DNA of 64,000 nt from Pseudideonella sakaiensis (GTDB taxonomy: Bacteria > Pseudomonadota > Gammaproteobacteria > Burkholderiales > Burkholderiaceae_C): positions 1-64,000 of the forward strand of contig NZ_BBYR01000085.1 in NCBI RefSeq assembly GCF_001293525.1, given 5' to 3'. Of the stretch, positions 1 through 64,000 are shown piece by piece. Within the stretch, counting starts at the first letter, position 1. The number at the start of each line of letters is the position of its first letter. Under the pieces are notes generated by a model, which saw only the letters and a program-made list of their open reading frames with translations, was not told where the DNA came from and searched no databases. The position numbers and the translations under genes were made by a program.

Positions 1-21
1 GGCGGGTTCGTTCACAGCTTC

Positions 22-282
22 TCAGCGGTAGTAGGCCTGCACCTCGCCCTTCAGCTTGATCAGCAGCGGGCGGCCGCGCCGGTCGACCGCGCGGCCGGCG
101 GGCACGCGGATCCAGCCTTCGCTGACGCAGTACTCCTCGACGTCCTGGCGCTCCTGGCCGTTGAAGCGGATGCCGACCGGGTGCGCGAACACCGCGGCGA
201 CGTGGTGGGGGCTGGCGGGGTCGACCGAGAGGCGGTCGGGCAGCGGCGGTCGGTCGGCGGTCGTCGGGGCGGTGTCGGACAT
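22..282 (-). CDS. DUF3297 family protein
   Basis: Small soluble protein of 86 residues that matches the DUF3297 family in length and in its conserved core: the stretch around HPVGIRFNG, then the [14 protein letters not shown] region and a C-terminal KGEVQAYYR. The biochemical role of the family is not known to me. The start is the ATG at 280-282; the N-terminus is Pro/Asp-rich as usual for the family. It diverges from crcB, and the roughly 210 bases between them hold no further gene that I can see. The stop lies only 21 bases from the window edge, so downstream context is missing. Confidence 0.85.
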
Positions 283-498
283 GGGTGCAAGGGAGATGCG
301 GGACGGCCCCGTCAGCGCGGGGCGTGGAACGCCGGATTGTCCACGCCGACGGGCCGGCCCGGCCCGGGCGCGGGCACCGATGGACAATGCGGGCATGCGT
401 CCTCGCTCCTGCCGCCTTGCTGCATGCCCTGCCCGGGGGCGCCCCGCGCGGACGCAGCCGGCCCCGGCGCGGCCGGCCGCCGCCGCACGGAGGCCGCG

Positions 499-885
499 GT
501 GAGCCCGCTGCCGCTGCTGGCCATCGGCGTCGGCGCGGCGCTCGGCGCCTGGCTGCGCTGGTGGCTGTCGCTGCGGCTCAACGCGCTGCTGCCCGGCCTG
601 CCGCCGGGCACGCTGGCGGCGAACCTGGTCGGCGGCTACCTGGTCGGCGTCGCGGTGGCCTGGTTCGCGCTGCAGCCCGACCTGCACCCGGCCTGGCGCC
701 TGTTCGCGGTCACCGGCTTCCTCGGCGGGCTGACCACCTTCTCGACCTTCTCGGCCGAGGTGGTGGAGCGGCTGATGACGGGCCAGGTCGCCTGGGGGCT
801 GGCGACGATCGCGGCCCACCTGGCGGGCAGCCTGCTCGCGACGGCGGCCGGCTTCGCGACCGTCGCCGCGCTGCGCGGCCCCTAG
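499..885 (+). CDS. crcB: CrcB fluoride ion channel
   Basis: Membrane protein of 128 residues with four hydrophobic segments, the size of a single-domain CrcB/Fluc channel, which exports fluoride as a dual-topology dimer in the inner membrane. The family signature [10 protein letters not shown] is intact near residues 75-85, and the N-terminal segment has the [11 protein letters not shown] pattern. The start is taken as GTG 499, with GGAGG overlapping positions 489-493; an ATG does not occur at the right place. A fluoride riboswitch was looked for upstream and not recognised. It is followed after 11 bases by the DUF2946 gene, so the two may be co-transcribed, but no functional link is evident. 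Confidence 0.9.
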
Positions 886-896
886 AATCCGCGCCG

Positions 897-1346
897 ATGC
901 GCCGCCGCCCGCCCCTGCTCGCCTCCTGCCTCGCCGTGCTGGCGCTGCTGGTGGCGACACTCGCGCCGGCGCTGGCCCAGGCCTTCGGCACGGGCGCCGT
1001 GCCGCCGACCTGGATGGAGATCTGCACCAGCGCCGGCACCGTCCGGCTGGCCGTACCGGCCGGGACCGCGACGCGGCCCGCGGGTGGCGAGGCGGCGGGC
1101 ACCCCGTCGACCACCGCCCCGGACACCGCCACCCCGGCCCCACAGGGCCCGGGCGCCGCCCACCTGCTCGAGCACTGCCCCTGCTGCCTGCTGCACGCCG
1201 ACGCCTGGGCACCCCCGCCGGTGCCGGCCGCGGCGCCGCTGCCGCAGCCCGCGCCGGGCCTGCAGGCGCCGGCCTTCCTGCATGCCGGGCGGACGCTGGA
1301 CGCCTGGGTCGCGGCGCCGGCACGCGCCCCGCCTTCCCGAACCTGA
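897..1346 (+). CDS. DUF2946 family secreted protein
   Basis: Protein of 149 residues with a signal peptide (about residues 1-28, ending ALAQA). It has the two hallmarks of DUF2946: an EICTSAG motif and a HCPCCLLH motif. In this family the Cys/His cluster suggests metal binding, and the genes commonly lie beside TonB receptors and copper genes in proteobacteria. That is the case here: a TonB receptor starts 170 bases downstream, followed by a YcnI-PCu(A)C fusion. A role in periplasmic copper handling is inferred from this context. The middle of the protein (about residues 60-85) is low-complexity Ala/Thr/Pro. Confidence 0.8.
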   Translation: MRRRPPLLASCLAVLALLVATLAPALAQAFGTGAVPPTWMEICTSAGTVRLAVPAGTATRPAGGEAAGTPSTTAPDTATPAPQGPGAAHLLEHCPCCLLHADAWAPPPVPAAAPLPQPAPGLQAPAFLHAGRTLDAWVAAPARAPPSRT

Positions 1347-1515
1347 GTCGCCGACGGGGCCCGCGGGCCCGGCCTGCCGACCCCCGAGCCGCCGCGCGCT
1401 GACGCGGCCGCGGGGCCGGCGCATCGGGCCGGCGCGGGCCGATCGCCCACCGGCGTGCATGCCGGCCCGGTCCGCGCGCAGCGGTCGCCGGGTGCGCGCC
1501 CACCCAGGTTCGACC

Positions 1516-3942
1516 ATGTCCCGAGTTCCCCTGCTGGCCGCCTGCCTCGCGGCCGGCCCCGCGCTGCTCAGCCCGCCGACCGCGGCGGCCCAGACACCGC
1601 CGGCGCCCGCGGCGCCGACCCCCTCCCCGGCGGCCCGGTCTGCCGACCCGGCCGCGTCCGCCCCGCCTGCCGCCGCCGGCGATGCCCCCGTGCGCACGCT
1701 GGGCGTGGTCGTGGTCGAGGGCCGGCGCGTGCCCAGCTCGCTGCCGACGCAGATCCCGACCACGATGGAGAGCGCGACCCGCGCCGAGATCGACCGCAGC
1801 GTGAACGCGAGCGATGCCGAGGATGCGCTGAAGTACTTCCCCAGCCTGCTGGTGCGCAAGCGCTACATCGGCGACTACAACCACGCCATCCTGTCCAGCC
1901 GCGCCTCGGGCACCGGCAACAGCGCGCGCTCGGCGGTCTATGCCGACGGCATCCTGCTGTCCAACTACCTGGGCAACGGCGTCGGCGGGCTGTCCTTCCC
2001 GCCGCGCTGGGGCATGGTCACGCCGGAGGAGATCGAGCGCGTCGACGTGATGTACGGCCCCTTCTCGGCGGCCTACCCGGGCAACTCGGTCGGCGCCGTG
2101 GTCGACTACGTGACGCGCATGCCCACGCGCTTCGAGGCGCATGCGCGGGTCGGCCTGGTCGTTCAACCCTTCGAGCTCTACGGCACGAAGGAGACCTACC
2201 GCGCCTGGCAGGCCAGCGCCGCGCTCGGCGACCGCGCCGGCGCGCTGTCGTGGTGGCTGAACCTGAGCCGCAGCGACAGCGAGGGCCAGCCGCTGACCTT
2301 CGCGACGCGGCTGCGCTCGAACGGCGTGGCCGGCAGCGCCGGCACGCCGGTGACCGGCGCGGCGCTGGATGCGAACAATGCCGGCCAGCCCTGGTTCGTC
2401 GTCGGCGCCGGCACGCAGTACCACACGGTGCAGGACCACCTGAAGCTGAAGCTCGCGCTCGACCTCACGCCCACGCTGCGCGCAAGCTACCTGTTCGGCC
2501 TGTGGCAGAACCATGCGGACAACACGCCCGCGTCCTACCTCCGCGACCCGTCAGGACAGGCGGTCGGCAGCGGCCCGATCAACATCGGGGGCCTGGCCTA
2601 CACCGGCGGCCAGGCCCTGGGCGGCGCCGATTTCACGGTGCAGCGCGAGGAGCTGCGCCACGCGATGCACGGGCTGGCGCTGAAGAGCAGCACGCGCGGC
2701 CCCTGGGACTGGGAGGTCTCGGCCAGCGCCTACGACTACGGCCGCGACGACAAGCGCGCCAGCGGCGCGACGAACACGCTGCCGGGCGCGCTGGCCGGCG
2801 GCCCCGGCACGCTGGCCGACGGCGCCGGCACCGGCTGGGTCTCGCTGGCGGCCAAGGGCGTGTGGCGGCCCGACCCGGCGCGCGGTGCGCACGTGGTCGA
2901 GTTCGGCCTGCAGCAGGACGCCTACCGCCTGCGCTACCGGACCTCGACGATCGCGGGCAACTTCCTGGCCGACCCGGCCGGCGCGCTGGCGAACCGGGTG
3001 CAGGGCGACACCCGGCTGCGCAGCCTCTGGGCCCAGGACGCCTGGGCCTTCGCGGCGGACTGGAAGGCGGTGCTCGGCCTGCGCGCCGAGCAGTGGGAGG
3101 CGCGCGACGGACGCACCGACTTCTCGGCCAGCAGCGCGATCGACCACCCCGCGCGGCGCGAGGACGCGCTGTCGCCGAAGCTCGCGCTGTCGTGGCAGTG
3201 GCGGCCGCAGACGGTGCTGAAGGCCTCGCTCGGCCGCGCCGTGCGCATGCCCACGGTGCAGGAGCTGTACGGCGCGACCACGACGACGAACGCGCAGTTC
3301 GTCAACGACCCGGGGCTGAAGCCCGAACAGTCCTGGACCGGCGAGCTGAGCGCCGAGCAGGACCTCGGCGTGGGGCGCCTGCGGGTGACCGGCTTCGCCG
3401 AACGCACCGCCGACGCGATCTACTCGCAGACGCTGTTCGACAGCGCCGCCAACCGCAATGTCTCGCGGGTGCAGAACGTCGACCGCATCCGCACGACCGG
3501 CCTGGAGGTGGCGGCGAACACGCAGGACTGGCCCTGGCGCGGCCTGGACCTGCAGGGCAGCGTGACCTACGCGGACTCCATCATCACGCGCAACACCGGC
3601 TTCGTCACCGTGCCCGGCGACACCGTCGGCAAGTGGCAGCCCAACATCCCGCGCTGGCGCGCGACGCTGGTGGCGGGCTGGCGCGTGGACGAACGCTGGA
3701 GCGCCACCGTCGGCGCCCGCTACAGCGGCCGGCAGTACCGGACCCTGAACAACGCCGACGTGAACGGCTTCACCTACCAGGGCGTGAGCCGCTTCTTCGT
3801 GGTCGACACCCGCGTGGTGTTCCGGCTCGACCGGCGCTGGAGCGTCGCCGGCGGCATCGACAACCTGAACAACGACCGCTACTGGAACTTCCACCCCTAC
3901 CCGCAGCGCAGCTACGCGCTCGAGCTGCGCGCCGACCTGTGA
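1516..3942 (+). CDS. TonB-dependent outer-membrane receptor, probably copper
   Basis: Outer-membrane receptor of 808 residues. A signal peptide of about 25 residues is followed by an Ala/Pro-rich linker and a TonB-box-like TLGVVVVEG near residue 62. The plug domain runs roughly 70-200 and includes the EEIERVDVMYGPFSAAYPGN region typical of TonB plugs. A 22-strand barrel fills the rest and ends in the canonical aromatic terminus (YALELRADL). Energy comes from TonB-ExbBD, which is not encoded here. The ligand is not readable from the sequence; copper is inferred from the neighbouring DUF2946 and YcnI-PCu(A)C genes, an arrangement seen in copper-uptake loci. The ATG at 1516 gives a proper signal peptide. 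Confidence 0.88.
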   Translation: MSRVPLLAACLAAGPALLSPPTAAAQTPPAPAAPTPSPAARSADPAASAPPAAAGDAPVRTLGVVVVEGRRVPSSLPTQIPTTMESATRAEIDRSVNASDAEDALKYFPSLLVRKRYIGDYNHAILSSRASGTGNSARSAVYADGILLSNYLGNGVGGLSFPPRWGMVTPEEIERVDVMYGPFSAAYPGNSVGAVVDYVTRMPTRFEAHARVGLVVQPFELYGTKETYRAWQASAALGDRAGALSWWLNLSRSDSEGQPLTFATRLRSNGVAGSAGTPVTGAALDANNAGQPWFVVGAGTQYHTVQDHLKLKLALDLTPTLRASYLFGLWQNHADNTPASYLRDPSGQAVGSGPINIGGLAYTGGQALGGADFTVQREELRHAMHGLALKSSTRGPWDWEVSASAYDYGRDDKRASGATNTLPGALAGGPGTLADGAGTGWVSLAAKGVWRPDPARGAHVVEFGLQQDAYRLRYRTSTIAGNFLADPAGALANRVQGDTRLRSLWAQDAWAFAADWKAVLGLRAEQWEARDGRTDFSASSAIDHPARREDALSPKLALSWQWRPQTVLKASLGRAVRMPTVQELYGATTTTNAQFVNDPGLKPEQSWTGELSAEQDLGVGRLRVTGFAERTADAIYSQTLFDSAANRNVSRVQNVDRIRTTGLEVAANTQDWPWRGLDLQGSVTYADSIITRNTGFVTVPGDTVGKWQPNIPRWRATLVAGWRVDERWSATVGARYSGRQYRTLNNADVNGFTYQGVSRFFVVDTRVVFRLDRRWSVAGGIDNLNNDRYWNFHPYPQRSYALELRADL

Positions 3943-3965
3943 CCGCCCCTGCCCGAGGAACCCCC

Positions 3966-4952
3966 ATGCCCCGCCCGACCCCTTCCCTGCTCCGAGCCCG
4001 CGGCCCCGGCGGCGCGACCGCGCCGCGCACCGTGGCGGCAGCGGCCGCGGCCGCGCGCCGGCGCCCGGCGCCCGCGCTGCTGGCCCTCGGCCTGGCGCTC
4101 GCCGGCGCCGCCGGCAGCAGCCAGGCCCACGTCACGCTGCCGCCCGGCGGCGCGACGGCCGGCAGCGTCTACCCGGCCGCCTTCCGCGTCGGCCACGCCT
4201 GCAAGGACGCTTCCGCCACCACCGCGCTCGTCGTGCGCGTACCGGCCGGCTTCGAGCCGCTGGACGCGCCGCCGCGCCCCGGCTGGCGCGTCAGCGTCGG
4301 CCCGCAGGAGGTGCGCTGGACGGCCGAGGGCCCGGCGCAGGCGCTGCCCGACAAGGAGCGGGCCCGCTTCGTCGTGCGCGGGCGCCTGACCGGCACGCCG
4401 GGCACACTGTGGTTCAAGGTGCGCCAGGCCTGCGACCGCGGCGAGGCCGACTGGTCCGAAGTGCCCGCGTCGGACAGCGACAAGCCGGCCTTCCCCGCCG
4501 CGCGGCTCGAGGTGCTGGCGCCAGGCCTCGCGCCGGTCGAGGTGCGCGAGCCCTGGGCCCGCGCCACCGTGGCCGGCCAGGGCGCCGCAGGCGTCTACGC
4601 GCAGCTCACGGCCGGCGCCGGCGCGCGCCTGGTCGGCGGCCGCTCACCGCTGGCCGCGGCGGTGGAGGTGCACGAGATGCGGATGGAAGGCAGCGTGATG
4701 CGGATGCGCGAGCTCGCCGACGGCCTGCCGCTGCCGCCGGCCGAGCCGGTGACGCTGGCACCCGGCGGCCTGCACCTGATGCTGACCGGCCTGAAGCAGC
4801 CGCTGGCCGCCGGCAGCGTGCTGCCGCTGACACTGCAGTTCGTCGATGCGGACGGGCGGCGCAGCGAGCGCACGCTGGAGGTGCCGGTGCGCGCCGCCGA
4901 CGCCGCGCCCGCTGGCGCGGGCGCCGCGGGCGGCGGGCACGCGCACCACTGA
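3966..4952 (+). CDS. YcnI/DUF1775 - PCu(A)C copper chaperone fusion
   Basis: Exported protein of 328 residues combining two copper domains usually encoded separately. After an unusually long Arg-rich N-terminus and signal segment (cleavage near SSQA-HVTL, residue about 54), a DUF1775/YcnI domain begins with the HVTLPPGGA motif; in YcnI the N-terminal His helps bind Cu(II). From about residue 190 comes a PCu(A)C (DUF461) domain. Its HEM motif in VEVHEMRMEGSVMRM and its HLM motif in APGGLHLML correspond to the conserved His/Met Cu(I) ligands. The protein ends in a His-rich tail, GGGHAHH. It starts 24 bases after the TonB receptor, so the pair is probably one transcript that takes up copper and passes it to periplasmic targets. 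Confidence 0.88.
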   Translation: MPRPTPSLLRARGPGGATAPRTVAAAAAAARRRPAPALLALGLALAGAAGSSQAHVTLPPGGATAGSVYPAAFRVGHACKDASATTALVVRVPAGFEPLDAPPRPGWRVSVGPQEVRWTAEGPAQALPDKERARFVVRGRLTGTPGTLWFKVRQACDRGEADWSEVPASDSDKPAFPAARLEVLAPGLAPVEVREPWARATVAGQGAAGVYAQLTAGAGARLVGGRSPLAAAVEVHEMRMEGSVMRMRELADGLPLPPAEPVTLAPGGLHLMLTGLKQPLAAGSVLPLTLQFVDADGRRSERTLEVPVRAADAAPAGAGAAGGGHAHH

Positions 4953-4957
4953 GCCGC

Positions 4958-4973
4958 TGGCCGCTTGCGGCCA
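4958..4973. terminator. Possible bidirectional hairpin terminator
   Basis: Perfect inverted repeat TGGCCGC-TT-GCGGCCA between the convergent ends of the copper-chaperone gene and the DUF2894 gene. There is no T-tract on either side, so termination is inferred from position only. Confidence 0.35.
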
Positions 4974-4988
4974 CGGCGCCCGCTGCGC

Positions 4989-5864
4989 TCAGCGCCGCGG
5001 CGTGCGCCGCCGCGCGGCGTCGCGCCGTGCCGCCGCGGCCACCGCCTCGCGCGGGGCCGGCGCCGGCGCCGCCAGGCGCAGGCCGTCCTCGAGCGCGGCC
5101 AGCGCCTCGACATAAGCGACGAAGCGCTCCAGCGTCAGCGGCGAGGCCGCCCGCATCGCCGCCAGCGCGCCATGGGCCAGGCGCTGCGAGTTCAGCGGGC
5201 CCGGCCGCGCCGGCACGCGGGCGCCGGCGGCCTGCACGCGGGCGTCGGCACGCAGCGCCGTCCAGGTGGCGGCGTGGCGCTGCACGCTGCGCAGCGGCGG
5301 CGGCGCGGGCGGCGCCGTCGGGCCGCCCGCCGCCGTGCCGGCCGACGCCGCCGCGCCGACCGGCGTGTCCGGGCGATCGGCCAGCGCGTCGACCAGGCGG
5401 CCCAGCGGACCGCGGACCGGCGCGGACGGGGGCGCCGCCGGCATGGGCGCCTGGAGGGCCATGAGCGCCGTGGGGGTGGTGAGCGCCTCGTGCGCCGTGG
5501 GCGCAGGGGGCGCCGCGCATGCGATACGCGGGGTCGGCTCGGCTGCCTCGGCTGCGTCGGCCGTCTCGGCCGGCGTGGCCGGATCGGGCCGTTCGCGCGG
5601 CGGCCGCGTATCCGGCGCAGCCAGCAGGCGCTGCACGACCGCGAGCACGGCCGCGCGTGCCGCGCCGTCGTGGGCGGCCGCGCGCCGCAGCAGGGCCACG
5701 GCACGGTCGGCCGCCAGCCGCTCGACGGCGCTGGCGGCCGCCGCCTGGCGCGCGCGGGCCGCGTCGTGCCAGGCCAGCAGCGGATCCGGCGCAGCCTCCA
5801 CCGCCGCGTCCGGCCGCGCAGCGGCGGACGGCGCGGGGGTCGGCTCGCCCAGAGACCGGCTCAT
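4989..5864 (-). CDS. DUF2894 domain-containing protein
   Basis: Protein of 291 residues rich in Ala, Pro and Arg, the last gene of the DUF3348-DUF802-OmpA-DUF2894 operon. Two ordered parts stand out. One is an N-terminal helix-rich stretch (about residues 20-90, including DPLLAWHDAARARQ). The other is a C-terminal block (about 215-270) with the GPLNSQRLAHGALAAMR and SPLTLERFVAYVEAL segments, which is what I associate with DUF2894. No signal peptide or membrane segment is seen, so it should be cytoplasmic. Its start codon overlaps the OmpA gene stop as ATGA (5861-5864), implying translational coupling. Function is unknown; it may sit on the cytoplasmic side of the stator-like complex. Confidence 0.75.
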   Translation of the reverse strand: MSRSLGEPTPAPSAAARPDAAVEAAPDPLLAWHDAARARQAAAASAVERLAADRAVALLRRAAAHDGAARAAVLAVVQRLLAAPDTRPPRERPDPATPAETADAAEAAEPTPRIACAAPPAPTAHEALTTPTALMALQAPMPAAPPSAPVRGPLGRLVDALADRPDTPVGAAASAGTAAGGPTAPPAPPPLRSVQRHAATWTALRADARVQAAGARVPARPGPLNSQRLAHGALAAMRAASPLTLERFVAYVEALAALEDGLRLAAPAPAPREAVAAAARRDAARRRTPRR

Positions 5865-6529
5865 CGCGGCGGCGCTGCGGCAGGCGTGCGCACCGGCCGC
5901 GGCATCGGCGCGAGCTCGACGCGGCGGTTGCGTGCGCGACCCGCCGGGTCGGCGTTGGAGGCGATCGCCTGCTCGGCGCCGAAGGCCGCGGCGAACACGC
6001 TGCCGGACGGCAGGCCCTCGTCGATCAGCGCTCGCGTGACGGTCAGCGCCCGCCGCGCCGACAGCTCCCAGTTGTCGGCATAGCGCGTGCTGCCCTCGCG
6101 CATCGTGCGGTCGTCGGTGAAGCCGCTGACCATCAGGATCTCGCCGCGCGCCGCCAGGTAGGCGCGCAGCGGTGCGGCCAGGCTCTTCAGCAGCTGCCGG
6201 CCCTCGGGCTGCAGTTCGTCCGACGCGAAGGCAAACAGCAGGTGGCCGCCGATGCCGATGCGCCCGTCCGCGAGGGTCACGCGGCCCTCGGCCAGCGGGC
6301 CGGCCAGCGCCTGCTCGAGCGTGGCCAGGCGCTGCGCCGCCTGCTCGCGCTGGCGCACCTCGGCCTGCAGCTTCGCCGCGAGGTCGAACTGCAGCACCGC
6401 GACGCCGGCCAGCACCAGCACGACCACGCCGAGCACGCCGGCCATCAGGTCGCCGAAGGCGGCCCAGACCGTCGCCGCCGCGCCGTCGGCGCCCTCGGCG
6501 TCGGCCTCGAACTCCAGGTCCTGCGCCAT
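5861..6529 (-). CDS. MotB/ExbD-like inner-membrane protein with OmpA peptidoglycan-binding domain
   Basis: Protein of 222 residues. One N-terminal membrane segment (about residues 20-45) carries the motif FGDLMAGVLGVVVLVL; its Asp aligns with the proton-carrying Asp of MotB, ExbD and ZorB (SFADMM in MotB). A coiled-coil linker follows (about 47-75), then an OmpA-like domain (about 90-210) with FAFASDELQPEG, GFTDD and ARNRRVEL, whose Asp and Arg normally bind the peptidoglycan diaminopimelate. This is the architecture of a stator B subunit. ATG 6527-6529 is used because the further upstream start would place 19 non-family residues before the membrane segment. The partner channel subunit lies 7 bases upstream on the same strand. 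Confidence 0.82.
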   Translation of the reverse strand: MAQDLEFEADAEGADGAAATVWAAFGDLMAGVLGVVVLVLAGVAVLQFDLAAKLQAEVRQREQAAQRLATLEQALAGPLAEGRVTLADGRIGIGGHLLFAFASDELQPEGRQLLKSLAAPLRAYLAARGEILMVSGFTDDRTMREGSTRYADNWELSARRALTVTRALIDEGLPSGSVFAAAFGAEQAIASNADPAGRARNRRVELAPMPRPVRTPAAAPPR

Positions 6530-6536
6530 GCGGGCC

Positions 6537-8828
6537 TCAGCGCAGCGCGGCCGCGTCGGCGGCGACGGGTGCGACGGCCAGCGCACCGGCCCCGCCGACC
6601 GCGGGCGGCCGGGCCTCGACCGCCAGCCGCCCGGCCGCGACGCGCTGCAGGTCCTCGACGACCCGCTGCTGCGCGCTCAGGCTCAGGTCGATCACCTCGC
6701 GCGCCTGCGCGACGTAGTACTCGAGCTGCTCGTCGCTGCGGCGGGCCTGCTGCGCGAGCGCGGACTCGACGCGCTCGAGCTGCGCGAGCAGCCGCTCGCC
6801 CGTCTCGGCGAAGCGCGTCACCGCGCCGCCGAAGGCCTCGCCGAGGCTGGCCACGTCGGCCGCGCCGCCGAGCACCTGGCCCGCGGCCGACTCGAGGCGG
6901 TGGCCCTCCTGCTCGATGGCGGCGGCAAAGCGCTGCTCCAGGCGCGCCAGCTGCTCGGCGGTGCGGCCCAGCAGCGCATCGAGGGCCGCGCGCTGTTCAC
7001 CGGCGGCGTGCTGCAGGCTCGCCAGCAGCGTGCCCACCGTGCGCAGCTGCGCCTCGCGTTCCGCGCCGACCGCCAGGTCGCGCTGCTGCACATCGCGCAG
7101 GCTGTCCTCCAGCCGCTGGCGCAGCGCGACCAGCGCCTCGGCGGCGGCGCGCGGTGCCTCGGCGGCGGCCTGCAGCAGGCCGGCCACCTCGTCCAGGCTG
7201 CGCCGCGCCTGCGCCTGCTGCGCGTCGAGCTGACCGGCGTGCAGCGCGGCCAGGCGCTCGCCGAGGGCCTGCAGTTCGGCCGCGGCCCCGGCGGCGCGGG
7301 CTTCGGCGGCCGCCTCGAGGCGGGCCGCGCCGGCCTGCCAGGCGGCGGCCTGGGCGAGGTCCCGTTCGCGCTCGCGCTGCGCCGCCGCCGCGGCCGCGTC
7401 CACCTGGGCCGCGGCGAGGCGCTGCAGCAGCGCCTCGAGCTGCTGCCCCTGCCGCTGCGCGGCGTCGTCGAGCGCCGCCTGCCGGGCGGCCTGGCGTGCC
7501 GCCTCCTCCCGCAGCGCAGCGGCCTGCGCCTCGGCCAGCCCCTGCGCGAGGGCCTGCGCCTGGGCGGCAAAGCGCTCGCCGGCCTCGGCCAGCACCGTCC
7601 GCGTCGCGGCGGCCTGGCGTGCCGTGGCCTCGTGCAGGCGCTCGCGCTCGGCGGCCCAGGCACCGGCCTCGGCCGTGTCGCGGGCCGCGAGCTGCCGCGC
7701 CAGGCCCTCGACCAGGCGGTGGCTGTCGGCGCGGAAGGCCTCGGCGGTGGCGGCCAGCGCGGCCTGCAGCTCGGCCGCCAGCGCCTGCTGCTGGCCCTGC
7801 TGCGCCGCGAGCGCCTCCTGCCCGCGCCGCGCCAGCGCCTCGCCGTGGGCCGCCAGCCCGGCGTCCAGCGCGGCGCCGCGCTGCAGCAGGGTGTCGCCGA
7901 CGCGCTGCTGCCACGCGGCGGACTCGCGCGCGATGCCGTCCAGCGCCGTGGCCAGCAGCGGCCGCAGCGCCTCGCCGGCGCGCTCGCTGCCGTCCACCAG
8001 GCTGCGCTGCAGCGCCGCCTCGACGCGGCCCGCCAGGCCCTGGTAGGCCGACTCGGCGGCGCGGTGGAAGCGGTCCTGCCCCGCGGCGAGCTGCTCGGCC
8101 AGCGCCGCCTGGCGGCGTTCACCGGCCGCCAGGTGCTCGTGCAGCGCCGCGACCAGCGCCGGCAGCTGCTCGGCCTGGCGCCGCTGCAATGCCAGCGCCT
8201 CCTCGCGGGCGCGCGCCGCCGAGAACGGCCGCAGCGGCCCCGCCACCGCGGCGTCGAGCCGGCGCAGCAGCGCCGCGCGCTCGCGCCGCTGCAGCGCCAC
8301 CATCAGGCCGAGCGCGACCGACGCGATCACGCCGGCCACCGAGCTGCCGAAGGCCAGGCCGAGGCCGCGCACCGGTGCCGCCAGGGCCTCGCGCAGCGCG
8401 GCCACGTCGCCGGCCGCGTCCAGCGCCAGGCCGGTGCCGCGCAGCGTCGCCACCAGGCCGAGGAAGGTGCCCAGCATGCCCAGCAGCACCAGCAGCCCCG
8501 CCAGCGCCGGTGCCAGCACCGGTGCCGGACCGGCTACCGCACGGCCCTCCTCGACGCGGGCCCGCACCGCCGCGTGCCAGGCGGGCGGCAGCGTGGCGAG
8601 CCAGTCCGCGAGCGCGGCAGGCGGCACGGCAAGGCCGTCGAGCGCGCGCGCCACCGCGTGCAGCTCGCCGCGCGCCCGCCACAGCTCGAAGCCGCCGGCC
8701 GCGTAGCCGGCCGCCACCAGCGCCACCGCCAACGCCGCCAGCGGGTGGGCTGCCGCGAGGCCGGCGGCCGGGATGCCGAGTGCCAGCAGGCCGGTCAGGA
8801 AGACGAGGGGAAGCGCGGTTCGGTTCAT
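6537..8828 (-). CDS. DUF802 protein: MotA/ExbB-like channel with very long coiled-coil tail
   Basis: Protein of 763 residues. Membrane segments occur at about residues 5-25 and 28-48. A second pair at about 112-135 and 155-180 carries MotA/TolQ/ExbB-type signatures: LLGMLGTFLGLVATLRG and GLGLAFGSSVAGVIASVALGL. The remaining 570 or so residues form an almost uninterrupted Ala/Glu/Gln/Arg-rich heptad region. It is punctuated by DUF802-type repeats, including similar ALVDGSERAGEALRPLL-like blocks. The layout, a membrane motor core with a long cytoplasmic tail, is that of ZorA from Zorya systems, but the sequence is not simply ZorA. Its stop lies 7 bases from the OmpA-type partner. Together they could form a proton-driven rotary or force-transmitting complex; this is inference. 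Confidence 0.78.
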   Translation of the reverse strand: MNRTALPLVFLTGLLALGIPAAGLAAAHPLAALAVALVAAGYAAGGFELWRARGELHAVARALDGLAVPPAALADWLATLPPAWHAAVRARVEEGRAVAGPAPVLAPALAGLLVLLGMLGTFLGLVATLRGTGLALDAAGDVAALREALAAPVRGLGLAFGSSVAGVIASVALGLMVALQRRERAALLRRLDAAVAGPLRPFSAARAREEALALQRRQAEQLPALVAALHEHLAAGERRQAALAEQLAAGQDRFHRAAESAYQGLAGRVEAALQRSLVDGSERAGEALRPLLATALDGIARESAAWQQRVGDTLLQRGAALDAGLAAHGEALARRGQEALAAQQGQQQALAAELQAALAATAEAFRADSHRLVEGLARQLAARDTAEAGAWAAERERLHEATARQAAATRTVLAEAGERFAAQAQALAQGLAEAQAAALREEAARQAARQAALDDAAQRQGQQLEALLQRLAAAQVDAAAAAAQRERERDLAQAAAWQAGAARLEAAAEARAAGAAAELQALGERLAALHAGQLDAQQAQARRSLDEVAGLLQAAAEAPRAAAEALVALRQRLEDSLRDVQQRDLAVGAEREAQLRTVGTLLASLQHAAGEQRAALDALLGRTAEQLARLEQRFAAAIEQEGHRLESAAGQVLGGAADVASLGEAFGGAVTRFAETGERLLAQLERVESALAQQARRSDEQLEYYVAQAREVIDLSLSAQQRVVEDLQRVAAGRLAVEARPPAVGGAGALAVAPVAADAAALR

Positions 8829-9892
8829 CGGATCGGCGGGGAAACGGGCGCCGGCACGGCGGGCGGCGCGGGATGCAAGGCCTCGAGCAGCGCCTCCACC
8901 GGCAGGAAGCGCAGGTCCAGCTCGGCGTGCAGCACCGCGCGCTGGTCGGCCTCGTACTGCTGCAGCCAGGCCGGGCGGGCGGTCGCGGCTGGCGCGGCGG
9001 TCGCGGCGGCCGGCGCGGCAGCGCGGGCCGGCGGCGGCAGCGGCGACCCGCCGCGCGCGTCGGACGCCCCGGACGCTGCGCCGTGAACCCCGGTCGACAC
9101 CGACGCGCCAGGGCCGCCGCCCCCGCCCTGCAGCCGGCGCCGGAACTGCTGCTCGAGCCAGGCCGGCAGCAGTGCCAGCAGCCGCTGCTCCTGGGCGCCG
9201 ATCGCCCGCTCCATCACCGCGTCGACGGCCGCCAGCCGGGCCGCGGCCGGCCCGCGCCGGGCCAGCGTCGCCCGCAGCCGCGCGCGCAGGCCGGCCACCG
9301 CCTGCTCGATGCGCTGGCGCTGCGCCAGGTAGCGGTGGCGGCAGACGGTGAACTCGGCCGCGGGATCGAGCGCGACGGGCGGGGCCGACCCCCCCGGCCC
9401 GGGCAGGGCCGAACCGCCCGGCCCGGGCGGGCGGCCGTGGCGGCCCGCCGGGCCGGGCGAGGCGTCGCCATCCGCCTCGTCGTCGATGGCGGCCTCGAGC
9501 TGCAGGCGCTCCCGCCGCAGCTCGCGCAGCAGCGCCGCCGGGTCGTCGGGCGTCGGAGCGCCGTGTCCGGGCCGGGCGCGCGGGCGTGCGCCCCCGGCGG
9601 CGGAAGCCGCCGGGTGCGCTGCCGCGGCGGAAGACGCCGGCTGTGGTTCTGCGGCGGCAGCCGCCGGCTGCCGTGCCGCGGCCGCAGCCCCCGAACGCGG
9701 CGCCGTCGCGCCCGCGCCGACCGGCCCTTCGAGCGCGGCAGCCAGCGCGATCGCCTCGGTCCAGCCGAGCCACTGGCCCAGCGTGTCCGCGAAATCGGGT
9801 CGGGGCGCCGTGGCGCCGTCGCCGCCCAGCTGGCCGAGCAGGGCCACCAGCGGCAGTCGCGACGGGCCGACGGACCGTCGCGCTTGCACCAT
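8825..9892 (-). CDS. DUF3348 domain-containing protein
   Basis: First gene of the stator-like operon, 355 residues, no signal peptide or membrane segment. Conserved-looking parts are the N-terminal FADTLGQWLGWTEAIALAAAL block (about residues 34-54) and a helical core at about 165-245 containing FTVCRHRYLAQRQRIEQAV and ERAIGAQEQRLLALLPAWLE. A third is the C-terminal WLQQYEADQRAVLHAELDLRF, which fits DUF3348. Between them are Ala/Gly/Pro-rich linkers likely to be disordered. Function is unknown. The start ATG overlaps nothing upstream, and the stop overlaps the DUF802 start (ATGA at 8825-8828), so the operon begins here. A run of six T on the coding strand precedes the gene by about 20 bases; no clear Shine-Dalgarno is visible. 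Confidence 0.75.
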   Translation of the reverse strand: MVQARRSVGPSRLPLVALLGQLGGDGATAPRPDFADTLGQWLGWTEAIALAAALEGPVGAGATAPRSGAAAAARQPAAAAAEPQPASSAAAAHPAASAAGGARPRARPGHGAPTPDDPAALLRELRRERLQLEAAIDDEADGDASPGPAGRHGRPPGPGGSALPGPGGSAPPVALDPAAEFTVCRHRYLAQRQRIEQAVAGLRARLRATLARRGPAAARLAAVDAVMERAIGAQEQRLLALLPAWLEQQFRRRLQGGGGGPGASVSTGVHGAASGASDARGGSPLPPPARAAAPAAATAAPAATARPAWLQQYEADQRAVLHAELDLRFLPVEALLEALHPAPPAVPAPVSPPIR

Positions 9893-10026
9893 GTCGCCGG
9901 GGTCGGAAAAAACCCGGCAGTCTACACGGCGGCCAGCGGCCGGCCGGGCGCCGCCCTTCCGGCCAGAATCAGCGCCCGGCGCACCGGCGGCACCGGGCGC
10001 CGTCCACCCGCCGCCACCGACCCGCG

Positions 10027-10359
10027 ATGCCCCCTTCGGAAGACGACAGCGGCCGCCCCGCGCGCGATGCCGCCGACGCCGACGCAGCGATCGACCCGGC
10101 CACCGCGGCCGCGATCGAGGCCGCGGTCGCCGCGCTGCTGCACGAGCGCCCGGCCCCGTCGAGCTTCTGCCCGTCGGAGGCCGCCCGGCGCGCCGTCGGT
10201 GCCGACGGACCCTGGCGCGCGGCGATGGACGCGGTGCGCGCGCTCGCGCGCCGCTGGGCGCGCGAAGGGCGGCTGCAGGTCACCCAGCGGGGCCGGCCAC
10301 TGGACCCGGACCAGCCCTGGCGCGGCGCGATCCGCCTCGGCCGGCCGCGCGGGCGCTGA
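10027..10359 (+). CDS. DUF3253 domain-containing protein
   Basis: Small basic protein of 110 residues fitting DUF3253. The family core is visible as AIEAAVAALLHERPAPSSFCPSEAAR (split here as helix, loop and SFCPSEAAR) followed by WRAAMDAVRALARRWAREG and a short beta element ending RGRPLDP. The shape suggests a winged-helix fold, but I know of no assigned activity. It is transcribed away from the stator-like operon and converges on the photolyase gene. DUF3253 genes are often found close to photolyase and DUF2256 genes, which is also the case here. Confidence 0.8.
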   Translation: MPPSEDDSGRPARDAADADAAIDPATAAAIEAAVAALLHERPAPSSFCPSEAARRAVGADGPWRAAMDAVRALARRWAREGRLQVTQRGRPLDPDQPWRGAIRLGRPRGR

Positions 10360-10425
10360 CGCGCGTCCCGCGAACGCTGCGGCAGGCCGGGCTGCCCGGA
10401 CAGGGGTCGGCGCGCCGCGCACCGG

Positions 10426-11991
10426 TCAGCCGGCCGGCGGCGTCTCCAGCGCCCCGCCGCGGATCGCCGCGGCGCGCTCGGCGATGCGCCGGCGCTCGTC
10501 GTCCGGCAGCCGCGCGAGGTTGCGCACCTGCATCACGGTGCGCGGGTTGGCGGCCAGGCGCGCCTCGTGGCGCATCAGGAAGTCCCAGTACAGCGTGGTG
10601 AAGGGGCAGGCGCGTTCGCCGACGCGTTCCGCCGGGCGGAAGCGGCAGCGGGCGCACAGGCTGCCGCCGCTCATGCGCTCGATGTACTTGCCGCTGGCGA
10701 TGTAGGGCTTGCTGGCCATCAGCCCGCCGTCGGCGGCCTGGCTCATGCCGAGCGTGTTGGGCAGCTCGACCCACTCGACCGCGTCGACGTAGACCGCGAG
10801 GTACCAGGCATGCACGGCCTGCGGCTCGACGCCGAGCAGCAGCGCATAGAGCCCGGTCACCATCAGGCGCTGGATGTGGTGGGCATAGCCGTGGCGCAGG
10901 GTCTGGCCGATCGCGTCGGCGAGGCAGGCCATCGGCGTCGCGCCATGCCAGTAGAAGTCGGGCAGCGGCGCGTGGGCGCCGAGCGCATTCAGCGAGGCGT
11001 AGCCGGGCATGCGCGTCCAGTAAATGCCGCGCACGTACTCGCGCCAGCCGAGGATCTGCCGGATGAAGCCTTCGGCCGCCGGCAGCGGCACGCGGCCCGC
11101 GCGCCAGGCCGCCTCGGCCGCCGCGACCACCTCGCGCGGGTTCAGCAGCTTCAGGTTCAGCGCCGCCGCGAGCTGCGAGTGCCAGAGCCAGGGCTCCTGC
11201 GGCCAGATCGCGTCCTGCCAGCGGCCGAAGTCCGGCAGGCGCTGCTCGACGAAGGCGGCCAGCGCCTGCAGCGCCTGCGCGCGCGTCACGGGCCACGCGA
11301 AATCGTCCAGCTGCCCCGGGTGGCCGGCGAAGCGCCCGGCCACCAGCGCCAGCACCTCCGCGGTGACCGCGTCCGGCGCGAAGGCCGGCGGCGGCGGGTG
11401 GGCCGGCGGTCCGTCGCGGCCGAAGCCCTCGCGGTTCTCGGCGTCGTAGTTCCACTGGCCGCCGGCCGGATCGGCGCCGTCGGGGCCCTCCATCAGCACG
11501 CCGTGGCGGCGGCGCATCTCGCGGTAGAAGTACTCCATCCGCAGCTGCTTGCGGCCCTTCGCGTGGGCGGCGAAGTCGCGCACGCTGCCGAAGAAGTGGC
11601 GGTCCTCGCGCACGTCCAGCGCCAGGCCCTGCGCGGCCGCGGTGGCGCGCAGCGCGGCCAGCACGCGCGCGTCGCCGGGGGCCGTCATCACCAGCGCCTG
11701 CGGCGCATGGCGCGCGATCGCGTCGGCCAGTTCGGCGGCCAGCGTGCCGCGGTTGCCGGGCTCGTCCAGGCGGCGGTAGTCGAGCGGACGGCCACGCGCC
11801 TCGAGTTCGGCGGCGAAGTGGCGCATCGCCGCGAGGAACAGCGCGGTGCGCGGCTTCGACGACGCGACGTGGGTGGACTCCTCGGCCACCTCCGCCATCC
11901 AGACGCGGTCCTGCGCCGGGTCGAAGCCGTCGAAGGCGGCGGCCTCGGCATCGAGCTGGTCGCCGAGCACCAGCACCAGGTGGCGCGTCAT
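10426..11991 (-). CDS. Photolyase-related flavoprotein (FeS-BCP / cryptochrome-type)
   Basis: Protein of 521 residues of the prokaryotic (6-4) photolyase-like class that carries an iron-sulfur cluster (PhrB/CryB type). The N-terminal Rossmann part starts RHLVLVLGDQLD. The FAD-binding C-terminal half contains QILGWREYVRGIYW, HGYAHHIQRLMV and the NTLGMSQAADGGLMASKPY segment. The cysteine region near residues 445-475 (SLCARCRF and ERACPFTTLYWDF) corresponds to the [4Fe-4S] ligand area of this class. The likely role is light-driven repair of UV photoproducts or photoreception. The start overlaps the stop of the upstream DUF2256 gene as ATGA, indicating coupled translation. Confidence 0.88.
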   Translation of the reverse strand: MTRHLVLVLGDQLDAEAAAFDGFDPAQDRVWMAEVAEESTHVASSKPRTALFLAAMRHFAAELEARGRPLDYRRLDEPGNRGTLAAELADAIARHAPQALVMTAPGDARVLAALRATAAAQGLALDVREDRHFFGSVRDFAAHAKGRKQLRMEYFYREMRRRHGVLMEGPDGADPAGGQWNYDAENREGFGRDGPPAHPPPPAFAPDAVTAEVLALVAGRFAGHPGQLDDFAWPVTRAQALQALAAFVEQRLPDFGRWQDAIWPQEPWLWHSQLAAALNLKLLNPREVVAAAEAAWRAGRVPLPAAEGFIRQILGWREYVRGIYWTRMPGYASLNALGAHAPLPDFYWHGATPMACLADAIGQTLRHGYAHHIQRLMVTGLYALLLGVEPQAVHAWYLAVYVDAVEWVELPNTLGMSQAADGGLMASKPYIASGKYIERMSGGSLCARCRFRPAERVGERACPFTTLYWDFLMRHEARLAANPRTVMQVRNLARLPDDERRRIAERAAAIRGGALETPPAG

Positions 11992-12230
11992 CGCCCGCCC
12001 CCGGACGGCGCCGCCGGTCCCGGCGCCGCGCTCCGGCCGCGGCGGGCGCGGCAGGCGTCGGAGCAGTGCCGCACCTCGTCCCAGCAGCGCGCCCAGGCAC
12101 GGCGCCAGCTCATCGGGCGGCCGCAGGTCGCGCAGGGCTTGCTCGGCAGGCTGGACTTGTTTCCGCGGTGGGACGGTTTCTCGGGCACGGCAGTCTCGGG
12201 CGCCCGGACGGCGGAGCGCGCGGCGCGCAC
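11988..12230 (-). CDS. DUF2256 small zinc-ribbon-like protein
   Basis: Basic protein of up to 80 residues. The DUF2256 core is clear: HRGNKSSLPSKPCATCGRP, then WRRAWARCWDEVRHCSDACR, giving CxxC and CxxxC pairs that could bind a metal. Typical members are about 45-60 residues, so the true start may be the in-frame GTG at 12186-12188, which would give 66 residues; neither start has a strong ribosome binding site. The gene ends inside the photolyase start codon. DUF2256 commonly neighbours photolyase-like genes, so a joint function such as cofactor or cluster support is possible but unproven. Confidence 0.8.
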   Translation of the reverse strand: MRAARSAVRAPETAVPEKPSHRGNKSSLPSKPCATCGRPMSWRRAWARCWDEVRHCSDACRARRGRSAAPGPAAPSGGGR

Positions 12231-12543
12231 GATAGCGGCGCAGGCCCGGCCGTGCCGGCGGCGGGTCTTCGACCCCTCTGCGGCGGGTGCTCGGCGGGTG
12301 CTCGGCGAATCCTCGACGAACCGGCGGCGGCTGGGCGGTGGGGCCCTCGGCGGCCGGCCGGCTGCCGCGGCGGGCGTGCGGCCGCCGGCGGACGGCGCAT
12401 GGCGTACCGCGTGCGACGTCAGGCGGGCGACGGACCGCCCCTGGGTTAGTCCCGGGTCGGCGGGTCTTGCCGGCGCGGCGGCTCCACTGCACAGTCGCCA
12501 TGTCTACCGCAGAGTAGACGTTCCGACGCAGGAGGAGACCGGC
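12231..12543. other. Intergenic region ahead of the ABC-transporter operon
   Basis: This gap of 313 bases separates the divergent DUF2256/photolyase and livG operons. It contains two tandem copies of GGCGGGTGCTC (12282-12292 and 12293-12303), a perfect inverted repeat at 12502-12519 and a strong AGGAGGAG at 12530-12537 for livG. I see no coding sequence. Confidence 0.7.
12502..12519. promoter_or_regulatory. Candidate operator GTCTAC-N6-GTAGAC
   Basis: Perfect inverted repeat with 6-base arms and a 6-base spacer, ending 24 bases before the livG start codon. The size and position suit a dimeric regulator; the TetR-type protein encoded at the end of the same operon is the obvious candidate. Binding is inferred. 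Confidence 0.55.
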
Positions 12544-13389
12544 GTGAACCCCGAGGCGGCCCTGGGCCCGTTGCTGTCCGTGCGCGAGCTGACGCTTGCC
12601 TTCGGCGGCGTGAAGGCGCTCAACGGCGTGTCCTTCGACGTCGCGCCGGGCTCGATCACGTCGCTGATCGGGCCGAACGGCGCCGGCAAGACCTCGGTCT
12701 TCAACACCCTCTCCGGCTTCTACCGCCCCTCGGCCGGCCGCATCGTCTTCGACGGGCAGGACCTGCGCGGCGTCCCGCCCGCGAAGCGCGCGGCGCTCGG
12801 CCTGGCGCGCAGCTTCCAGAACATCGCGCTGTTCCGCGGCATGACGGTGCTGGACAACATCAAGCTCGGCCGCCACTGCCACCTGCGCACCGGGCCGCTG
12901 GCGGCGCTGCTCTACCTGCCCTCGGCGCGCCGCGAGGAGGCGGCGCTGCGGCGCGACATCGAGGAACGCATCATCGATTTCCTCGAGATCGACCACATCC
13001 GCAAGGCGCCGGTGGCCGCGCTGTCCTACGGCCTGCAGAAGCGGGTCGAGCTGGCGCGCGCGCTGGCGATGCAGCCGCGGCTGCTGCTGCTGGACGAGCC
13101 GGTGGCGGGCATGAACCGCGAGGAGACCGAGGACATGGCGCGCTTCATCCTCGAGGTGCGCCGCGAGTGGGGCGTGACGGTGCTGATGGTCGAGCACGAC
13201 ATGGGCATGGTGATGGACCTGTCGGACCACGTGGTGGTGCTGAACTTCGGGCAGGTGATCGCCGCCGGCCGCCCGGCCGAGGTGCAGCGCGACCCGCAGG
13301 TGGTGCAGGCCTACCTCGGCTCCGGCGACGTGGAGGGGCTGCGCCGGCGCTTCCGCGGCGCCGGCTCGGCGGCCCGGGAGGCGGCCTGA
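12544..13389 (+). CDS. livG: Branched-chain amino acid-type ABC transporter ATPase LivG
   Basis: ATP-binding subunit of 281 residues. Walker A is GPNGAGKT at residues 43-50; the signature is LSYGLQKRVELARAL, and Walker B is LLLLDEP followed by the H-loop VEHDMG. The C-terminal extension VVQAYLGSG is characteristic of LivG rather than LivF. It hydrolyses ATP in the cytoplasm to drive import through the LivHM channel. The start is GTG 12544, six bases after AGGAGGAG. It is the first gene of an operon with livH, livM, a binding protein, livF, an acyl-CoA ligase and a TetR regulator. Because of the ligase, the substrate may be an aromatic or fatty acid rather than an amino acid. Confidence 0.92.
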   Translation: MNPEAALGPLLSVRELTLAFGGVKALNGVSFDVAPGSITSLIGPNGAGKTSVFNTLSGFYRPSAGRIVFDGQDLRGVPPAKRAALGLARSFQNIALFRGMTVLDNIKLGRHCHLRTGPLAALLYLPSARREEAALRRDIEERIIDFLEIDHIRKAPVAALSYGLQKRVELARALAMQPRLLLLDEPVAGMNREETEDMARFILEVRREWGVTVLMVEHDMGMVMDLSDHVVVLNFGQVIAAGRPAEVQRDPQVVQAYLGSGDVEGLRRRFRGAGSAAREAA

Positions 13390-14267
13390 TGGACGGCTGG
13401 CTGCTGTTCGAGATCACGCTGGCCGGCCTCGGCACCGGCGGCCTGTATGCGCTGACCGGCCTGGCCTTCGTGCTCATCTACAAGGCGACGCGGGTGGTCA
13501 ACATCGCGATCGGCGAGATGCTGATGCTCGGCGCCTACCTCTTCTTCGCGTTCTCGAGCGGCGCCGGCCTGCCGATCTGGCTGGCGGTGCCGGGTGCGCT
13601 GCTGGCCAGCGGCGCCTTCGGCGCGCTGATCGAGCGGGTGGCGATCCGGCCGATGCTCGGCGAGTCGCCGATCTCGTCGTTCATGGTCACGGTGGGCCTG
13701 TCGTCGATCCTGGTCGGCCTGGTCGAGCTGGTGTGGACGGCCGACCAGCAGCGCCTGCCCGAGTTCATGCCGCAGCAGCACGTGGTGATCGGCCAGGCCT
13801 TCGTCGCGCCGAAGATCTTCTACGGCTTCTGGATCGCGGTGCTGCTGATCGCGGCGGCGCTGCTGCTGTTCCGCTTCTGGCGCGGCGGCGTCGCGCTGCG
13901 CGCGACCGCGGGCGACCAGATGGCGGCCTACTCGGTGGGCATCGACGTGCCGCGCGTGTTCTCGCTGGCCTGGGTCGCCGCGGCGATGATCGCGGCGGTG
14001 GCCGGCATCGTGGTCGGCTCGATCGGCGGCATCTCCTCGGCGATGGGCGTGTTCGGGCTGTCGGTGCTGGTGGTGGTGATCTTCGGGGGCCTGGACAGCG
14101 TGCTCGGCAGCCTGGTCGGCGGCGCGATCGTCGGCATCGTCGAGGCGCTGGTGGGCTTCTACGCGGGCGGCGAGTACAAGCTGCTCGCCACCTTCAGCCT
14201 GCTGGTGCTGATCCTGCTGGTGCGGCCCTACGGCCTGTTCGGCACCCACGAGATCGAGCGGCTCTGA
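13389..14267 (+). CDS. livH: ABC transporter permease LivH
   Basis: Inner-membrane permease of 292 residues with about eight hydrophobic segments. It has LivH-family features: TGGLYALTGLAFVLIYKATRVVN near the N-terminus, RATAGDQMAAYSVGID in the cytoplasmic loop that contacts the ATPases, and GGLDSVLGSLVGG near the C-terminus. It forms the translocation channel with LivM. The start codon overlaps the livG stop by one base (TGATG), so the two are translationally coupled. Confidence 0.92.
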   Translation: MDGWLLFEITLAGLGTGGLYALTGLAFVLIYKATRVVNIAIGEMLMLGAYLFFAFSSGAGLPIWLAVPGALLASGAFGALIERVAIRPMLGESPISSFMVTVGLSSILVGLVELVWTADQQRLPEFMPQQHVVIGQAFVAPKIFYGFWIAVLLIAAALLLFRFWRGGVALRATAGDQMAAYSVGIDVPRVFSLAWVAAAMIAAVAGIVVGSIGGISSAMGVFGLSVLVVVIFGGLDSVLGSLVGGAIVGIVEALVGFYAGGEYKLLATFSLLVLILLVRPYGLFGTHEIERL

Positions 14268-14269
14268 GC

Positions 14270-15307
14270 ATGCGCATCGGATCGGCCAAGCAGGACTATC
14301 CCGCCGACGAGGCGCTGCTCGACAGCCCGGCCCAGCGCGCCTGGGCCGGCGTGGCGGCACTGGCGCTGGTCGCCTTCCCCTTCGTCGCGGACGACTACGC
14401 GCTCTACCTCGCCTGCCTGGTGGCGATCAACATCGCCAGCACGCTGGGCCTGAACGTGCTGACCGGCTACACCGGGCTGGTGAGCCTCGGACAGGCGGCC
14501 TTCATGGGGCTGGGCGCCTACACGGCGGCGATCCTGCAGCTGCGCCTGGGCACGCCGCTGGCGCTGAACCTGCTGGCCGGCGGCGCGGTGGCGATGGCCG
14601 CCGGCGTGCTGGTCGGCCTGCCCTCGCTGCGCGTGAAGGGGCTGTACCTGGCGATCGCGACGATCGCGGCCGGCGTGTTCGCGCACTTCGCGTTCGCGCA
14701 CTTCACCGCGCTGACCGGCGGCACGGCCGGGCTGGCGGTGCCGCCCGCGCAGCTGTTCGGGCAGGTGCTCGACACCAACTTCCGCCTCTACTGGGTGATC
14801 GTGCCGGTGACGCTGCTGCTGCTGCTGGGGGTGGCCAACCTGCTGCGCACCCGCATCGGCCGCGCCTTCATCGCGGTGCGCGACCGCGACATCTCGGCCG
14901 AGGTGCTGGGGATCCCGCTGCTGCGCACCAAGCTGCTGTCCTTCGCGATCTCGTCCTTCTACGCCGGCGTGGCCGGCGGCCTGTTCGCCTACTTCTTCCG
15001 CGCCATCACGCCGGAGAGCTTCCCGCTCGTGATGTCGATCTTCTTCCTCGCCGCGGTGATCGTCGGCGGCCTGGGCAGCGTCCTCGGCAGCGTGCTCGGC
15101 GCGGCCTTCATGACGCTGGTGCCGGAGCTGCTGAAGATCGTGGTGGGCTGGCTGCCGATGGCCAACGCCACGCTGATCCTGTCGCCGGTGCGCACCATCG
15201 TGTTCGGCGCGCTGATCGTGCTGTTCCTGATCTACGAACCGCTCGGCCTGGCCGAGATGTGGCGCCGCACCCGGCGCTTCTTCCACCTCTGGCCGTTCCG
15301 GACCTGA
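14270..15307 (+). CDS. livM: ABC transporter permease LivM
   Basis: Inner-membrane permease of 345 residues with around nine hydrophobic segments. Typical LivM landmarks are LNVLTGYTGLVSLGQAAFMGLGAY (split across the second and third segments), the cytoplasmic loop RAFIAVRDRDISAEVLGI that docks to the ATPases, and GGLGSVLGSVLGAAF. A long charged C-terminus follows the last segment. It starts 2 bases after livH and partners LivH. Like the rest of the operon it has the GC content of its surroundings, so recent acquisition is not suggested. Confidence 0.92.
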   Translation: MRIGSAKQDYPADEALLDSPAQRAWAGVAALALVAFPFVADDYALYLACLVAINIASTLGLNVLTGYTGLVSLGQAAFMGLGAYTAAILQLRLGTPLALNLLAGGAVAMAAGVLVGLPSLRVKGLYLAIATIAAGVFAHFAFAHFTALTGGTAGLAVPPAQLFGQVLDTNFRLYWVIVPVTLLLLLGVANLLRTRIGRAFIAVRDRDISAEVLGIPLLRTKLLSFAISSFYAGVAGGLFAYFFRAITPESFPLVMSIFFLAAVIVGGLGSVLGSVLGAAFMTLVPELLKIVVGWLPMANATLILSPVRTIVFGALIVLFLIYEPLGLAEMWRRTRRFFHLWPFRT

Positions 15308-15332
15308 GCCCCCACCGACCAAGGAGACACCG

Positions 15333-16535
15333 ATGACGATCACCAAGCGCGAACTGCTGGCCCTCGGACTGGCTGGCGCCGCCTCCGGCGTGCCCGGCCT
15401 GGCCCACGCGCAGAAGGCCGCGGCGAAGCCCGCTGCGCCGGCCGAGGACATCGTGTTCGGCGGCTCGATCCCGCTGACCGGCGTGTTCGCCTTCGCCGGC
15501 ATCGCGATCGACGCCGGCATCAAGGACTACCTGAGCATCCTCAACGAGGGCGGCGGCGTGAAGGGCCGCAAGGTACGCTACGTGGCCGAGGACACGGCCT
15601 ACAAGGTGGACCAGTCGATGGCGGTGTTCAAGCGCATCACCAGCGGCGCCAAGGTCAACCTCTACTACGCCGACTCCACCGGCTTCTGCAAGGCCGTGAA
15701 CCCCGAGCTGGAGCGCCACGGCAACATCCTGATGACCGGCGCCTCGTTCGCGAAGGAGATCAGCGACGCGGCGAAGTACCCGATGCAGTTCATGGTCGGC
15801 CCCGACTACAGCGAGATGGTGGGCATCCTGCTGCGCTACATCGCCAAGACCCGGCCGGGCGCGAAGGTGGCGATGGTCAACTCCGACACCGAGTTCGGCC
15901 GCGACCCGATCGAGGCGGCGCGCGCGAGCATCAAGGCGCTGGGGCTGAACCTGGCGGCGGAGATCATCACGCCGCCGGGCAGCGTCGACGTGTCGGCCGA
16001 GATCGTCAAGCTGCGCCGTGCCGACCCGGACTACACCATCTTCCACGGCTACGTCTCGGCGCCGATCCCGGAGTTCATCAACCAGGCCAAGTCGCTCGGG
16101 CTGCGCTCGCAGTTCATGGGCACCTTCTGGAGCATGGACAACACCACGGTGATGCGCATGGGCCCGAATGCCGACGGCTTCATGGGCGTGATGCCCTACC
16201 GCTACTACTACGACACCGAGGGCCGCAGCCCGATGCTCGAGCGCATCCGGAAGATGCGCCCCGAGTACCAGACCACCGGCTACATGCAGGGCTTCCTGGC
16301 CGCGATGCTGCTGACCGAGGCGGCACGGCGCACGCTGGACGCCGGCAACGAGCTGACCGGCCGCAACATGAAGATCGCGCTCAGCTCGATCCGCAACTTC
16401 GACACCGGCGGCATCATCGGCGTGCCGCTGTCGATCAAGGGCAACTCGATCCCGATCGGGCGCGTCTACCGGGCCGACGTCAAGCAGCAGAAGATGGTGC
16501 CGGCCTCGGACTGGATCGACCTGAACAAGGCCTGA
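15333..16535 (+). CDS. ABC transporter periplasmic substrate-binding protein (LivK type)
   Basis: Periplasmic binding protein of 400 residues with a signal peptide ending GLAHA near residue 26. It follows the type I fold of the Peripla_BP_6 family: FGGSIPLTGVFAFAG starts lobe 1, the VKGRKVRYVAEDTAYK strand follows, and the hinge region is near MVNSDTEFGRDP. It is the sensor that sets substrate specificity for LivGHMF. Close members with this N-terminus often accompany CoA ligases, which fits uptake of a carboxylic acid, but the ligand cannot be read. A good AAGGAGA lies 7 bases before the ATG. Confidence 0.9.
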   Translation: MTITKRELLALGLAGAASGVPGLAHAQKAAAKPAAPAEDIVFGGSIPLTGVFAFAGIAIDAGIKDYLSILNEGGGVKGRKVRYVAEDTAYKVDQSMAVFKRITSGAKVNLYYADSTGFCKAVNPELERHGNILMTGASFAKEISDAAKYPMQFMVGPDYSEMVGILLRYIAKTRPGAKVAMVNSDTEFGRDPIEAARASIKALGLNLAAEIITPPGSVDVSAEIVKLRRADPDYTIFHGYVSAPIPEFINQAKSLGLRSQFMGTFWSMDNTTVMRMGPNADGFMGVMPYRYYYDTEGRSPMLERIRKMRPEYQTTGYMQGFLAAMLLTEAARRTLDAGNELTGRNMKIALSSIRNFDTGGIIGVPLSIKGNSIPIGRVYRADVKQQKMVPASDWIDLNKA

Positions 16536-16578
16536 GACCGCCCCGGCCGCAACCGCCCGACGCCGACCGCCCCCTGCG

Positions 16579-17421
16579 ATGACCGCCGGCCCCCTGCCCG
16601 CGCCCGCCGCGGCGCCGCCCGACCTGGTGCTCGAGGTCGAGAACATCGACGTCGTCTACAACAAGTCGGTGCAGGTGCTGCGCGGCCTGTCGCTGGCGGT
16701 GCCGCGCGGGCAGATCGTCGCGCTGCTGGGCAGCAACGGCGCCGGCAAGAGCACCACGCTGAAGGCGGTGACCAACCTGCTGCCGCTGCACCACGGCGCG
16801 CTCGGCGGAGGGCGCATCCGCTACGACGGGCGCGACACCGCCGGCCGCACGCCGCACGCGCTGGTGCGCGCCGGCCTGTTCCACGTGCTGGAGGGCCGGC
16901 ACGTGTTCGAGGACCTGACGGTGGAGGAGAACCTCGTCGCGGCGACCTATGCGCTGACCGGGCGGCGCGCCGCGAAGGCCGACTTCGACCGCGTCTACGA
17001 CTACTTCCCGCGCCTGCACGAGCGCCGCCGCGGCCTCGCCGGCTACCTCTCCGGCGGCGAGCAGCAGATGCTCGCGATCGGCCGCGCGCTGGTGGCCGAG
17101 CCGACGCTGATGCTGCTGGACGAGCCCTCGCTGGGCCTGTCGCCGGTGCTGGTCGAGACCATCTTCGAGATCATCGCGCGCATCAATGCCGAACGCGGCG
17201 TGTCGATGCTGCTGGTGGAGCAGAACGCGTCGGTGGCGCTGGCGGTGGCGCACTACGGCTACATCATGGAAACGGGCAAGGTCGTGATCGACAACACCGC
17301 CGAACGCCTCGCGGCGGACCCGGACGTGCGCGAGTTCTACCTCGGCATGGGCCAGGAGGGTGGCGCGAAGAGCTTCCGCGACGTGAAGCACTACAAGCGG
17401 CGCAAGCGGTGGCTCGCGTGA
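16579..17421 (+). CDS. livF: ABC transporter ATPase LivF
   Basis: Second ATPase of the importer, 280 residues. Walker A is GSNGAGKST at residues 51-59, the signature LSGGEQQMLAIGRAL, Walker B LMLLDEPSLGLSP and the H-loop LLVEQN. There is no LivG-type C-terminal QAYLG element. Instead the protein ends with a basic tail KHYKRRKRWLA that is longer than in the E. coli protein but common in beta-proteobacterial relatives linked to CoA ligases. Its last 13 bases overlap the start assigned to the ligase gene. Confidence 0.92.
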   Translation: MTAGPLPAPAAAPPDLVLEVENIDVVYNKSVQVLRGLSLAVPRGQIVALLGSNGAGKSTTLKAVTNLLPLHHGALGGGRIRYDGRDTAGRTPHALVRAGLFHVLEGRHVFEDLTVEENLVAATYALTGRRAAKADFDRVYDYFPRLHERRRGLAGYLSGGEQQMLAIGRALVAEPTLMLLDEPSLGLSPVLVETIFEIIARINAERGVSMLLVEQNASVALAVAHYGYIMETGKVVIDNTAERLAADPDVREFYLGMGQEGGAKSFRDVKHYKRRKRWLA

Positions 17422-19343
17422 TCCCCCCCCGGATCGCCTTCGGCGCTCCCCCCCGGGGGGGCGACGCTGGCGGCCCGGCGGAGCCGGGCCGCGGCGTCCG
17501 CTCGGGGGGCTCGGTCGACGGGCCGGTCGGTGGCGACGGGCTGCCGACCGGCTTGACGCTGCCGCAGGCGCTGCGCTGGCAGGCGCAGCGCGCGCCGCGG
17601 CGCGTGGCGGTGCGGCAGAAGGAGCACGGGATCTGGAAGCCGCTGGACTGGGCGGGCCTGCACCGGCGGGCGCTGCACGTGGGCCTGGGGCTGCGGGCGC
17701 TGGGCCTGTCCGAGGGCGGGCACGTCGGCGTGCTGGCGGAGAACCGCGTCGAGTGGCTGCTGTCGCAGCTCGGCGCGGGGCTCGTCGGCGCGGTCACGGT
17801 GGGCGTCTACCCGACCAGCCCGGCCGCCGAGGTGGCCTACGTGCTGGCGCATGCCGAGGCCGAGGTGGTGGTCTGCGAGGACCAGGAGCAGAGCGACAAG
17901 CTGCTCGAGGCGCTGGACCAGCTGCCGCGGCTGCGCCGCATCGTCGTGATGGAGCGCAAGGGGCTGGCGGACACGCGCGCGCGCGCGCCCACGCTGGTGC
18001 TCGGCTTCGACGAGCTCGAGGCGGCCGGCGCGGCCCGCGCCGCGGCCGAGGCGGGTGCGGTCGAGGCCGCGCTGGCCCGCCAGACCCTGGACGACACGGC
18101 CCTGCTGATCTATACCTCCGGCTCCACCGGCCGGCCGAAGGGCGCGATGATCGGCTACGGCAACATCGCCGCGATGGCGGCCGGCACGGTCGACCGGCTG
18201 GGCCTGCGACCCGACACCGCCCACCTGTCCTACCTGCCGCTGTGCCACGTGGCCGAGCAGATGCTGACGGTGTTCGTGCCGCTCTACCTGGGCTCGCGGG
18301 TGGACTTCGGCGAGTCGATCCGCACCGTGCAGGAGGACCTGCGCGAGGTCGCGCCGACGATGTTCCTCGGCGTGCCGCGCATCTGGGAGAAGCTGCACGC
18401 GGCGATCAGCGTGCGCATGGCCGAGACCGGGCCGTTGCGCCGTGCCCTCTACGAGCGCGCGCTGGCCGCCTGCCGGCCCTTCGCCTTCAAGGCCCCGGCG
18501 CAGCGCACGCTGCGCGAGCGCCTGGTCTTCGGCCTCGCCTACCTGCTGGTGTTCCGGGCGCTGCAGAACTTCATCGGCCTGCGCCGCGCGCGCATCGCGC
18601 TGACGGGCGCCGCGCCGATCCCGGCGGCGATCGTCGCCTACTTCCGCACCCTGGGCGTGCCGCTGGTCGAGGTCTACGGCATGACCGAGACGAGTGGCAT
18701 GGTGCTCGGCCAGCGCGCCGACGCGATCCGGCCGGCCACGGTGGGCGAGCCGACGCTGGGCGCGAGCTGCCGCGTCGGCGACCAGGGCGAGCTGCTGGTG
18801 CGCGGGCCGATGGTGTTCCAGGGCTACTACCGCAACCCCGACGCGAGCGCCGCGGCCACGGTCGACGGCTGGCTGCACACCGGCGACGTGGTCGAGGTGG
18901 TGGACGGCCAGTACCGCATCGTCGACCGGCTGAAGGACATCATGATCACCGCCGGCGGCAAGAACCTGACGCCGAGCGAGGTCGAGAACGCGATGAAGGC
19001 CAGCCCCTACGTGAAGGAGTGCGTCATCGTGGCCGATGCGCGCCGCTTCGTCACGGCGCTGGTGCAGATCGACTACGAGACGGTGGCCGCGTGGGCCCAG
19101 GCGAACGGCGTGACCTTCACGCACTTCCGCTCGCTGGCCGAGCACCCGCAGGTGTGTGCGCTGGTGCAGCGCGAGATCGACGCCGGCAACGCCGGGCTCG
19201 CGCCGGTGGCCCAGGTGCGGCGCTTCCACCTGCTGACCAAGGAACTGGACCACGACGATGGCGAGGTCACGGCGACGATGAAGGTGCGGCGGGCCAGCGT
19301 CTACCGGGCCTATGCGGCGGAGATCGAGGCGATGTATGCCTGA
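17409..19343 (+). CDS. AMP-dependent acyl-CoA synthetase (long-chain type)
   Basis: Adenylate-forming CoA ligase, 644 residues from the first ATG. Motifs: P-loop YTSGSTGRPKG beginning at residue 235, VYGMTET near 422-428, and GWLHTGDVVEV with IVDRLKDIMITAGGKNL near 500-525. The class is the FAA1/FadD15-like long-chain type. It would activate the acid imported by the ABC system to its CoA thioester in the cytoplasm. The first 45 or so residues are not family-like: they translate a GC-rich palindromic element at 17448-17492. The catalytic enzyme therefore seems to begin near residue 47 (LPTGLTLPQAL), but no ATG or GTG start is available there; a TTG in the GLTL region is the only alternative. 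Confidence 0.88.
   Translation: MARVIPPRIAFGAPPRGGDAGGPAEPGRGVRSGGSVDGPVGGDGLPTGLTLPQALRWQAQRAPRRVAVRQKEHGIWKPLDWAGLHRRALHVGLGLRALGLSEGGHVGVLAENRVEWLLSQLGAGLVGAVTVGVYPTSPAAEVAYVLAHAEAEVVVCEDQEQSDKLLEALDQLPRLRRIVVMERKGLADTRARAPTLVLGFDELEAAGAARAAAEAGAVEAALARQTLDDTALLIYTSGSTGRPKGAMIGYGNIAAMAAGTVDRLGLRPDTAHLSYLPLCHVAEQMLTVFVPLYLGSRVDFGESIRTVQEDLREVAPTMFLGVPRIWEKLHAAISVRMAETGPLRRALYERALAACRPFAFKAPAQRTLRERLVFGLAYLLVFRALQNFIGLRRARIALTGAAPIPAAIVAYFRTLGVPLVEVYGMTETSGMVLGQRADAIRPATVGEPTLGASCRVGDQGELLVRGPMVFQGYYRNPDASAAATVDGWLHTGDVVEVVDGQYRIVDRLKDIMITAGGKNLTPSEVENAMKASPYVKECVIVADARRFVTALVQIDYETVAAWAQANGVTFTHFRSLAEHPQVCALVQREIDAGNAGLAPVAQVRRFHLLTKELDHDDGEVTATMKVRRASVYRAYAAEIEAMYA
17448..17492. repeat. 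GC-rich palindromic (REP-like) element inside the 5' end of the ligase gene
   Basis: Two adjacent palindromes: seven C followed by seven G (17448-17461), and a hairpin with 10-base arms GCGGCCCGGC-GGA-GCCGGGCCGC (17470-17492). The C-run/G-run plus hairpin layout resembles short extragenic palindromes scattered through Burkholderiales genomes. Here it lies downstream of the livF stop and is read as coding by the ligase frame. Confidence 0.5.
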
Positions 19344-20046
19344 ACCGCGCGGCGGGCGGCCCGCGCCGCGCCCGGGCCCGCGGGCGGCCGCCGGCGCGCC
19401 GGTCGCGTCGCCGTGGCAGCCGGGCGGGCGCGAGGCGCAGCGGGCGCTCAAGCGCGACGCGGTGCTGCGCACCGCCGCCCAGCTCTTCAACGAGAAGGGC
19501 TATGCCGCCAGCACGCTGGAGGAGGTGGCCGAGCGGCTGGGCGTCAGCAAGCCCACGGTCTACTACTACGTCGACAGCAAGGACGCGATCCTCTACGAGT
19601 GCGTGAAGACCGGGCTGGAGATGCTGCAGCAGGCGGTGCGCGAGGTCGACGCCGCCGGCGGCAGTGCGTACCAGAAGCTGCTGGCGGCGATGCACGCCTA
19701 CGTCGACATCGTCACGCAGGACTTCGGCATGTGCGTCATCCGCGTCGGCGAGGACCCGCTGCCGCCCGCGGCGCGCCAGAAGCTGCGCCGCATGAAGGCC
19801 GGCCTGGACCATGAGTTCCGCGAGCTGATCCGCCAGGGCATCGCCGAAGGCTCGATCGCCGACTGCGATCCCAAGCTCGCCGCCTTCACGCTGGCCGGCG
19901 CGCTGAGCTGGATCGGCCGCTGGTACGACCCCGGCGGCGCGCTCGATCCGGCCGGCATCGCCGCTGCCTGCATCGGCGTGCTGACCCGCGGGCTCGCGGC
20001 CCCGCCGGCACCGGCCGCCACCGGGCGGCGGCGGGCGGCCCGCTGA
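19336..20046 (+). CDS. TetR/AcrR family transcriptional regulator
   Basis: Regulator of 236 residues. The helix-turn-helix at about residues 45-90 reads RTAAQLFNEKGYAASTLEEVAERLGVSKPTVYYYVDSKD in pieces typical of TetR proteins. The ligand-binding half contains a MAYVD-type dimer helix and a WYDPGGALDP segment found in regulators of acyl-CoA metabolism. The ATG at 19336 overlaps the ligase stop, so it is the last gene of the livG operon. An unusually long Pro/Arg/Gly-rich N-terminus of about 35 residues precedes the DNA-binding domain. It may repress the operon by binding the inverted repeat at 12502-12519 and respond to an acyl-CoA, which is inferred from context. Confidence 0.88.
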   Translation: MPEPRGGRPAPRPGPRAAAGAPVASPWQPGGREAQRALKRDAVLRTAAQLFNEKGYAASTLEEVAERLGVSKPTVYYYVDSKDAILYECVKTGLEMLQQAVREVDAAGGSAYQKLLAAMHAYVDIVTQDFGMCVIRVGEDPLPPAARQKLRRMKAGLDHEFRELIRQGIAEGSIADCDPKLAAFTLAGALSWIGRWYDPGGALDPAGIAAACIGVLTRGLAAPPAPAATGRRRAAR

Positions 20047-20157
20047 GCCGGGCCGGGCCGGTGCGGCGCCGGCCCGGCGCCCGCGCCGCGTCGACGGGCC
20101 CCGCGCGCGGCCGCACCTAAAGTCTGGACAATCGGCGACCTGCTCCCGCCCGAAGCC

Positions 20158-20601
20158 ATGCACGCGCCGACCACCAACCCCGCCCCGCTGTCGCCCTTCC
20201 ACCTCGCCTTCCCGGTGCACGACCTGGGCGCGGCCCGCGCCTTCTACGGCGGCCTGCTCGGCTGCCCCGAGGGCCGCAGCGCCGACGACTGGGTGGACTT
20301 CAATTTTTATGGCCACCAGATCGTCGCCCACCTGGCGCCGCAGGAGGCCCGGCCCGCGCAGCGCAACGCCGTCGACGGCCACGGCGTGCCGGTGCGGCAC
20401 TTCGGCATCGTGCTGCCGATGGCGGACTGGGAGGTGCTGGCGGCGCGGCTGCGCGCGGCCGGCACCGCCTTCGTGATCGAGCCCTACACCCGTTTCCGCG
20501 GCGAGCCGGGCGAGCAGGCGACCATGTTCTTCCTCGATCCGTCGGGCAATGCGATCGAGGTGAAGGCCTTCGCGGACATCACGCGGCTGTTCGCGCGATG
20601 A
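20158..20601 (+). CDS. VOC family protein (glyoxalase/dioxygenase superfamily)
   Basis: Protein of 147 residues with the paired beta-alpha-beta-beta-beta modules of the vicinal-oxygen-chelate fold: [22 protein letters not shown] at the start and [15 protein letters not shown] near the end. The candidate metal ligands are His in the first strand, a His in the VRHFGIVLP strand and Glu in AIEVKAF. No particular reaction can be assigned. It overlaps the next gene by 4 bases (ATGA), which links it to a flavin reductase-like protein. Confidence 0.85.
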
Positions 20602-21203
20602 CGGCGGCAGCCGGGCGACCCGCGGGTTTCCTGCCGGTCCCGCTGGCGCAGGCCAGCCGGCTGCTGAACCACGGGCCGACGGTGCTGGTCACCAGCGCCG
20701 CCGGCGACCAGCGCAACGTGATGGCGGCGGCCTGGTCGATGCCGGTGGAGTTCTCGCCGCCGCGCATCGCGGTGGTGATCGACAAGCAGACCCACACCCG
20801 CCGCCTCGTCGAGGCCTCCGGGCAGTTCGCGGTCTGCGTGCCGGGCGCGGCGCTGGTCGACCTCACCTGGGCCGTCGGCCAGTGCAGCGGGCGCGAGGTC
20901 GACAAGTTCGCGCGCCACGGGCTGGTGGCGGTGCGCGGGCCGGTGCTCGGCTTGCCCCTGCTCGAGGCCGGCTGCGCCGCCTGGCTGGAATGCCGGCGGC
21001 TGCCGGAGCCGCATGCCGAGGACGCCTACGACACCTGCTTCGGCGAGGTCGTCGCGGCCGCCGCCGACCCGCGGATCTTCGCCGACGGCCGCTGGGACTT
21101 CCGCCCCGACAACGCCGACCTGCAGACGGTGCACCACCTCGGCGGCGGGCGCTTCGTACGCGCCGGCGGCACCCTGCAGGCGCGGCCGCCGGCCGACGCC
21201 TGA
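20598..21203 (+). CDS. Flavin reductase family protein
   Basis: Protein of 201 residues with the FMN-binding split-barrel fold of the flavin reductase/DIM6 family. The [21 protein letters not shown] segment, the [12 protein letters not shown] strand, and the [12 protein letters not shown] and VDKFARHGL regions are diagnostic. Such proteins bind FMN and either supply reduced flavin to a monooxygenase or act as oxidoreductases themselves. Its start overlaps the VOC gene stop, suggesting both act on the same small aromatic or carbonyl compound; that is inference. Confidence 0.85.
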
Positions 21204-21204
21204 G

Positions 21205-21223
21205 CCCGCCGCTGGCCGGCGGG
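21205..21223 (+). terminator. Possible hairpin terminator after flavin reductase
   Basis: Inverted repeat CCCGCCG-CTGGC-CGGCGGG starting 2 bases after the stop codon. The nearest T-run (six T at 21251-21256) is too far for a classic intrinsic terminator. Confidence 0.35.
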
Positions 21224-21293
21224 ACCCCGCTCCGGGAAGACGCCGCCCTCTTTTTTAACGGGGCATTTACGCCGCGGCGCCGAGACTGCCGCA

Positions 21294-21860
21294 ATGGATT
21301 CGCTGCGCCCCCCGACCTCGCGCCCACGGCGCGTGCCGGCCCTGCGCACCGGCACGGCCCGGCCGGTGCTGCGCGGCCTGCCGACGCTTCATCCGGGCCT
21401 GCGGCCCGAGCCGGCGCCGGCCCCTGCCGGGCTGGACACCGCGCTGGCCGTCGACGCCGCCGATCCCGACGCGCTGTTCGCGTTCGCCGCGGAGCGGATG
21501 GCCGGCGGCCGGGTGCGCGTCGCCGAGGACTATGCCCGCCGCCTCGCGGCGCGCCACACGCGGCGCTCCACCGCGCTCGGCCACGGGCTGGCGCTGCCGC
21601 ACGCCGCGTCGGGCTATGCGAACGGCGTGCAGGCGCTCTACCTGCGCACCCGGGCGCCGCTCGACTTCGACGCGCCGGACGGCGAGCCGGTCTCGGATTT
21701 CCTGTTCCTCGTGGTGCCGCGGCCGGCCTCGTCGGCCCACTCGGAACTGCTGGAGGCGCTGCAGGAAGCCTTCGGGCTGCCGCGGCTGCGGCGCGAGCTG
21801 CGGCAGGAGCGGCCGGAGGCGGTGCTGGCCGAGCTCTGGCAGCGGGTGCGCCGCCGCTGA
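21294..21860 (+). CDS. PTS EIIA (EIIA-Ntr/fructose type) domain protein
   Basis: Protein of 188 residues with an EIIA type 2 domain from about residue 45 to the end. The phosphorylatable His is in GHGLALPHA near residue 103, followed by the expected LYLRTRAPLDFDAPDGEPV and FLFLVVPR strands. The first 45 residues are a basic, Pro-rich extension not found in PtsN. No other PTS gene is nearby. EIIA-Ntr proteins regulate potassium uptake through KdpD in E. coli, and the next gene is a KdpD-like kinase. A regulatory link to potassium or cell-envelope signalling is plausible but inferred. Confidence 0.83.
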   Translation: MDSLRPPTSRPRRVPALRTGTARPVLRGLPTLHPGLRPEPAPAPAGLDTALAVDAADPDALFAFAAERMAGGRVRVAEDYARRLAARHTRRSTALGHGLALPHAASGYANGVQALYLRTRAPLDFDAPDGEPVSDFLFLVVPRPASSAHSELLEALQEAFGLPRLRRELRQERPEAVLAELWQRVRRR

Positions 21861-21967
21861 CGGCGGCCCGGTCCGACCCAGCCCCGGTTCCACCACCGCG
21901 GCACGGCCGCGCCCCTGCAGCACGCCCGCGGCCGCGCGCGTCCGGGTGCGCCGCAGGACAATACCGC

Positions 21968-23425
21968 GTGCCCGCTCCCGCCCCGCCCGAGATCGCCGCG
22001 CCGCCGGCCGCCGGCCGCGCCGCGGCGCTGCTGCGCGCGACCGGCGTCGTGGCGGCCTGCGGCGGCATCGCCTGGCTCATGCAGCCCTGGTTCGGCCTGT
22101 CCAACCTGATCCTCGTCTTCAGCGTCGGCGTGGTTTTCGTCGCGGCCACGGCCGGCGCGGCCCCGCTGGTCTGGGCGCTGCTGCTCAGCATCGTCGTGAT
22201 CGACTTCGTGTTCGTGCCGCCGCGCTGGGGCTTCCGGCCGATCGACCTGGAGCACTGGGAACACTACTTCACGCTGGCGGTGATGATCGCGCTGGCCGTG
22301 CTGGTGAGCGGCCTGTCGTCGCGCGCACGCCGCCAGGCCCGCGCGGCCCAGCGCCGGGCCTCGCGGCTGCAGCGGCTGAACGTGCTGGCGCGCGCGCTGG
22401 CCGCACCGGGCGAGGATGCGGACGTGGTGCGCCTGGCCGAGGCGGCCGTGCAGGACAGCCTCGGCCGGCCCGCGCGGCTCGTGCTCGACCCCGCCGCGCC
22501 GGCGCCCGCACGCGCGCTGCCCTTGCGCGACGGCCAGCAGCGCTTCGGCCACCTCGACCTGCCCGGCGGCCACGCGCCCGACGCGGAGGCCGCGGGCTTC
22601 CTCGCCGCCGTCGCCGCCCAGGCCTCGCTGGCGCTGGCGCGCCATGCCTCGGAGCGCCGGCACGCCCAGGCCCTGGTCGAGGCCGAGGGCGAGCGCCTGC
22701 GCAACACCCTGCTGCACGGCCTCTCGCACGACTTCCGCACCCCGCTGACGACGCTGATCGGCGCCACCAGCAGCCTGCTCGAGCAGGGCGAGCAGCTGGC
22801 GCCGCCGCGGCGTCGCCAGCTGCTCGAGGGCGCGCTGCGCGAGGCGCGGCGGCTCGATGCGATCACCAGCACCCTGCTGGACCTGACGCGCATGGAGGAA
22901 GGCGCGCTGCAGCCGCGCTTCGAGTGGTGCCCGGCGGACGAACTGATGGACGAAGCGCTCACGCCGCTGCGCCCGGCCCTGGCGCCGTTCCGGCTCGAGG
23001 AGCGGATCGACGCGGGCGCGCTGGTCTGGTGCGACCCGCCGCTGGTCGCGCGCGTGCTCGCCAACCTGGTGGACAACGCGGTGCGCTACACGCCGCCGGG
23101 CGGACGCATCCGCATCGGCCTGGCCTGCCGTCCGGCCAGAGCCGCCGGCACGGCCGACGGCGCGGCCGAGGGCCCGGGCGGCTGCTGCGAGATCGAGGTC
23201 GCCGACAGCGGCCCGGGCCTGCCGCCGGGGCAGGAGGCGCTGGTGTTCCGCAAATTCCACCGCGTCCAGCCCGATGCCTCGGTCGGCAGCGGCCTCGGGC
23301 TGGCGCTGTGCGCGGCCATCGCCCGCCTGCACGGTGGCCGCATCGACGCACGCACCGATGGCGGCGCGGTGTTCACGCTGCGGCTGCCGCAGCCGGCGCT
23401 CGAGGCCGCGGCGATCGAGGCCTGA
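21968..23425 (+). CDS. KdpD-like sensor histidine kinase lacking the N-terminal KdpD domain
   Basis: Inner-membrane kinase of 485 residues. A DUF4118 membrane domain with four segments covers about residues 20-115. It is followed by a GAF-like region (about 130-225), the H-box LSHDFRTPLTTLIGA near residue 257, NLVDNAVRY, DSGPGLPPG and GSGLGLAL. The C-terminal half closely follows KdpD, but the KdpD sensor and Usp domains that precede DUF4118 in the full 900-residue protein are absent. GTG 21968 is used because it leaves a short N-terminus before the first membrane helix. It precedes a KdpE-like regulator; kdpFABC are not in the window. Confidence 0.87.
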   Translation: MPAPAPPEIAAPPAAGRAAALLRATGVVAACGGIAWLMQPWFGLSNLILVFSVGVVFVAATAGAAPLVWALLLSIVVIDFVFVPPRWGFRPIDLEHWEHYFTLAVMIALAVLVSGLSSRARRQARAAQRRASRLQRLNVLARALAAPGEDADVVRLAEAAVQDSLGRPARLVLDPAAPAPARALPLRDGQQRFGHLDLPGGHAPDAEAAGFLAAVAAQASLALARHASERRHAQALVEAEGERLRNTLLHGLSHDFRTPLTTLIGATSSLLEQGEQLAPPRRRQLLEGALREARRLDAITSTLLDLTRMEEGALQPRFEWCPADELMDEALTPLRPALAPFRLEERIDAGALVWCDPPLVARVLANLVDNAVRYTPPGGRIRIGLACRPARAAGTADGAAEGPGGCCEIEVADSGPGLPPGQEALVFRKFHRVQPDASVGSGLGLALCAAIARLHGGRIDARTDGGAVFTLRLPQPALEAAAIEA

Positions 23426-23474
23426 GCAAGCCGTGGACGGCACCGGCCGGCGCGCGGACGCGGCGCACGGCAGA

Positions 23475-24287
23475 ATGCCGGGAAGCCGCCTGCCGATGCC
23501 GCCGCCACCCTCCGCCCCCGTCCCGCCGGACCCGCCCCTGCCGGACATCGACCGCGCCACGGACACGCGGTCCGCCGAGCTGCGCGCCGCAGACCCGCGC
23601 ACCGCGGTGCTGGTGGTGGAGGACGATGCCTCGATCCAGTCCCTGCTCGGCACCACGCTGGAAGCCGAGGGCTACCAGGTGCTGTGCGCCACCGACCTGC
23701 GCAGCGCGCGCGCGCTCGCCAGCCACCGCCGCTTCGACCTCGCGCTGGTGGACCTCGGACTGCCCGACGGCGACGGTCTGGACCTGATCCGCTGGCTGCG
23801 CGGCTGGTCGCAGCGGCCGGTGCTGGTGCTCTCGGCCCGCGGCCAGGAGGCGCAGAAGGTGGCCGCGCTGGACGCGGGCGCCGACGACTACGTGGCCAAG
23901 CCCTTCGGCGTGGCCGAACTGCACGCCCGGCTGCGCGTGGCGCTGCGGCACGCTGCCCGCAGCACGCCGGACGGGCGCAGCCGCCTGCACCTGGGCACGC
24001 TGCTCATCGACCTGCAGGAACGCAGCCTGCAGCGCGACGGCACCGCGGTGCGCCTGACGGCCACCCAGTGGCGCCTGCTCGAGGCGCTGGCCCGCCAGGC
24101 CGGACGGGTGCTGACCCCGGCCGCGCTGCTGCGCGAGGTCTGGGGGCCCGCGCATGCGGAGCAGGGCCACTACCTGCGCATCTACGTGCGCCAGCTGCGG
24201 CAGAAGATCGAGCCCGACCCGGCCCACCCCGTCTACCTGCTGAACGAGCCCGGCGTCGGCTATCGGCTGGTGACGGATCCGGCCTGA
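23475..24287 (+). CDS. KdpE-like response regulator (OmpR family)
   Basis: Response regulator of 270 residues. The receiver domain (about 45-160) has the acidic pair VVEDD, phospho-acceptor Asp in LVDLGLPDGDG, and Lys in YVAKPFG. A winged-helix DNA-binding domain (about 175-265) ends in the usual LLNEPGVGYRLV. The match in order and motifs is to KdpE, and the cognate kinase lies 49 bases upstream. The in-frame ATG at 23496 is better placed relative to GGAAG (23480-23484) and may be the true start, removing 7 residues. Targets are unknown since no kdp structural genes are present. Confidence 0.87.
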   Translation: MPGSRLPMPPPPSAPVPPDPPLPDIDRATDTRSAELRAADPRTAVLVVEDDASIQSLLGTTLEAEGYQVLCATDLRSARALASHRRFDLALVDLGLPDGDGLDLIRWLRGWSQRPVLVLSARGQEAQKVAALDAGADDYVAKPFGVAELHARLRVALRHAARSTPDGRSRLHLGTLLIDLQERSLQRDGTAVRLTATQWRLLEALARQAGRVLTPAALLREVWGPAHAEQGHYLRIYVRQLRQKIEPDPAHPVYLLNEPGVGYRLVTDPA

Positions 24288-24398
24288 GGGCCGCCCCACG
24301 GACCCTGCGCTGACACGAACCGGCACCGAGAGTGCCGGCCCGGGGCAGGCCGTGGCAGCATCGAGGCCCCCGCCCCTGCGTCCCCGCGCCCCCCGCCC

Positions 24399-26552
24399 AT
24401 GCCCCTGCCTGCACCGCCGCCGCTGCCGAGCCGCCCCGCCTCCTGCCGTGCCCTCCTCGCAGCCCTGATGCTGGCCGCGGCCAGCGCGGCCGCGCAGGTC
24501 CCGCTGGCCTCGCCGACCGCACGGCCCGCCGCGGAGCCCTTCGAGGAGACGCGGCACGGCCTGCGGCTGAGCGACCCCTACCGCTGGATGGAGGATCCCG
24601 CACGCGAGGCCGAGCTGGTGGCCTGGCTGACCGCGGCCACGCGCGACGGCCAGGCCCGGCTGGCCGCACTGCCGCAGCGCGCCGCCTGGGTGGACACGCT
24701 GCGCGCGGCGCTCGGCAGCGGCACCCGCTACGCCGACGTGCAGGAGGCCGGGGGCCGCCGCTTCGCACGCCGCACCGACCCCGGCGCCCAGACGGCCGTG
24801 CTGGTCGTGCGCGATGCCGCCGGCGAACGCGTGCTGTTCGACCCGGCGCAGGATCCGGGGCTCGCCATCCATGCGTATGCGCCGGCGCCGGACGGCCGCC
24901 ATGTCGCGGTGCTGGCCGCGCGCGGCGGCTCGGAGATCGGCGAGGTGCGCTTCCTCGACACGGCCAGCGGCGCCGAGCGCGGCCAGCGCTTCGGGCCGAT
25001 GTGGGGCGAGTTCCGCCCGCAATGGCTCGACGGCCGCCGGGTGGTGCTGACCCGGATGGGCGACGGCCGCGCCGGCGACCCGATGGAGACGATGCAGGCC
25101 CAGCTCACCACGCTGGGCGCGGACCCGGTGCCGGTGTTCGGCCAGGGCCAGCTCGGTGCCGCCGCCACCACGGCCCCGGAGTTCCCGGTGCTGCTGCAGC
25201 AGCCGGCCGGCCGCTGGACGCTGGGGCTGGCCGCCGGCGCCCGCGCCGATGCCCGCGTGATGGTGACGCCGACCGCGGCGCTGCAGGCCGGCCGCCCGCG
25301 CTGGCGGGCCCTCGCCGGCTACGAGGACCAGGTGACCGGCGCCACCGTGCTCGGCGACACGCTGTACCTGCTGAGCACGCGCACCCGGCCCGAGGGCGAG
25401 GTGCTCGCCGTGCGCCTGGACCCGCGCGGCCACGGTCGGCCGCGGCCGGTGTGGCACGCGCCGGGCCTGGCGCTGACCACGCTGGCGGCGACGCGCGACG
25501 GCGTCTACGTGGTCGGCATGCGGGACGGCGTGCACCGCCTGCTGCTGCTGCCAGGCGGCCGCGCACCGGCGCGCGCCGTGGCGCTGCCGGAGGAGGGGGC
25601 GATCGAGGCCCTGGGCAGCAGTGCGGACGGCCGCCGGCTGCTGTTCCCGCTGGCCGGCTGGACCCGGCCGCGCCGCTTCCATGCCGCTGAGGGCACCCGC
25701 GTCACGCCGACGGCCTTCGTGTCCACCGCCTGGGCCGCCGCGGCGACGCTGGACATCCGGCGCGACGAGGCCGTCAGCGCCGACGGCAGCCGCGTGCCGA
25801 TGGTGGTGATCCGGCGCGACGCAGCGCCGGGTCCGCAGGCCGTGCTGCTGGAGGCCTACGGCAGCTACGGCGAGCCCAGCACCGTGCCCGGCTACCTGCC
25901 GAGCCTGCTGGCCTGGGCCGTGCGCGGCCACACGCTGGCGCTGTGCGGCACGCGCGGCGGCAACGAGCGCGGGCGCGCCTGGCACGAGGCCGGGCGGGCC
26001 GCGGCCAAACCGAACGCCCATGCCGACTACCTGGCCTGCGCGCAGCGCCTGGTGGACACCGGCCGCACCGAGCCCGGCCGCCTCGCCGCCACCGGCACCA
26101 GCGCCGGCGGCCTGCTGTCGCCGGTGGCCGCGCTGCAGCGGCCGGACCTGTTCTCGGTGATCGTGCCGCGGGTCGCGATCGCCAATGCGACGCGACTGGA
26201 GGCGATGCGCAACGGCCCGAACCAGTTCGCGGAGATGGGCGACCCGCGCACCGAGGCGGGCTTCCGGGCGCTGGCGGCGCAGGATGCGGTGCTGGCCCTG
26301 CAGGCCGCCCCGCGCCTGCCGGACCTGTTCGTCACCGTCGGGCTGAACGACCAGCGCGTCGCGCCGTGGATGGGCGCCAAGTTCGCGGCCACGGCGCTGG
26401 CGCGCGACCAGCCGGGCCAGGTGACGATGCTGCGTGCCGACGCCGAGGCCGGCCACGGCATCGGCAGCATGGCCGACGGGCTGGTGCAGGAGTTCGCGGA
26501 CACCTACACCTTCCTCGAGGCGCGGCTGCCGCCGGGGCCGGCCGCGCGCTGA
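24399..26552 (+). CDS. Prolyl oligopeptidase family serine peptidase (S9A)
   Basis: Exported protein of 717 residues with a signal peptide ending ASAAAQ near residue 33. The N-terminal propeller begins with the family sequence LRLSDPYRWMEDP (about 55-67). The C-terminal alpha/beta hydrolase carries the triad: Ser568 in GTSAGG, Asp651 in GLNDQRV and His686 in EAGHGIG. The nucleophile motif is usually GGSNGG or GRSAGG; here Thr replaces the second residue, which should be tolerated. It probably cleaves Pro- or basic-residue peptides in the periplasm. No ribosome binding site stands out, and the gene is not in an obvious operon. Confidence 0.9.
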   Translation: MPLPAPPPLPSRPASCRALLAALMLAAASAAAQVPLASPTARPAAEPFEETRHGLRLSDPYRWMEDPAREAELVAWLTAATRDGQARLAALPQRAAWVDTLRAALGSGTRYADVQEAGGRRFARRTDPGAQTAVLVVRDAAGERVLFDPAQDPGLAIHAYAPAPDGRHVAVLAARGGSEIGEVRFLDTASGAERGQRFGPMWGEFRPQWLDGRRVVLTRMGDGRAGDPMETMQAQLTTLGADPVPVFGQGQLGAAATTAPEFPVLLQQPAGRWTLGLAAGARADARVMVTPTAALQAGRPRWRALAGYEDQVTGATVLGDTLYLLSTRTRPEGEVLAVRLDPRGHGRPRPVWHAPGLALTTLAATRDGVYVVGMRDGVHRLLLLPGGRAPARAVALPEEGAIEALGSSADGRRLLFPLAGWTRPRRFHAAEGTRVTPTAFVSTAWAAAATLDIRRDEAVSADGSRVPMVVIRRDAAPGPQAVLLEAYGSYGEPSTVPGYLPSLLAWAVRGHTLALCGTRGGNERGRAWHEAGRAAAKPNAHADYLACAQRLVDTGRTEPGRLAATGTSAGGLLSPVAALQRPDLFSVIVPRVAIANATRLEAMRNGPNQFAEMGDPRTEAGFRALAAQDAVLALQAAPRLPDLFVTVGLNDQRVAPWMGAKFAATALARDQPGQVTMLRADAEAGHGIGSMADGLVQEFADTYTFLEARLPPGPAAR

Positions 26553-26554
26553 GG

Positions 26555-26591
26555 CCGAGGCAGCCCGCGGGCCGTTGCCGCCGGGCCTCGG
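26555..26591. terminator. Possible bidirectional hairpin
   Basis: Arms CCGAGGC and GCCTCGG enclose 23 bases between the convergent peptidase and hypothetical genes. There is no T-tract, so only position supports a terminator role. Confidence 0.3.
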
Positions 26592-26597
26592 GGGTGC

Positions 26598-27704
26598 TCA
26601 GGACCGGAACAGCTTGTCCAGGCCCCAGTAGCCCCACCAGGTCGTCGTCGGCGACGAATCCAGGTTGGTCGCTTTCGCCTTCTTCAGCAGCCCGTCGATC
26701 AGCGGATCCTTGCTGGTGAAGTCGATCTCGCTCTGCACGATCATCCGCGACGCGGCGCGCTTGACCTGCTCGAGGTACTCGCAGCCCTTGTCGAACTGCG
26801 ACTGGCCGATCACCGCGTCCTGGTCGGTGAACATGTTGAGGAAGCGCATCTTGTCGCCGGTCAGCCCGGAGGCCAGCGTGACGGCGGCGATCAGCGGCAC
26901 CTTGGTGACCGCCGGCTCCATCCACTTCGTGAAGGTGGCCCCCTTGCGCACCGCCCCGCGCTTCGAGGTCCGGTTGCCCCACAACTGCTGCGCACGCTGG
27001 CAGAACGCGGTGATGGTGCAGGACTCGGCATAGCGCCAGACCATCTTGTAGGCCGCGTCGATCACCGCCGCGATCGCGTCGACCGTGGCGGCACCACCAT
27101 ACGTCGCCCAGTTCAGGCCGATCGACAGCGAACTGCGGGCGATGTCGTAGACGCCGTCCAGCAGCGCGCGGGACAGGCCGGCGTTGATCGCGCCGACCAG
27201 GGTGTCCGGGTGCCCGGTGTTCAGCACCACGCCCTTGCTGGCCAGCCAGCTGCTGCTGCGCTCGACGAAGGCCGTGCCGGCCTTGACGAGGCCGCTGACC
27301 AGCGTGGAGCCGCCGCCGATGAAGGGCGCGAGGTCGGAGTAGACCATCTGCGCCACCCACAGCGCGATCTTCTTGACCTGCACGCCGACCTCGACGATGT
27401 CGCCGAAGATGTCCTTGATCTTGGCCCAGAGCTGGCCGAGCAGCGACTCGGCCCAGGACTGCACCGATTTCCACAGCTTGCCCTGGGCCCCGGGATCGCG
27501 CTGGGCCTGGATCGCGAACTGCACGATGTCGGTGGTCTGGTCCGGCAGCGCGATGTTGATTTCCTTGATGCCCGCCAGCGCCGTCGCCGAGCCGAGCGTG
27601 CCGGAGATGATGGTCTGCAGCAGCGGCGAGCTGTGCGTCGTCCCCTGCCAGAGGTAGAGGGCGCCGAGGCGGGCGTTCTGCAGGTCCTGCTGGCTGATCG
27701 GCAT
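26598..27704 (-). CDS. Hypothetical protein, unrecognised, lower GC than surroundings
   Basis: Protein of 368 residues that I do not recognise. It has no signal peptide. The N-terminal half is helical and amphipathic, with hydrophobic stretches near residues 25-45 (LQTIISGTLGSATALAGI), 115-140 and 185-215, and a Trp-rich segment around WKSVQSWAESLLGQLWAKI. A hydrophobic stretch near 275-290 (VPLIAAVTLASGLTG) is followed by a soluble C-terminus ending TTTWWGYWGLDKLFRS. The composition (many Ser/Thr/Lys/Ile, two Cys near 225) and about 63% GC in two 60-base samples differ from flanking genes near 75%. That suggests transfer from outside. It lies 137 bases downstream of soxB on the same strand, but a Sox role is not indicated. 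Confidence 0.7.
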   Translation of the reverse strand: MPISQQDLQNARLGALYLWQGTTHSSPLLQTIISGTLGSATALAGIKEINIALPDQTTDIVQFAIQAQRDPGAQGKLWKSVQSWAESLLGQLWAKIKDIFGDIVEVGVQVKKIALWVAQMVYSDLAPFIGGGSTLVSGLVKAGTAFVERSSSWLASKGVVLNTGHPDTLVGAINAGLSRALLDGVYDIARSSLSIGLNWATYGGAATVDAIAAVIDAAYKMVWRYAESCTITAFCQRAQQLWGNRTSKRGAVRKGATFTKWMEPAVTKVPLIAAVTLASGLTGDKMRFLNMFTDQDAVIGQSQFDKGCEYLEQVKRAASRMIVQSEIDFTSKDPLIDGLLKKAKATNLDSSPTTTWWGYWGLDKLFRS

Positions 27705-27841
27705 GGGCGTCGGGCTCGCGGAAGATCGGAGGCCGCATTCTGACGGGACCCCGCGCAGGCTGTACACCCTCGCCGGGCCTGCCCGGGCACGCCGCGGCGA
27801 CGCACCGGTCTTCCGTCACGCCACCGGACGGCGCGGGCGTG

Positions 27842-29584
27842 TCAGCCGGCCGCCAGGCCCGGGTTTCCCGCCATCCCGATCAGCCGCGGCTGGTTCAGGC
27901 GGCGCGGGCGCACGCGGCCGCCGGGCTGCGCCTTCAGCCACGCCTCGACCAGCTCCCACACCGGCTTGACGCCGGGCACCTGGCGCGCTTCCTCGGCCAC
28001 CGGGGCCCAGCCGGCCACCTTGTAGCGGCGGTCGGCTTCGATCGGCCGGCCGCCCAGGCGCATGTCCTGGATGCGCGAGCCCATCTTCTCGTCCGGTGCG
28101 ATCGCGTAGCTCAGGCCGCCCACGCGGACCATGTCGCCGCCCTGCTGGTAGTAGGGGTCGGGGTTGAACAGGTTGTCGGCGACGTCCTCCAGGATGGTCT
28201 TGATCGTCGCGCCGGTCATCTCCGTCAGCGTCGCGTAGGGGTAGGTGATCGCGAGCTGGTCCATCATCAGCTCGCGCGTGATCGCCTCGCCCGGCAGCAG
28301 GCTGGTGCCCCAGCGGAAGCCGGGCGAGAACGCGATCTGGGCGCCCTGCACCTCCATCAGCGCGTCGCAGACCAGCTGGTCCCAGCTGCCATTGAAGTTG
28401 CCGCGGCGGTACAGCGTGCCGTCGCTCACCGCCAGGCGCTCGGCCAGCTTCGCCTCGTAGGGCGCGCGCACGCGCTGGATCAGCGCCTGCATCGCCGCAT
28501 CCGGCACCAGCTGGTCGGCGAACACGGGCAGCAGGCGGTAGCGGTAGTCGACGAGGCGGCCGTCCTTCACCGAGAGGTCCATCACGCCGAGGAACTTGCC
28601 GTTGCTGCCGGCATTGGTGACCAGGGTCGTGCCGCCGGGGTTCTTCACCGGCACCGCGACCGGCACGCCGTCGTGGGTGTGGCCGCCGAAGACCACGTCG
28701 ATGCCGCGCACCCGGCTGGCCATCTTCAGGTCCACGTCCATGCCGTTGTGGCTCAGCACCACCACCAGCTGCGCGCCCTTGCCGCGCGCCTCGTCGACCA
28801 TCTCCTGCATCCGGTCGTCCTGGATGCCGAACTGCCAGTCCGCGACGAGGTAGCGCGGGTTGGCGATCGGGGTGTAGGGGAAGGCCTGGCCGATGATCGC
28901 CACCGGCACGCCGTTGATTGGCCGGATCACGTAGGGCGCGAAGACCGGGTCGCCGAAGTCGGTGGTCTTGACGTTCTGCGCGACGAAGTCGACCTGCCCC
29001 TTGAAGTCCTTCTCGATGACTTCCTTGACCCGCTCCATGCCATAGGTGAACTCCCAGTGGCCGGTCATCACGTCCACGCCGAGCAGCTTGCAGGCATCGA
29101 CCATGTCCTGCGCGTTCGACCACAGGCTGGTGGCGCTGCCCTGCCAGGTGTCGCCGCCGTCCAGCAGCAGCGCGCCGGGACGGCCGGCCTTCAGCTGCTT
29201 CACCAGCGTGGCCAGGTGCGCGAAGCCGCCCACCTTGCCGTAGCGGCGCGACGCGGTCTCGAAGTCGAGGAAGGTGGTCGCATGGGCCAGCGCGGTGCCG
29301 GGGCGGATGCCGGCCTGCTTCAGCAGGTGCTCGCCGACCAGGTGCGGCAGCTGGCCGCGCATCGTGCCGACGCCGAGGTTCACGCTCGGCTCGCGGAAGC
29401 GGATCGGCAGCAGCTGCGCATGGCAGTCGGTCATGTGCAGCAGCGACATGTTGCCGAACGGCGGGAGGTCGTAGAGGCCGGCCTGGGCCGTGGCCGCGTC
29501 CGCCTCGGCGTGGCGGCCGAGCGCCATGCCGCAGGCGCCGGCGGCGGCCAGGACCTGCAGGAACTCGCGCTTCGAAAGAGACAT
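27842..29584 (-). CDS. soxB: Thiosulfohydrolase SoxB
   Basis: Periplasmic dimanganese enzyme of 580 residues of the 5'-nucleotidase/metallophosphatase family. It hydrolyses the terminal sulfone from SoxY-bound S-sulfonate, releasing sulfate. Evidence: N-terminal export signal beginning SLSKREFLQVLAAAGACGMAL, metal motifs HMTDCHAQ, LDGGDTWQGS, HWEFTYG, LSHNGMDVD and GGHTHDG, plus the C-terminal nucleotidase domain with GNFNGSWDQL. ATG 29582-29584 is preferred; no Shine-Dalgarno precedes it, and a palindromic element ends only 4 bases upstream. The message may be leaderless or translated by another route. It is cut off from soxX by an intrinsic terminator. Confidence 0.93.
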   Translation of the reverse strand: MSLSKREFLQVLAAAGACGMALGRHAEADAATAQAGLYDLPPFGNMSLLHMTDCHAQLLPIRFREPSVNLGVGTMRGQLPHLVGEHLLKQAGIRPGTALAHATTFLDFETASRRYGKVGGFAHLATLVKQLKAGRPGALLLDGGDTWQGSATSLWSNAQDMVDACKLLGVDVMTGHWEFTYGMERVKEVIEKDFKGQVDFVAQNVKTTDFGDPVFAPYVIRPINGVPVAIIGQAFPYTPIANPRYLVADWQFGIQDDRMQEMVDEARGKGAQLVVVLSHNGMDVDLKMASRVRGIDVVFGGHTHDGVPVAVPVKNPGGTTLVTNAGSNGKFLGVMDLSVKDGRLVDYRYRLLPVFADQLVPDAAMQALIQRVRAPYEAKLAERLAVSDGTLYRRGNFNGSWDQLVCDALMEVQGAQIAFSPGFRWGTSLLPGEAITRELMMDQLAITYPYATLTEMTGATIKTILEDVADNLFNPDPYYQQGGDMVRVGGLSYAIAPDEKMGSRIQDMRLGGRPIEADRRYKVAGWAPVAEEARQVPGVKPVWELVEAWLKAQPGGRVRPRRLNQPRLIGMAGNPGLAAG

Positions 29585-29588
29585 ATCG

Positions 29589-29604
29589 ATAAGCAAATAC
29601 TGAT
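29589..29604. promoter_or_regulatory. Sox operator-like element upstream of soxB
   Basis: On the minus strand this reads ATCAGTATTTGCTTAT, matching the perfect palindrome at 35996-36011 in 13 of 16 positions. It sits directly before the soxB start codon in otherwise very GC-rich DNA. Binding by the ArsR-type regulator encoded at 35168 is inferred. Confidence 0.5.
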
Positions 29605-29616
29605 GTTCAGGGTCCG

Positions 29617-29640
29617 AAAAAGCCCGGCGGCGCCGGGCTG
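29617..29640 (-). terminator. Intrinsic terminator after soxX
   Basis: Hairpin AGCCCGGC-GGC-GCCGGGCT (29621-29639). Read on the minus strand, it is followed by five T (the A-run at 29617-29621). It lies just past the soxX stop and upstream of soxB, so soxB must use its own promoter or read-through. Confidence 0.75.
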
Positions 29641-29647
29641 GGGCCGG

Positions 29648-30316
29648 TCATTGGTTGACCGGCGACTTCGGGTCGAGCAGCAGCGCCATGATGTGGCGCA
29701 GCTGCGTCTGGTCGAGGATGCGCTTGTGGCCGAAGCGCGGCATGTTCGAGCAGGCCGCGTAGGCCTTGCTGTTCCACAGCTTGCCCCAGGTGTACTCGAC
29801 GATGGGCTGCGCCGCCGGCGCGGCCGGGTCGCTCACCCCGCGCAGCTTGCCGTACTGGTACAGGCTGGGCCCGATGGTGCCGAAGGAGATCTCCGCCTTC
29901 GAGATCTGGTGGCAGTTGTAGCAGTTGCCGCCGTTCGCCTTCGTGTCCGCGCTGGCGTCGGACCAGGTCATGCCGCGCCCGCTCTGGGCCAGCTTCTCGC
30001 CCTCGCGCCAGTCGCCGAGGTACTGGCCGTCGGCCGGCTTCGGGATCGAGGCCAGCGCTTCGGCCTCGATGCGCTTGGCCACCTCCGGCGCCGGCGGCCG
30101 GTCGCTGGAGCAGGCCTGCTGGCCGAGGTCCTGGTCGAGGCGATCGACCTTGGCGATGCCCTGGTCGCGGAAGCCGGCGCGGATCATCGCGGCCGCCTGC
30201 TGGTCGAGCTCCTGCGGGCTCGGCGTGGTGGCGCAGCCGCTGACGGCGGCCGCGGCCACGAGGGACGCGAGCACGGCGCGGGCCGGCACGCTGCGGGGAA
30301 GGATCGTGGTGCTCAT
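29648..30316 (-). CDS. soxX: Sulfur-oxidation c-type cytochrome SoxX
   Basis: Protein of 222 residues with a lipoprotein-type signal (VSGC near residue 28). The single heme site is CYNCH, and the distal Met is within CSNMPRFGH. The sequence KRILDQTQLRHIMALLLDP near the end is typical for SoxX. It forms the SoxAX complex that oxidatively joins thiosulfate to the SoxY cysteine. The N-terminal 110 or so residues ahead of the heme domain are longer than in the short SoxX of Paracoccus, with a Cys in LGQQACSSD. GAGGA precedes the ATG, and the gene starts 7 bases after soxA. Confidence 0.92.
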   Translation of the reverse strand: MSTTILPRSVPARAVLASLVAAAAVSGCATTPSPQELDQQAAAMIRAGFRDQGIAKVDRLDQDLGQQACSSDRPPAPEVAKRIEAEALASIPKPADGQYLGDWREGEKLAQSGRGMTWSDASADTKANGGNCYNCHQISKAEISFGTIGPSLYQYGKLRGVSDPAAPAAQPIVEYTWGKLWNSKAYAACSNMPRFGHKRILDQTQLRHIMALLLDPKSPVNQ

Positions 30317-30323
30317 GCGGTCC

Positions 30324-31124
30324 TCAGCGCTTGATCGCCGGGGCGATCGACTCGGCGCCCTTGGCGTTGATGCCCATGTAGCTGCCGAGCGCGATCGTCA
30401 GCTCGGAGGCATAGCCCGGGTAGGGGAAGCGCTGCTGGCGGAAGCAGTCGTTCAGGCGCCGCTGCATGCTCCACAGCTCGCCGCTGGACACGCGGTAGGC
30501 GGGCCAGGCCGCGAAGCCGACACCGTCGCCCGGGTTCTTCGTCAGGTCGGGCAGGTCCTGCAGGCGGATGCGCTTGCCCGGCTCGCCATGGCAGGACGCG
30601 CAGGAGAAGTCGTGCGAGCCGCCGCGGAAGAAGAAGGCGCGCTTGCCGAGCTCGTAGAAGCGCCGCTCCTCCGGGTGGCTGGTCGGCAGGTTCATCTTCA
30701 GGCCGCGCGACGCGGTCGAGATGTAGGCCACCAGGGCCTCCATGTTCGCCTGCTCGCCGCGGCCGAAGGGCGTGGCCGCGATGGCCGCGACGTCCAGCCC
30801 CTGCAGCCGTTCCATGCAGGTCAGCAGCCGCGACTCCAGGTCCTGCACGCGCTGGGTGTCGGGGAAGTAGCGGGGCAGCTCGACGAAGGCGCCCGCGACC
30901 ACGCCGGGGCCCTTGCCGAGGTCGCAGGCCTGCAGCGACGCGTTCTTCGGCCCGCGGGCCTTCTTCCAGAGGTCCTCGCCCTTGGCCTCGAACAGCTCGG
31001 CCGGGTTGCCGTCCTCGAGCAGCTTGCGGTACTCCGCGATGCCGTCCGCCGCGCTCTTCGGCTGTTGCGCCAGCGTGACGGCGGTGCAGGCGGCCAGGGC
31101 CGCCGCGATCCATGTGCGCTTCAT
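30324..31124 (-). CDS. soxA: L-cysteine S-thiosulfotransferase SoxA, single-heme form
   Basis: Periplasmic cytochrome of 266 residues. A signal peptide of about 19 residues is followed by an N-terminal domain in which the first CxxCH heme site of diheme SoxA is missing (only QACDLGKG and LLTCMERL cysteines remain). The C-terminal domain has the catalytic heme site CASCH and the conserved active-site cysteine in LNDCFRQQRFP, which carries the cysteine persulfide ligand. This makes it a monoheme SoxA. With SoxX it attaches thiosulfate to SoxYZ. AGGAG precedes the start. Confidence 0.92.
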   Translation of the reverse strand: MKRTWIAAALAACTAVTLAQQPKSAADGIAEYRKLLEDGNPAELFEAKGEDLWKKARGPKNASLQACDLGKGPGVVAGAFVELPRYFPDTQRVQDLESRLLTCMERLQGLDVAAIAATPFGRGEQANMEALVAYISTASRGLKMNLPTSHPEERRFYELGKRAFFFRGGSHDFSCASCHGEPGKRIRLQDLPDLTKNPGDGVGFAAWPAYRVSSGELWSMQRRLNDCFRQQRFPYPGYASELTIALGSYMGINAKGAESIAPAIKR

Positions 31125-31187
31125 CGTCTCCTCGTCAGGCCGCGTGGCACGGCCGGTGGGGGCTCGCTCCCGCCCCGCGCGCCAGGG

Positions 31188-31499
31188 TCAGGAGACCGTG
31201 GCCTCGTCGGTGCGGGTGTCGCCCTTGTTGTCCTTCCAGGTCACGGCGACCTTGTCGCCACTCTTCGCGCCCTTGAGGCTGAACTGCAGGAAGGGATTCT
31301 TCGAGACCGCCGGGCCCCACTGGGCCGTCATCACGGGCTTGCCATTGTGGCTCGCGCTGACTTCCTGGATGAACCAGGCGGGGATCGTCTTGCCGGACGC
31401 GTCCTTGCGCTGGCCGGTTTCCATCTCGTGGCTCATCAGGACGCGGACGGTGGCCTTGTCGCCGGCCATCTGGGCGCGGATGCGCATCGGGTCTGCCAT
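31188..31499 (-). CDS. soxZ: Sulfur carrier complex subunit SoxZ
   Basis: Protein of 103 residues, the standard SoxZ length, with no signal peptide. It is known to be co-exported with SoxY. The core strands MRIRAQMAGDKATVRVLMSHEMETGQRKD (in pieces), the FIQEVSASHNGKPVM region and SKNPFLQFSLKG are characteristic. It scaffolds SoxY in the SoxYZ carrier. A GAGAGAG stretch precedes the ATG. The 63-base gap to soxA contains no separate promoter that I can identify. Confidence 0.92.
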   Translation of the reverse strand: MADPMRIRAQMAGDKATVRVLMSHEMETGQRKDASGKTIPAWFIQEVSASHNGKPVMTAQWGPAVSKNPFLQFSLKGAKSGDKVAVTWKDNKGDTRTDEATVS

Positions 31500-31554
31500 G
31501 GTGCTCTCTCTTCGAAGGGGATGGATACGGTTCGGGATGCGGGTCGGCGCGGGC

Positions 31555-32010
31555 TCAGCCGCCGCAGCCGCCCAGCGTCACCTTGACTTCCTTCTGCGCG
31601 AACAGCACCTTGCCGTCGCCGGTCATCGCCACGGCATAGACGTTGGACGACTGCCCCATCTTCACGCGGGTCGAGAAGTTCGCGTCCACCGCGTCGCTGA
31701 CGTCGAACATCGCGGCCAGCACGCTCGGGTTCTTCTCGACCAGCAGCATCACGCGCTTGACGCCCGCCGCCGTGGTCGCGACGCCGACCGGCACCACCGC
31801 GCCGTTCTCGGCGATGTCCGGCCCGGTCAGCGTGACCTCCTTGCTCTCGACCGGCGCCGAGCCGCCGAGCGCCTTCATCAGCTCGGTCATCGACTTCGCC
31901 TCGAAGGCGTTCGACTGCCAGGCGGCCTGTGCCCCCAGCGGAAGCAGCCCGCCGGCGGCCATCAGGGCGGCCACGCGGGACGAATGCTGCAGAAACTCTC
32001 GACGGATCAT
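31555..32010 (-). CDS. soxY: Sulfur carrier protein SoxY
   Basis: Protein of 151 residues with a Tat-like signal (RREFLQHSSRVAALMAAGG) and the invariant C-terminal GGCGG arm, whose Cys149 covalently carries the thiosulfate-derived sulfur. The central SoxY domain includes VTLTGPDIAENGAVVPV and the SSNVYAVAMTGDGKV strand. GGAG lies 8 bases before the ATG. Immediately upstream is an AT-rich element (32025-32040) resembling the Sox operator, so soxYZAX may be transcribed from here. Confidence 0.93.
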   Translation of the reverse strand: MIRREFLQHSSRVAALMAAGGLLPLGAQAAWQSNAFEAKSMTELMKALGGSAPVESKEVTLTGPDIAENGAVVPVGVATTAAGVKRVMLLVEKNPSVLAAMFDVSDAVDANFSTRVKMGQSSNVYAVAMTGDGKVLFAQKEVKVTLGGCGG

Positions 32011-32024
32011 GGGGGCACTCCAAT

Positions 32025-32040
32025 ATGCGCGCATGCTAAT
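32025..32040. promoter_or_regulatory. Weak Sox operator-like element upstream of soxY
   Basis: Minus-strand ATTAGCATGCGCGCAT agrees with the 35996-36011 palindrome in 11 of 16 positions. It is centred about 22 bases before the soxY start. On sequence alone this is only suggestive. Confidence 0.3.
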
Positions 32041-32077
32041 GAATGATCGGCGGCCCGGACACCCGGGCTTCCACGGG

Positions 32078-33145
32078 TCAGGGCTTCGCGGCGCCGGCGG
32101 CCAGCCAGCGCGCGAGGGCCCGGGCATCGCCTTCCGGCAGGGTCTGGGCCGGCATCGGGATCTGGCCCCAGACGCCCTGCCCGCCCGCGCGGATCTTGCC
32201 GAGCAGGTAGGCCTCGGCATCGCTCCTTCCGGCGTATTTTCCCGCAATCTCCTTGAAGCCCGGGCCGACGATGCGGTTGTCGGCGCCGTGGCAGGCGGTG
32301 CAGGCGTGCTTCTGGGCCAGCGCCAGCTGCGGCGCCGGGCCGGCGGCGGCCGCGGCGGCCACCGGCGCGGCCGCGCCCGCCGGCCGGGTGTCGACCCCGT
32401 GCTGCGCGCCGACGAGCCGGTTCTGCTCGGCCAGGTTGCCGTGCGCGCCGCGCGCATGGTCCGGCAGGATCGAGGCCACCTTCGGCTCGGTGGCGCAGTC
32501 GCGCATGCAGGCCACGCCGGCCGCATCGGGCCGGGCGGCCCGGCCGAGGCCGGCACCGGGCCACATCGCGTGCGCGGTCGTCACGCCGTTGCGGTTCGGC
32601 AGGCGCTGCTGCACCTCGGCGATGTTGCGGTCGGACATCACGTAGTCGTCCGGCAGCACCCCGCCCAGGTTCAGCAGGTAGGCGGTGACGGCATAGACCT
32701 CCTCCACCGTCAGGCTCTTGGGCTGGTTCCAGGGCATGGCCCGGTTGATGTAGTCCCACAGCGTGGACACGCTGGAGACCTTCATCAGCGTCGTGCGGCC
32801 GGGGAAGCCCGGGTCGGTGAGCCGGGCGACGCGGCCGGTGCGCACGTCGTCCTTCGTGGTGCCGCCGACCAGCGGGCTGAACACCTCGTTGCTTTCGCCG
32901 AAGATGCCATGGCAGGACGCGCACTTGCCCTCCCACACCTCCATGCCCTTGGCCACCGAGCCGCTGCCCTTCGGCAGGCCCTTGAAATCGGGGCGCACGT
33001 CGATGTCCCAGGCCTGCAGTTCCTTGGCGGTCGCCGGGCGACCGATGCCCGCGTAGCCCGCGGACGGGGCCGCGGCCTGCGCGAGCGCGCTGCCCGCGGC
33101 GGCGAGGACCAGCGCGGCCGCGGCGACGTCACGACAGCTGAACAT
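32078..33145 (-). CDS. soxD: Sulfite dehydrogenase diheme cytochrome SoxD
   Basis: Periplasmic cytochrome of 355 residues with a signal peptide of about 22 residues. The first heme site CASCH lies in WEGKCASCHGIFGE and the second, CTACH, in KHACTACHGADNRIVGPG. The latter domain is cytochrome c551/c552-like with axial Met in QIPMPAQ. An Ala/Pro linker joins the domains. With the molybdoprotein SoxC it forms sulfane dehydrogenase, taking six electrons from SoxY-bound sulfane sulfur. Its first 17 bases overlap the soxC 3' end. Confidence 0.9.
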   Translation of the reverse strand: MFSCRDVAAAALVLAAAGSALAQAAAPSAGYAGIGRPATAKELQAWDIDVRPDFKGLPKGSGSVAKGMEVWEGKCASCHGIFGESNEVFSPLVGGTTKDDVRTGRVARLTDPGFPGRTTLMKVSSVSTLWDYINRAMPWNQPKSLTVEEVYAVTAYLLNLGGVLPDDYVMSDRNIAEVQQRLPNRNGVTTAHAMWPGAGLGRAARPDAAGVACMRDCATEPKVASILPDHARGAHGNLAEQNRLVGAQHGVDTRPAGAAAPVAAAAAAGPAPQLALAQKHACTACHGADNRIVGPGFKEIAGKYAGRSDAEAYLLGKIRAGGQGVWGQIPMPAQTLPEGDARALARWLAAGAAKP

Positions 33146-34505
33146 TCTTCACCTCTCCACTTTCCTGCACCAGCCAGGTCTGCACCGCGTTGTTGTGGTA
33201 GATCGAGCGCGAGCCGCGGACGGCCCGCAGCTGGCGATAGGTCGGCTGCACGTGGCCGGTCTCGTCGGTGGCCCGGCTCTGGATCAGCGCGGGGCGGCCG
33301 TCCCAGGTCCAGTCGAGCGAGAAGCGCGTCAGGCACTTGCTCATCACCGGCTCCTGCAGGCGCGCCTGCTGCCAGTTGCGGCCGCCGTCGACCGACACGT
33401 CGACGCGGCGCAGCCGGCCGCGGCCCGACCAGGCGAGGCCGCTGATCTGGTAGTAGCCCTTGTCGAGCAGCACCTGGCCGCCCGACGGGGTGGTCACGAC
33501 GCTCTTGACCTCCTGGGTGCTGGTGTACTGCCGGTGCAGGCCGTCGGGCATCAGGTCGACGTAGTGGATCACCTCGTCCTTCGCGCCATAGGGCTGGTCG
33601 CCGACCTCGATGCGGCGCAGGTACTTCACCCAGCTCACCCCCTGCACGCCCGGCACCACCAGGCGCAGCGGGTAGCCGTTCTCGGGCCGCAGCATCTCGC
33701 CGTTCTGGCCGTAGGCGACCAGCACCTCCCCGCTCTCGACCAGTTCCATCGGCAGCGTGCGGGTCATGCTCGAGCCGTCGGCGCCCTCGCCGAGCACGTA
33801 GCGGCCACGGCGGTAGTCCACGCCGCACTGGTCGAGCAGGATCTTCAGCGGCACGCCGGTGAACTCGCTGCAGCTGATCATGCCGTGCGTGTACTGGCAG
33901 GTGGGCACGGCCACGTTGCCCCACTCCATGCCGCTGTTGGCGCCGCACTCGATGAAGTGGAAGCGGCTCACGCTCGGCAGCCGCATCAGCTCGTCCATCG
34001 TGAAGACCTTCGGCGTGCGCACGATCGCCTCGTCGCTGCCGTTGATCATCAGGCGGTGCCGGCTCGGATCGATGTCCCACCAACCCTGGTGGTGGCGCTC
34101 GAAATGCAGGCCGCTGGGCGTGACGATGCCGAACAGGCTCTGCAGCGGCGCGAAGCTGACGCTGGCCTGCGCCGTCTGCGTCAGGCCCGGGCTCTGCCGG
34201 CGCTGGACGTTGCGTTCGTACTTCGACGGCAGCCCGTAGCCGTCGGTGACCACCGGCTGCCCCAGGCCGGTGCTGTGCGCCGGCAGCGTCAGGATGGCCG
34301 GATCGCCGCCGTCGGGCGGCACCGGCCGGGCCTGCGCGATCGCTGCGGGCACCGCGCCGGCGGCCAGCGCGCCGGCGAAGGCCTGGCGGATGAAGTCGCG
34401 TCGCCCCGCCTTCGCCTCGCGGAAGACCCGGCCGACGCCCGCGGCATCGACGAAGTTCTCGGGCGCCTTGATCAGCCGGCCCGCCGGCCGCTCGTTCGAT
34501 CCCAC
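33129..34505 (-). CDS. soxC: Sulfane dehydrogenase molybdenum subunit SoxC
   Basis: Protein of 458 residues of the sulfite oxidase family. A Tat signal (RRDFIRQAFAGALAAGA, residues 35-51) leads into the molybdopterin domain, where Cys187 in FIECGANSG is the expected Mo ligand. A C-terminal dimerisation domain includes RRVDVSVDGGRNW and WTWDGRPALIQSRATD. The start is placed at GTG 34503-34505 because AGGAG sits 5 bases ahead of it (34511-34515). An upstream ATG at 34557 would add 18 Arg-rich residues without a ribosome binding site. Partner of SoxD. Confidence 0.92.
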   Translation of the reverse strand: MGSNERPAGRLIKAPENFVDAAGVGRVFREAKAGRRDFIRQAFAGALAAGAVPAAIAQARPVPPDGGDPAILTLPAHSTGLGQPVVTDGYGLPSKYERNVQRRQSPGLTQTAQASVSFAPLQSLFGIVTPSGLHFERHHQGWWDIDPSRHRLMINGSDEAIVRTPKVFTMDELMRLPSVSRFHFIECGANSGMEWGNVAVPTCQYTHGMISCSEFTGVPLKILLDQCGVDYRRGRYVLGEGADGSSMTRTLPMELVESGEVLVAYGQNGEMLRPENGYPLRLVVPGVQGVSWVKYLRRIEVGDQPYGAKDEVIHYVDLMPDGLHRQYTSTQEVKSVVTTPSGGQVLLDKGYYQISGLAWSGRGRLRRVDVSVDGGRNWQQARLQEPVMSKCLTRFSLDWTWDGRPALIQSRATDETGHVQPTYRQLRAVRGSRSIYHNNAVQTWLVQESGEVKNVQLS

Positions 34506-34577
34506 AGCCTCTCCTGGTTGCCGTCCGGGGCGCCTGCCCCGAAGCAGGCGCCACGACATCTATGCATTAAACCGAAT

Positions 34578-34593
34578 ATTAGCTTTTACCGAT
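34578..34593. promoter_or_regulatory. Weak Sox operator-like element upstream of soxC
   Basis: Plus-strand ATTAGCTTTTACCGAT matches the 35996-36011 palindrome in 11 of 16 positions, within a markedly AT-rich patch (34561-34600). Only suggestive on its own. Confidence 0.3.
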
Positions 34594-34647
34594 GTTATGG
34601 CGCTCGGTGTTTTCCCGCAGATCGCCCCCGACCTCTCATGAGCCTCG

Positions 34648-34668
34648 GCCGTCGCCCGAGGCGACGGC
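34648..34668. terminator. Hairpin after the DsrE gene
   Basis: Perfect inverted repeat GCCGTCGCC-CGA-GGCGACGGC located 8 bases past the DsrE-family stop codon. No T-tract follows on the minus strand. Either a weak terminator or an RNA-stabilising hairpin. Confidence 0.4.
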
Positions 34669-34676
34669 ACGCCGGC

Positions 34677-35090
34677 TCAGGGCTTGATGTAGGCGTAGCC
34701 CTGGACCTGCAGCTTCGTCAGCCGGACCACGCCGGACGGCGTGAACTCCGCCTCCTGGATGAACTGCTCCTTCTTCAGGTTGCGGTTCTTCAGCGTCAGC
34801 TCGCAGATCTCGAAGCGCACGCCGCGCGCGTTCAACGCGGCCACCGGGCCCGCGAAGGCGCTGCCGTTGGCATCCTTCGCGCCCTCGAGCAGGAAGTCGA
34901 CGCCCTGGGCGTGGGTCACCACCGTGATCTTCGCGCCCGGGTCCGTGTCGAGGTGGTTGCGGATGTTGCGCAGGCCCTTGAGGGCCTGCGTGGCCGTGTC
35001 GTCGATGTGGTAGACGACCCGGTCCTGCGCCCACGAGAGGGCGGAACTGGCGGCCAGCGCGAGGGCGATGAGGGTGCTGCGGATGCGCAT
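34677..35090 (-). CDS. Periplasmic DsrE/DsrF-like family protein
   Basis: Protein of 137 residues with a signal peptide (cleavage after SALSWA, about residue 20) and a DsrE-like alpha/beta fold: VVYHIDDTATQALKGLRNIRNHL, KITVVTHAQGVDFLL, and FEICELTLKNRNL. The Cys in FEICELTL is at the position of the sulfur-binding Cys of DsrE proteins. Such secreted members are frequent in sox loci and may carry or transfer sulfane sulfur in the periplasm. GGAAGGA precedes the ATG. It lies between the regulator and soxC on the same strand. Confidence 0.83.
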   Translation of the reverse strand: MRIRSTLIALALAASSALSWAQDRVVYHIDDTATQALKGLRNIRNHLDTDPGAKITVVTHAQGVDFLLEGAKDANGSAFAGPVAALNARGVRFEICELTLKNRNLKKEQFIQEAEFTPSGVVRLTKLQVQGYAYIKP

Positions 35091-35167
35091 GCGTCGGTCC
35101 TTCCGGAAAGGCTCGGCCCACGAGGGGCCGGGTTGCGGGTCACGGGCGGCGGCGCACCCGCTCCAAG

Positions 35168-35521
35168 TCAGCGGCGCCCGGGCAGCAGCCGTTCGTCCGG
35201 CGGCAGATTCTCCTCGCCACCCATCTCGATGGCCACCTGCGAGCACACCGCGCGGCACAGCGCGGCCACCCGTTCGCTCTGCAGCCGGTAGAAGATCTGC
35301 GTGCCGTCGCGGCGCCGGCCGAGCACGCCGGCGCGGTACAGCGTCGACAGGTGCTGCGACATGTTGGGCTGCGTGGTGTCGATCGCCTCCAGCAGCTCGG
35401 AGACGTTCTTCTCGCCATTGCAGACGGTGCTGATGATCTTCAGGCGGATCGGCGTCGACAGCAGCGCAAAGACCTCCGCTGCCGACTCGAACACCGCATC
35501 CGCTTCCTCGTCGCGCCCCAC
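35168..35521 (-). CDS. ArsR/SmtB-family regulator, candidate SoxR
   Basis: Winged-helix repressor of 117 residues: EVFALLSTPIRLKIISTV begins the domain, DTTQPNMSQHLSTLYRAGV is the recognition helix, and RRDGTQIFYRL the wing. Three cysteines (34, 89, 93) are present. Their spacing does not exactly match the Cys pair of SqrR/BigR persulfide sensors, so the sensing chemistry is left open. GTG 35519-35521 has GGGAGG close upstream, and a longer reading would overlap the cytochrome gene. Its position inside the sox cluster makes it the likely repressor of sox genes. Confidence 0.85.
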   Translation of the reverse strand: MGRDEEADAVFESAAEVFALLSTPIRLKIISTVCNGEKNVSELLEAIDTTQPNMSQHLSTLYRAGVLGRRRDGTQIFYRLQSERVAALCRAVCSQVAIEMGGEENLPPDERLLPGRR

Positions 35522-35627
35522 GGGGCCTCCCTTCGCCGCGACACCGGTGCCTGCCGGCCTGCTGGCGCTCAGTGTCGGTGGTGATCGCGGTTCTGCGCCC
35601 GGCAACGCCGTCACGCGTCGGCTCGGC

Positions 35628-35939
35628 TCACCGGGCTCCGCCCAGCACCCAGGTGGCGAGCGTCGTCGCATCCGCCTCGGCGAGCTGCGGCTGGGCGGGC
35701 ATCGGCACGGGGCCCCACTTGCCGGCACCGCCTTTGCGGATGCTCTCGCTCAGTGCGGCGGCGGCGTCCTTCTGCCCGGCATACTTCTTGGCCACGTCCT
35801 GGAAGGCCGGGCCGACCAGCTTCCGGTCGACCGCATGGCAGGCCATGCAGGCGTTCTTCGTCGCCAGCTCGGTGCTGGCACCGGCCGGCGCGGCGAAGGC
35901 CGACAGGGCCAGGAGGGACGAGGCAAGGACGAGACGCAC
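35628..35939 (-). CDS. Class I cytochrome c (c551/c552-like)
   Basis: Small periplasmic cytochrome of 103 residues. The signal peptide ends APAGA (about residue 21), the heme site is CMACH, and the axial Met is in PVPMPAQPQ. It resembles the second domain of SoxD, and both may share an origin. It probably accepts electrons from the Sox enzymes. The start is GTG 35937-35939 with AAAGG 8 bases upstream. The perfect palindrome at 35996-36011 lies about 57 bases ahead, so this gene probably heads a transcript with the ArsR regulator and DsrE gene. Confidence 0.88.
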   Translation of the reverse strand: MRLVLASSLLALSAFAAPAGASTELATKNACMACHAVDRKLVGPAFQDVAKKYAGQKDAAAALSESIRKGGAGKWGPVPMPAQPQLAEADATTLATWVLGGAR

Positions 35940-35995
35940 GACGGACCTTTCGAGATGCTCAGGCGCGCCAGGGCACCCCGCCCTGACATCTACTT

Positions 35996-36011
35996 ATCAG
36001 CATATGCTGAT
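35996..36011. promoter_or_regulatory. Perfect 16-base palindrome, candidate Sox operator
   Basis: ATCAGCATATGCTGAT is a perfect 16-base palindrome in an AT-rich patch ahead of the cytochrome c/ArsR regulator/DsrE genes. A 13/16 copy precedes soxB. ArsR-family dimers bind AT-rich inverted repeats of this type, so autoregulation by the gene at 35168 is likely, by inference. Confidence 0.6.
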
Positions 36012-36057
36012 TTTTAGCGTCGGCGCCTGGGGTTGTCCCTAGGTCCGGCTCCGCGGC

Positions 36058-37035
36058 TCAGCGCCGCGACGGGGCCTGCTCCATCAGCAGGTAGGTGTTG
36101 TAGGCGTTCATGCGGTTGGCGGCGCGGAACAGCGGCAGGTGGTCGAAGCGCGACCAGTCCGCACGGGCATAGGCGTCCTCGAAGGGCTCCATCGCGGCCG
36201 CCGCCTCGCCCATCGCCTGGCGCAGGAAGACGAGGTAGTCGAGCGTCAGCTGCAGGTCCTCCCCCGGGCGGACCGAGACCTCCCCGTGGCCGGGCACCAT
36301 GATCGCCGGCCGGTCCTCCAGCATGCGGCGCAGCGTCGCGATCCAGCGCTCGCTGTCGGCCTGGCCGACGAAGGGAATCCGGCCGCGGAACACCAGATCG
36401 CCCGCGAACAGGACGCGCCGTCGCTGCGCGAGCACCACCAGGTCCTCGGGCGTGTGCGCCGGCCCGGCGTGGCGGATCAGGAAGCGGTCGTCGCCGAGCG
36501 CGATCTCGGTGTCGGCCTCGATCCAGCGATCCGCCGGCGTGAGGCGGGTGTTTCCGTCGACCCAGGGCGCCAGTTCCTCCCGGCTCGCCTGCAGCCGCAG
36601 CGCCGCCGTGTCGGAATGCAGATAGGCCCGCCCCGCCGCATGTGCGATCACCTCGGCTCCGGCGTCGCGGAAGACCTGCAGGCCGTAGATGTGGTCGGCG
36701 TGGTAGTGCGTCACGACGACGTGGCGCAGGGGCTGCCGCGTGACGCGGCGGATCTCGGCCAGCAGTTCCCGCGCGAGCACCGGCGAGCCCAGCGCGTCGA
36801 CCAGCAGCACGCCGTCGCCGGTGACGACGAAGGCCGCGTTGGAGATGAAGTTGCGGTTCGCCGCCGAGCCGAGCGCGGCCTCGCCCTGGACGAACCAGGT
36901 GCCGGGCGCGACCTCGCGGGCCTGCAGCGACGCCGCGCGGGCGCGCCTCGGGAAGCCGGCGACGCCGCCGGCGGCCAGCAGCAGCAGCGCGCGGCGCAGC
37001 CGCTGCACGGCGTCTGGATCGGAAGGGGCGTTCAT
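36058..37035 (-). CDS. MBL-fold metallohydrolase (SoxH-like)
   Basis: Exported metallo-beta-lactamase-fold protein of 325 residues. A basic signal segment (RRALLLLAAGGVAGF) is followed by the zinc motif VTHYHADHIYGL, an Asp in FAGDLVF and a His in MVPGHGE. Close relatives in sox and quinoprotein loci are called SoxH or quinoprotein relay proteins; the natural substrate is unknown. It diverges from fccA across a 120-base AT-rich intergenic region (37036-37090), which probably carries promoters for both directions. No Shine-Dalgarno is visible before its ATG. Confidence 0.83.
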   Translation of the reverse strand: MNAPSDPDAVQRLRRALLLLAAGGVAGFPRRARAASLQAREVAPGTWFVQGEAALGSAANRNFISNAAFVVTGDGVLLVDALGSPVLARELLAEIRRVTRQPLRHVVVTHYHADHIYGLQVFRDAGAEVIAHAAGRAYLHSDTAALRLQASREELAPWVDGNTRLTPADRWIEADTEIALGDDRFLIRHAGPAHTPEDLVVLAQRRRVLFAGDLVFRGRIPFVGQADSERWIATLRRMLEDRPAIMVPGHGEVSVRPGEDLQLTLDYLVFLRQAMGEAAAAMEPFEDAYARADWSRFDHLPLFRAANRMNAYNTYLLMEQAPSRR

Positions 37036-37155
37036 TGGTAAAAACGCTCAATTGGCATTCTTCAATATAAGCCAGAATTAATTCAAAAGGAGAGCGGGTC
37101 GACCCGCCCCTGCGCCCACGCCGCAGCGCCGACCCCCACCTTCGAGGAGACTTCG

Positions 37156-37500
37156 ATGACCCCCCGCCCGGCCCGCTTCGGCCCGCCCCTGCTCGCCCTG
37201 CTGCTGGCCGTTCCGGCCGTGCAGGCCCAATCGACGGCGTCGACCGCGTCGTCCGATGCCTCGCGCGGCCGCGAGCTCGCGGCCACCTGCGCCAACTGCC
37301 ATGGCACCGGCGGGCGCGCCCGCGGCGAGATGCGGCCGCTGGCAGGGATGCCGCCGCAGGCCATGCTGGCCATGCTCGACGCCTACCGCAAGGGCACGCT
37401 GCCCGCGACGATCATGCACCAGATCGCCAAGGGCTACACCGAGGAACAACTGGGCCTGGTGGCGGCCTGGTTCGGCAGCCAGCCGGCCGCCACGCGTTGA
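37156..37500 (+). CDS. fccA: Flavocytochrome c sulfide dehydrogenase, cytochrome subunit
   Basis: Periplasmic monoheme cytochrome of 114 residues. The signal peptide ends VQAQS, the heme site is CANCHGTGG, and PLAGMPPQAML supplies the probable axial Met. It is the small subunit (SoxE/FccA type) that takes electrons from the flavoprotein encoded next. A GAGGAGA element precedes the ATG. The gene lies divergent from the metallo-beta-lactamase-fold gene. Confidence 0.88.
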   Translation: MTPRPARFGPPLLALLLAVPAVQAQSTASTASSDASRGRELAATCANCHGTGGRARGEMRPLAGMPPQAMLAMLDAYRKGTLPATIMHQIAKGYTEEQLGLVAAWFGSQPAATR

Positions 37501-37511
37501 AGGAGGCCGCG

Positions 37512-38801
37512 ATGGAACATGCACGCACGATGGGCCGCCGCCGCCTGCTGGGGGCGACGGCCGCCTGGAGCGGTCTGGCCGCGGCTGGCCTTGCCGGCTG
37601 CGCGACACCGCCGGCAGGCGGCGCCGTGGGCCGGGTGGTGGTGGTCGGAGGCGGCTTCGGCGGCTCCACCGCCGCCCGCTACCTGCGCCTGTGGGACCCG
37701 GGCATCGCGGTGACGCTGGTCGAGCGCCAGCCCCGCTTCGTGTCCTGTCCGATCAGCAACCTCGTGGTCGGCGGCTTTCGCCGGCTGGAGGACGTCACGC
37801 TCGGCTACGACGGCCTGCGCGCCCAGGGCGTCGAGGTGGTCCAGGGCGAGGTGGTGGCGATCGACGCCGCCGCGCGGCAGGTACGCCTGGCCGGGGGACG
37901 CAGCCTGCCCTACGACCGCCTGGTGCTGTCGCCGGGGGTCGACTTCCTGTGGGACGCGATCGGCGGGCTGCAGCAGGCGGTCGACCGCGGCGAGGTGATG
38001 CACGCCTGGAAGGCGGGGCCGCAGACGCTGGCGCTGCGCGCGCGGCTCGAGGCGATGCGCGACGGCGGCGTCTACGCACTGAGCATCCCGAAGTCGCCCT
38101 ACCGCTGCCCGCCGGGGCCCTACGAGCGGGCCTGCATGGTCGCTGCCTACTTCAAGCAGCACAAGCCGCGCAGCAAGGTGCTGGTGCTGGACGCGAACGC
38201 CGAGGTGCAGAGCAAGAAGGCGCTGTTCGAGAAGGCCTTCCGCGAGCACTATGCCGGCCTGCTGGAGTACCGGCCCAACAGCGAGCTGAAGGACGTGGCC
38301 GGCTCGACCGCCCGCCTCGAGTTCGAGGACGTGCGCGCCGATGTGCTGAACGTGGTGCCGATCCAGCGCGCGGCCGACATCGCCCGCAGCACCGGCCTGG
38401 TGAACGTCAACCAGCGCTGGGTGGGCGTGAACTGGCAGACCATGGAAAGCCAGGTCGCCCAGGGCATCCACGTGCTCGGTGACGCCACCTTCAGTGCGCC
38501 GCTGATGCCCAAGAGCGGCCACATGGCGAACCAGCACGCCAAGGTCGCCGCGGCCGCGATCGTGCGGGCGCTGCGCGGCGAGCCCCCGCCGGCCGCCCCG
38601 GTGGTGATGAACACCTGCTACAGCTTCGTCACGCCACGCGACGTGATCCACGTCGCCAGCGTGCACCAGTACGACGCGGCCGAGAAGACCTTCAGGACCG
38701 TGCCCGGCTCGGGCGGCGTGTCGGCGGCCGCCACCGAGCAGGAAGGCCGCTATGCGCTGAGCTGGGCAGACAACATCTGGGCGGACATGCTGGCCGTCTG
38801 A
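37512..38801 (+). CDS. fccB: Flavocytochrome c sulfide dehydrogenase, flavoprotein subunit
   Basis: FAD protein of 429 residues, also called SoxF. A Tat signal (GRRRLLGATAAWSGL) is followed by the dinucleotide fold VVVVGGGFGGSTAARYL, the redox cysteine region FVSCPISN, KSPYRCPPGPYERACM and a C-terminal domain with VMNTCYSFVTP. The paired cysteines in SCPISN and NTCYSF are in the positions of the FccB disulfide. It oxidises sulfide to sulfur and passes electrons to FccA. ATG 37512 follows AAGGAGG closely; the fccA stop is 12 bases upstream. Confidence 0.92.
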   Translation: MEHARTMGRRRLLGATAAWSGLAAAGLAGCATPPAGGAVGRVVVVGGGFGGSTAARYLRLWDPGIAVTLVERQPRFVSCPISNLVVGGFRRLEDVTLGYDGLRAQGVEVVQGEVVAIDAAARQVRLAGGRSLPYDRLVLSPGVDFLWDAIGGLQQAVDRGEVMHAWKAGPQTLALRARLEAMRDGGVYALSIPKSPYRCPPGPYERACMVAAYFKQHKPRSKVLVLDANAEVQSKKALFEKAFREHYAGLLEYRPNSELKDVAGSTARLEFEDVRADVLNVVPIQRAADIARSTGLVNVNQRWVGVNWQTMESQVAQGIHVLGDATFSAPLMPKSGHMANQHAKVAAAAIVRALRGEPPPAAPVVMNTCYSFVTPRDVIHVASVHQYDAAEKTFRTVPGSGGVSAAATEQEGRYALSWADNIWADMLAV

Positions 38802-38946
38802 ACGGAGACGGCGCCCTCCCCGTCCCCCGCGCGCGCCGCGCCGGGACGGGCCAGCGGGGGAGGGCCGCCGTGGCGCCCGGCGGCCGGACGTGCGGACTGC
38901 GCCCGCCTGTGTCACGATGCGGTGTCGTCCGTCCGGGGTTGTCGTC

Positions 38947-39327
38947 ATGAACGTGGCCGAGCGCATCCGCCAGCTGGGTTTTCGCAAGTGGTACAAGCGC
39001 GAGCTGCTGTCGGGCCATGCCCACCTCGTGCTGACGCTGTGCTGCGTGGTCGGCGTGTTCGCCGCCTTCGAGGCCTACCACGAGGTCCAGCCGACCTCGG
39101 AGCGGATGATCGACGTGCTGTCGATCCTGGTCTGCGCGGCGGTGGGGCTGTGGTCGATCCGGCGCTACCTCTACCTGCTGATGCACGCCGAATCGCTCGC
39201 GAACCAGGCCGTCTGCCGGCGCTGCGACGCCTACGCGCGCTTCGACATCGAACAGGTCGGCGGCAACGGCCGCTGGCTGCGCCTGCGCTGCCGGCAGTGC
39301 GGGAACGGCTGGACGATGGAGGATTGA
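38947..39327 (+). CDS. Hypothetical membrane protein with C-terminal zinc ribbon
   Basis: Protein of 126 residues with two membrane segments at about 24-45 and 55-80 (HLVLTLCCVVGVFAAFEAY and MIDVLSILVCAAVGLWSI). They are followed by a small domain with CRRCDAYARF and LRCRQCGNGWTMED, two CxxC pairs that should bind one zinc. I recognise the pattern from uncharacterised Burkholderiales proteins but know no function. It stands alone between fccB and the c-di-GMP gene. Confidence 0.75.
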   Translation: MNVAERIRQLGFRKWYKRELLSGHAHLVLTLCCVVGVFAAFEAYHEVQPTSERMIDVLSILVCAAVGLWSIRRYLYLLMHAESLANQAVCRRCDAYARFDIEQVGGNGRWLRLRCRQCGNGWTMED

Positions 39328-39435
39328 CCCGCCGGCCAAGCCGAGACCCTCCATCCCCCGCCTCGGCGCCGACCCGGCCGCCCTCTTCCGCCTTCGCTCT
39401 CGAACCGCCCTCCGCACGAACCCGCGGACCGCCCC

Positions 39436-41577
39436 TCACGCCTCCACGAACGCCGAATCCGCGAACGCCAGGTTCTGCGGCCGCTCCTCGTCGTCGCTGG
39501 CCCACAGCGTCATCACCCGCGCCGGCATCGGCTTCGCGAACAGGAAGCCCTGCAGCTCGTCGCAGCGCAGCTGCGTCAGCACCTCCCGCTGCGCCTGCGT
39601 CTCCACGCCCTCGGCCACCACCCGCAATCCCAGCGAATGGGCCAGCCGCACCACCGCCTCCACGATCGCCCGCGCGTCCGCGCTCGTCTCCAGGTCCTGC
39701 ACGAAGGAGCGGTCGATCTTCAGCTCCGTCGTGCGCAACTGCCTCAGGTAGGACAGGCTCGAGTAACCCGTCCCGAAATCGTCGATCGACACCTTCACGC
39801 CGATGCGCCCCAGGTTCTCCACCACGCGCAGCGTCGATTCCGAATCCTCCATCGCCATCGACTCCGTGATCTCGAAGGTCAGCAGCGTCGGCTCCAGCCG
39901 CTCGCGCTGCAGCGCCCGCTGGATCCGCGGCACCAGGTCGTCCTGGCGCAGCTGGTGCACCGACAGGTTGATCGAGGTGCGCAGCCGCAGCCCCTGGTCC
40001 AGCCAGCTGCGCATCTGGCGACAGGCCTCCTCGATGACCCAGAAGCCCAGCGGCCCGATCAGCCCGAAACGCTCCGCCACCGGGATGAAGGCCCCCGGCG
40101 GAATCAGCCCGCGCGTCGGATGGCGCCAGCGCAGCAGCGCCTCGACCCCGCTGATGCGCCCGCCCCGCGTGCCGATCTTCGGCTGGTAGTGGAGCTCCAG
40201 CTGCCCGCCCGCCTGCAGCGCGTGCCGCAGCTCCGTCTGCAGCTCCAGCTGTTCGCGCACCCCGGCGTTCATGTGCGGTTCGAAGAACGCGAAGCCGGCA
40301 CCGCCGGCGCGCTTGGCCGCATACATCGCGGCATCGGCATGCGCCAGCAGCTGCTCCCGCGGCCCGTTGGCCGGGAACATCGCGATGCCGATCGAGCAGC
40401 TCAGCCGCACCTCGTGCTCACCGAAGGCCAGCGGCGTGCCCAGCGCGTCGATCACCCGCTGGGCCACCTGCGCCGCCGACGTCGTGTCCGGATCCGCATC
40501 CAGCAGCATCACGAACTCGTCGCCGCCCACCCGGGCCACGGTGTCGGTGCGGCCGGCACAGCCGAGGATGCGCTGCGCCACGCTCTGCAGCACGCGGTCG
40601 CCCAGCGCATGGCCGAAGGAATCGTTGACCGGCTTGAAGCCGTCCAGGTCGATGAACAGCACCGCCAGCCCGAGCCGGTCCTCGGTGCAGCGGGCCACCG
40701 CCGAGCTCACGCGGTCGTCGAACAGCAGGCGGTTCGGCAGCCCCGTCAGCGCGTCGCGGAAGGCGATCTGCTGCAGCTCGTCGTTGGCCGACCTCAGCGA
40801 GGCTGCCAGGCGCTCCGTCTTGCTCTGCATCCGTGCATCGATCGTCGCCGTCAGCACCGTGAAGGTCAGCAGCAGGAAGGCCGCGATCGCGACCAGCACG
40901 CCCAGCCGATCGCCCGCCAGGTCCCCGGCGCTCAGGCACAGGCTGCCCTCGACGAAGCCCGCCGCCGCCATGCCGGTGTAATGCATGCCGCAGATCGCCG
41001 CGCCCATCACCAGCGCCGCCACCACCTGCCACACCGCGGCCGCGCGCCGCCCCAGGCCGCGCATCCAGAAGAAGATCAGCAGCGCCACCGCCGACGCGCT
41101 GACCGCGATCGCCGCCGACGCGCCCACCAGCCGCCAGTCCCAGCGGATGCCGGGGGCCATCTCCATCGCCGCCATGCCGGTGTAGTGCATCACGCAGATG
41201 CCGGCGCCCATCGACAGCGCGCCCACGCCCAGCGACAGCGCCGTCAGCCGCGGCCGGCTGGCGATCTGCAGCGCGATCCCCGACACCACCACCGCGGCCA
41301 CCCCCGACACCCCGGTGATCACGTGGTCGTAGCCGACCTCGATCGGCAGCGACATCGCCAGCATGCCGACGAAATGCATCGCCCAGATGCCGCAGCCCAT
41401 CGCCAGCGAGCCGCCGATCCACCAGGCCCGCGCCATCCGGCCTTCCTGGTTGCGCACCCGGTTGGCGAGGTCGAGCGCGACATAGGACGCGTAGGCCGCG
41501 ATCAGGTACGACAGCGCGACCACCCCGGGGTGGTAGCTGGTCGCCAGCGTGGCGGAGAGTTCGTTCGTCATCGGCAT
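39436..41577 (-). CDS. MHYT-sensor GGDEF-EAL c-di-GMP enzyme
   Basis: Membrane protein of 713 residues. Seven or so N-terminal segments (about 15-245) contain three MHYT motifs (MHFVGM, MHYTGM twice), a module thought to sense a diatomic gas or redox state through copper. A GGDEF domain (about 285-435) has an intact RVGGDEF active site. An EAL domain (about 450-700) retains VEALLRW, NLSVHQL, DDFGTGYSS and EGVET, so both cyclase and phosphodiesterase activity are possible. A second in-frame ATG lies two codons downstream. It diverges from the hypothetical gene at 41910. Confidence 0.92.
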   Translation of the reverse strand: MPMTNELSATLATSYHPGVVALSYLIAAYASYVALDLANRVRNQEGRMARAWWIGGSLAMGCGIWAMHFVGMLAMSLPIEVGYDHVITGVSGVAAVVVSGIALQIASRPRLTALSLGVGALSMGAGICVMHYTGMAAMEMAPGIRWDWRLVGASAAIAVSASAVALLIFFWMRGLGRRAAAVWQVVAALVMGAAICGMHYTGMAAAGFVEGSLCLSAGDLAGDRLGVLVAIAAFLLLTFTVLTATIDARMQSKTERLAASLRSANDELQQIAFRDALTGLPNRLLFDDRVSSAVARCTEDRLGLAVLFIDLDGFKPVNDSFGHALGDRVLQSVAQRILGCAGRTDTVARVGGDEFVMLLDADPDTTSAAQVAQRVIDALGTPLAFGEHEVRLSCSIGIAMFPANGPREQLLAHADAAMYAAKRAGGAGFAFFEPHMNAGVREQLELQTELRHALQAGGQLELHYQPKIGTRGGRISGVEALLRWRHPTRGLIPPGAFIPVAERFGLIGPLGFWVIEEACRQMRSWLDQGLRLRTSINLSVHQLRQDDLVPRIQRALQRERLEPTLLTFEITESMAMEDSESTLRVVENLGRIGVKVSIDDFGTGYSSLSYLRQLRTTELKIDRSFVQDLETSADARAIVEAVVRLAHSLGLRVVAEGVETQAQREVLTQLRCDELQGFLFAKPMPARVMTLWASDDEERPQNLAFADSAFVEA

Positions 41578-41909
41578 CGGGGATGGGTGGCGGAGGAGGG
41601 GCGGTGGCGGAGGGGCGCGCCTTTCCAGCCGTCTCGACGGGGTTGTCGGCCGCCCCGGCGAAAGCTTTAGGGCCGCCTAAGCCGCCGCCCTAGGCCCTGG
41701 CGGCGGGTCCGGCCGCCGGCGGGCGGCCGCGACGGCGGCCCGCCCGGCGCGCCGGCGCTGTCGCGGCGCGGCCACGCCGTCCGGGCTTCTTTCACGCCTC
41801 GCCATCGTCCGACGCGCCGATTTAGCGCTTCTTAGCGGCGCCGCCGGCTGCAATCGCCGCCAGAAGCCTGCGGCGCCACCGCGCCGCGCCCGATTCCCGG
41901 AGGATCCCG
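41578..41909. other. Intergenic region between the MHYT gene and the 41910 gene
   Basis: This 332-base gap must hold two divergent promoters. It contains several CTAAG/CTTAG-like short repeats (TTTAGGGCCGCCTAAG at about 41664 and TTAGCGCTTCTTAGCG at about 41822) that are unusual in this GC-rich context. I see no coding sequence in it. Confidence 0.5.
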
Positions 41910-42440
41910 ATGCACGATGGGACGATCGATTGGACCGCGCCGCGCCTGCAGCGCCGAGAGTTCCGCGACTTCCAGCCGCTGTTCATGCTGCTGCAGAGCC
42001 TGGACATCGTCGATGCGCCGACCCGGCGCGCCTTCGCCTGCATCACCGGGCCGGTGTGGCAGCTCTACACCCAGGCCACGCGGCGCAGCCGCGAGCGCCG
42101 GCTGACCGCCGTCTTCGAAAGCGACGCGCAGCACCGCTTCCAGGCCCTGCTGTTCGTCGGCTGCGATTTCCTGCGCCGGGGCAGCCCGCACTGCCGCCCG
42201 CTGTGGACCGCCCCCGGCTGGCAGGTCGACGACGCGACCGCACAGGCGCTGTGCATCGGCCATGCCGGCCGCTCCGTGCTGCGGCCGGCCGAGGTGCCGG
42301 GCCTGGTCGGGCCGCCGGTCCACGCGCCCCGTTCGGCCGACCCGGCGGACGAAGCCGACGCGCTGGCGGCGCTTGCCACGCCGTGTCCGAGCCCCCGCTA
42401 CCCCCTGGCGACGCCCTGGCGCCCCGCGGCAGCGCCGTGA
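41910..42440 (+). CDS. Hypothetical protein
   Basis: Protein of 176 residues with no recognised family. GGAGG lies 8 bases before the ATG, and the first 120 residues have balanced composition with aromatic residues (FRDFQPLFMLLQSLDIV, FQALLFVGCDF), unlike frame-shadow translations. The C-terminal third is Pro/Ala-rich and probably disordered. No signal peptide or membrane segment. It lies upstream of the large regulator and might be connected to it, but nothing in the sequence shows how. Confidence 0.55.
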   Translation: MHDGTIDWTAPRLQRREFRDFQPLFMLLQSLDIVDAPTRRAFACITGPVWQLYTQATRRSRERRLTAVFESDAQHRFQALLFVGCDFLRRGSPHCRPLWTAPGWQVDDATAQALCIGHAGRSVLRPAEVPGLVGPPVHAPRSADPADEADALAALATPCPSPRYPLATPWRPAAAP

Positions 42441-42711
42441 CGAACGGGCGGGCGCCGGGCCCGCCGGGCTGGCGCCCGGGGAACCGGCCAGGTCACCGCG
42501 GCGGGTCTGCCGCTGCCCGCCAGGCTGTCGGCCGGACACAACGCCGCCGGCGCGCCACGGCGCGACGCGGCACGGCGGTGGCGCGGCTTCCCCCTACCAT
42601 CGCGGGCGGAAGGCGGTCCGCCGCAGCGGGCTGCCCCGTGACCGAGTCGTTTCCCCGCTTCGCGCCGTGCCCGCCCCGCCCGAGCATCCGCCCCCGTCCC
42701 GGGCCGGCGTG

Positions 42712-45228
42712 ATGCGCTTCGCCCGCTACACGCTCGACCGCGAGCGCCGCCAGTTGCTGGCCGACGGCCAGCCCGTCCCGATCGGCGGCCGCGCCTTCGA
42801 CCTGCTCGACGAACTGGTCCGCCACGCCGGCCGCACCGTCAGCACCGAGGCCCTGCGCCGCGCCGTCTGGCCCGACCGCAAGGTCGGCGACAACAACCTG
42901 CGCGTGCAGATCACCGCGCTGCGCAAGCTGCTCGGCGAGGGCGTGATCGCGCTGCATGCGACGCGCGGCTACCGCTTCACGCTGCCGGTGGACGCCGGCA
43001 GCGAGGACGATGGCGCCCGTGCGGCGCCGGCGCCGCCCGGCAACCTGCCGGCGCAGGGCTCCCCGCTGTGCGGCCGCGACGAGGCGCTGGCGGCGATCAC
43101 CGAGGCGCTGGGCGGCCAGGTGCGGCTGACGCTCGTGGGGCCGGCCGGCATCGGCAAGACGGCGCTGGCCCGGGCCGCAGCCCTCGCCCGGCGCGACGCC
43201 TTCCCGGACGGCGCCTGGTGGGTCGAGCTGGCGGCGCTGACCGAGCTGCCGCAGATCGTCGCACGCGTCGGCGCGCTGCTGCAGATCGATCTGCCGCCCG
43301 AGGGTGCGCTCGAGGCCCTGGTGCGGGTACTGTCCGAGCGCCGGCTGCTGCTGGTCCTCGACAACGCCGAGCACCTGGTGGATGCGGTGAGCGCCTTCGC
43401 CGATGCCTTGCTGCGCCACGCGCCGCGGGTGGCGCTGCTGGCCACCAGCCGGCGCGCGCTGCGCTGCGCCGGCGAGCAGCTGCAGCGGATCGGGCCGCTG
43501 TCGCTGCCGCAGCAGCCGGGCCTGGCCGCGGGGCGGCGCAGCGGCGCGGTGGCCTGGTTCGAGGCGCGCGCGCGGCGGGCCGACCCGGGCTTCGCGCTGA
43601 CGGACGCGAACGTCGATGCCGTCACCGAGCTGTGCCGCCGCCTCGATGGCGTGGCGCTGGCGATCGGCCTGGCCGCCGCCCGGCTGCCGGCGCTGGGCCT
43701 CGCGGGCCTGCACGAGCGCCTCGGCGACCGGCTGCGCCTGCTCACCAGCGGCGCCACCGACCCGCGCGGCCACCCGCTGGCGCTGAGCGCCGCGCTCGAC
43801 TGGAGCTTCGGCCTGCTGGCCGAGCGCGAGCGCACGGTGCTGTGCCGGCTGTCGGTGTTCTCCGGCAGCTTCTCGGCCGGCGCGGCGCAGGCGCTGGCGG
43901 CGGACGACACGCTCGACGCCTGGGAGGTGCTGGCCGCGCTCGACGGGCTGATCGAGCACTCGCTGCTCGCCTGCGACCCGGCCTCGCTGCAATCCGCCGG
44001 CGCGGCGCGGCACCGCCTGCACGAGAGCGTGCGCGTGTACGCGCGCGCCCGGCTCGACGAGCGCGGCGAGACACCCGCGCTGCAGCGGCGCCTCGCGCTG
44101 GACCTGCGGGCCCGGCTGACCGGCCCGGCCGAGGCCGGGCGGGCGCCGCCGGACCGCATGGCGGTGACGCTGCCCGACGCCGACCTCGACGACCTGCGCG
44201 CCGCGCTCGCGTGGGCCGCGGAGCACGATCCGGCGCTCGCGCTCGGGCTGGCCGTCGACGCCACGCCCTGCCTGCGCCGGCGCGCCCACCACCACGAGGG
44301 CCGGCGCATCGCGCTGGGGCTGCTCGCGGACCCGCGCTGCGCCGCCTACCCGCAGGCCCTGCTGGGCCTGCGGCTGGCGCTGGCCGCGTTGTGCTTCGAG
44401 CAGCATGCGCTGGACGAGACGCTGGCGCACGCCGAGGCCGCACTGCAGGCCGCGCGCGCCGCCGCCGAGCCGGACCACGCCCGGCTCGGGGAGGCCTGGT
44501 CCTGGATCGGCGTGGCGCAGCAGATGCGGGGCGCCTTCGCGCCGGCCGAGCCGGCACTGCGGCAGGCGCTGGTGCACCACCGCCTGGCCGGGCCGGCGCA
44601 GGCCGCGAGCCTGGCGTCGGACCTCAACAACCTGGCGCTCGTGATGGTCGAGCAGGCCCGCTTCGACGAGGCGCAGCCACTGTTCGAGGAGGCGCTGGCG
44701 GTGAACCGCGCGATCGGGCGCGACTGGGGCGTGGCCGTCACCCTGGAGAACCTCGGCGAGGCGGCCTACGCGCGCGGCGACGCGGTGACCGCCCGCGCGC
44801 GCTGGGAGGAGGCGCTGCCGACGATGCGCCGCCTCGCGCACGTGTACCAGGAGTCGCTGCTGCTCGGCTACCTGGCGCTGGCGCTGCGCCGGCTGGGCGA
44901 GCCGGTGGCCGCCGAGGCGCATGCGCAGGAGTCGCTGCGGCTCGCCTTGTCGCACCGGCTGCCCGCGCTGGCCGCTGACGCGCTGGTGCCGCTGGCCGGG
45001 CTGGCGCTCGATCGCGGCGACGCGATGCACTGCGCGGTGCTGCTGCACGTGGCCCAGCGGCAGCGCGGGGCCGCGGTGGCCATCGGCCCGACCGGGGTCG
45101 AGGCGCGCGCCCTCGCGGCCGCGTCCGACGCGGCGCTCGGTGCCGCGGCGCGTGTCGCCGCCCGGCTGCAGGCCGAGCGCCTGGGCGCGGAGCATGGGCT
45201 GGCCGGCGCCGGCCGGCCAGCGCGCTGA
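42712..45228 (+). CDS. Winged-helix regulator with ATPase and TPR domains
   Basis: Cytoplasmic regulator of 838 residues. An OmpR/CadC-type DNA-binding domain occupies residues 5-98 (FDLLDELVRHAGRTVS, NNLRVQITALRKLLG, TRGYRFTLP). A STAND/AfsR-type NTPase follows from about 115 to 420 with Walker A GPAGIGKT near 147, Walker B LLLVLDNAEHL and the LATSRRALR sensor. About 400 residues of TPR-like helices complete it. This is the layout of regulators such as AfsR/MalT relatives seen in beta-proteobacteria. Its ligand and targets are unknown. It is not a sigma-54 activator: no GAFTGA motif is present. An alternative GTG lies one codon upstream. Confidence 0.85.
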   Translation: MRFARYTLDRERRQLLADGQPVPIGGRAFDLLDELVRHAGRTVSTEALRRAVWPDRKVGDNNLRVQITALRKLLGEGVIALHATRGYRFTLPVDAGSEDDGARAAPAPPGNLPAQGSPLCGRDEALAAITEALGGQVRLTLVGPAGIGKTALARAAALARRDAFPDGAWWVELAALTELPQIVARVGALLQIDLPPEGALEALVRVLSERRLLLVLDNAEHLVDAVSAFADALLRHAPRVALLATSRRALRCAGEQLQRIGPLSLPQQPGLAAGRRSGAVAWFEARARRADPGFALTDANVDAVTELCRRLDGVALAIGLAAARLPALGLAGLHERLGDRLRLLTSGATDPRGHPLALSAALDWSFGLLAERERTVLCRLSVFSGSFSAGAAQALAADDTLDAWEVLAALDGLIEHSLLACDPASLQSAGAARHRLHESVRVYARARLDERGETPALQRRLALDLRARLTGPAEAGRAPPDRMAVTLPDADLDDLRAALAWAAEHDPALALGLAVDATPCLRRRAHHHEGRRIALGLLADPRCAAYPQALLGLRLALAALCFEQHALDETLAHAEAALQAARAAAEPDHARLGEAWSWIGVAQQMRGAFAPAEPALRQALVHHRLAGPAQAASLASDLNNLALVMVEQARFDEAQPLFEEALAVNRAIGRDWGVAVTLENLGEAAYARGDAVTARARWEEALPTMRRLAHVYQESLLLGYLALALRRLGEPVAAEAHAQESLRLALSHRLPALAADALVPLAGLALDRGDAMHCAVLLHVAQRQRGAAVAIGPTGVEARALAAASDAALGAAARVAARLQAERLGAEHGLAGAGRPAR

Positions 45229-45312
45229 CGCGCCCGGACGGGGCCCTGGACGCGGCGGCGCCGCGCACCCGCTCGCCATCGGGAACCCGCGGCCGGGTGC
45301 CCGGTCGCACCA

Positions 45313-45326
45313 GGCCACCCGCTTGC
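45313..45326 (+). promoter_or_regulatory. Sigma-54-type promoter, mgtC
   Basis: GGCCACCCGCTTGC: GG at 45313-45314, ten bases, GC at 45325-45326, the -24/-12 spacing of sigma-54. The start codon is 62 bases downstream. Confidence 0.5.
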
Positions 45327-45354
45327 CCCCGGCGACCCGCGGGCCGCCGGGGGC
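45325..45354. repeat. Perfect inverted repeat in the mgtC upstream region
   Basis: Arms GCCCCCGGCG (45325-45334) and CGCCGGGGGC (45345-45354) enclose ten bases that include CCCGCGGG. It overlaps the predicted transcription start and could be an operator or part of a leader hairpin. Confidence 0.4.
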
Positions 45355-45387
45355 GACCCCGACCACCCCGACGAGGAGCGCAAGGCC

Positions 45388-46107
45388 ATGGACGAAACCA
45401 CCCTCCGACAGCTCGCAGTCAGCCTGGCCGGCGCCCTCGTGGCCGGCGGCGCCATCGGGCTGGAGCGCAGCCACCGCGGGCGTCCGGCGGGCTTCCGCAC
45501 GCATGCGCTGGTCTGCCTGGCCTCGGCGCTGCTGATGCTCGTGACCACGCTGCCGGAGGCGTCCATTGCGTTGCCGGCGCCCGAGGCGGTCCGGACCGAC
45601 CCGCTGCGCATGGCCCAGGGCATCATGACCGGCATCGGCTTCCTCGGCGCCGGCGTGATCTTCCGCGACGGCCTGTCGGTGCGCGGGCTGACGACGGCCG
45701 CGTCGATCTGGATCACGTCCGCGATCGGCATCCTGGTTGGCATCGGCCTGCACGCGCTGGCGCTCGCGGCCACGCTGCTGACCTTGCTGGTCCTGTCGGT
45801 CTTCCACCGCATCGAGATGCGCCTGCCGAGCCAGGTCTATGCGCATGTGCAGGTCGGCTTCCGGCGCGACGAGGTGATGGACGAACCGGCGCTGCGCGAA
45901 CTGCTCGCGGCGCACCGCTTCCAGGTCGTCAGCGTCAGCCACCGCCTGGCGCCGGAACGCGGCGCGCCGGCGCATTTCGAGTACCGCCTGGTGGTGCTCA
46001 CCCGCGCACCGCAGCAGCTGTCGGCACTGGCCACCACGCTGCGCGCGCTGCCGCGCGTCGTGTCCTTCGGCATCGCGCCCACCATCGACCAGGCGGTGGC
46101 GGGCTGA
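45388..46107 (+). CDS. MgtC/SapB family membrane protein
   Basis: Inner-membrane protein of 239 residues with an MgtC domain of four to five segments. GGAIGLERSHRGRPAGFRTHALV and GIGFLGAGVIFRDG are the diagnostic segments; a soluble ACT-like C-terminus starts near residue 150. MgtC proteins modulate magnesium homeostasis and acid or macrophage stress in other bacteria. GAGGAG lies about 10 bases before the ATG. A sigma-54-like element 62 bases upstream suggests it belongs to the stress island. Confidence 0.9.
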   Translation: MDETTLRQLAVSLAGALVAGGAIGLERSHRGRPAGFRTHALVCLASALLMLVTTLPEASIALPAPEAVRTDPLRMAQGIMTGIGFLGAGVIFRDGLSVRGLTTAASIWITSAIGILVGIGLHALALAATLLTLLVLSVFHRIEMRLPSQVYAHVQVGFRRDEVMDEPALRELLAAHRFQVVSVSHRLAPERGAPAHFEYRLVVLTRAPQQLSALATTLRALPRVVSFGIAPTIDQAVAG

Positions 46108-46177
46108 GCCGGCCCGAGAGCCGGCCGGCGACGGGCCGGCTGCGTGCCCCCGTCGCAGGCGCGGTCGCCCGGGATCG

Positions 46178-48580
<2,403 letters not shown>

Positions 48581-48640
48581 CGCAAGGGGCTCCTGGTGGG
48601 GGCCGCGCACACGGAGGGGCGGCGGCGGGGCCCGCGCCGA

Positions 48641-48654
48641 GCAAGCGGTGTTCC
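48641..48654 (-). promoter_or_regulatory. Sigma-54-type promoter, katE
   Basis: Minus strand GGAACACCGCTTGC with GG and GC separated by ten bases, ending 60 bases before the catalase start. The partner element for the divergent gene lies 34 bases away. Confidence 0.55.
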
Positions 48655-48688
48655 CACGGGTGGCGCCGATTCCTGCGCGGGGAGTGCC

Positions 48689-48702
48689 GGCATCCCGCTT
48701 GC
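48689..48702 (+). promoter_or_regulatory. Sigma-54-type promoter, alcohol dehydrogenase
   Basis: GGCATCCCGCTTGC with GG at 48689-48690 and GC at 48701-48702; the start codon is 41 bases downstream. Confidence 0.55.
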
Positions 48703-48743
48703 CGCTGCACGGGCCCGACAGGACTGCCCCCGAGGCCGCCGCC

Positions 48744-49856
48744 ATGAAAGCCCTCACCTACCACGGCCGGCGCGACGTGCGCGTCGAGTCGGTTCCCGAG
48801 CCGCACCTGCTGGCCGAAGACGATCTGCTGCTGCGCGTCACGGCCACGGCGATCTGCGGTTCGGACCTGCACATCTACCGCGGCCGGCTGCCCGGCATGC
48901 GCAGCGGCGACATCCTCGGCCACGAGTTCATGGGCATCGTCGAGGAAGTCGGGCCGGGGGTGACGCGGCTCGAGCGCGGCGACCGGGTGGTCGTGCCCTT
49001 CACGATCTCCTGTGGCGACTGCTTCTTCTGCACCCGGCGCCTGCTCGCGGCCTGCGAGCGCAGCAACGACGGGCGCGGCACGTTGATGAACCGCAAGCGC
49101 ACCCGGTCCGGGGCCGCGATGTTCGGCTACAGCCACCTGTACGGCGGCCATGCCGGCGGCCAGGCCGAATACGTTCGCGTGCCGCGGGCCAACGTGGGCC
49201 CGCTGCGGATCGCGGACTCGACGCTGCGCGACGAACAGGTGCTCTTCCTGTCCGACATCCTGCCCACCGGCTACCAGGCCTGCCTCAACGCGCGCATCGG
49301 TCCGGGCTCGACGGTGGCCATCTTCGGCGCCGGCCCGGTCGGCATGATGGCGGCCGCCTGTGCCCGCTGGCTCGGCGCGCAACGCCTGTTCATGATCGAC
49401 GAGGACCCGCGGCGGCTGGCTCATGCGCGCGAGACCTGCGGCGCGACCACGCTGGACTTCGCCAGCGTGGACGACCCGGCCGACTTGATCATCGGCGAGA
49501 CCGATGGCCGTGGCGTCGATGCCAGCATCGACGCCGTCGGCTTCGAAGCCAAGGGCAGCGCGATCGAGAGCGCGCTCACCCGGCTGCGCCTGCAGGGCTC
49601 CAGCGGCGCGGTGCTGCGCCAGGCGATCGCCGCGACGCGGCGCGGCGGCGTGGTCAGCGTGCCCGGCGTCTATGCCGGCTTCATCCACGCCTTCCTGTTC
49701 GGCGACGCCTTCGAGAAGGGGCTGACCCTGGTCGGCGGCCAGACCCACGTGCAGGCGCTGATGCCGGTGCTGCTCGAGGCGATCGCCAGCGGCGGCCTGG
49801 TGGTCGACACGCTGGTCTCGCACCGGCTGCCGCTGTCCGAGGCGGCCGCCGGCTAA
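48744..49856 (+). CDS. Zinc-dependent alcohol dehydrogenase, C-terminally truncated by a nonsense codon
   Basis: MDR-family dehydrogenase of 370 residues related to glutathione-independent formaldehyde dehydrogenases. Catalytic zinc ligands include Cys38 (AICGSDLH) and His60-Glu61 (GHEFMG). Structural zinc Cys are 90, 93, 96 and 104. The NAD fold is AIFGAGPVGMMAAA. Reading stops at TAA 49854-49856. The same frame continues for 18 codons (RQFDTRTQGCRKVVLTPD) to a TGA at 49911-49913. That is the expected family terminus, which normally reads (A)Y-R-x-F...KVVL. So a TAC Tyr codon appears to have become TAA. Activity may be impaired by loss of the last strand. It diverges from katE. Confidence 0.82.
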   Translation: MKALTYHGRRDVRVESVPEPHLLAEDDLLLRVTATAICGSDLHIYRGRLPGMRSGDILGHEFMGIVEEVGPGVTRLERGDRVVVPFTISCGDCFFCTRRLLAACERSNDGRGTLMNRKRTRSGAAMFGYSHLYGGHAGGQAEYVRVPRANVGPLRIADSTLRDEQVLFLSDILPTGYQACLNARIGPGSTVAIFGAGPVGMMAAACARWLGAQRLFMIDEDPRRLAHARETCGATTLDFASVDDPADLIIGETDGRGVDASIDAVGFEAKGSAIESALTRLRLQGSSGAVLRQAIAATRRGGVVSVPGVYAGFIHAFLFGDAFEKGLTLVGGQTHVQALMPVLLEAIASGGLVVDTLVSHRLPLSEAAAG

Positions 49857-49913
49857 CGCCAGTTCGACACGCGGACGCAGGGTTGTCGCAAGGTCGTGCT
49901 GACGCCGGATTGA
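49857..49913 (+). pseudogene. Detached C-terminal remnant of the alcohol dehydrogenase
   Basis: In-frame continuation after the TAA stop of the dehydrogenase, encoding 18 residues with the family-typical GCRKVVLTP end and then TGA. It would be translated only by read-through. Beyond it, up to 50263, I see only a terminator and no gene. Confidence 0.7.
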
Positions 49914-50002
49914 CCGGCGGTCGGCGCAGGCAGCGCGCAGGCACGCCGGCTGCCCCTGGGCGGTCGGGCCTCGGCAGAGGCTCACGATGCAACCCCCTTC
50001 GG

Positions 50003-50028
50003 CCATCCTGCGGGATGGTCGCTTTTTT
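50003..50028 (+). terminator. Intrinsic terminator after the alcohol dehydrogenase
   Basis: Hairpin CCATCC-TGCG-GGATGG followed four bases later by six T (50023-50028). It is correctly placed for ending transcripts of the dehydrogenase gene. Confidence 0.7.
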
Positions 50029-50263
50029 GGGGGCGCGCCCGAACCGCTCCAGCGCGTCCCGACCGATCCCGTCGCTTCTTGCAGCAAAAGTTTCCATGTC
50101 CGGACCCGACTCGGCCCGTGTCGGTATCTCCGCATGAACCCGCCCGGCCACCCGCATGGTCGGTGGCGCTGGATCGTCGACGCCCGTGCAGCGCCCGCCT
50201 TGCACGGGTCGTGCTTGGATGCGACGGGCAGCCGTGAGCTGCCTCACGTCAACGCCTCGATCC

Positions 50264-52528
50264 GTGCCCGTCACCATCCGGTCCCGCCTCACGCTGCTGG
50301 TGCTGTTCGTGCTGCTGCCGGCGGCCATCGGCGTGGTCTGGCTCGTCGGACGCACCTTCGTCGCCGAGCGCGAGTCGCATGTGCGCATGCTGCGCGAGAC
50401 GGCGCGCGCCATGTCACTGCTGGTGGACCGCGAACTGGCCGGGCGGGCGGCCATGGCCCAGGTGCTTGCGCAGTCGAGCCGGCTCGACGGGAAGCCGCTG
50501 CCTCGCCCGACGAGATCGCGCAGTTCGAGGTGCAGGCGCGGCGCGCGATGGCAGGACTGGACGGCTGGCTCGAGCTGCGCGGACCGGGCCAGCTGCTGCT
50601 CGACACCCGCCGTCCACCCGACGAGTCCGGCCCCACCCGGACGTTCGCACGCTTGTTCCACAGCCCGGTGATGCAGCCCTTGCAGCGCCACGACCTGCGC
50701 ACCGGCGCACCGGCCCATGCGGCGATCGTGGCCCCGGTGCAGCGCGCCGGCAGCACGCGCATGAACGTGGTCGTGACGGTGCCGGCCACGCACATGCAGA
50801 AACTGGTCGACGATCTGGCGTTGCCGCCGGCTGGATGGGCGCCGTGGTCGACCACGGAGGCCGGGTCGTGGCGCGCCAACCGGGGCGCAGCGAGTACCTG
50901 GGGCGGCCGGTGTCGGACGACCTGCGCGCAACGCTGGCGTTGGCGCCGGAAGGCCTGTTCGAATCGGTCTCCCTCGACGGCGTGCCCACGATTGGCTATT
51001 ACAGCACCTCCGGGCTGGGCTGGACCTACGTGAGCGCGATGCCCCGCGAGCAGTACGCCGGCGTGCTGCCGGACGCGGCGCGGCGGGTCGGCCTCGGCGC
51101 GCTGCTGCTGCTGGGGCTGGGCCTGCTGGGCGCCCGGCAGGTCGCGGGCGGGATCGTGCGGGCGGTCCAGACGCTGGAGGCGGTCGCTGCCGGCCTGCGT
51201 GCCGGCCTGCCGCCGCGCAGCGAGCGGACCGGCATCGTCGAATGCGACGAGGTAGCTCGTGCGCTGGCCGAGGCGGCCGAGGAGGTCCGGCAGCACCGCA
51301 GCGGGCTCGAGGACCAGGTCGCGCAGGCCGTGGAGCGCACGCGGTTGGCCGAGCAGCGCGCGTCGCAGAGCCGGCGGGTCGAAGCGCTCGGCCGGCTGAC
51401 CGGCGGCGTGGCGCACGACTTCAACAACCTGCTCGGCGTGATCGGCAACAGCGCCCAGCTGATGCTGCGCCATCCGAGCGCGGCCCAGCTGCAGTGCCCC
51501 TGTCGGCACTGCTGCATTCGGTGGAGCTGGGCAGCCGGCTGACCGAGCACCTGCTGCGCTTCGCCGGCCGCCGGCCGGTGCGGCCCGCGCTGCTGCACCT
51601 GCGGCGGACCCTGCCCGAGCTGCACGAGCTGCTGCGCAGCGTGCTCGGCCGGCACGTCTCGATCCGCGTCACGGTGGCACCCGACACCGCGCCGGTGCGG
51701 GTGGATGCGAGCGAGTTCGAGCTGGCCCTGATCAACCTCGCGCTGAATGCGCGCGACGCGATGCCGGACGGCGGCGAGGTGAGGCTGTCGGCACGCAATG
51801 CGAGCGCGGAGGAATCCGACGGGCTTCCGCCGGGACCGGCGGTGCTCGTCAGCGTGGGAGACGATGGCCCGGGCATTTCCGCCGAGGTGGTCGAGCGCGC
51901 CTTCGAGCCCTTCTTCACCACCAAGGCGGCGGGGCTGGGCTCCGGCCTCGGGCTGTCGCAGGTGCATGGCTTCGCGACGCAATCGGGCGGACTGGCGCGG
52001 ATAGCCTCCACCCCTGGCCTCGGCACGTCCGTCTCGATCGTGCTGCCCGCCGCGACAGAAGACCGGGCGGCCGGCACGGTGCCCGCACTGGCGGCCGGCG
52101 CGGGCGCGCCACGGGAAGGCGGCGACGCGCCGGGCGACGTGGCCGGTCTGCACATCCTCGTCGTGGAAGACAACGAGGACCTCGGCAGCGTGACCGCGGA
52201 GCTGCTGCGCGAGCACGGAGCCCGGGTCGAGCGTGCGCCGCAGGCGGACGAGGCCCTGGAGTGGATCGAGGCGGGCCACCGCTGCGACGTGGTGCTGTCC
52301 GACGTGGTAATGCCGGGGCGCTTCGACGGCGTGGAACTGGCCCGCCGCCTGAAGCGGCGGGCCCCGCCCGTGCCGGTGGTGCTGACCACCGGCTTCAGCC
52401 GCTCGGCGACACGGGTACCGGGCGAGTTCACCGTGCTGCGCAAGCCCTGTCCGCTCGACCTGCTGCTGCGCACGCTGGCTGCGGCGGCACGGCCGGATGC
52501 CGCGCCGGACGGCAGCCACGACCCGTGA
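50264..52528 (+). pseudogene. Hybrid sensor histidine kinase, broken by three frameshifts
   Basis: Read across frames this is a membrane hybrid kinase. It has a first membrane segment (LTLLVLFVLLPAAIGVVW), a periplasmic Cache-like domain, a second segment (LGALLLLGLGLLGARQV), HAMP-like helices and the H-box GGVAHDFNNLLGVIGN. These are followed by NLALNARDAM, DDGPGIS, GSGLGLSQ, and a receiver domain with VVEDNEDL and VVLSDVVMPG. The reading frame changes near 50500 (SPDEIAQF begins), near 50830 (MGAVVDHGG begins) and near 51497 (PLSALLHSVELG begins). Each change equals the loss of one base. There are no stops inside the pieces. Either the gene is recently inactivated or the assembly has indels here. 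GTG 50264 is a plausible start. Confidence 0.8.
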
Positions 52529-52561
52529 CGCCGGAGGCGGGCGGCTCCGCGTGGACCGCCT

Positions 52562-52861
52562 TCAGCCCCCGCGGCTTCGGCGGCGCCGCAACCACCGCCC
52601 GAGCAGCCGCAGGCCCACCCAGGTCACGAGCACCAGTCCCGCCGCGCCCAGCGCGGACGCCGCCAGCGCGTCGAGGTCGACCCGCACCGCGCCGCGCGGC
52701 ACATCGTCGGCGACCGCGGCCCGGCACCAGCGCCCGCCCCAGGCGCCGGCCACACCCAGCGCCACGTTGCCCGCCACGTCACGCAGCCGCTCCAGCTGCA
52801 GCACGACGCTGATCAGCCAGCCCAGCAAGCCCCCCGCGACGAGACCCACCGTCAGGTCCAT
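52562..52861 (-). CDS. GlsB/YeaQ/YmgE-like small membrane protein
   Basis: Protein of 99 residues with membrane segments at about 3-22 and 60-85. The start LTVGLVAGGLLGWLISVVLQ and the middle GNVALGVAGAWGGRW resemble the GlsB/YeaQ/YmgE (transglycosylase-associated) stress family, although here the second half ends in a very basic tail (RLLGRWLRRRRSRGG). It lies 80 bases downstream of the short-chain dehydrogenase on the same strand, without its own -24/-12 element, so it is probably co-transcribed with it. Confidence 0.75.
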   Translation of the reverse strand: MDLTVGLVAGGLLGWLISVVLQLERLRDVAGNVALGVAGAWGGRWCRAAVADDVPRGAVRVDLDALAASALGAAGLVLVTWVGLRLLGRWLRRRRSRGG

Positions 52862-52941
52862 GCACGCCCTCCCCCGGCCGCTGCGCCGGACTCCCGGCGC
52901 GCCACCCGACGCGCCGGCCCCCTCGCGCCGGGATCGGCCCG

Positions 52942-53925
52942 CTAGCCGACCGATCCCGTCACCGGCAGCACGATCCCGGTGATGTAGCCAGCGCACACCG
53001 GCGAGGCCAGGAAGACGAAGGCCGGCGACAGCTCCTCCGGCTGCGCGGCCCGCTTCATGTCGGTCTGGCGGCCGAACACGGCGACGGCCTCCGCAGGTGA
53101 ATCGGCGGGGTTGAGCGGCGTCCACACCGGACCCGGGGCGACCGCGTTGACGCGGATGCCGCGCGCCAGCAGCTGGCTGGCAAGCGACTGGGTCAGCGCA
53201 TGGATCGCGCCCTTCGAGGCCGCGTAGTCCACCAGGTGGGCGCTGCCGCGCAGACCGGTCACAGAACCGGTGTTGATCACCGAGGCGCCCCGCTTCAGGT
53301 GCGGCAGTGCAGCCCGGGTCATGCGGATGCAGCCACCGACGTTGGTGTCCAGGGTCTCGTGCACGCGCCGGTCGTCGAGGTCCTCCAGCGCGTTCGCATG
53401 GGCCTGGAAGGCCGCGTTGTTCACCAGGACATCCAGTCGGCCGAGCTGTTCGACGGTGTGCGCCACCGCCTGCTCGCACCAGCGGCTGTCCTTCACGTCG
53501 CCGCGCAGCAGCACGCAGCGCCGCCCCTCGGCCTCGACGTGGCGGGCCGTCTCGCGCGCGTCCTCGTCCTCGTCGGCGGACTGGTAGGCGATCGCCACGT
53601 CGCAGCCCTCGCGCGCGAACAGCACCGCGACGGCACGGCCGATGCCGCTGTCGCCGCCGGTCACCAGCGCCGCCAGACCCTCGAGCTTGCCGCTGCCCCG
53701 GTAGCCCGGCGCCTCGAAGCGCGGCGCCAGGTCGAGCGCCGCCTCGCGCCCGGGCTTGACGAGGTGCTGGGCCGGCAGCTCGACCGGCTGCTCGCGGTCC
53801 CCGGCCTGCACCGCCTCTCCGGCCGGGGGCGCCGGGGATGGCGGGGGGGACGGCGCCGCCTCGTCGCGCCGGTCCTGGGCGCGCTGGATCTCGCGCGGAA
53901 TCTTCGTGCTGTCGTCGTCGGCCAT
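52942..53925 (-). CDS. SDR family oxidoreductase (YghA-like)
   Basis: NAD(P)-dependent short-chain dehydrogenase of 327 residues. After an acidic, Pro-rich N-terminus of about 75 residues comes the cofactor motif VTGGDSGIGRA, then NNAAFQ, catalytic Ser in NTGSVTG, and YAASKG carrying Tyr and Lys. The C-terminal VWTPLNPAD and FLASPVCAGYITGIVLPVTG are typical of the YghA/general stress protein 39 group. The N-terminal PREIQRAQDR segment is also characteristic. AAGGAG precedes ATG 53923-53925; a longer start would run into its sigma-54-like promoter (53967-53980). Confidence 0.88.
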   Translation of the reverse strand: MADDDSTKIPREIQRAQDRRDEAAPSPPPSPAPPAGEAVQAGDREQPVELPAQHLVKPGREAALDLAPRFEAPGYRGSGKLEGLAALVTGGDSGIGRAVAVLFAREGCDVAIAYQSADEDEDARETARHVEAEGRRCVLLRGDVKDSRWCEQAVAHTVEQLGRLDVLVNNAAFQAHANALEDLDDRRVHETLDTNVGGCIRMTRAALPHLKRGASVINTGSVTGLRGSAHLVDYAASKGAIHALTQSLASQLLARGIRVNAVAPGPVWTPLNPADSPAEAVAVFGRQTDMKRAAQPEELSPAFVFLASPVCAGYITGIVLPVTGSVG

Positions 53926-53966
53926 CGTTGCTCCTTCGGCGCAGGCTGCGCCACGACAGCCTCGCG

Positions 53967-53980
53967 GCAAGCCGGGTGCC
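53967..53980 (-). promoter_or_regulatory. Sigma-54-type promoter, SDR gene
   Basis: Minus strand GGCACCCGGCTTGC, GG and GC ten bases apart, 41 bases before the start codon; identical to the sigma-54 core GGCAC-N5-TTGC. Confidence 0.6.
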
Positions 53981-54072
53981 CGCGGAGCGCGCGGCGAATC
54001 GACCCACGCGCGTCGACGACGGGGATGGAGCCGGGCGCGCGCGCGACGGCTCCTTCGCGTCGGCCCCGCGCC

Positions 54073-54417
54073 TCAGGCCGACGGCCGAACGGCGATGGGC
54101 GCGGGCCGCTGCCGCGGCACGACCGGTTCCGGCTCGGCCCGCGGGCAGCTGCCGCCGCATGCGCCGCGGCAGGCCGGGCCACGGGACTCGGATGGGCCGG
54201 CGACGCGCAGTGCCTGCGGCGAGATCGGCTCGTGCACCGGTGGCGGCGTCGGGATCCAGGGATCCTGCGGCGGCTGCGGCGGCTCGTTCACCTCGGGCGG
54301 CGCCGCGGGTGGCTCGTTGACCTCGGGCGGGACCTCGGGGGACGGGGCCGGCCGGGGCGGCTGCGGCACCGAGTCGGGCAGGTGGGGCGGGATGTCGGGG
54401 GTCGAATGGGCGTTCAT
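54073..54417 (-). CDS. Proline-rich small protein
   Basis: Protein of 114 residues, about one third Pro. A direct repeat PPEVNEPP occurs twice around residues 30-50, mirrored by a repeated GGCTCGTT(C/G)ACCTCGGGCGG in the DNA. A C-terminal block has CRGACGGSC. No signal peptide; probably disordered. GAGGAG precedes ATG 54415-54417, and a -24/-12 element lies about 30 bases further upstream, which supports expression. Function unknown. Confidence 0.6.
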   Translation of the reverse strand: MNAHSTPDIPPHLPDSVPQPPRPAPSPEVPPEVNEPPAAPPEVNEPPQPPQDPWIPTPPPVHEPISPQALRVAGPSESRGPACRGACGGSCPRAEPEPVVPRQRPAPIAVRPSA

Positions 54418-54446
54418 GGCGGGCTCCTCTCGGAACGCCCGCCTCG

Positions 54447-54460
54447 GCAAGCGCCGTTCC
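54447..54460 (-). promoter_or_regulatory. Sigma-54-type promoter, proline-rich protein
   Basis: Minus strand GGAACGGCGCTTGC with correct GG-N10-GC spacing, 29 bases before the start codon. It is only 3 bases from the divergent element at 54464-54477. Confidence 0.55.
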
Positions 54461-54463
54461 CAC

Positions 54464-54477
54464 GGCATGCGGCTTGC
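54464..54477 (+). promoter_or_regulatory. Sigma-54-type promoter, DUF6496 gene
   Basis: GGCATGCGGCTTGC with GG at 54464-54465 and GC at 54476-54477, 35 bases before the start codon. Confidence 0.55.
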
Positions 54478-54512
54478 CACCCCGAGGCATCCCGCCACTC
54501 CCGGAGAGTCCG

Positions 54513-54692
54513 ATGCCCAAACGTCAGAGTGCCGCGTCGCGCAGCGTCGAGCGCGCGATGCACGAGTTCAAGGAGGGCGACCTGCGCAGCGGCCAGACCG
54601 GCCGCAAGGTCACCGACCGCCGCCAGGCCGTCGCGATCGGCCTGTCCGAGGCCCGGCGCAAAGGCGCGCGGGTGCCGCCGAAGAAGTCATGA
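54513..54692 (+). CDS. DUF6496 domain-containing small protein
   Basis: Basic protein of 59 residues matching the short DUF6496 type: a Lys/Arg N-terminus, MHEFKEGDLRSGQTGRKV, and RRQAVAIGLSEARRKGARVP at the end. Similar proteins are abundant in stationary-phase or stress islands of proteobacteria and may bind nucleic acid, though this is not established. GGAGAG lies 7 bases before the ATG. It is followed by an overlapping small gene. Confidence 0.85.
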   Translation: MPKRQSAASRSVERAMHEFKEGDLRSGQTGRKVTDRRQAVAIGLSEARRKGARVPPKKS

Positions 54693-54883
54693 ACCGCCCG
54701 CCGACAGCGCCGGCGGGGGCCCGGCCCGAGCCCCTCCCCCGGCCGGCCCCGCCGCCGGCCGTGCCCGCGGATCGGTCGGTCGCGGGCGAGGAGGACCCGG
54801 GCGCCGCCCTGGACCAGGCCGAGGTGCCCACGCCCACGCCGGGGCCCGCGCCCCGCCCCGCCCGCGGCACGACTCGCGGCTGA
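54689..54883 (+). CDS. Small proline-rich protein
   Basis: Protein of 64 residues, Pro/Ala-rich with an acidic centre (GEEDPGAALDQAEVPTP). It is considered real mainly because its ATG overlaps the stop of the DUF6496 gene (ATGA) and the pair follows a shared promoter-like element. No family, signal or membrane segment is visible; it is likely disordered. Confidence 0.45.
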   Translation: MNRPPTAPAGARPEPLPRPAPPPAVPADRSVAGEEDPGAALDQAEVPTPTPGPAPRPARGTTRG

Positions 54884-54929
54884 GCCCGCCGACCGCCGGC
54901 ACCCCGAGGGCACCGGGCCACTCGGCCCG

Positions 54930-55139
54930 TCAGCCGCGGTGCTTGCCGCGGCCCGATTCGCGTGCCGCCGCGCGGCGCCCGGCGGCGCGCCGCGCGGCCG
55001 ACTCGCCGACGGTTTCCGCATCGGCGACGGCCGGGCGCTCGGTGATCTCGTCGAGCCAGGTGTCACCGCCCGGCGGCGCGGGCGCCGGTGCGTCGAGGGC
55101 CGTCCGTCGCGGCCGCGGGCCACCGCCGGCGCGCTTCAC
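54930..55139 (-). CDS. Small basic hypothetical protein
   Basis: Protein of 69 residues starting at GTG 55137-55139, which overlaps the stop of the upstream membrane-protein gene (GTGA). It contains one ordered-looking part, GGDTWLDEITERPAVADAETV, and a very basic C-terminus (RRAAGRRAAARESGRGKHRG in two parts). Its overlap with the membrane-protein gene suggests coupled translation. No family recognised. Confidence 0.45.
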   Translation of the reverse strand: MKRAGGGPRPRRTALDAPAPAPPGGDTWLDEITERPAVADAETVGESAARRAAGRRAAARESGRGKHRG

Positions 55140-55609
55140 CGGCGCGCTCCGGCCAGGCCCAGCCCCAGCGCAAAGGCGCCATAGACCACGACCAGCCCGC
55201 CGGCCGACAGCCGGTGCTCGAAGCCGGGCGTGAAGCGCGGGGGCGTCACGGCCAGGTCCACCCACGCCGCCAGGCCGGCCACCGCCACCGCATCCGACAT
55301 CGCGTTCGCCGGCGTGGGCCGGGCGCGCCGGAGCCGCAGGGCAGCGTACACCCCCGCCCACAGCATCGACGAAGCGGTGTGGATAGCCAGGCCGGTGGCC
55401 GTGTGGCGCAGCGAGGGCTCGTCGGCGCGCAGCGCGCGCCGCGGCCACACCCAGTGGCTGATGGCATTCAGCGGCGCGCACGGTCGGCGCTGTTCGCGCG
55501 CGCCGCAACCGGCCAGCGCAGCGGCCGACACGAGGCTGGCGACGAGGCCATCGACCACGGTGCGGTGGACGATCGGATGCTTCGCCAGGCGGCCGCAGGC
55601 AGAGGTCAT
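55136..55609 (-). CDS. Hypothetical membrane protein
   Basis: Protein of 157 residues with about four hydrophobic segments: residues 15-32 (VDGLVASLVSAAALAGCG), 65-88 (TGLAIHTASSMLWAGVYAAL), 95-115 and 130-155. The segment PLNAISHWVWPRRA between the first two is distinctive and is known to me from uncharacterised proteins in similar stress islands. GGAG precedes ATG 55607-55609, and a -24/-12 element lies 35 bases upstream. Confidence 0.65.
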   Translation of the reverse strand: MTSACGRLAKHPIVHRTVVDGLVASLVSAAALAGCGAREQRRPCAPLNAISHWVWPRRALRADEPSLRHTATGLAIHTASSMLWAGVYAALRLRRARPTPANAMSDAVAVAGLAAWVDLAVTPPRFTPGFEHRLSAGGLVVVYGAFALGLGLAGARR

Positions 55610-55619
55610 GGCGGGCTCC

Positions 55620-55633
55620 GGTACGTGATTTGC
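55620..55633 (+). promoter_or_regulatory. Sigma-54-type promoter, SDR-DoxX gene
   Basis: GGTACGTGATTTGC with GG at 55620-55621 and GC at 55632-55633, 40 bases before the start codon. It deviates at the third base but keeps TTGC and the spacing. Confidence 0.45.
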
Positions 55634-55643
55634 CCAGGACCGG

Positions 55644-55657
55644 GCAAGTGCCGTTCC
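55644..55657 (-). promoter_or_regulatory. Sigma-54-type promoter, membrane protein at 55136
   Basis: Minus strand GGAACGGCACTTGC with GG-N10-GC spacing, 34 bases before the start codon. It overlaps the predicted start region of the divergent gene. Confidence 0.55.
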
Positions 55658-55673
55658 TTCCCGCCCCGCCACC

Positions 55674-56999
55674 ATGCAGATCCTGCTCGTCGGCGCCACC
55701 GGCTTCCTCGGTCGTCGGCTGCGCCTTGCTCTCGCCGCACGCGGCCACCACCTGCGCTGCACCTCCCGGCATCCACCGCTGCCGGCGCACGGGACGCCCA
55801 CGGGCGAGGAATGGGTGGCGGTCGACCTCGCGGCCCCGGTCGACTGGGCCCCGCTGCTGAACGGGATCGACGTCGTGGTCAACGCCGCCGGGCGCTTCGG
55901 GGGCGGCCGGGCCGCCTATGCCGCCCTCCACACCGACGGGCCGATCGCCCTGTTCGAGGCCTGCGCGAGGGCCGGCATCGGCCGCGTGCTGCAGATCTCC
56001 GCCCTCGGCAGCGGCGGCCCCGCCGACGACGCACTGCCCTTCCTGCGCAGCAAGCGCCTGGCCGATGCCCGCCTGCTCGCGCTGCCGCTGGACGCCACGG
56101 TGGCACGCCCCTCGCTGGTCTTCGGCCCCGAGGGGCGCAGCGCGCGCGCGCTGATGGCCGCGGCGAGCCTGCCGTGGCTGCCCCTGCCCGCCGGCGGACG
56201 CCAGGCCGTGCAGCCGGTGCACGTGGACGACGCGGTGGCCGCGCTGTGCGCGCTGGCCGAGGCCCGCGGCCGCTGGCGCGGCCGCGTGGTGGCGCTGGTC
56301 GGGCCTGCCGCGATGAGCCTGCGCGACTACCTGGCGACGCTGCGCGCCGCCCAGGGACGGGGGCCGCTGCGCGCCGTGCCGGTGCCGGGCCGGCTGGTGG
56401 CGGCGCTGGCCCGCCTCGCCGGGCGCCTCGGCACGGGCCTCGACCGCGACGCCGGGGCGCTGCTCGAGGGCGGCAGCACCGGCGATCCGGCCGACCTGCA
56501 CGCCCTGGGCATCGCGCCCCGCCCCGCTTCGGCCTTCATCCAGCCCGAGGAGGCCCCGGCGCTCGCGCTGGCCGCGGCCTGGCCCGGCATGCAGGCCTTG
56601 GCGCGTCTGGCGCTGGCCGCGGTCTGGTGGGCATCGGCTGCGGTGTCCTTCGGCCTGTACCCGGTGGAACTCGGCGCCGCGCTGCTCGGCGAGGCGGGCG
56701 TGCCGGGCCCGCTGCAGCGCCCGATGCTGTACGGGGCCGCGACGCTGGACGCGGTGCTGGGGGTGCTGACGCTGGCCCCGCTCGCGATGCGGCTGCAGCG
56801 CCGACTGTGGGCGGCCCAGGCGCTGCTGGTGGTCTTCTACAGCGCCGTGGTGACGGTGACGATGCCGGCTTTCTGGCTGCATCCCTTCGGGCCGATGACC
56901 AAGAACCTGCCCATCCTGGCGCTGCTCGCGCTGCTCGCGTGGGCCGCGGTGCCTCCCCGACCATGGACTACCTCGTCGTCAAGTGGATCCACGTGCTGA
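55674..56999 (+). CDS. SDR NAD-dependent epimerase fused to a DoxX-like membrane domain
   Basis: Protein of 441 residues. The N-terminal 290 or so residues are an atypical SDR (NAD(P)H-binding/NmrA-like), with ILLVGATGFLGRRLRLAL and the VQPVHVDDAVAAL segment, but without a classical YxxxK. The C-terminal part (about 300-430) has four hydrophobic segments of the DoxX-like family (WWASAAVSFGLYPVE and AQALLVVFYSAVVTVTMP). The fusion occurs in other proteobacteria and may be a membrane-associated oxidoreductase. Its last 37 bases overlap the following gene. Confidence 0.85.
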   Translation: MQILLVGATGFLGRRLRLALAARGHHLRCTSRHPPLPAHGTPTGEEWVAVDLAAPVDWAPLLNGIDVVVNAAGRFGGGRAAYAALHTDGPIALFEACARAGIGRVLQISALGSGGPADDALPFLRSKRLADARLLALPLDATVARPSLVFGPEGRSARALMAAASLPWLPLPAGGRQAVQPVHVDDAVAALCALAEARGRWRGRVVALVGPAAMSLRDYLATLRAAQGRGPLRAVPVPGRLVAALARLAGRLGTGLDRDAGALLEGGSTGDPADLHALGIAPRPASAFIQPEEAPALALAAAWPGMQALARLALAAVWWASAAVSFGLYPVELGAALLGEAGVPGPLQRPMLYGAATLDAVLGVLTLAPLAMRLQRRLWAAQALLVVFYSAVVTVTMPAFWLHPFGPMTKNLPILALLALLAWAAVPPRPWTTSSSSGSTC

Positions 57000-57580
57000 G
57001 CGCCACGGTGCTGTTCGGCACCGGCATCGGCAGCGCCTACTTCCTGCTGCTGACCAGCCTGCAGCGCGAGCCCGCCACCGTGGCGCGCGTGGCCCGCCTG
57101 GTGGTCTGGGCGGACGCGGTGTTCACGGCCACGACCGCGGTGCTGCAGCCGCTCACCGGCACCTGGATGCTGCTGCGCCTGAACCTGCCGGTGTCCACGC
57201 CGTGGGTGGCCTGGAGCCTGGGCCTGTATGCCTTCGCGATCGCCTGCTGGCTGCCGGTGGTGGTGCTGCAGTGGCACATGAGCCGTCTGGCCGCGGCAGC
57301 GGCCGAACGGCACCGCGCGCTGCCGCCGGCCTACGGCCGCCTGCTGGCGGCCTGGACGGTGCTCGGCGTGCTGGCGCTGGTCGCCTTCCTGGCGATCTTC
57401 TGGCTCATGGTCGCGCGCACCGTGCCATGGGTCGGCGCGCGGCCGCTCGCCGGGGGCGGCACCCCGCTTGCCGGGTGGGCAGACGCCGGCCCGCGCGCCC
57501 TGCGCCGGCCCTTCGCCGTCCTCCAGGACGGTCCCCCTCTTTCCAGGAGAAGCCCATGCCCCGGATCGCCGAGATCATGA
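56963..57580 (+). CDS. DUF2269 family membrane protein
   Basis: Inner-membrane protein of 205 residues with four hydrophobic segments and the DUF2269 opening YLVVKWIHVLSATVLFGTGIG. The family domain ends near residue 155 (LAIFWLMVARTVP). The remaining 50 residues are low-complexity and run over the sigma-54-like promoter (57458-57471), the ribosome binding site and the first 25 bases of the CBS gene, so the natural stop seems to have been lost. The gene starts inside the previous one, indicating coupling with the SDR-DoxX protein. Confidence 0.82.
   Translation: MDYLVVKWIHVLSATVLFGTGIGSAYFLLLTSLQREPATVARVARLVVWADAVFTATTAVLQPLTGTWMLLRLNLPVSTPWVAWSLGLYAFAIACWLPVVVLQWHMSRLAAAAAERHRALPPAYGRLLAAWTVLGVLALVAFLAIFWLMVARTVPWVGARPLAGGGTPLAGWADAGPRALRRPFAVLQDGPPLSRRSPCPGSPRS
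57458..57471 (+). promoter_or_regulatory. Sigma-54-type promoter, CBS protein
   Basis: GGCACCCCGCTTGC, an exact GGCAC-N5-TTGC core with GG at 57458-57459 and GC at 57470-57471, 84 bases before the start codon and inside the 3' end of the DUF2269 reading frame. Confidence 0.6.
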
Positions 57581-58005
57581 CCACCGAGGTCTGCACCATC
57601 CAGCCCCAGGACAGCCTGCGCACCGCGGCGCAGCGGATGAAGGAACAGGACATCGGCGCGCTGCCGGTCTGCGACGGCGAGAAGCTGCTGGGCATGCTCA
57701 CCGACCGCGACCTCGCGATCCGCGGCATCGGCGAGGGCCTCGCACCGGACCAGGCCTGCGTGTCGGACGTGATGAGCCCCGACATCGCGTTCGTCACCGC
57801 CGACGAAGGCTGCGACGAGGTGCTGCAGCGCATGGGCCGGGAGCAGCTGCGCCGGCTGCCGGTGATCGATGCCGAACGGCGGCTGGTCGGCATCGTCTCG
57901 CTCGGCGACCTGGCCACGCGCCAGGACGGGCACGTCGATGCTGCGCTGCGCGGCGTCTCGTCGCCCGGCAGCGGTGCCGCAACCGGCCACCCGGGCGGCG
58001 CCTGA
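57556..58005 (+). CDS. CBS-pair domain protein
   Basis: Protein of 149 residues made of two CBS repeats. The first is about 8-60 (MTTEVCTIQPQDSLRTAAQ, GALPVCDGEKLLGMLTDRDLAIR) and the second about 72-130 (VMSPDIAFVTADEG, RRLPVIDAERRLVGIVSLGDLA). Such stand-alone pairs bind adenine nucleotides and often act in stress responses. AGGAG lies 8 bases before the ATG. The C-terminal 18 residues are Gly/Ser/Ala-rich. Confidence 0.9.
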   Translation: MPRIAEIMTTEVCTIQPQDSLRTAAQRMKEQDIGALPVCDGEKLLGMLTDRDLAIRGIGEGLAPDQACVSDVMSPDIAFVTADEGCDEVLQRMGREQLRRLPVIDAERRLVGIVSLGDLATRQDGHVDAALRGVSSPGSGAATGHPGGA

Positions 58006-58025
58006 GGCGCCGCGCGGCCCGACTG

Positions 58026-58039
58026 GGAACGGCCCTTGC
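58026..58039 (+). promoter_or_regulatory. Sigma-54-type promoter, Gly/Arg-rich protein
   Basis: GGAACGGCCCTTGC with GG at 58026-58027 and GC at 58038-58039; the start codon is 87 bases downstream. Confidence 0.5.
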
Positions 58040-58126
58040 CTCGAGCCCCTGCAGGCGCCGGCAACGCAGCGCGTCGCCGCACCTGCCTTCTCTCCAGCAC
58101 AGACACACGACACGAAAGGATCCACG

Positions 58127-58894
58127 ATGCGAGACCATGACGAAGGCCGCCGCGGCGGCCAGTACGGCGGTGACGACTTCGGCGGCCGGCGCGGCGGCCA
58201 GCAGGAGGCCTACAGCGGCGGCACGCGCAGCCGCAGCGGCAGCAACTACGGCGACTGGCGCGGGCCGCAGCACGGCGACGACGAGGAGAGCGCGGGGTCG
58301 CGCCGCTACGAGTCCGGCGACCGCGGCTGGAACGCCGGCCGCGGCGACAGCCCCTGGGGCGACGGCGCCGGCGGACGTGGTGGCGGCTGGCTGGGTTACC
58401 CGTCGCGCGAGGGCTATGGCCAGGGCGCGGAGCCCGGCCGCCCGCAGGGCGGTGGCTGGGGCCGCGAGGTCCCCGGCGGCGGCCTGCCCTCGCACTGGAC
58501 CGGATCGAGCGGTCCCGGCGGCGGCCTGCGCGGCAGCGGCGACCCGGGCGGCTCGCGCGGCTTCGGCGGGTCGGCCGACGCGGACGACCGCTTCGACCCC
58601 GACTACCACCAATGGCGCAGCGAGCAGATGAGGCAGCTCGACGACGACTACCGTCAATGGCGCCAGGACCGCTACCAGAAGTTCAGCGACGAGTTCTCGA
58701 CCTGGCGCAGCAGCCGCGGCGAACGCGGCTCGGGGGCCGAGGGCGGCAGAAGCGCCGGCCGCCCGGGCGACGCCACCGCGGCGGGATCTGCCAGCAGCGG
58801 CTCGACGCCCACGACATCGGTGGGCACCACCACCGGCGGCAGCACGAGCGGCGGCTCGGGAGGCAGTTCGGGGGGCAGTTCGAAGAGCCGCTGA
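58127..58894 (+). CDS. Gly/Arg/Ser-rich protein with tandem WR repeats
   Basis: Protein of 255 residues. Residues 1-150 are Gly/Arg/Asp/Ser-rich and probably disordered. About 150-195 contains three related units ending in Trp-Arg: DPDYHQWRSEQ, DDYRQWRQDRY and DEFSTWRSSRG. A Ser/Gly/Thr-rich tail follows. The repeat module is one I associate with uncharacterised stress-island proteins of Burkholderiales; its role is unknown. AAAGGA lies 6 bases before the ATG. It converges on rpoN. Confidence 0.75.
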   Translation: MRDHDEGRRGGQYGGDDFGGRRGGQQEAYSGGTRSRSGSNYGDWRGPQHGDDEESAGSRRYESGDRGWNAGRGDSPWGDGAGGRGGGWLGYPSREGYGQGAEPGRPQGGGWGREVPGGGLPSHWTGSSGPGGGLRGSGDPGGSRGFGGSADADDRFDPDYHQWRSEQMRQLDDDYRQWRQDRYQKFSDEFSTWRSSRGERGSGAEGGRSAGRPGDATAAGSASSGSTPTTSVGTTTGGSTSGGSGGSSGGSSKSR

Positions 58895-58952
58895 TCCCGC
58901 CAGGCCCGCGCGCGGCCCGCAGGGGCTGCGACGGGGCCTGCCGTGCCGGACT

Positions 58953-60443
58953 TCAGTCGGCGGCGAGTCGCCGCCGGCGCCCGACCGCCTCGATCTTCAT
59001 CATCTGCCGGTACTTGGTGACGGTCCGGCGGGCCACCGGCAGGCCCTGCTCCGCGAGCTGGTGCGCGATCTGCGCATCCGACCACGGGGCGGTCGGCCGC
59101 TCGGCGGCGATCACCTCGGCGACCAGCTCGCGGATGGCCGTGCCCGAGCAGGGCCGTCCGCTGCTCGACATGAGCGCGCGACCGAAGAAGTAGGTCAGCT
59201 CGAAGGTGCCGAAGGGCGTCGCGATGTACTTGTTGTTGGTCACCCGCGAGACCGTGCTCTCGTGCACCTGCACCTCGTCGGCGACCTCGCGCAGGCTGAG
59301 CGGCTTCATCGCCATCGCGCCGTGGTCGAAGAACCCGCACTGCCGCCGCACGATCGAGCCGGCGACGTCGAGGATGGTCGCGAAGCGCTGCTCGACGTTG
59401 CGCAGCGTCCAGCGCGCCTCGTGCAGCTGGACGCCCAGCGGGGCGTTGGCCGCGCCGCGGTGGCGCTGGAACAGCCCGGCATAGACCTCGTTGATCCTGA
59501 GCCGGGGCACCACGGCCGGGTTGAGCTGCACCGTCCACCCCCCGGCGGTACGGCGAACGACGACGTCCGGCACGATGTAGCGCGTGCGCTCGCCGCCGAA
59601 CTGCCAGCCGGGCCGAGGCTGCAGGCGGCGGATGCGGTCGCAGGCCGCCTCCACCTGCTTCGGCGGTTCGCCGAGGCAACGGGCCAGGCGGGCCATGTCG
59701 CGCGCCGCCAGTGCGGGCAGCTGCTCGCGCACGATGCGCGTGGCCAGCTGCCGTTCCTGCGCCGATGCGATCGCCGGCATCTGCAGCAGCAGGCATTCGG
59801 CCACGCTGGTGGCGCCGACGCCCGCCGGTTCGAGCGATTGCAGCAGGCGCAGCGCCACACGCAGTTCCTCCAGCGACGCCGGCGGATGCAGCGCCACCAC
59901 CGGAACCAGGTCCTGCAACGGGCTGCGCAGGTAGCCGTCGTCGTCGAGCGATTCCACGATCGCGCGCAGCATCACCTCGTCGCGCTGGCCGAGCTTCAGC
60001 AGGTCGACCTGGGCGTGCAGGTGCGCATTCAGCGCGGACTCGACCGCCATGCCCTCCAGGGCGTCGGCCGCTCCGTCCTCGCGGCCCGGCCCGCGGCCGC
60101 CGTCGGACTGCCACAGCGCACGCTCGTCCGCCCCCTGGGCATCGGGCGGTCCGGGGCCGCCATCGCGCCACGACTCGTCCGCGGCGCTCGCCGGATCGCG
60201 ATCACCGGCAGCCCACGGCGGATCCGCGCGGGCAGGCGCGTCGGCGTCGAGGTCGCCACGCCCGAGGGGGTCGTCGCCGACGTCGCCTTCTTCGCGCTCG
60301 AGGAAGGGGTTGCTGTCCAGCTTCTCGCGCAGCAGCGCCGCGAAGTCGAGCGAGGACATCTGCAGCAGCCGCACCGCGTGCTGCAGGCGGGGCGACAGGG
60401 CCTGGGACGGCCGGAGATCGGGACGCAGGTCGAGCAGGGCCAT
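58953..60443 (-). CDS. rpoN: RNA polymerase sigma-54 factor, divergent paralogue
   Basis: Sigma factor of 496 residues. The N-terminal activator-binding region (LSPRLQHAVRLLQMSSLDFAALL, given in parts) resembles region I. An acidic, Gly/Asp-rich region II spans about 50-125, and a core-binding region about 135-330. The helix-turn-helix LREVADEVQVHESTVSRVT follows, and the RpoN box is ARRTVTKYR near residue 476. Differences from housekeeping RpoN include NNKYIATPFGTFELTYFF in place of the usual TNKY-type segment and a basic tail after the box. The usual rpoN neighbours (lptB, hpf, ptsN) are absent. This suggests a second rpoN serving the surrounding genes. TGGAGG precedes the ATG. Confidence 0.9.
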   Translation of the reverse strand: MALLDLRPDLRPSQALSPRLQHAVRLLQMSSLDFAALLREKLDSNPFLEREEGDVGDDPLGRGDLDADAPARADPPWAAGDRDPASAADESWRDGGPGPPDAQGADERALWQSDGGRGPGREDGAADALEGMAVESALNAHLHAQVDLLKLGQRDEVMLRAIVESLDDDGYLRSPLQDLVPVVALHPPASLEELRVALRLLQSLEPAGVGATSVAECLLLQMPAIASAQERQLATRIVREQLPALAARDMARLARCLGEPPKQVEAACDRIRRLQPRPGWQFGGERTRYIVPDVVVRRTAGGWTVQLNPAVVPRLRINEVYAGLFQRHRGAANAPLGVQLHEARWTLRNVEQRFATILDVAGSIVRRQCGFFDHGAMAMKPLSLREVADEVQVHESTVSRVTNNKYIATPFGTFELTYFFGRALMSSSGRPCSGTAIRELVAEVIAAERPTAPWSDAQIAHQLAEQGLPVARRTVTKYRQMMKIEAVGRRRRLAAD

Positions 60444-60623
60444 GGCGGCCTCCAGCAGTGGGGTCGACGGATGCAACGCAATCCCCGTGCCCCGGTGACG
60501 GCGGGCGCACGGTGACCCGCGGCCCGGTGGGCGCGGGCACCGCGGCCGCCCGACGGCGCCGCACGCCTCGTCCTTGCCGGTCCGCCCGCCGATTGCGGCA
60601 AGCCTTGCCGATGCCATGAGGAA

Positions 60624-60637
60624 GGCACGCGCCTTGC
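60624..60637 (+). promoter_or_regulatory. Sigma-54-type promoter, hemerythrin gene
   Basis: GGCACGCGCCTTGC, an exact GGCAC-N5-TTGC core with GG at 60624-60625 and GC at 60636-60637, 38 bases before the start codon. Confidence 0.6.
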
Positions 60638-60675
60638 CGAAGCCCGGACACCTGCAACCCGACTGGAGATTGCCG

Positions 60676-61182
60676 ATGACCGCCCGACTCAGCCGCGCCG
60701 CCGCCGATGCGCGCGACGACATCCTTCGCTCCCTCAAGGCCGACCACCGCCGCGTGCGCAAGGCCTACCGTGACGCCCAGGCGCTGGACCCGGCGAAGGA
60801 GCCCGAGGCCTACGTGGGCCTCGTCGAGCAGGTGCTGGCCGAGCTCACGGTCCACGCCGAGCTCGAGGAGAGCCTGCTCTACCCGGCGGCCCGCGCGGTG
60901 GTGGAAGACCCCGGCCTGATCGACGAGGCCGAGGTCGAGCACGAGTCGATGAAGACGCTGATCAGCCAGATCCAGGGACTGGACCTCGGCGACCCCAAGT
61001 ACCAGGCCCGCTTCGTGGTGCTCTGCGAGTACGTGATCCACCACGTGAAGGAGGAGGAACACGAGCTCTTCACCGAGCTGGAAGGCGTCCGGCTGGACTG
61101 GGAGAGCCTGGCCGCCCAGATGCGCGAGCGGCGCGCCGCGCTCGGCGGCGAGCCGGTGGAAACGGAGACCGCCGCGGCCTGA
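60676..61182 (+). CDS. Hemerythrin HHE domain protein
   Basis: Four-helix protein of 168 residues with candidate diiron ligands in order: His in KADHRRVRK, His and Glu in TVHAELEESLLYP, His and Glu in VEHESMK, and His with Glu in YVIHHVKEEEHELF. Such proteins bind oxygen or iron or act in oxidative and nitrosative stress. GGAG lies about 8 bases before the ATG. It diverges from rpoN and carries one of the best sigma-54-like elements of the island. Confidence 0.9.
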   Translation: MTARLSRAAADARDDILRSLKADHRRVRKAYRDAQALDPAKEPEAYVGLVEQVLAELTVHAELEESLLYPAARAVVEDPGLIDEAEVEHESMKTLISQIQGLDLGDPKYQARFVVLCEYVIHHVKEEEHELFTELEGVRLDWESLAAQMRERRAALGGEPVETETAAA

Positions 61183-61201
61183 GCCCCGGCACGCAGCGAC
61201 G

Positions 61202-61229
61202 CGCGCGGCAGCCCCCCGGCCGCCGCGCG
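61202..61229. terminator. Possible bidirectional hairpin
   Basis: Arms CGCGCGGC and GCCGCGCG separated by 12 bases, with further partial pairing of flanking GCGACG and CGTCGC, between two convergent genes. No T-tract. Confidence 0.35.
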
Positions 61230-61250
61230 CGGCGTCGCGGCCGGTCCGGC

Positions 61251-63446
61251 TCAGGCCGCGCGCCCGAGCGACGGCGCCGGCCCGATGCCGAACACGTCCT
61301 CGAACTGCGCCGCCGGCATCGGCCGGCCGAACAGGTAGCCCTGGCCCTCGCTGCAGCCGGCCATGCGCAGGTGCTCGCGCTGGCTCGGCTTCTCGACGCC
61401 CTCGGCCACCGTCGCCAGGCCGAAGTGCGAGGCCATGTCGAGGATGGAGCGCACCAGCGCGGCATCCCGGCCCGAGGCCAGCATGCCGTTGACGAAGCTG
61501 CGGTCGATCTTGAGCCGCGTCAGCGGGTAGCTGCGCAGCAGGCCGAGCGACGCATAGCCGGTGCCGAAGTCGTCGAAGGCGATGCCGACGCCGAGCGAGC
61601 GCAGCCCCTGCAGCGTGCGCAGCATCAGCTCGTCGTGGTCGAGCACGATGTTCTCGGTGACCTCGAGCTCGAGCGCCTCGGGCGGCAGGTCGTGCCGACG
61701 CAGCACCCGCCGCACCTCCTCGACCAGGTCGGCGACGTGGAACTGCGCCGCGAACAGGTTGACGCCCATCCGCATGCGCGGCACGCCGAGGCGGCGCCAG
61801 CGGGCGGCCTGCGCGCAGGCCTCCTCCAGCACCCAGAAGCCGACGACCGCGGCGAGCGGTCCGCCTTCCAGCGCCGGCAGGAAGGCCGCCGGCGACAGCA
61901 GGCCGCGCTGCGGATGGCGCCAGCGCAGCAGCGCCTCGGCCCCCGTCAGCAGCCCGTCCTCCAGGTTCACCTGCGGCTGGTAGAACAGCACGAACTCGCC
62001 CTCGCCGACCGCGCGGTGCAGTTCCATCCCGTACAGGCGGCGTGCCTCGGCCTCCATGCGCAGCGCGGTGACGAAGACGACGTGCCGGCCCCGGCCGATC
62101 GCCTTCGCGCGGAACAGCGCGAGATCGGCATTGCCGATCAGCTCCAGCGCCTCGCGCGCATGGTCCGGCGCCAGCGCCACGCCGCCGCTGGCCGCGAGGC
62201 GGATCTCGTGCGGGCCGACCTCGACCGGCTCGGCCAGTCCGTCCAGCAGGCGCTCCGCGGTGGCCTCGGCGTCGCGCAGCTCGGTCACCCCGGGCAGCAG
62301 CACGGCGAACTCGTCGCCGCCGATGCGCGCGACCTGCGCCTGCGGGCCCGCCAGGCGCTGCAGCCGCGTGGCCACCACCTTCAGCACCTCGTCGCCGGTC
62401 GGGTGGCCGAGCGTGTCGTTGATGTCCTTGAAGCCGTCGAGGTCGATCATCACCAGCCCGGCCGAGCCCGAGGCCAGCAGGCACTGTTCGGTGCTGCGGT
62501 AGAAGGCGGCCCGGTTCGCCAGGCCGGTGAGCATGTCGGTGGTCGCCATGCGCTGCAGTTCCGCGTCGCGCCGCTGCACCTCGGTCAGGTCCTCCAGGTG
62601 GGCATTGAAGGTGACGCGCCCGCCCTCGCGCCAGCAGAAGAAGGACAGGCCCATCACGAACTCGCTGCCGTCGGCGCGACGGCCGGTCAGGCGGTCGGGC
62701 AGGTCCAGTCCGTCGCAGGTGCCGGCCGCCGCCGCGCGCCGGATCAGCGCCTCCACCAGCCCCTGCTGCGCCGGCGCGACCAGGTCGGTCACGGGCCGGC
62801 CCGCGCCCTCGTCCTCGCGGTAGCCATGCAGCCGGGCGGCCGCGGCATTCCAGGCCACGAGCTGCCCGTCCTGGTCGAACCAGACGACGGCCGTCGGCGA
62901 GTTGCGGGCGAACTCCTCGAAGGGACGGCGGCGCTGCTCGGTGGAGATCTCGAGCCGGCGCAGCTCGAGCCGGTCGGCGGCCATGCGCGCGAGGGCCTTG
63001 AGGCGCTCGATCTCCTCGGCGTCGAAGTCGCGCGGACGGGTGTCGATCACGCACAGCGCGCCCAGCGGCTGGCCCTCGGGCGAGCTCAGCGGCACCCCGG
63101 CATAGAAGCGCAGCGAGGTCGGCCCGGTCACCAGCGGGTTGTCGTGGAAGCGCTCGTCCAGCCGCGCGTCCGGCACGATCATCACGCCGTCGCGCGTGAT
63201 CGCATGCGCGCAGAAGGACACGTCGCGGCCCATGTCCACGGGCAGGCCTTCCCAGCCGGTGGCGGCCGCGAAGAAGACGTGGTCGGAGCCGATCAGGTTC
63301 ACCGCGGCCACCGGCACGTCGAAGATGCGCGTCAGCAGCTGCACCACGGGGTCGAGCGAAGGCAAGGGGCGGGTGCTGCCCAGGCCATAGGCCGCCAGCG
63401 CGGCCTGCCGGTCGGATTCATCCGCCAGCGGTGGGGGACACTTCAT
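61251..63446 (-). CDS. GAF-PAS-GGDEF-EAL c-di-GMP enzyme
   Basis: Cytoplasmic protein of 731 residues. A GAF domain (about 20-165) has FDVPVAAVNLIG and SFCAHAI, typical of GAF domains in such proteins. A PAS domain (about 175-295), a GGDEF domain (about 300-455) with intact RIGGDEF, and an EAL domain (about 475-720) with AEALLRW, NLFAAQF, DDFGTGYAS and EGVEK follow. Both catalytic centres look competent. ATG 63444-63446 follows GAGGAG; upstream codons look non-coding. No membrane segment is present. Its signal is likely a small molecule bound by GAF or PAS. Confidence 0.92.
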   Translation of the reverse strand: MKCPPPLADESDRQAALAAYGLGSTRPLPSLDPVVQLLTRIFDVPVAAVNLIGSDHVFFAAATGWEGLPVDMGRDVSFCAHAITRDGVMIVPDARLDERFHDNPLVTGPTSLRFYAGVPLSSPEGQPLGALCVIDTRPRDFDAEEIERLKALARMAADRLELRRLEISTEQRRRPFEEFARNSPTAVVWFDQDGQLVAWNAAAARLHGYREDEGAGRPVTDLVAPAQQGLVEALIRRAAAAGTCDGLDLPDRLTGRRADGSEFVMGLSFFCWREGGRVTFNAHLEDLTEVQRRDAELQRMATTDMLTGLANRAAFYRSTEQCLLASGSAGLVMIDLDGFKDINDTLGHPTGDEVLKVVATRLQRLAGPQAQVARIGGDEFAVLLPGVTELRDAEATAERLLDGLAEPVEVGPHEIRLAASGGVALAPDHAREALELIGNADLALFRAKAIGRGRHVVFVTALRMEAEARRLYGMELHRAVGEGEFVLFYQPQVNLEDGLLTGAEALLRWRHPQRGLLSPAAFLPALEGGPLAAVVGFWVLEEACAQAARWRRLGVPRMRMGVNLFAAQFHVADLVEEVRRVLRRHDLPPEALELEVTENIVLDHDELMLRTLQGLRSLGVGIAFDDFGTGYASLGLLRSYPLTRLKIDRSFVNGMLASGRDAALVRSILDMASHFGLATVAEGVEKPSQREHLRMAGCSEGQGYLFGRPMPAAQFEDVFGIGPAPSLGRAA

Positions 63447-63668
63447 GGAGTCACTCCTCGTCTGCGAAGGGAGAAGGCTCGACACAACGGCCCGTCGAGG
63501 TCGGTCACGCCGGCCCAACATAGCAGGCGCGACGCGTGCCTGTCACCTGTCAGCTTCGACAGTCCGCCAAAGACCCCGGTGCGGTCCGGCCACGGCAAGT
63601 TCGGAAGAATCCGCGTTCAGCGCGCGAAGCGTGACCCGGCCGCACGAAGGCGGCCGCCCTTCCCGACC

Positions 63669-64000
63669 ATGCCCCCTGCCCAGCCCCTTCCCGGCGCCGC
63701 CGCGGCCGATGCCGGCGGACCCTGCGTGTACTACGACGGCGGCTGCCCGCTGTGCCGCGCCGAGATCGCGGCCTACCGCCAGGCCGATGCCGGCGCGCGG
63801 CTGCGCTTCGTCGATGCCCAGGCCTGCCCGGCCGAGGCGCTGGGCGGCGACCTCGCGCGCGGTGACGCGCTGGCGCGCCTGCACGTGCGGCGCGCCGACG
63901 GCCGCCTGGTGCAGGGCGCGGCCGCCTTCGTCGAGGTCTGGGCGGCCCTGCCGCGCTGGGCCGCACTGGCCCGGCTGGCGCGCCTGCCCGGGGTGCTGCC
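63669..64000 (+). CDS. DUF393 (DCC family thiol-disulfide oxidoreductase-like) protein, partial
   Basis: The first 110 residues of a protein that runs off the window. The DCC signature YYDGGCPLCRAEIAAYR lies near residues 21-37, followed by LRFVDAQACPA and a later helix, all in line with DUF393. These proteins have a thioredoxin-like fold with a CxxC pair; their substrates are mostly unknown. The start is ATG 63669. Because the 3' end is missing, length and integrity cannot be judged. Confidence 0.85.
   Translation, partial: MPPAQPLPGAAAADAGGPCVYYDGGCPLCRAEIAAYRQADAGARLRFVDAQACPAEALGGDLARGDALARLHVRRADGRLVQGAAAFVEVWAALPRWAALARLARLPGVL

What the first reader, a model, noticed from the sequence alone, without database searches (positions are those of the whole stretch)
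45313..60637. A cluster of eleven sigma-54-type promoters around a second rpoN
Eleven start regions between 45.3 and 60.7 kb have GG-N10-GC with TTGC at -12, on the correct strand and 29-87 bases before the start codon. The genes are mgtC, katE, alcohol dehydrogenase, SDR, Pro-rich, DUF6496, SDR-DoxX, membrane protein, CBS, Gly-rich and hemerythrin. Nine read GG(A/C)A(C/T)-N5-TTGC, and three are exact GGCAC-N5-TTGC. An rpoN paralogue lies in the same island. I know of no described stress regulon of this gene content run by a local RpoN. No sigma-54 activator (GAFTGA) is in the window, so the trigger is open.
Basis: partly seen in the sequence, partly recalled or inferred. Interest (0 to 1): 0.78.

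Follow-up and report, generated by a model that had tools for sequence, protein, structure and literature searches.

The report
Stress genes under a second sigma-54
A block of stress-protection genes in this bacterium carries the promoter marks of a spare sigma-54 factor encoded among them, and similar sets (spare sigma-54, a matching activator and marked stress genes) recur in other bacteria of its order, which points to a little-described kind of stress response.

Summary
GGMAY-N5-TTGC occurs 10 times in 48.6-60.7 kb, where the genome's rate predicts 0.25. These ten, plus one GGTAC variant, face a start codon 29-87 nt away. The mgtC site is weak; a site before rpoN2 itself was missed; the genome has three rpoN genes.

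Relatives suggest a system. rpoN2 and rpoN3 fall in a separate RpoN clade (100/100) with RpoN box ARRTVTKYRQ in 9 of 9 rows, against ARRT(V/I)AKYR(E/D) in 25 of 25 housekeeping rows. Six more genomes chosen by that box alone give 35 sites against 2 for the reversed pattern, before hemerythrin, BON, DUF2383, CBS, PfpI and rpoN2 genes. A distinct response-regulator activator occurs in all six, on the rpoN2 contig in five. In this genome its relative adjoins rpoN3 on another contig and lacks the DNA-binding domain: a candidate for the missing trigger.

Precedent: B. pseudomallei RpoN2 is needed for normal katE expression (PMC4745423). Verdict: new variant of a known kind; no expression data, and RpoN2-versus-RpoN1 use is unproven.

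The parts
45313..45326 (+). weak sigma-54-like site before mgtC (doubtful)
   Evidence: GGCCACCCGCTTGC, 61 nt before ATG 45388; fits only GG-N8-TTGC
45388..46107 (+). mgtC
   Evidence: PF02308, 131 bits
46178..48580 (-). katE, long catalase
   Evidence: PF00199 596.6 bits, PF06628, PF18011; start
48641..48654 (-). site GGAACACCGCTTGC, 60 nt before katE
48689..48702 (+). site GGCATCCCGCTTGC, 41 nt before the alcohol dehydrogenase gene
48744..49856 (+). zinc-type alcohol dehydrogenase
   Evidence: PF08240, PF00107
50156..52528 (+). hybrid histidine kinase/receiver gene spread over three reading frames; related to the G030 kinase that has a site of its own
   Evidence: PF02518 and PF00072 in 51242-52525; 58% over 318 aa to G030; frames seen
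52942..53925 (-). short-chain dehydrogenase (SDR)
   Evidence: PF13561 188.3 bits
53967..53980 (-). site GGCACCCGGCTTGC, 41 nt before SDR
54073..54417 (-). Pro-rich protein, 114 aa
   Evidence: no Pfam match for the longer ORF holding it
54447..54460 (-). site GGAACGGCGCTTGC, 29 nt before the Pro-rich gene
54464..54477 (+). site GGCATGCGGCTTGC, 35 nt before the DUF6496 gene
54513..54692 (+). DUF6496 protein, 59 aa
   Evidence: PF20106 74.7 bits; G046 homologue also has a site, at 33 nt
55136..55609 (-). small membrane-like protein, 157 aa
   Evidence: no Pfam match
55620..55633 (+). site variant GGTACGTGATTTGC, 40 nt before the SDR-DoxX gene
55644..55657 (-). site GGAACGGCACTTGC, 34 nt before the 157-aa gene
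55674..56999 (+). SDR-DoxX fusion
   Evidence: PF01370, PF13781
57458..57471 (+). site GGCACCCCGCTTGC, 84 nt before the CBS gene
57556..58005 (+). CBS-pair protein, 149 aa
   Evidence: PF00571 97.3 bits in the ORF that holds it
58026..58039 (+). site GGAACGGCCCTTGC, 87 nt before the Gly-rich gene
58127..58894 (+). Gly-rich protein, 255 aa
   Evidence: no Pfam; 41-aa core 76% identical to a G034 protein whose gene also has a site
58953..60443 (-). rpoN2, sigma-54 paralogue with RpoN box ARRTVTKYRQ
   Evidence: PF00309, PF04963, PF04552
60624..60637 (+). site GGCACGCGCCTTGC, 38 nt before the hemerythrin gene
60676..61182 (+). hemerythrin-domain protein, 168 aa
   Evidence: PF01814 53.1 bits in the ORF that holds it

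Best explanation
The cluster is a sigma-54 stress regulon served by its own RpoN paralogue. RpoN2 holds RNA polymerase at -24/-12 promoters before katE, alcohol dehydrogenase, SDR, CBS, hemerythrin, DUF6496 and other small stress-type genes and before rpoN2 itself; a response-regulator-type activator (bEBP) of one clade, probably driven by hybrid histidine kinases, opens them. In most relatives the activator lies near rpoN2. In this genome it lies beside rpoN3 on contig C36, with a receiver too diverged for Pfam and no Fis-type DNA-binding domain, so it may act from solution. Shown from sequence: promoter elements, their clustering and placement, the RpoN clade and box, the activator clade and its linkage in relatives. 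Inferred: that RpoN2 (not RpoN1) reads the sites, that this activator serves them, the kinase link, the self-regulation, and that stress is the trigger.
For: Clustering and placement. Site before rpoN2 genes: 10 of 14 whose start could be placed have one within 117 nt, two more at 197 and 286 nt, none for W rpoN3 and G432; six further loci not placed by that script, of which G028 and the Comamonadaceae plasmid have one close before the gene. RpoN2 has all three sigma-54 domains and sits in a clade apart from housekeeping RpoN with a diagnostic RpoN box. In 17 other loci fetched by rpoN or activator similarity: 94 sites against 5 for the reversed pattern; in six genomes picked by the box alone: 35 against 2. 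Same gene families behind the sites: katE W and G034; DUF6496 W and G046; Gly-rich W and G034; hemerythrin W, G068, G432, G358, G077; BON G030, G295, G358; DUF2383 G028, G295, G069; CBS W, G331, B. pyrrocinia. Activator clade: 65-72% identical among G030, G028, G046, G034, 4-16 kb from rpoN2 in G030, G028, G046, G034 and G052. In the 80 relatives it occurs (at least 50% identity, E <= 1e-90) in 6 of 8 genomes with an extra rpoN and 4 of 72 others (P 1.8e-5). Outside evidence: B. pseudomallei rpoN2 mutant loses KatE activity, restored by complementation (PMC4745423, passages).
Against: No expression or binding data. The C36 stretch with rpoN3 and the activator has only one pattern match in 37 kb and no site before rpoN3. 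The activator's identity in this genome is only 46-51% and it lacks the HTH that the relatives have. No common upstream activator-binding dyad was found. G011 has sites and an rpoN2 fragment but no activator of the clade (best 39%). G077, G069 and G016 have the activator and 7 sites but no rpoN2. Several W genes (ADH, Pro-rich, SDR-DoxX, mgtC) gave no relative in the islands compared, and katE in G028 has no pattern site directly before it. Burkholderia rpoN2 does not join the clade under midpoint rooting.
Confidence: 0.7

Rival explanations
1. The promoters are sigma-54 promoters but are read by housekeeping RpoN1; rpoN2 is a passenger or a redundant copy.
For: Loci with the activator but no rpoN2 (G077, G069, G016) still carry 7 such sites, before hemerythrin, DUF1328 and DUF2383 genes among others. 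The core GGCAC-N5-TTGC is the canonical one. B. pseudomallei rpoN2 restored amino-acid use in an E. coli rpoN mutant (PMC4745423, abstract), so such paralogues can overlap in function.
Against: Physical linkage of rpoN2 with the sites across families; conserved site before rpoN2; consistent changes in RpoN box and elsewhere between the clades; base after TTGC and before GG differ from the glnK sites of relatives.
Confidence: 0.2
2. A two-step cascade: RpoN1 (or RpoN3) with the activator turns on rpoN2, and RpoN2 then serves a separate promoter class with C after TTGC.
For: Base after TTGC: C in 0 of 14 rpoN2 promoters against 40 of 60 other sites with a placed gene (Fisher P 3e-6; sites kept: 36 of 69, 30 of 35). 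Differential recognition of position -11 by RpoN1 and RpoN2 is on record in Cereibacter sphaeroides (PMC11999139, passage read).
Against: Post hoc. C falls to 12 of 27 non-rpoN2 sites in the six genomes chosen by the box. Genome-wide counts of the two forms in 80 genomes show no visible difference with rpoN2. No significant glnK site for a same-genome comparison in W, G030, G028 or G034.
Confidence: 0.3
3. The repeated element is an operator for an ordinary DNA-binding regulator (GGCA-N7-TGCC is a dyad), not a sigma-54 promoter.
For: With C after TTGC the element is a perfect GGCA-N7-TGCC dyad.
Against: Many sites are not dyads (base after TTGC T, A or G in 18 of 30; GGAAC forms in W); strand-specific and spaced 29-87 nt before start codons in W; co-located with rpoN and a sigma-54 activator.
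Confidence: 0.04
4. Chance matches in a 75% G+C sequence.
For: The textbook 16-mer with mismatches is not enriched in the window.
Against: 0 of 100 shuffles, P 2.3e-13 at the genome's own rate; recurrence in relatives down to 52% G+C (G068, 3 sites, 0 reversed).
Confidence: 0.01

Closest known systems
Burkholderia pseudomallei RpoN2 and katE (Diep et al. 2015, PMC4745423; abstract and passages read)
   Same: A second RpoN, on chromosome 2, with a predicted RpoN box before katE; the rpoN2 mutant has less katE transcript and no KatE activity, restored by the gene
   Different: Reported for katE; no activator and no wider stress regulon in the passages I saw. Burkholderia rpoN2 rows (B. pyrrocinia, B. 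stagnalis, B. arboris) share the box ARRTVTKYRQ but not the clade under midpoint rooting. I did not compare the B. pseudomallei protein itself
Cereibacter sphaeroides RpoN1-RpoN4, each with a cognate bEBP (PMC11999139, passages read)
   Same: Several RpoN copies, those studied each paired with a particular activator; RpoN3 with AprX, an activator that has a receiver domain
   Different: Targets there are nif, flagellar and xrpA genes; here stress-type genes
rpoN1/rpoN2 of Ralstonia solanacearum and Xanthomonas (PMC4371752, PMC4676750, PMC7280030, PMC7970052; search listings and abstract starts only)
   Same: Two rpoN copies with partly separate roles
   Different: Motility, virulence and metabolism in the listings; no promoter-dense stress island with rpoN2 seen there
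General stress responses by RpoS, SigB or EcfG (recalled; EcfG papers seen only as listings)
   Same: Gene content of the same kind: katE, CsbD, hemerythrin, CBS, DUF892, PfpI, trehalose genes
   Different: Sigma-70-family factors; here a sigma-54 that would need an ATP-driven activator

Membership tests
sigma-54 (-24/-12) promoters | GG-N10-GC with GGCAC/TTGC-like elements, correct strand, shortly before genes | tested here: met
   10 GGMAY sites plus one GGTAC in the cluster, 29-87 nt before start codons
sigma-54 (-24/-12) promoters | full consensus TGGCACG-N4-TTGCW (recalled) | tested here: not met
   T before GG in 3 of 36 and A/T after TTGC in 7 of 36 kept island sites; 16-mer with mismatches not enriched
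sigma-54 (-24/-12) promoters | transcription starts about 12 nt after the GC and needs RpoN | not testable with these tools
   no expression data
RpoN (sigma-54) family | activator-interacting, core-binding and DNA-binding domains | tested here: met
   PF00309 44.1, PF04963 175.8, PF04552 185.9 bits, all over cut-off
RpoN (sigma-54) family | RpoN box ARRTVAKYRE | tested here: inconclusive
   variant ARRTVTKYRQ; Geobacter RpoN has ARRTVTKYRE (PMC2725144, passage), so the A-to-T change alone is compatible with a working RpoN
NtrC-type bEBP (relatives' activator P0002) | receiver, AAA+ with GAFTGA-like loop, Fis-type HTH | tested here: met
   PF00072, PF00158, PF02954; GSFTGA loop
NtrC-type bEBP (this genome's C36 copy) | receiver and Fis-type HTH beside the AAA+ domain | tested here: not met
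   PF00158 219 bits and lid domain only, neither PF00072 nor PF02954 at E <= 0.001; ORF stops after the lid; GSFTGA kept
bacterial general stress regulon | induced by several stresses and protective | not testable with these tools
   gene content only

The most novel reading that the evidence does not exclude
A sigma-54-based general stress response: an RpoN paralogue with an altered RpoN box and its own activator run an autoregulated stress regulon, with rpoN2 in a promoter class apart from its targets. In this genome, which has no RpoS above the curated cut-off, it would stand in for RpoS, and its activator, stripped of DNA-binding domain and recognisable receiver, would open the regulon's promoters from solution.
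Probability: 0.22. Interest if true: 0.82.

Novelty: new variant of a known kind. Interest (0 to 1): 0.62.

Why it matters
Sigma-54 is usually tied to nitrogen, motility and similar single-purpose genes, and general stress responses to sigma-70-type factors (recalled). If the reading is right, a sigma-54 with a linked activator was recruited, across several families of one order, to run a set of stress genes of the RpoS/SigB/EcfG kind, which makes control strictly activator- and ATP-dependent. It would put the single B. pseudomallei RpoN2-katE result into a wider regulon and offer natural material for the question of how RpoN paralogues keep their promoters apart.

Tried and rejected
Textbook 16-mer with mismatches: no enrichment. 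Genome-wide TTGCC against TTGCW counts in 80 genomes: no visible rpoN2 effect, probably swamped by coding sequence (read by eye, no test run). Same-genome comparison with glnK promoters: no significant site in W, G030, G028 or G034, so the canonical reference is 9 significant sites among 28 glnK starts in other genomes; C after TTGC 28 of 36 island sites against 2 of 9, T before GG 3 of 36 against 8 of 9. In EBP-bearing loci without rpoN2 the base after TTGC is A 4, G 2, C 1 of 7, and T before GG 1 of 7, so T before GG does not separate RpoN2 from RpoN1 targets. Upstream activator dyad: the leading candidate GGCA-N7-TGCC turned out to be the promoter itself. A PACGI-1 precedent that I recalled (an extra RpoN on the P. 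aeruginosa clone C island): the two clone C papers listed hold no 'rpoN'; dropped. Other rpoN hits (L063-L066, 28-38% identity) were not used. L174 (3 kb) and W's own C36 stretch (1 site in 37 kb) are not in the 94-against-5 count. The mgtC site is left doubtful.

Literature searches behind 'not described': (PMC open-licence papers only). One search found no paper with four of its six terms.
Full report
OBSERVATION. GGMAY-N5-TTGC occurs 11 times in the window against a shuffle mean of 1.43 (0 of 100 shuffles reach 11); 10 lie in 48,641-60,637. The genome has 129 such matches in 6.14 Mb and 45 for the pattern read backwards, so 0.25 is expected in that stretch (P 2.3e-13). These ten and the GGTAC variant at 55,620 face a start codon 29-87 nt away. 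Gene names are borne out for MgtC, KatE, alcohol dehydrogenase, SDR, DUF6496, SDR-DoxX, CBS, RpoN and hemerythrin; the Gly-rich and membrane-like proteins have no Pfam match, nor has the ORF holding the Pro-rich one. The mgtC site is weak. The textbook 16-mer with mismatches is not enriched, because T before GG and A/T after TTGC are mostly absent.

THE SIGMA FACTOR. The genome has three rpoN genes. RpoN2 has all three sigma-54 domains. In a tree of 34 rows RpoN2, RpoN3 and seven rows from relatives (two named Rhizobacter) form a clade with full support apart from 25 housekeeping rows. All 9 have RpoN box ARRTVTKYRQ; the 25 have ARRT(V/I)AKYR(E/D). Three Burkholderia rpoN2 rows and one from a Comamonadaceae plasmid share ARRTVTKYRQ, and G052 has ARRTVAKYRT. 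With these rows added, the Burkholderia and G052 copies sit between the two groups on a midpoint-rooted tree, so one or several origins cannot be told. A DNA pattern for RRTVTKYRQ is found in 8 of 399 genomes of the order, the window's included.

RELATIVES. Loci fetched for rpoN or activator similarity, not for sites, are dense in sites: in 17 loci outside this genome 94 matches against 5 for the reversed pattern (three of these genomes, G077, G069 and G016, have no rpoN2, and G034b is a second G034 locus with the activator only). As an independent test I took the six further genomes found by the RpoN-box pattern alone: 35 matches against 2 in six 19.9-kb stretches. Behind the sites stand hemerythrin (G432, G358), BON (G295, G358), DUF2383 (G295), CBS and PfpI (G331) and GlsB/YeaQ-type (G165) genes by Pfam, and rpoN2 itself (G180, G295, G165). 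Elsewhere: BON, GlsB-type, DUF2383, PRC, DUF6496, CsbD, DUF1328; hemerythrin, DUF1328, DUF2383, katE, DUF892, PfpI. katE has a site at 60 nt in the window and 39 nt in G034; katE of G028 has none directly before it. The Gly-rich protein shares a 41-aa core at 76% with a G034 protein whose gene also has a site. On the B. pyrrocinia plasmid rpoN2 lies among DUF3008, DUF1328, CBS and trehalose genes with the activator 10 kb away.

THE ACTIVATOR. None of the 19 PF00158 matches of the genome is on C85; one is on C36 beside rpoN3. In G030, G028, G046 and G034 an activator of one clade (65-72% identical) lies 4-16 kb from rpoN2, and in G052 6 kb. It has receiver, AAA+ and Fis-type HTH domains. Over the 80 relatives it occurs (at least 50% identity, E <= 1e-90) in 6 of 8 genomes with an extra rpoN and 4 of 72 others. 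Two hits under 50% (G010, G015) were not counted. In the six box-chosen genomes it is present in six (56-75%), on the rpoN2 contig within about 3-31 kb in five; G068 has a partial 57% match, G011 none above 39%. The window genome's copy (C36:85682-86866, 0.3 kb from rpoN3, divergent) is 46-51% identical to the clade, keeps GSFTGA and the AAA+ fold, but matches neither the receiver nor the HTH family and ends after the AAA+ lid. A DUF2383 gene follows rpoN3. That stretch has just one pattern match in 37 kb. Activators without DNA-binding domain that work from solution are known (recalled: FlgR, CtcC).

MECHANISM. Most likely RpoN2 (perhaps RpoN3) holds polymerase at these promoters, the activator opens them, and rpoN2 amplifies itself. 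Ten of 14 rpoN2-type genes with a placed start have a site within 117 nt, two more within 300 nt, W rpoN3 and G432 none; six starts could not be placed. Hybrid kinases in the islands (W, G030, G028, Rhizobacter) may feed the activator; this is inference. A post hoc finding: the base after TTGC is C in 40 of 60 other sites and 0 of 14 rpoN2 promoters (P 3e-6), as if rpoN2 were in another promoter class than its targets. It is strong in the first set (28 of 33) and weaker in the box-chosen set (12 of 27). Differential use of position -11 by two RpoN copies is on record in Cereibacter (PMC11999139, passage). Whether RpoN2 and not RpoN1 reads the sites is open: three genomes with the activator and no rpoN2 have 7 sites.

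STRESS. The window genome has no RpoS above the curated cut-off (best 275.5 against 378.7 bits); so too G011, G016, G052 and G069, whereas G030, G028, G046, G034, G068 and G077 have one. The system therefore coexists with RpoS in several relatives and may be a substitute only in some.

NOVELTY. Second RpoN factors with their own targets are known, and B. pseudomallei RpoN2 is needed for katE expression (PMC4745423, abstract and passages). I found no paper on a multi-gene stress regulon with a linked activator (open PMC papers only). Hence: new variant of a known kind.

Noticed in passing
50156-52528: The hybrid histidine-kinase gene is spread over three reading frames relative to its intact G030 homologue; a broken gene or errors in a high-G+C draft assembly.
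   Followed up: partly
39436-41577 and 61251-63521: The cluster is flanked by two GGDEF-EAL proteins (MHYT-type and GAF-PAS-type).
   Followed up: no
55841-55933: ARAGORN calls a tRNA-Arg (ccg) on the minus strand inside the SDR-DoxX gene; probably false.
   Followed up: no
L176 (Burkholderia pyrrocinia plasmid) 2045-9457: Encapsulin with Dyp-type peroxidase and two sigma-54 activators a few kb from a CBS/trehalose/rpoN2 stress block.
   Followed up: no
L067/L069, G030 island position 14215: An FtsH-like AAA protease gene (read from its sequence) has a GGAAC-N5-TTGC site 62 nt before its start.
   Followed up: no
L173 (G034:C11): G034 has a second activator of the clade with its own set of sites (katE, Gly-rich) on a different contig from rpoN2.
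   Followed up: partly
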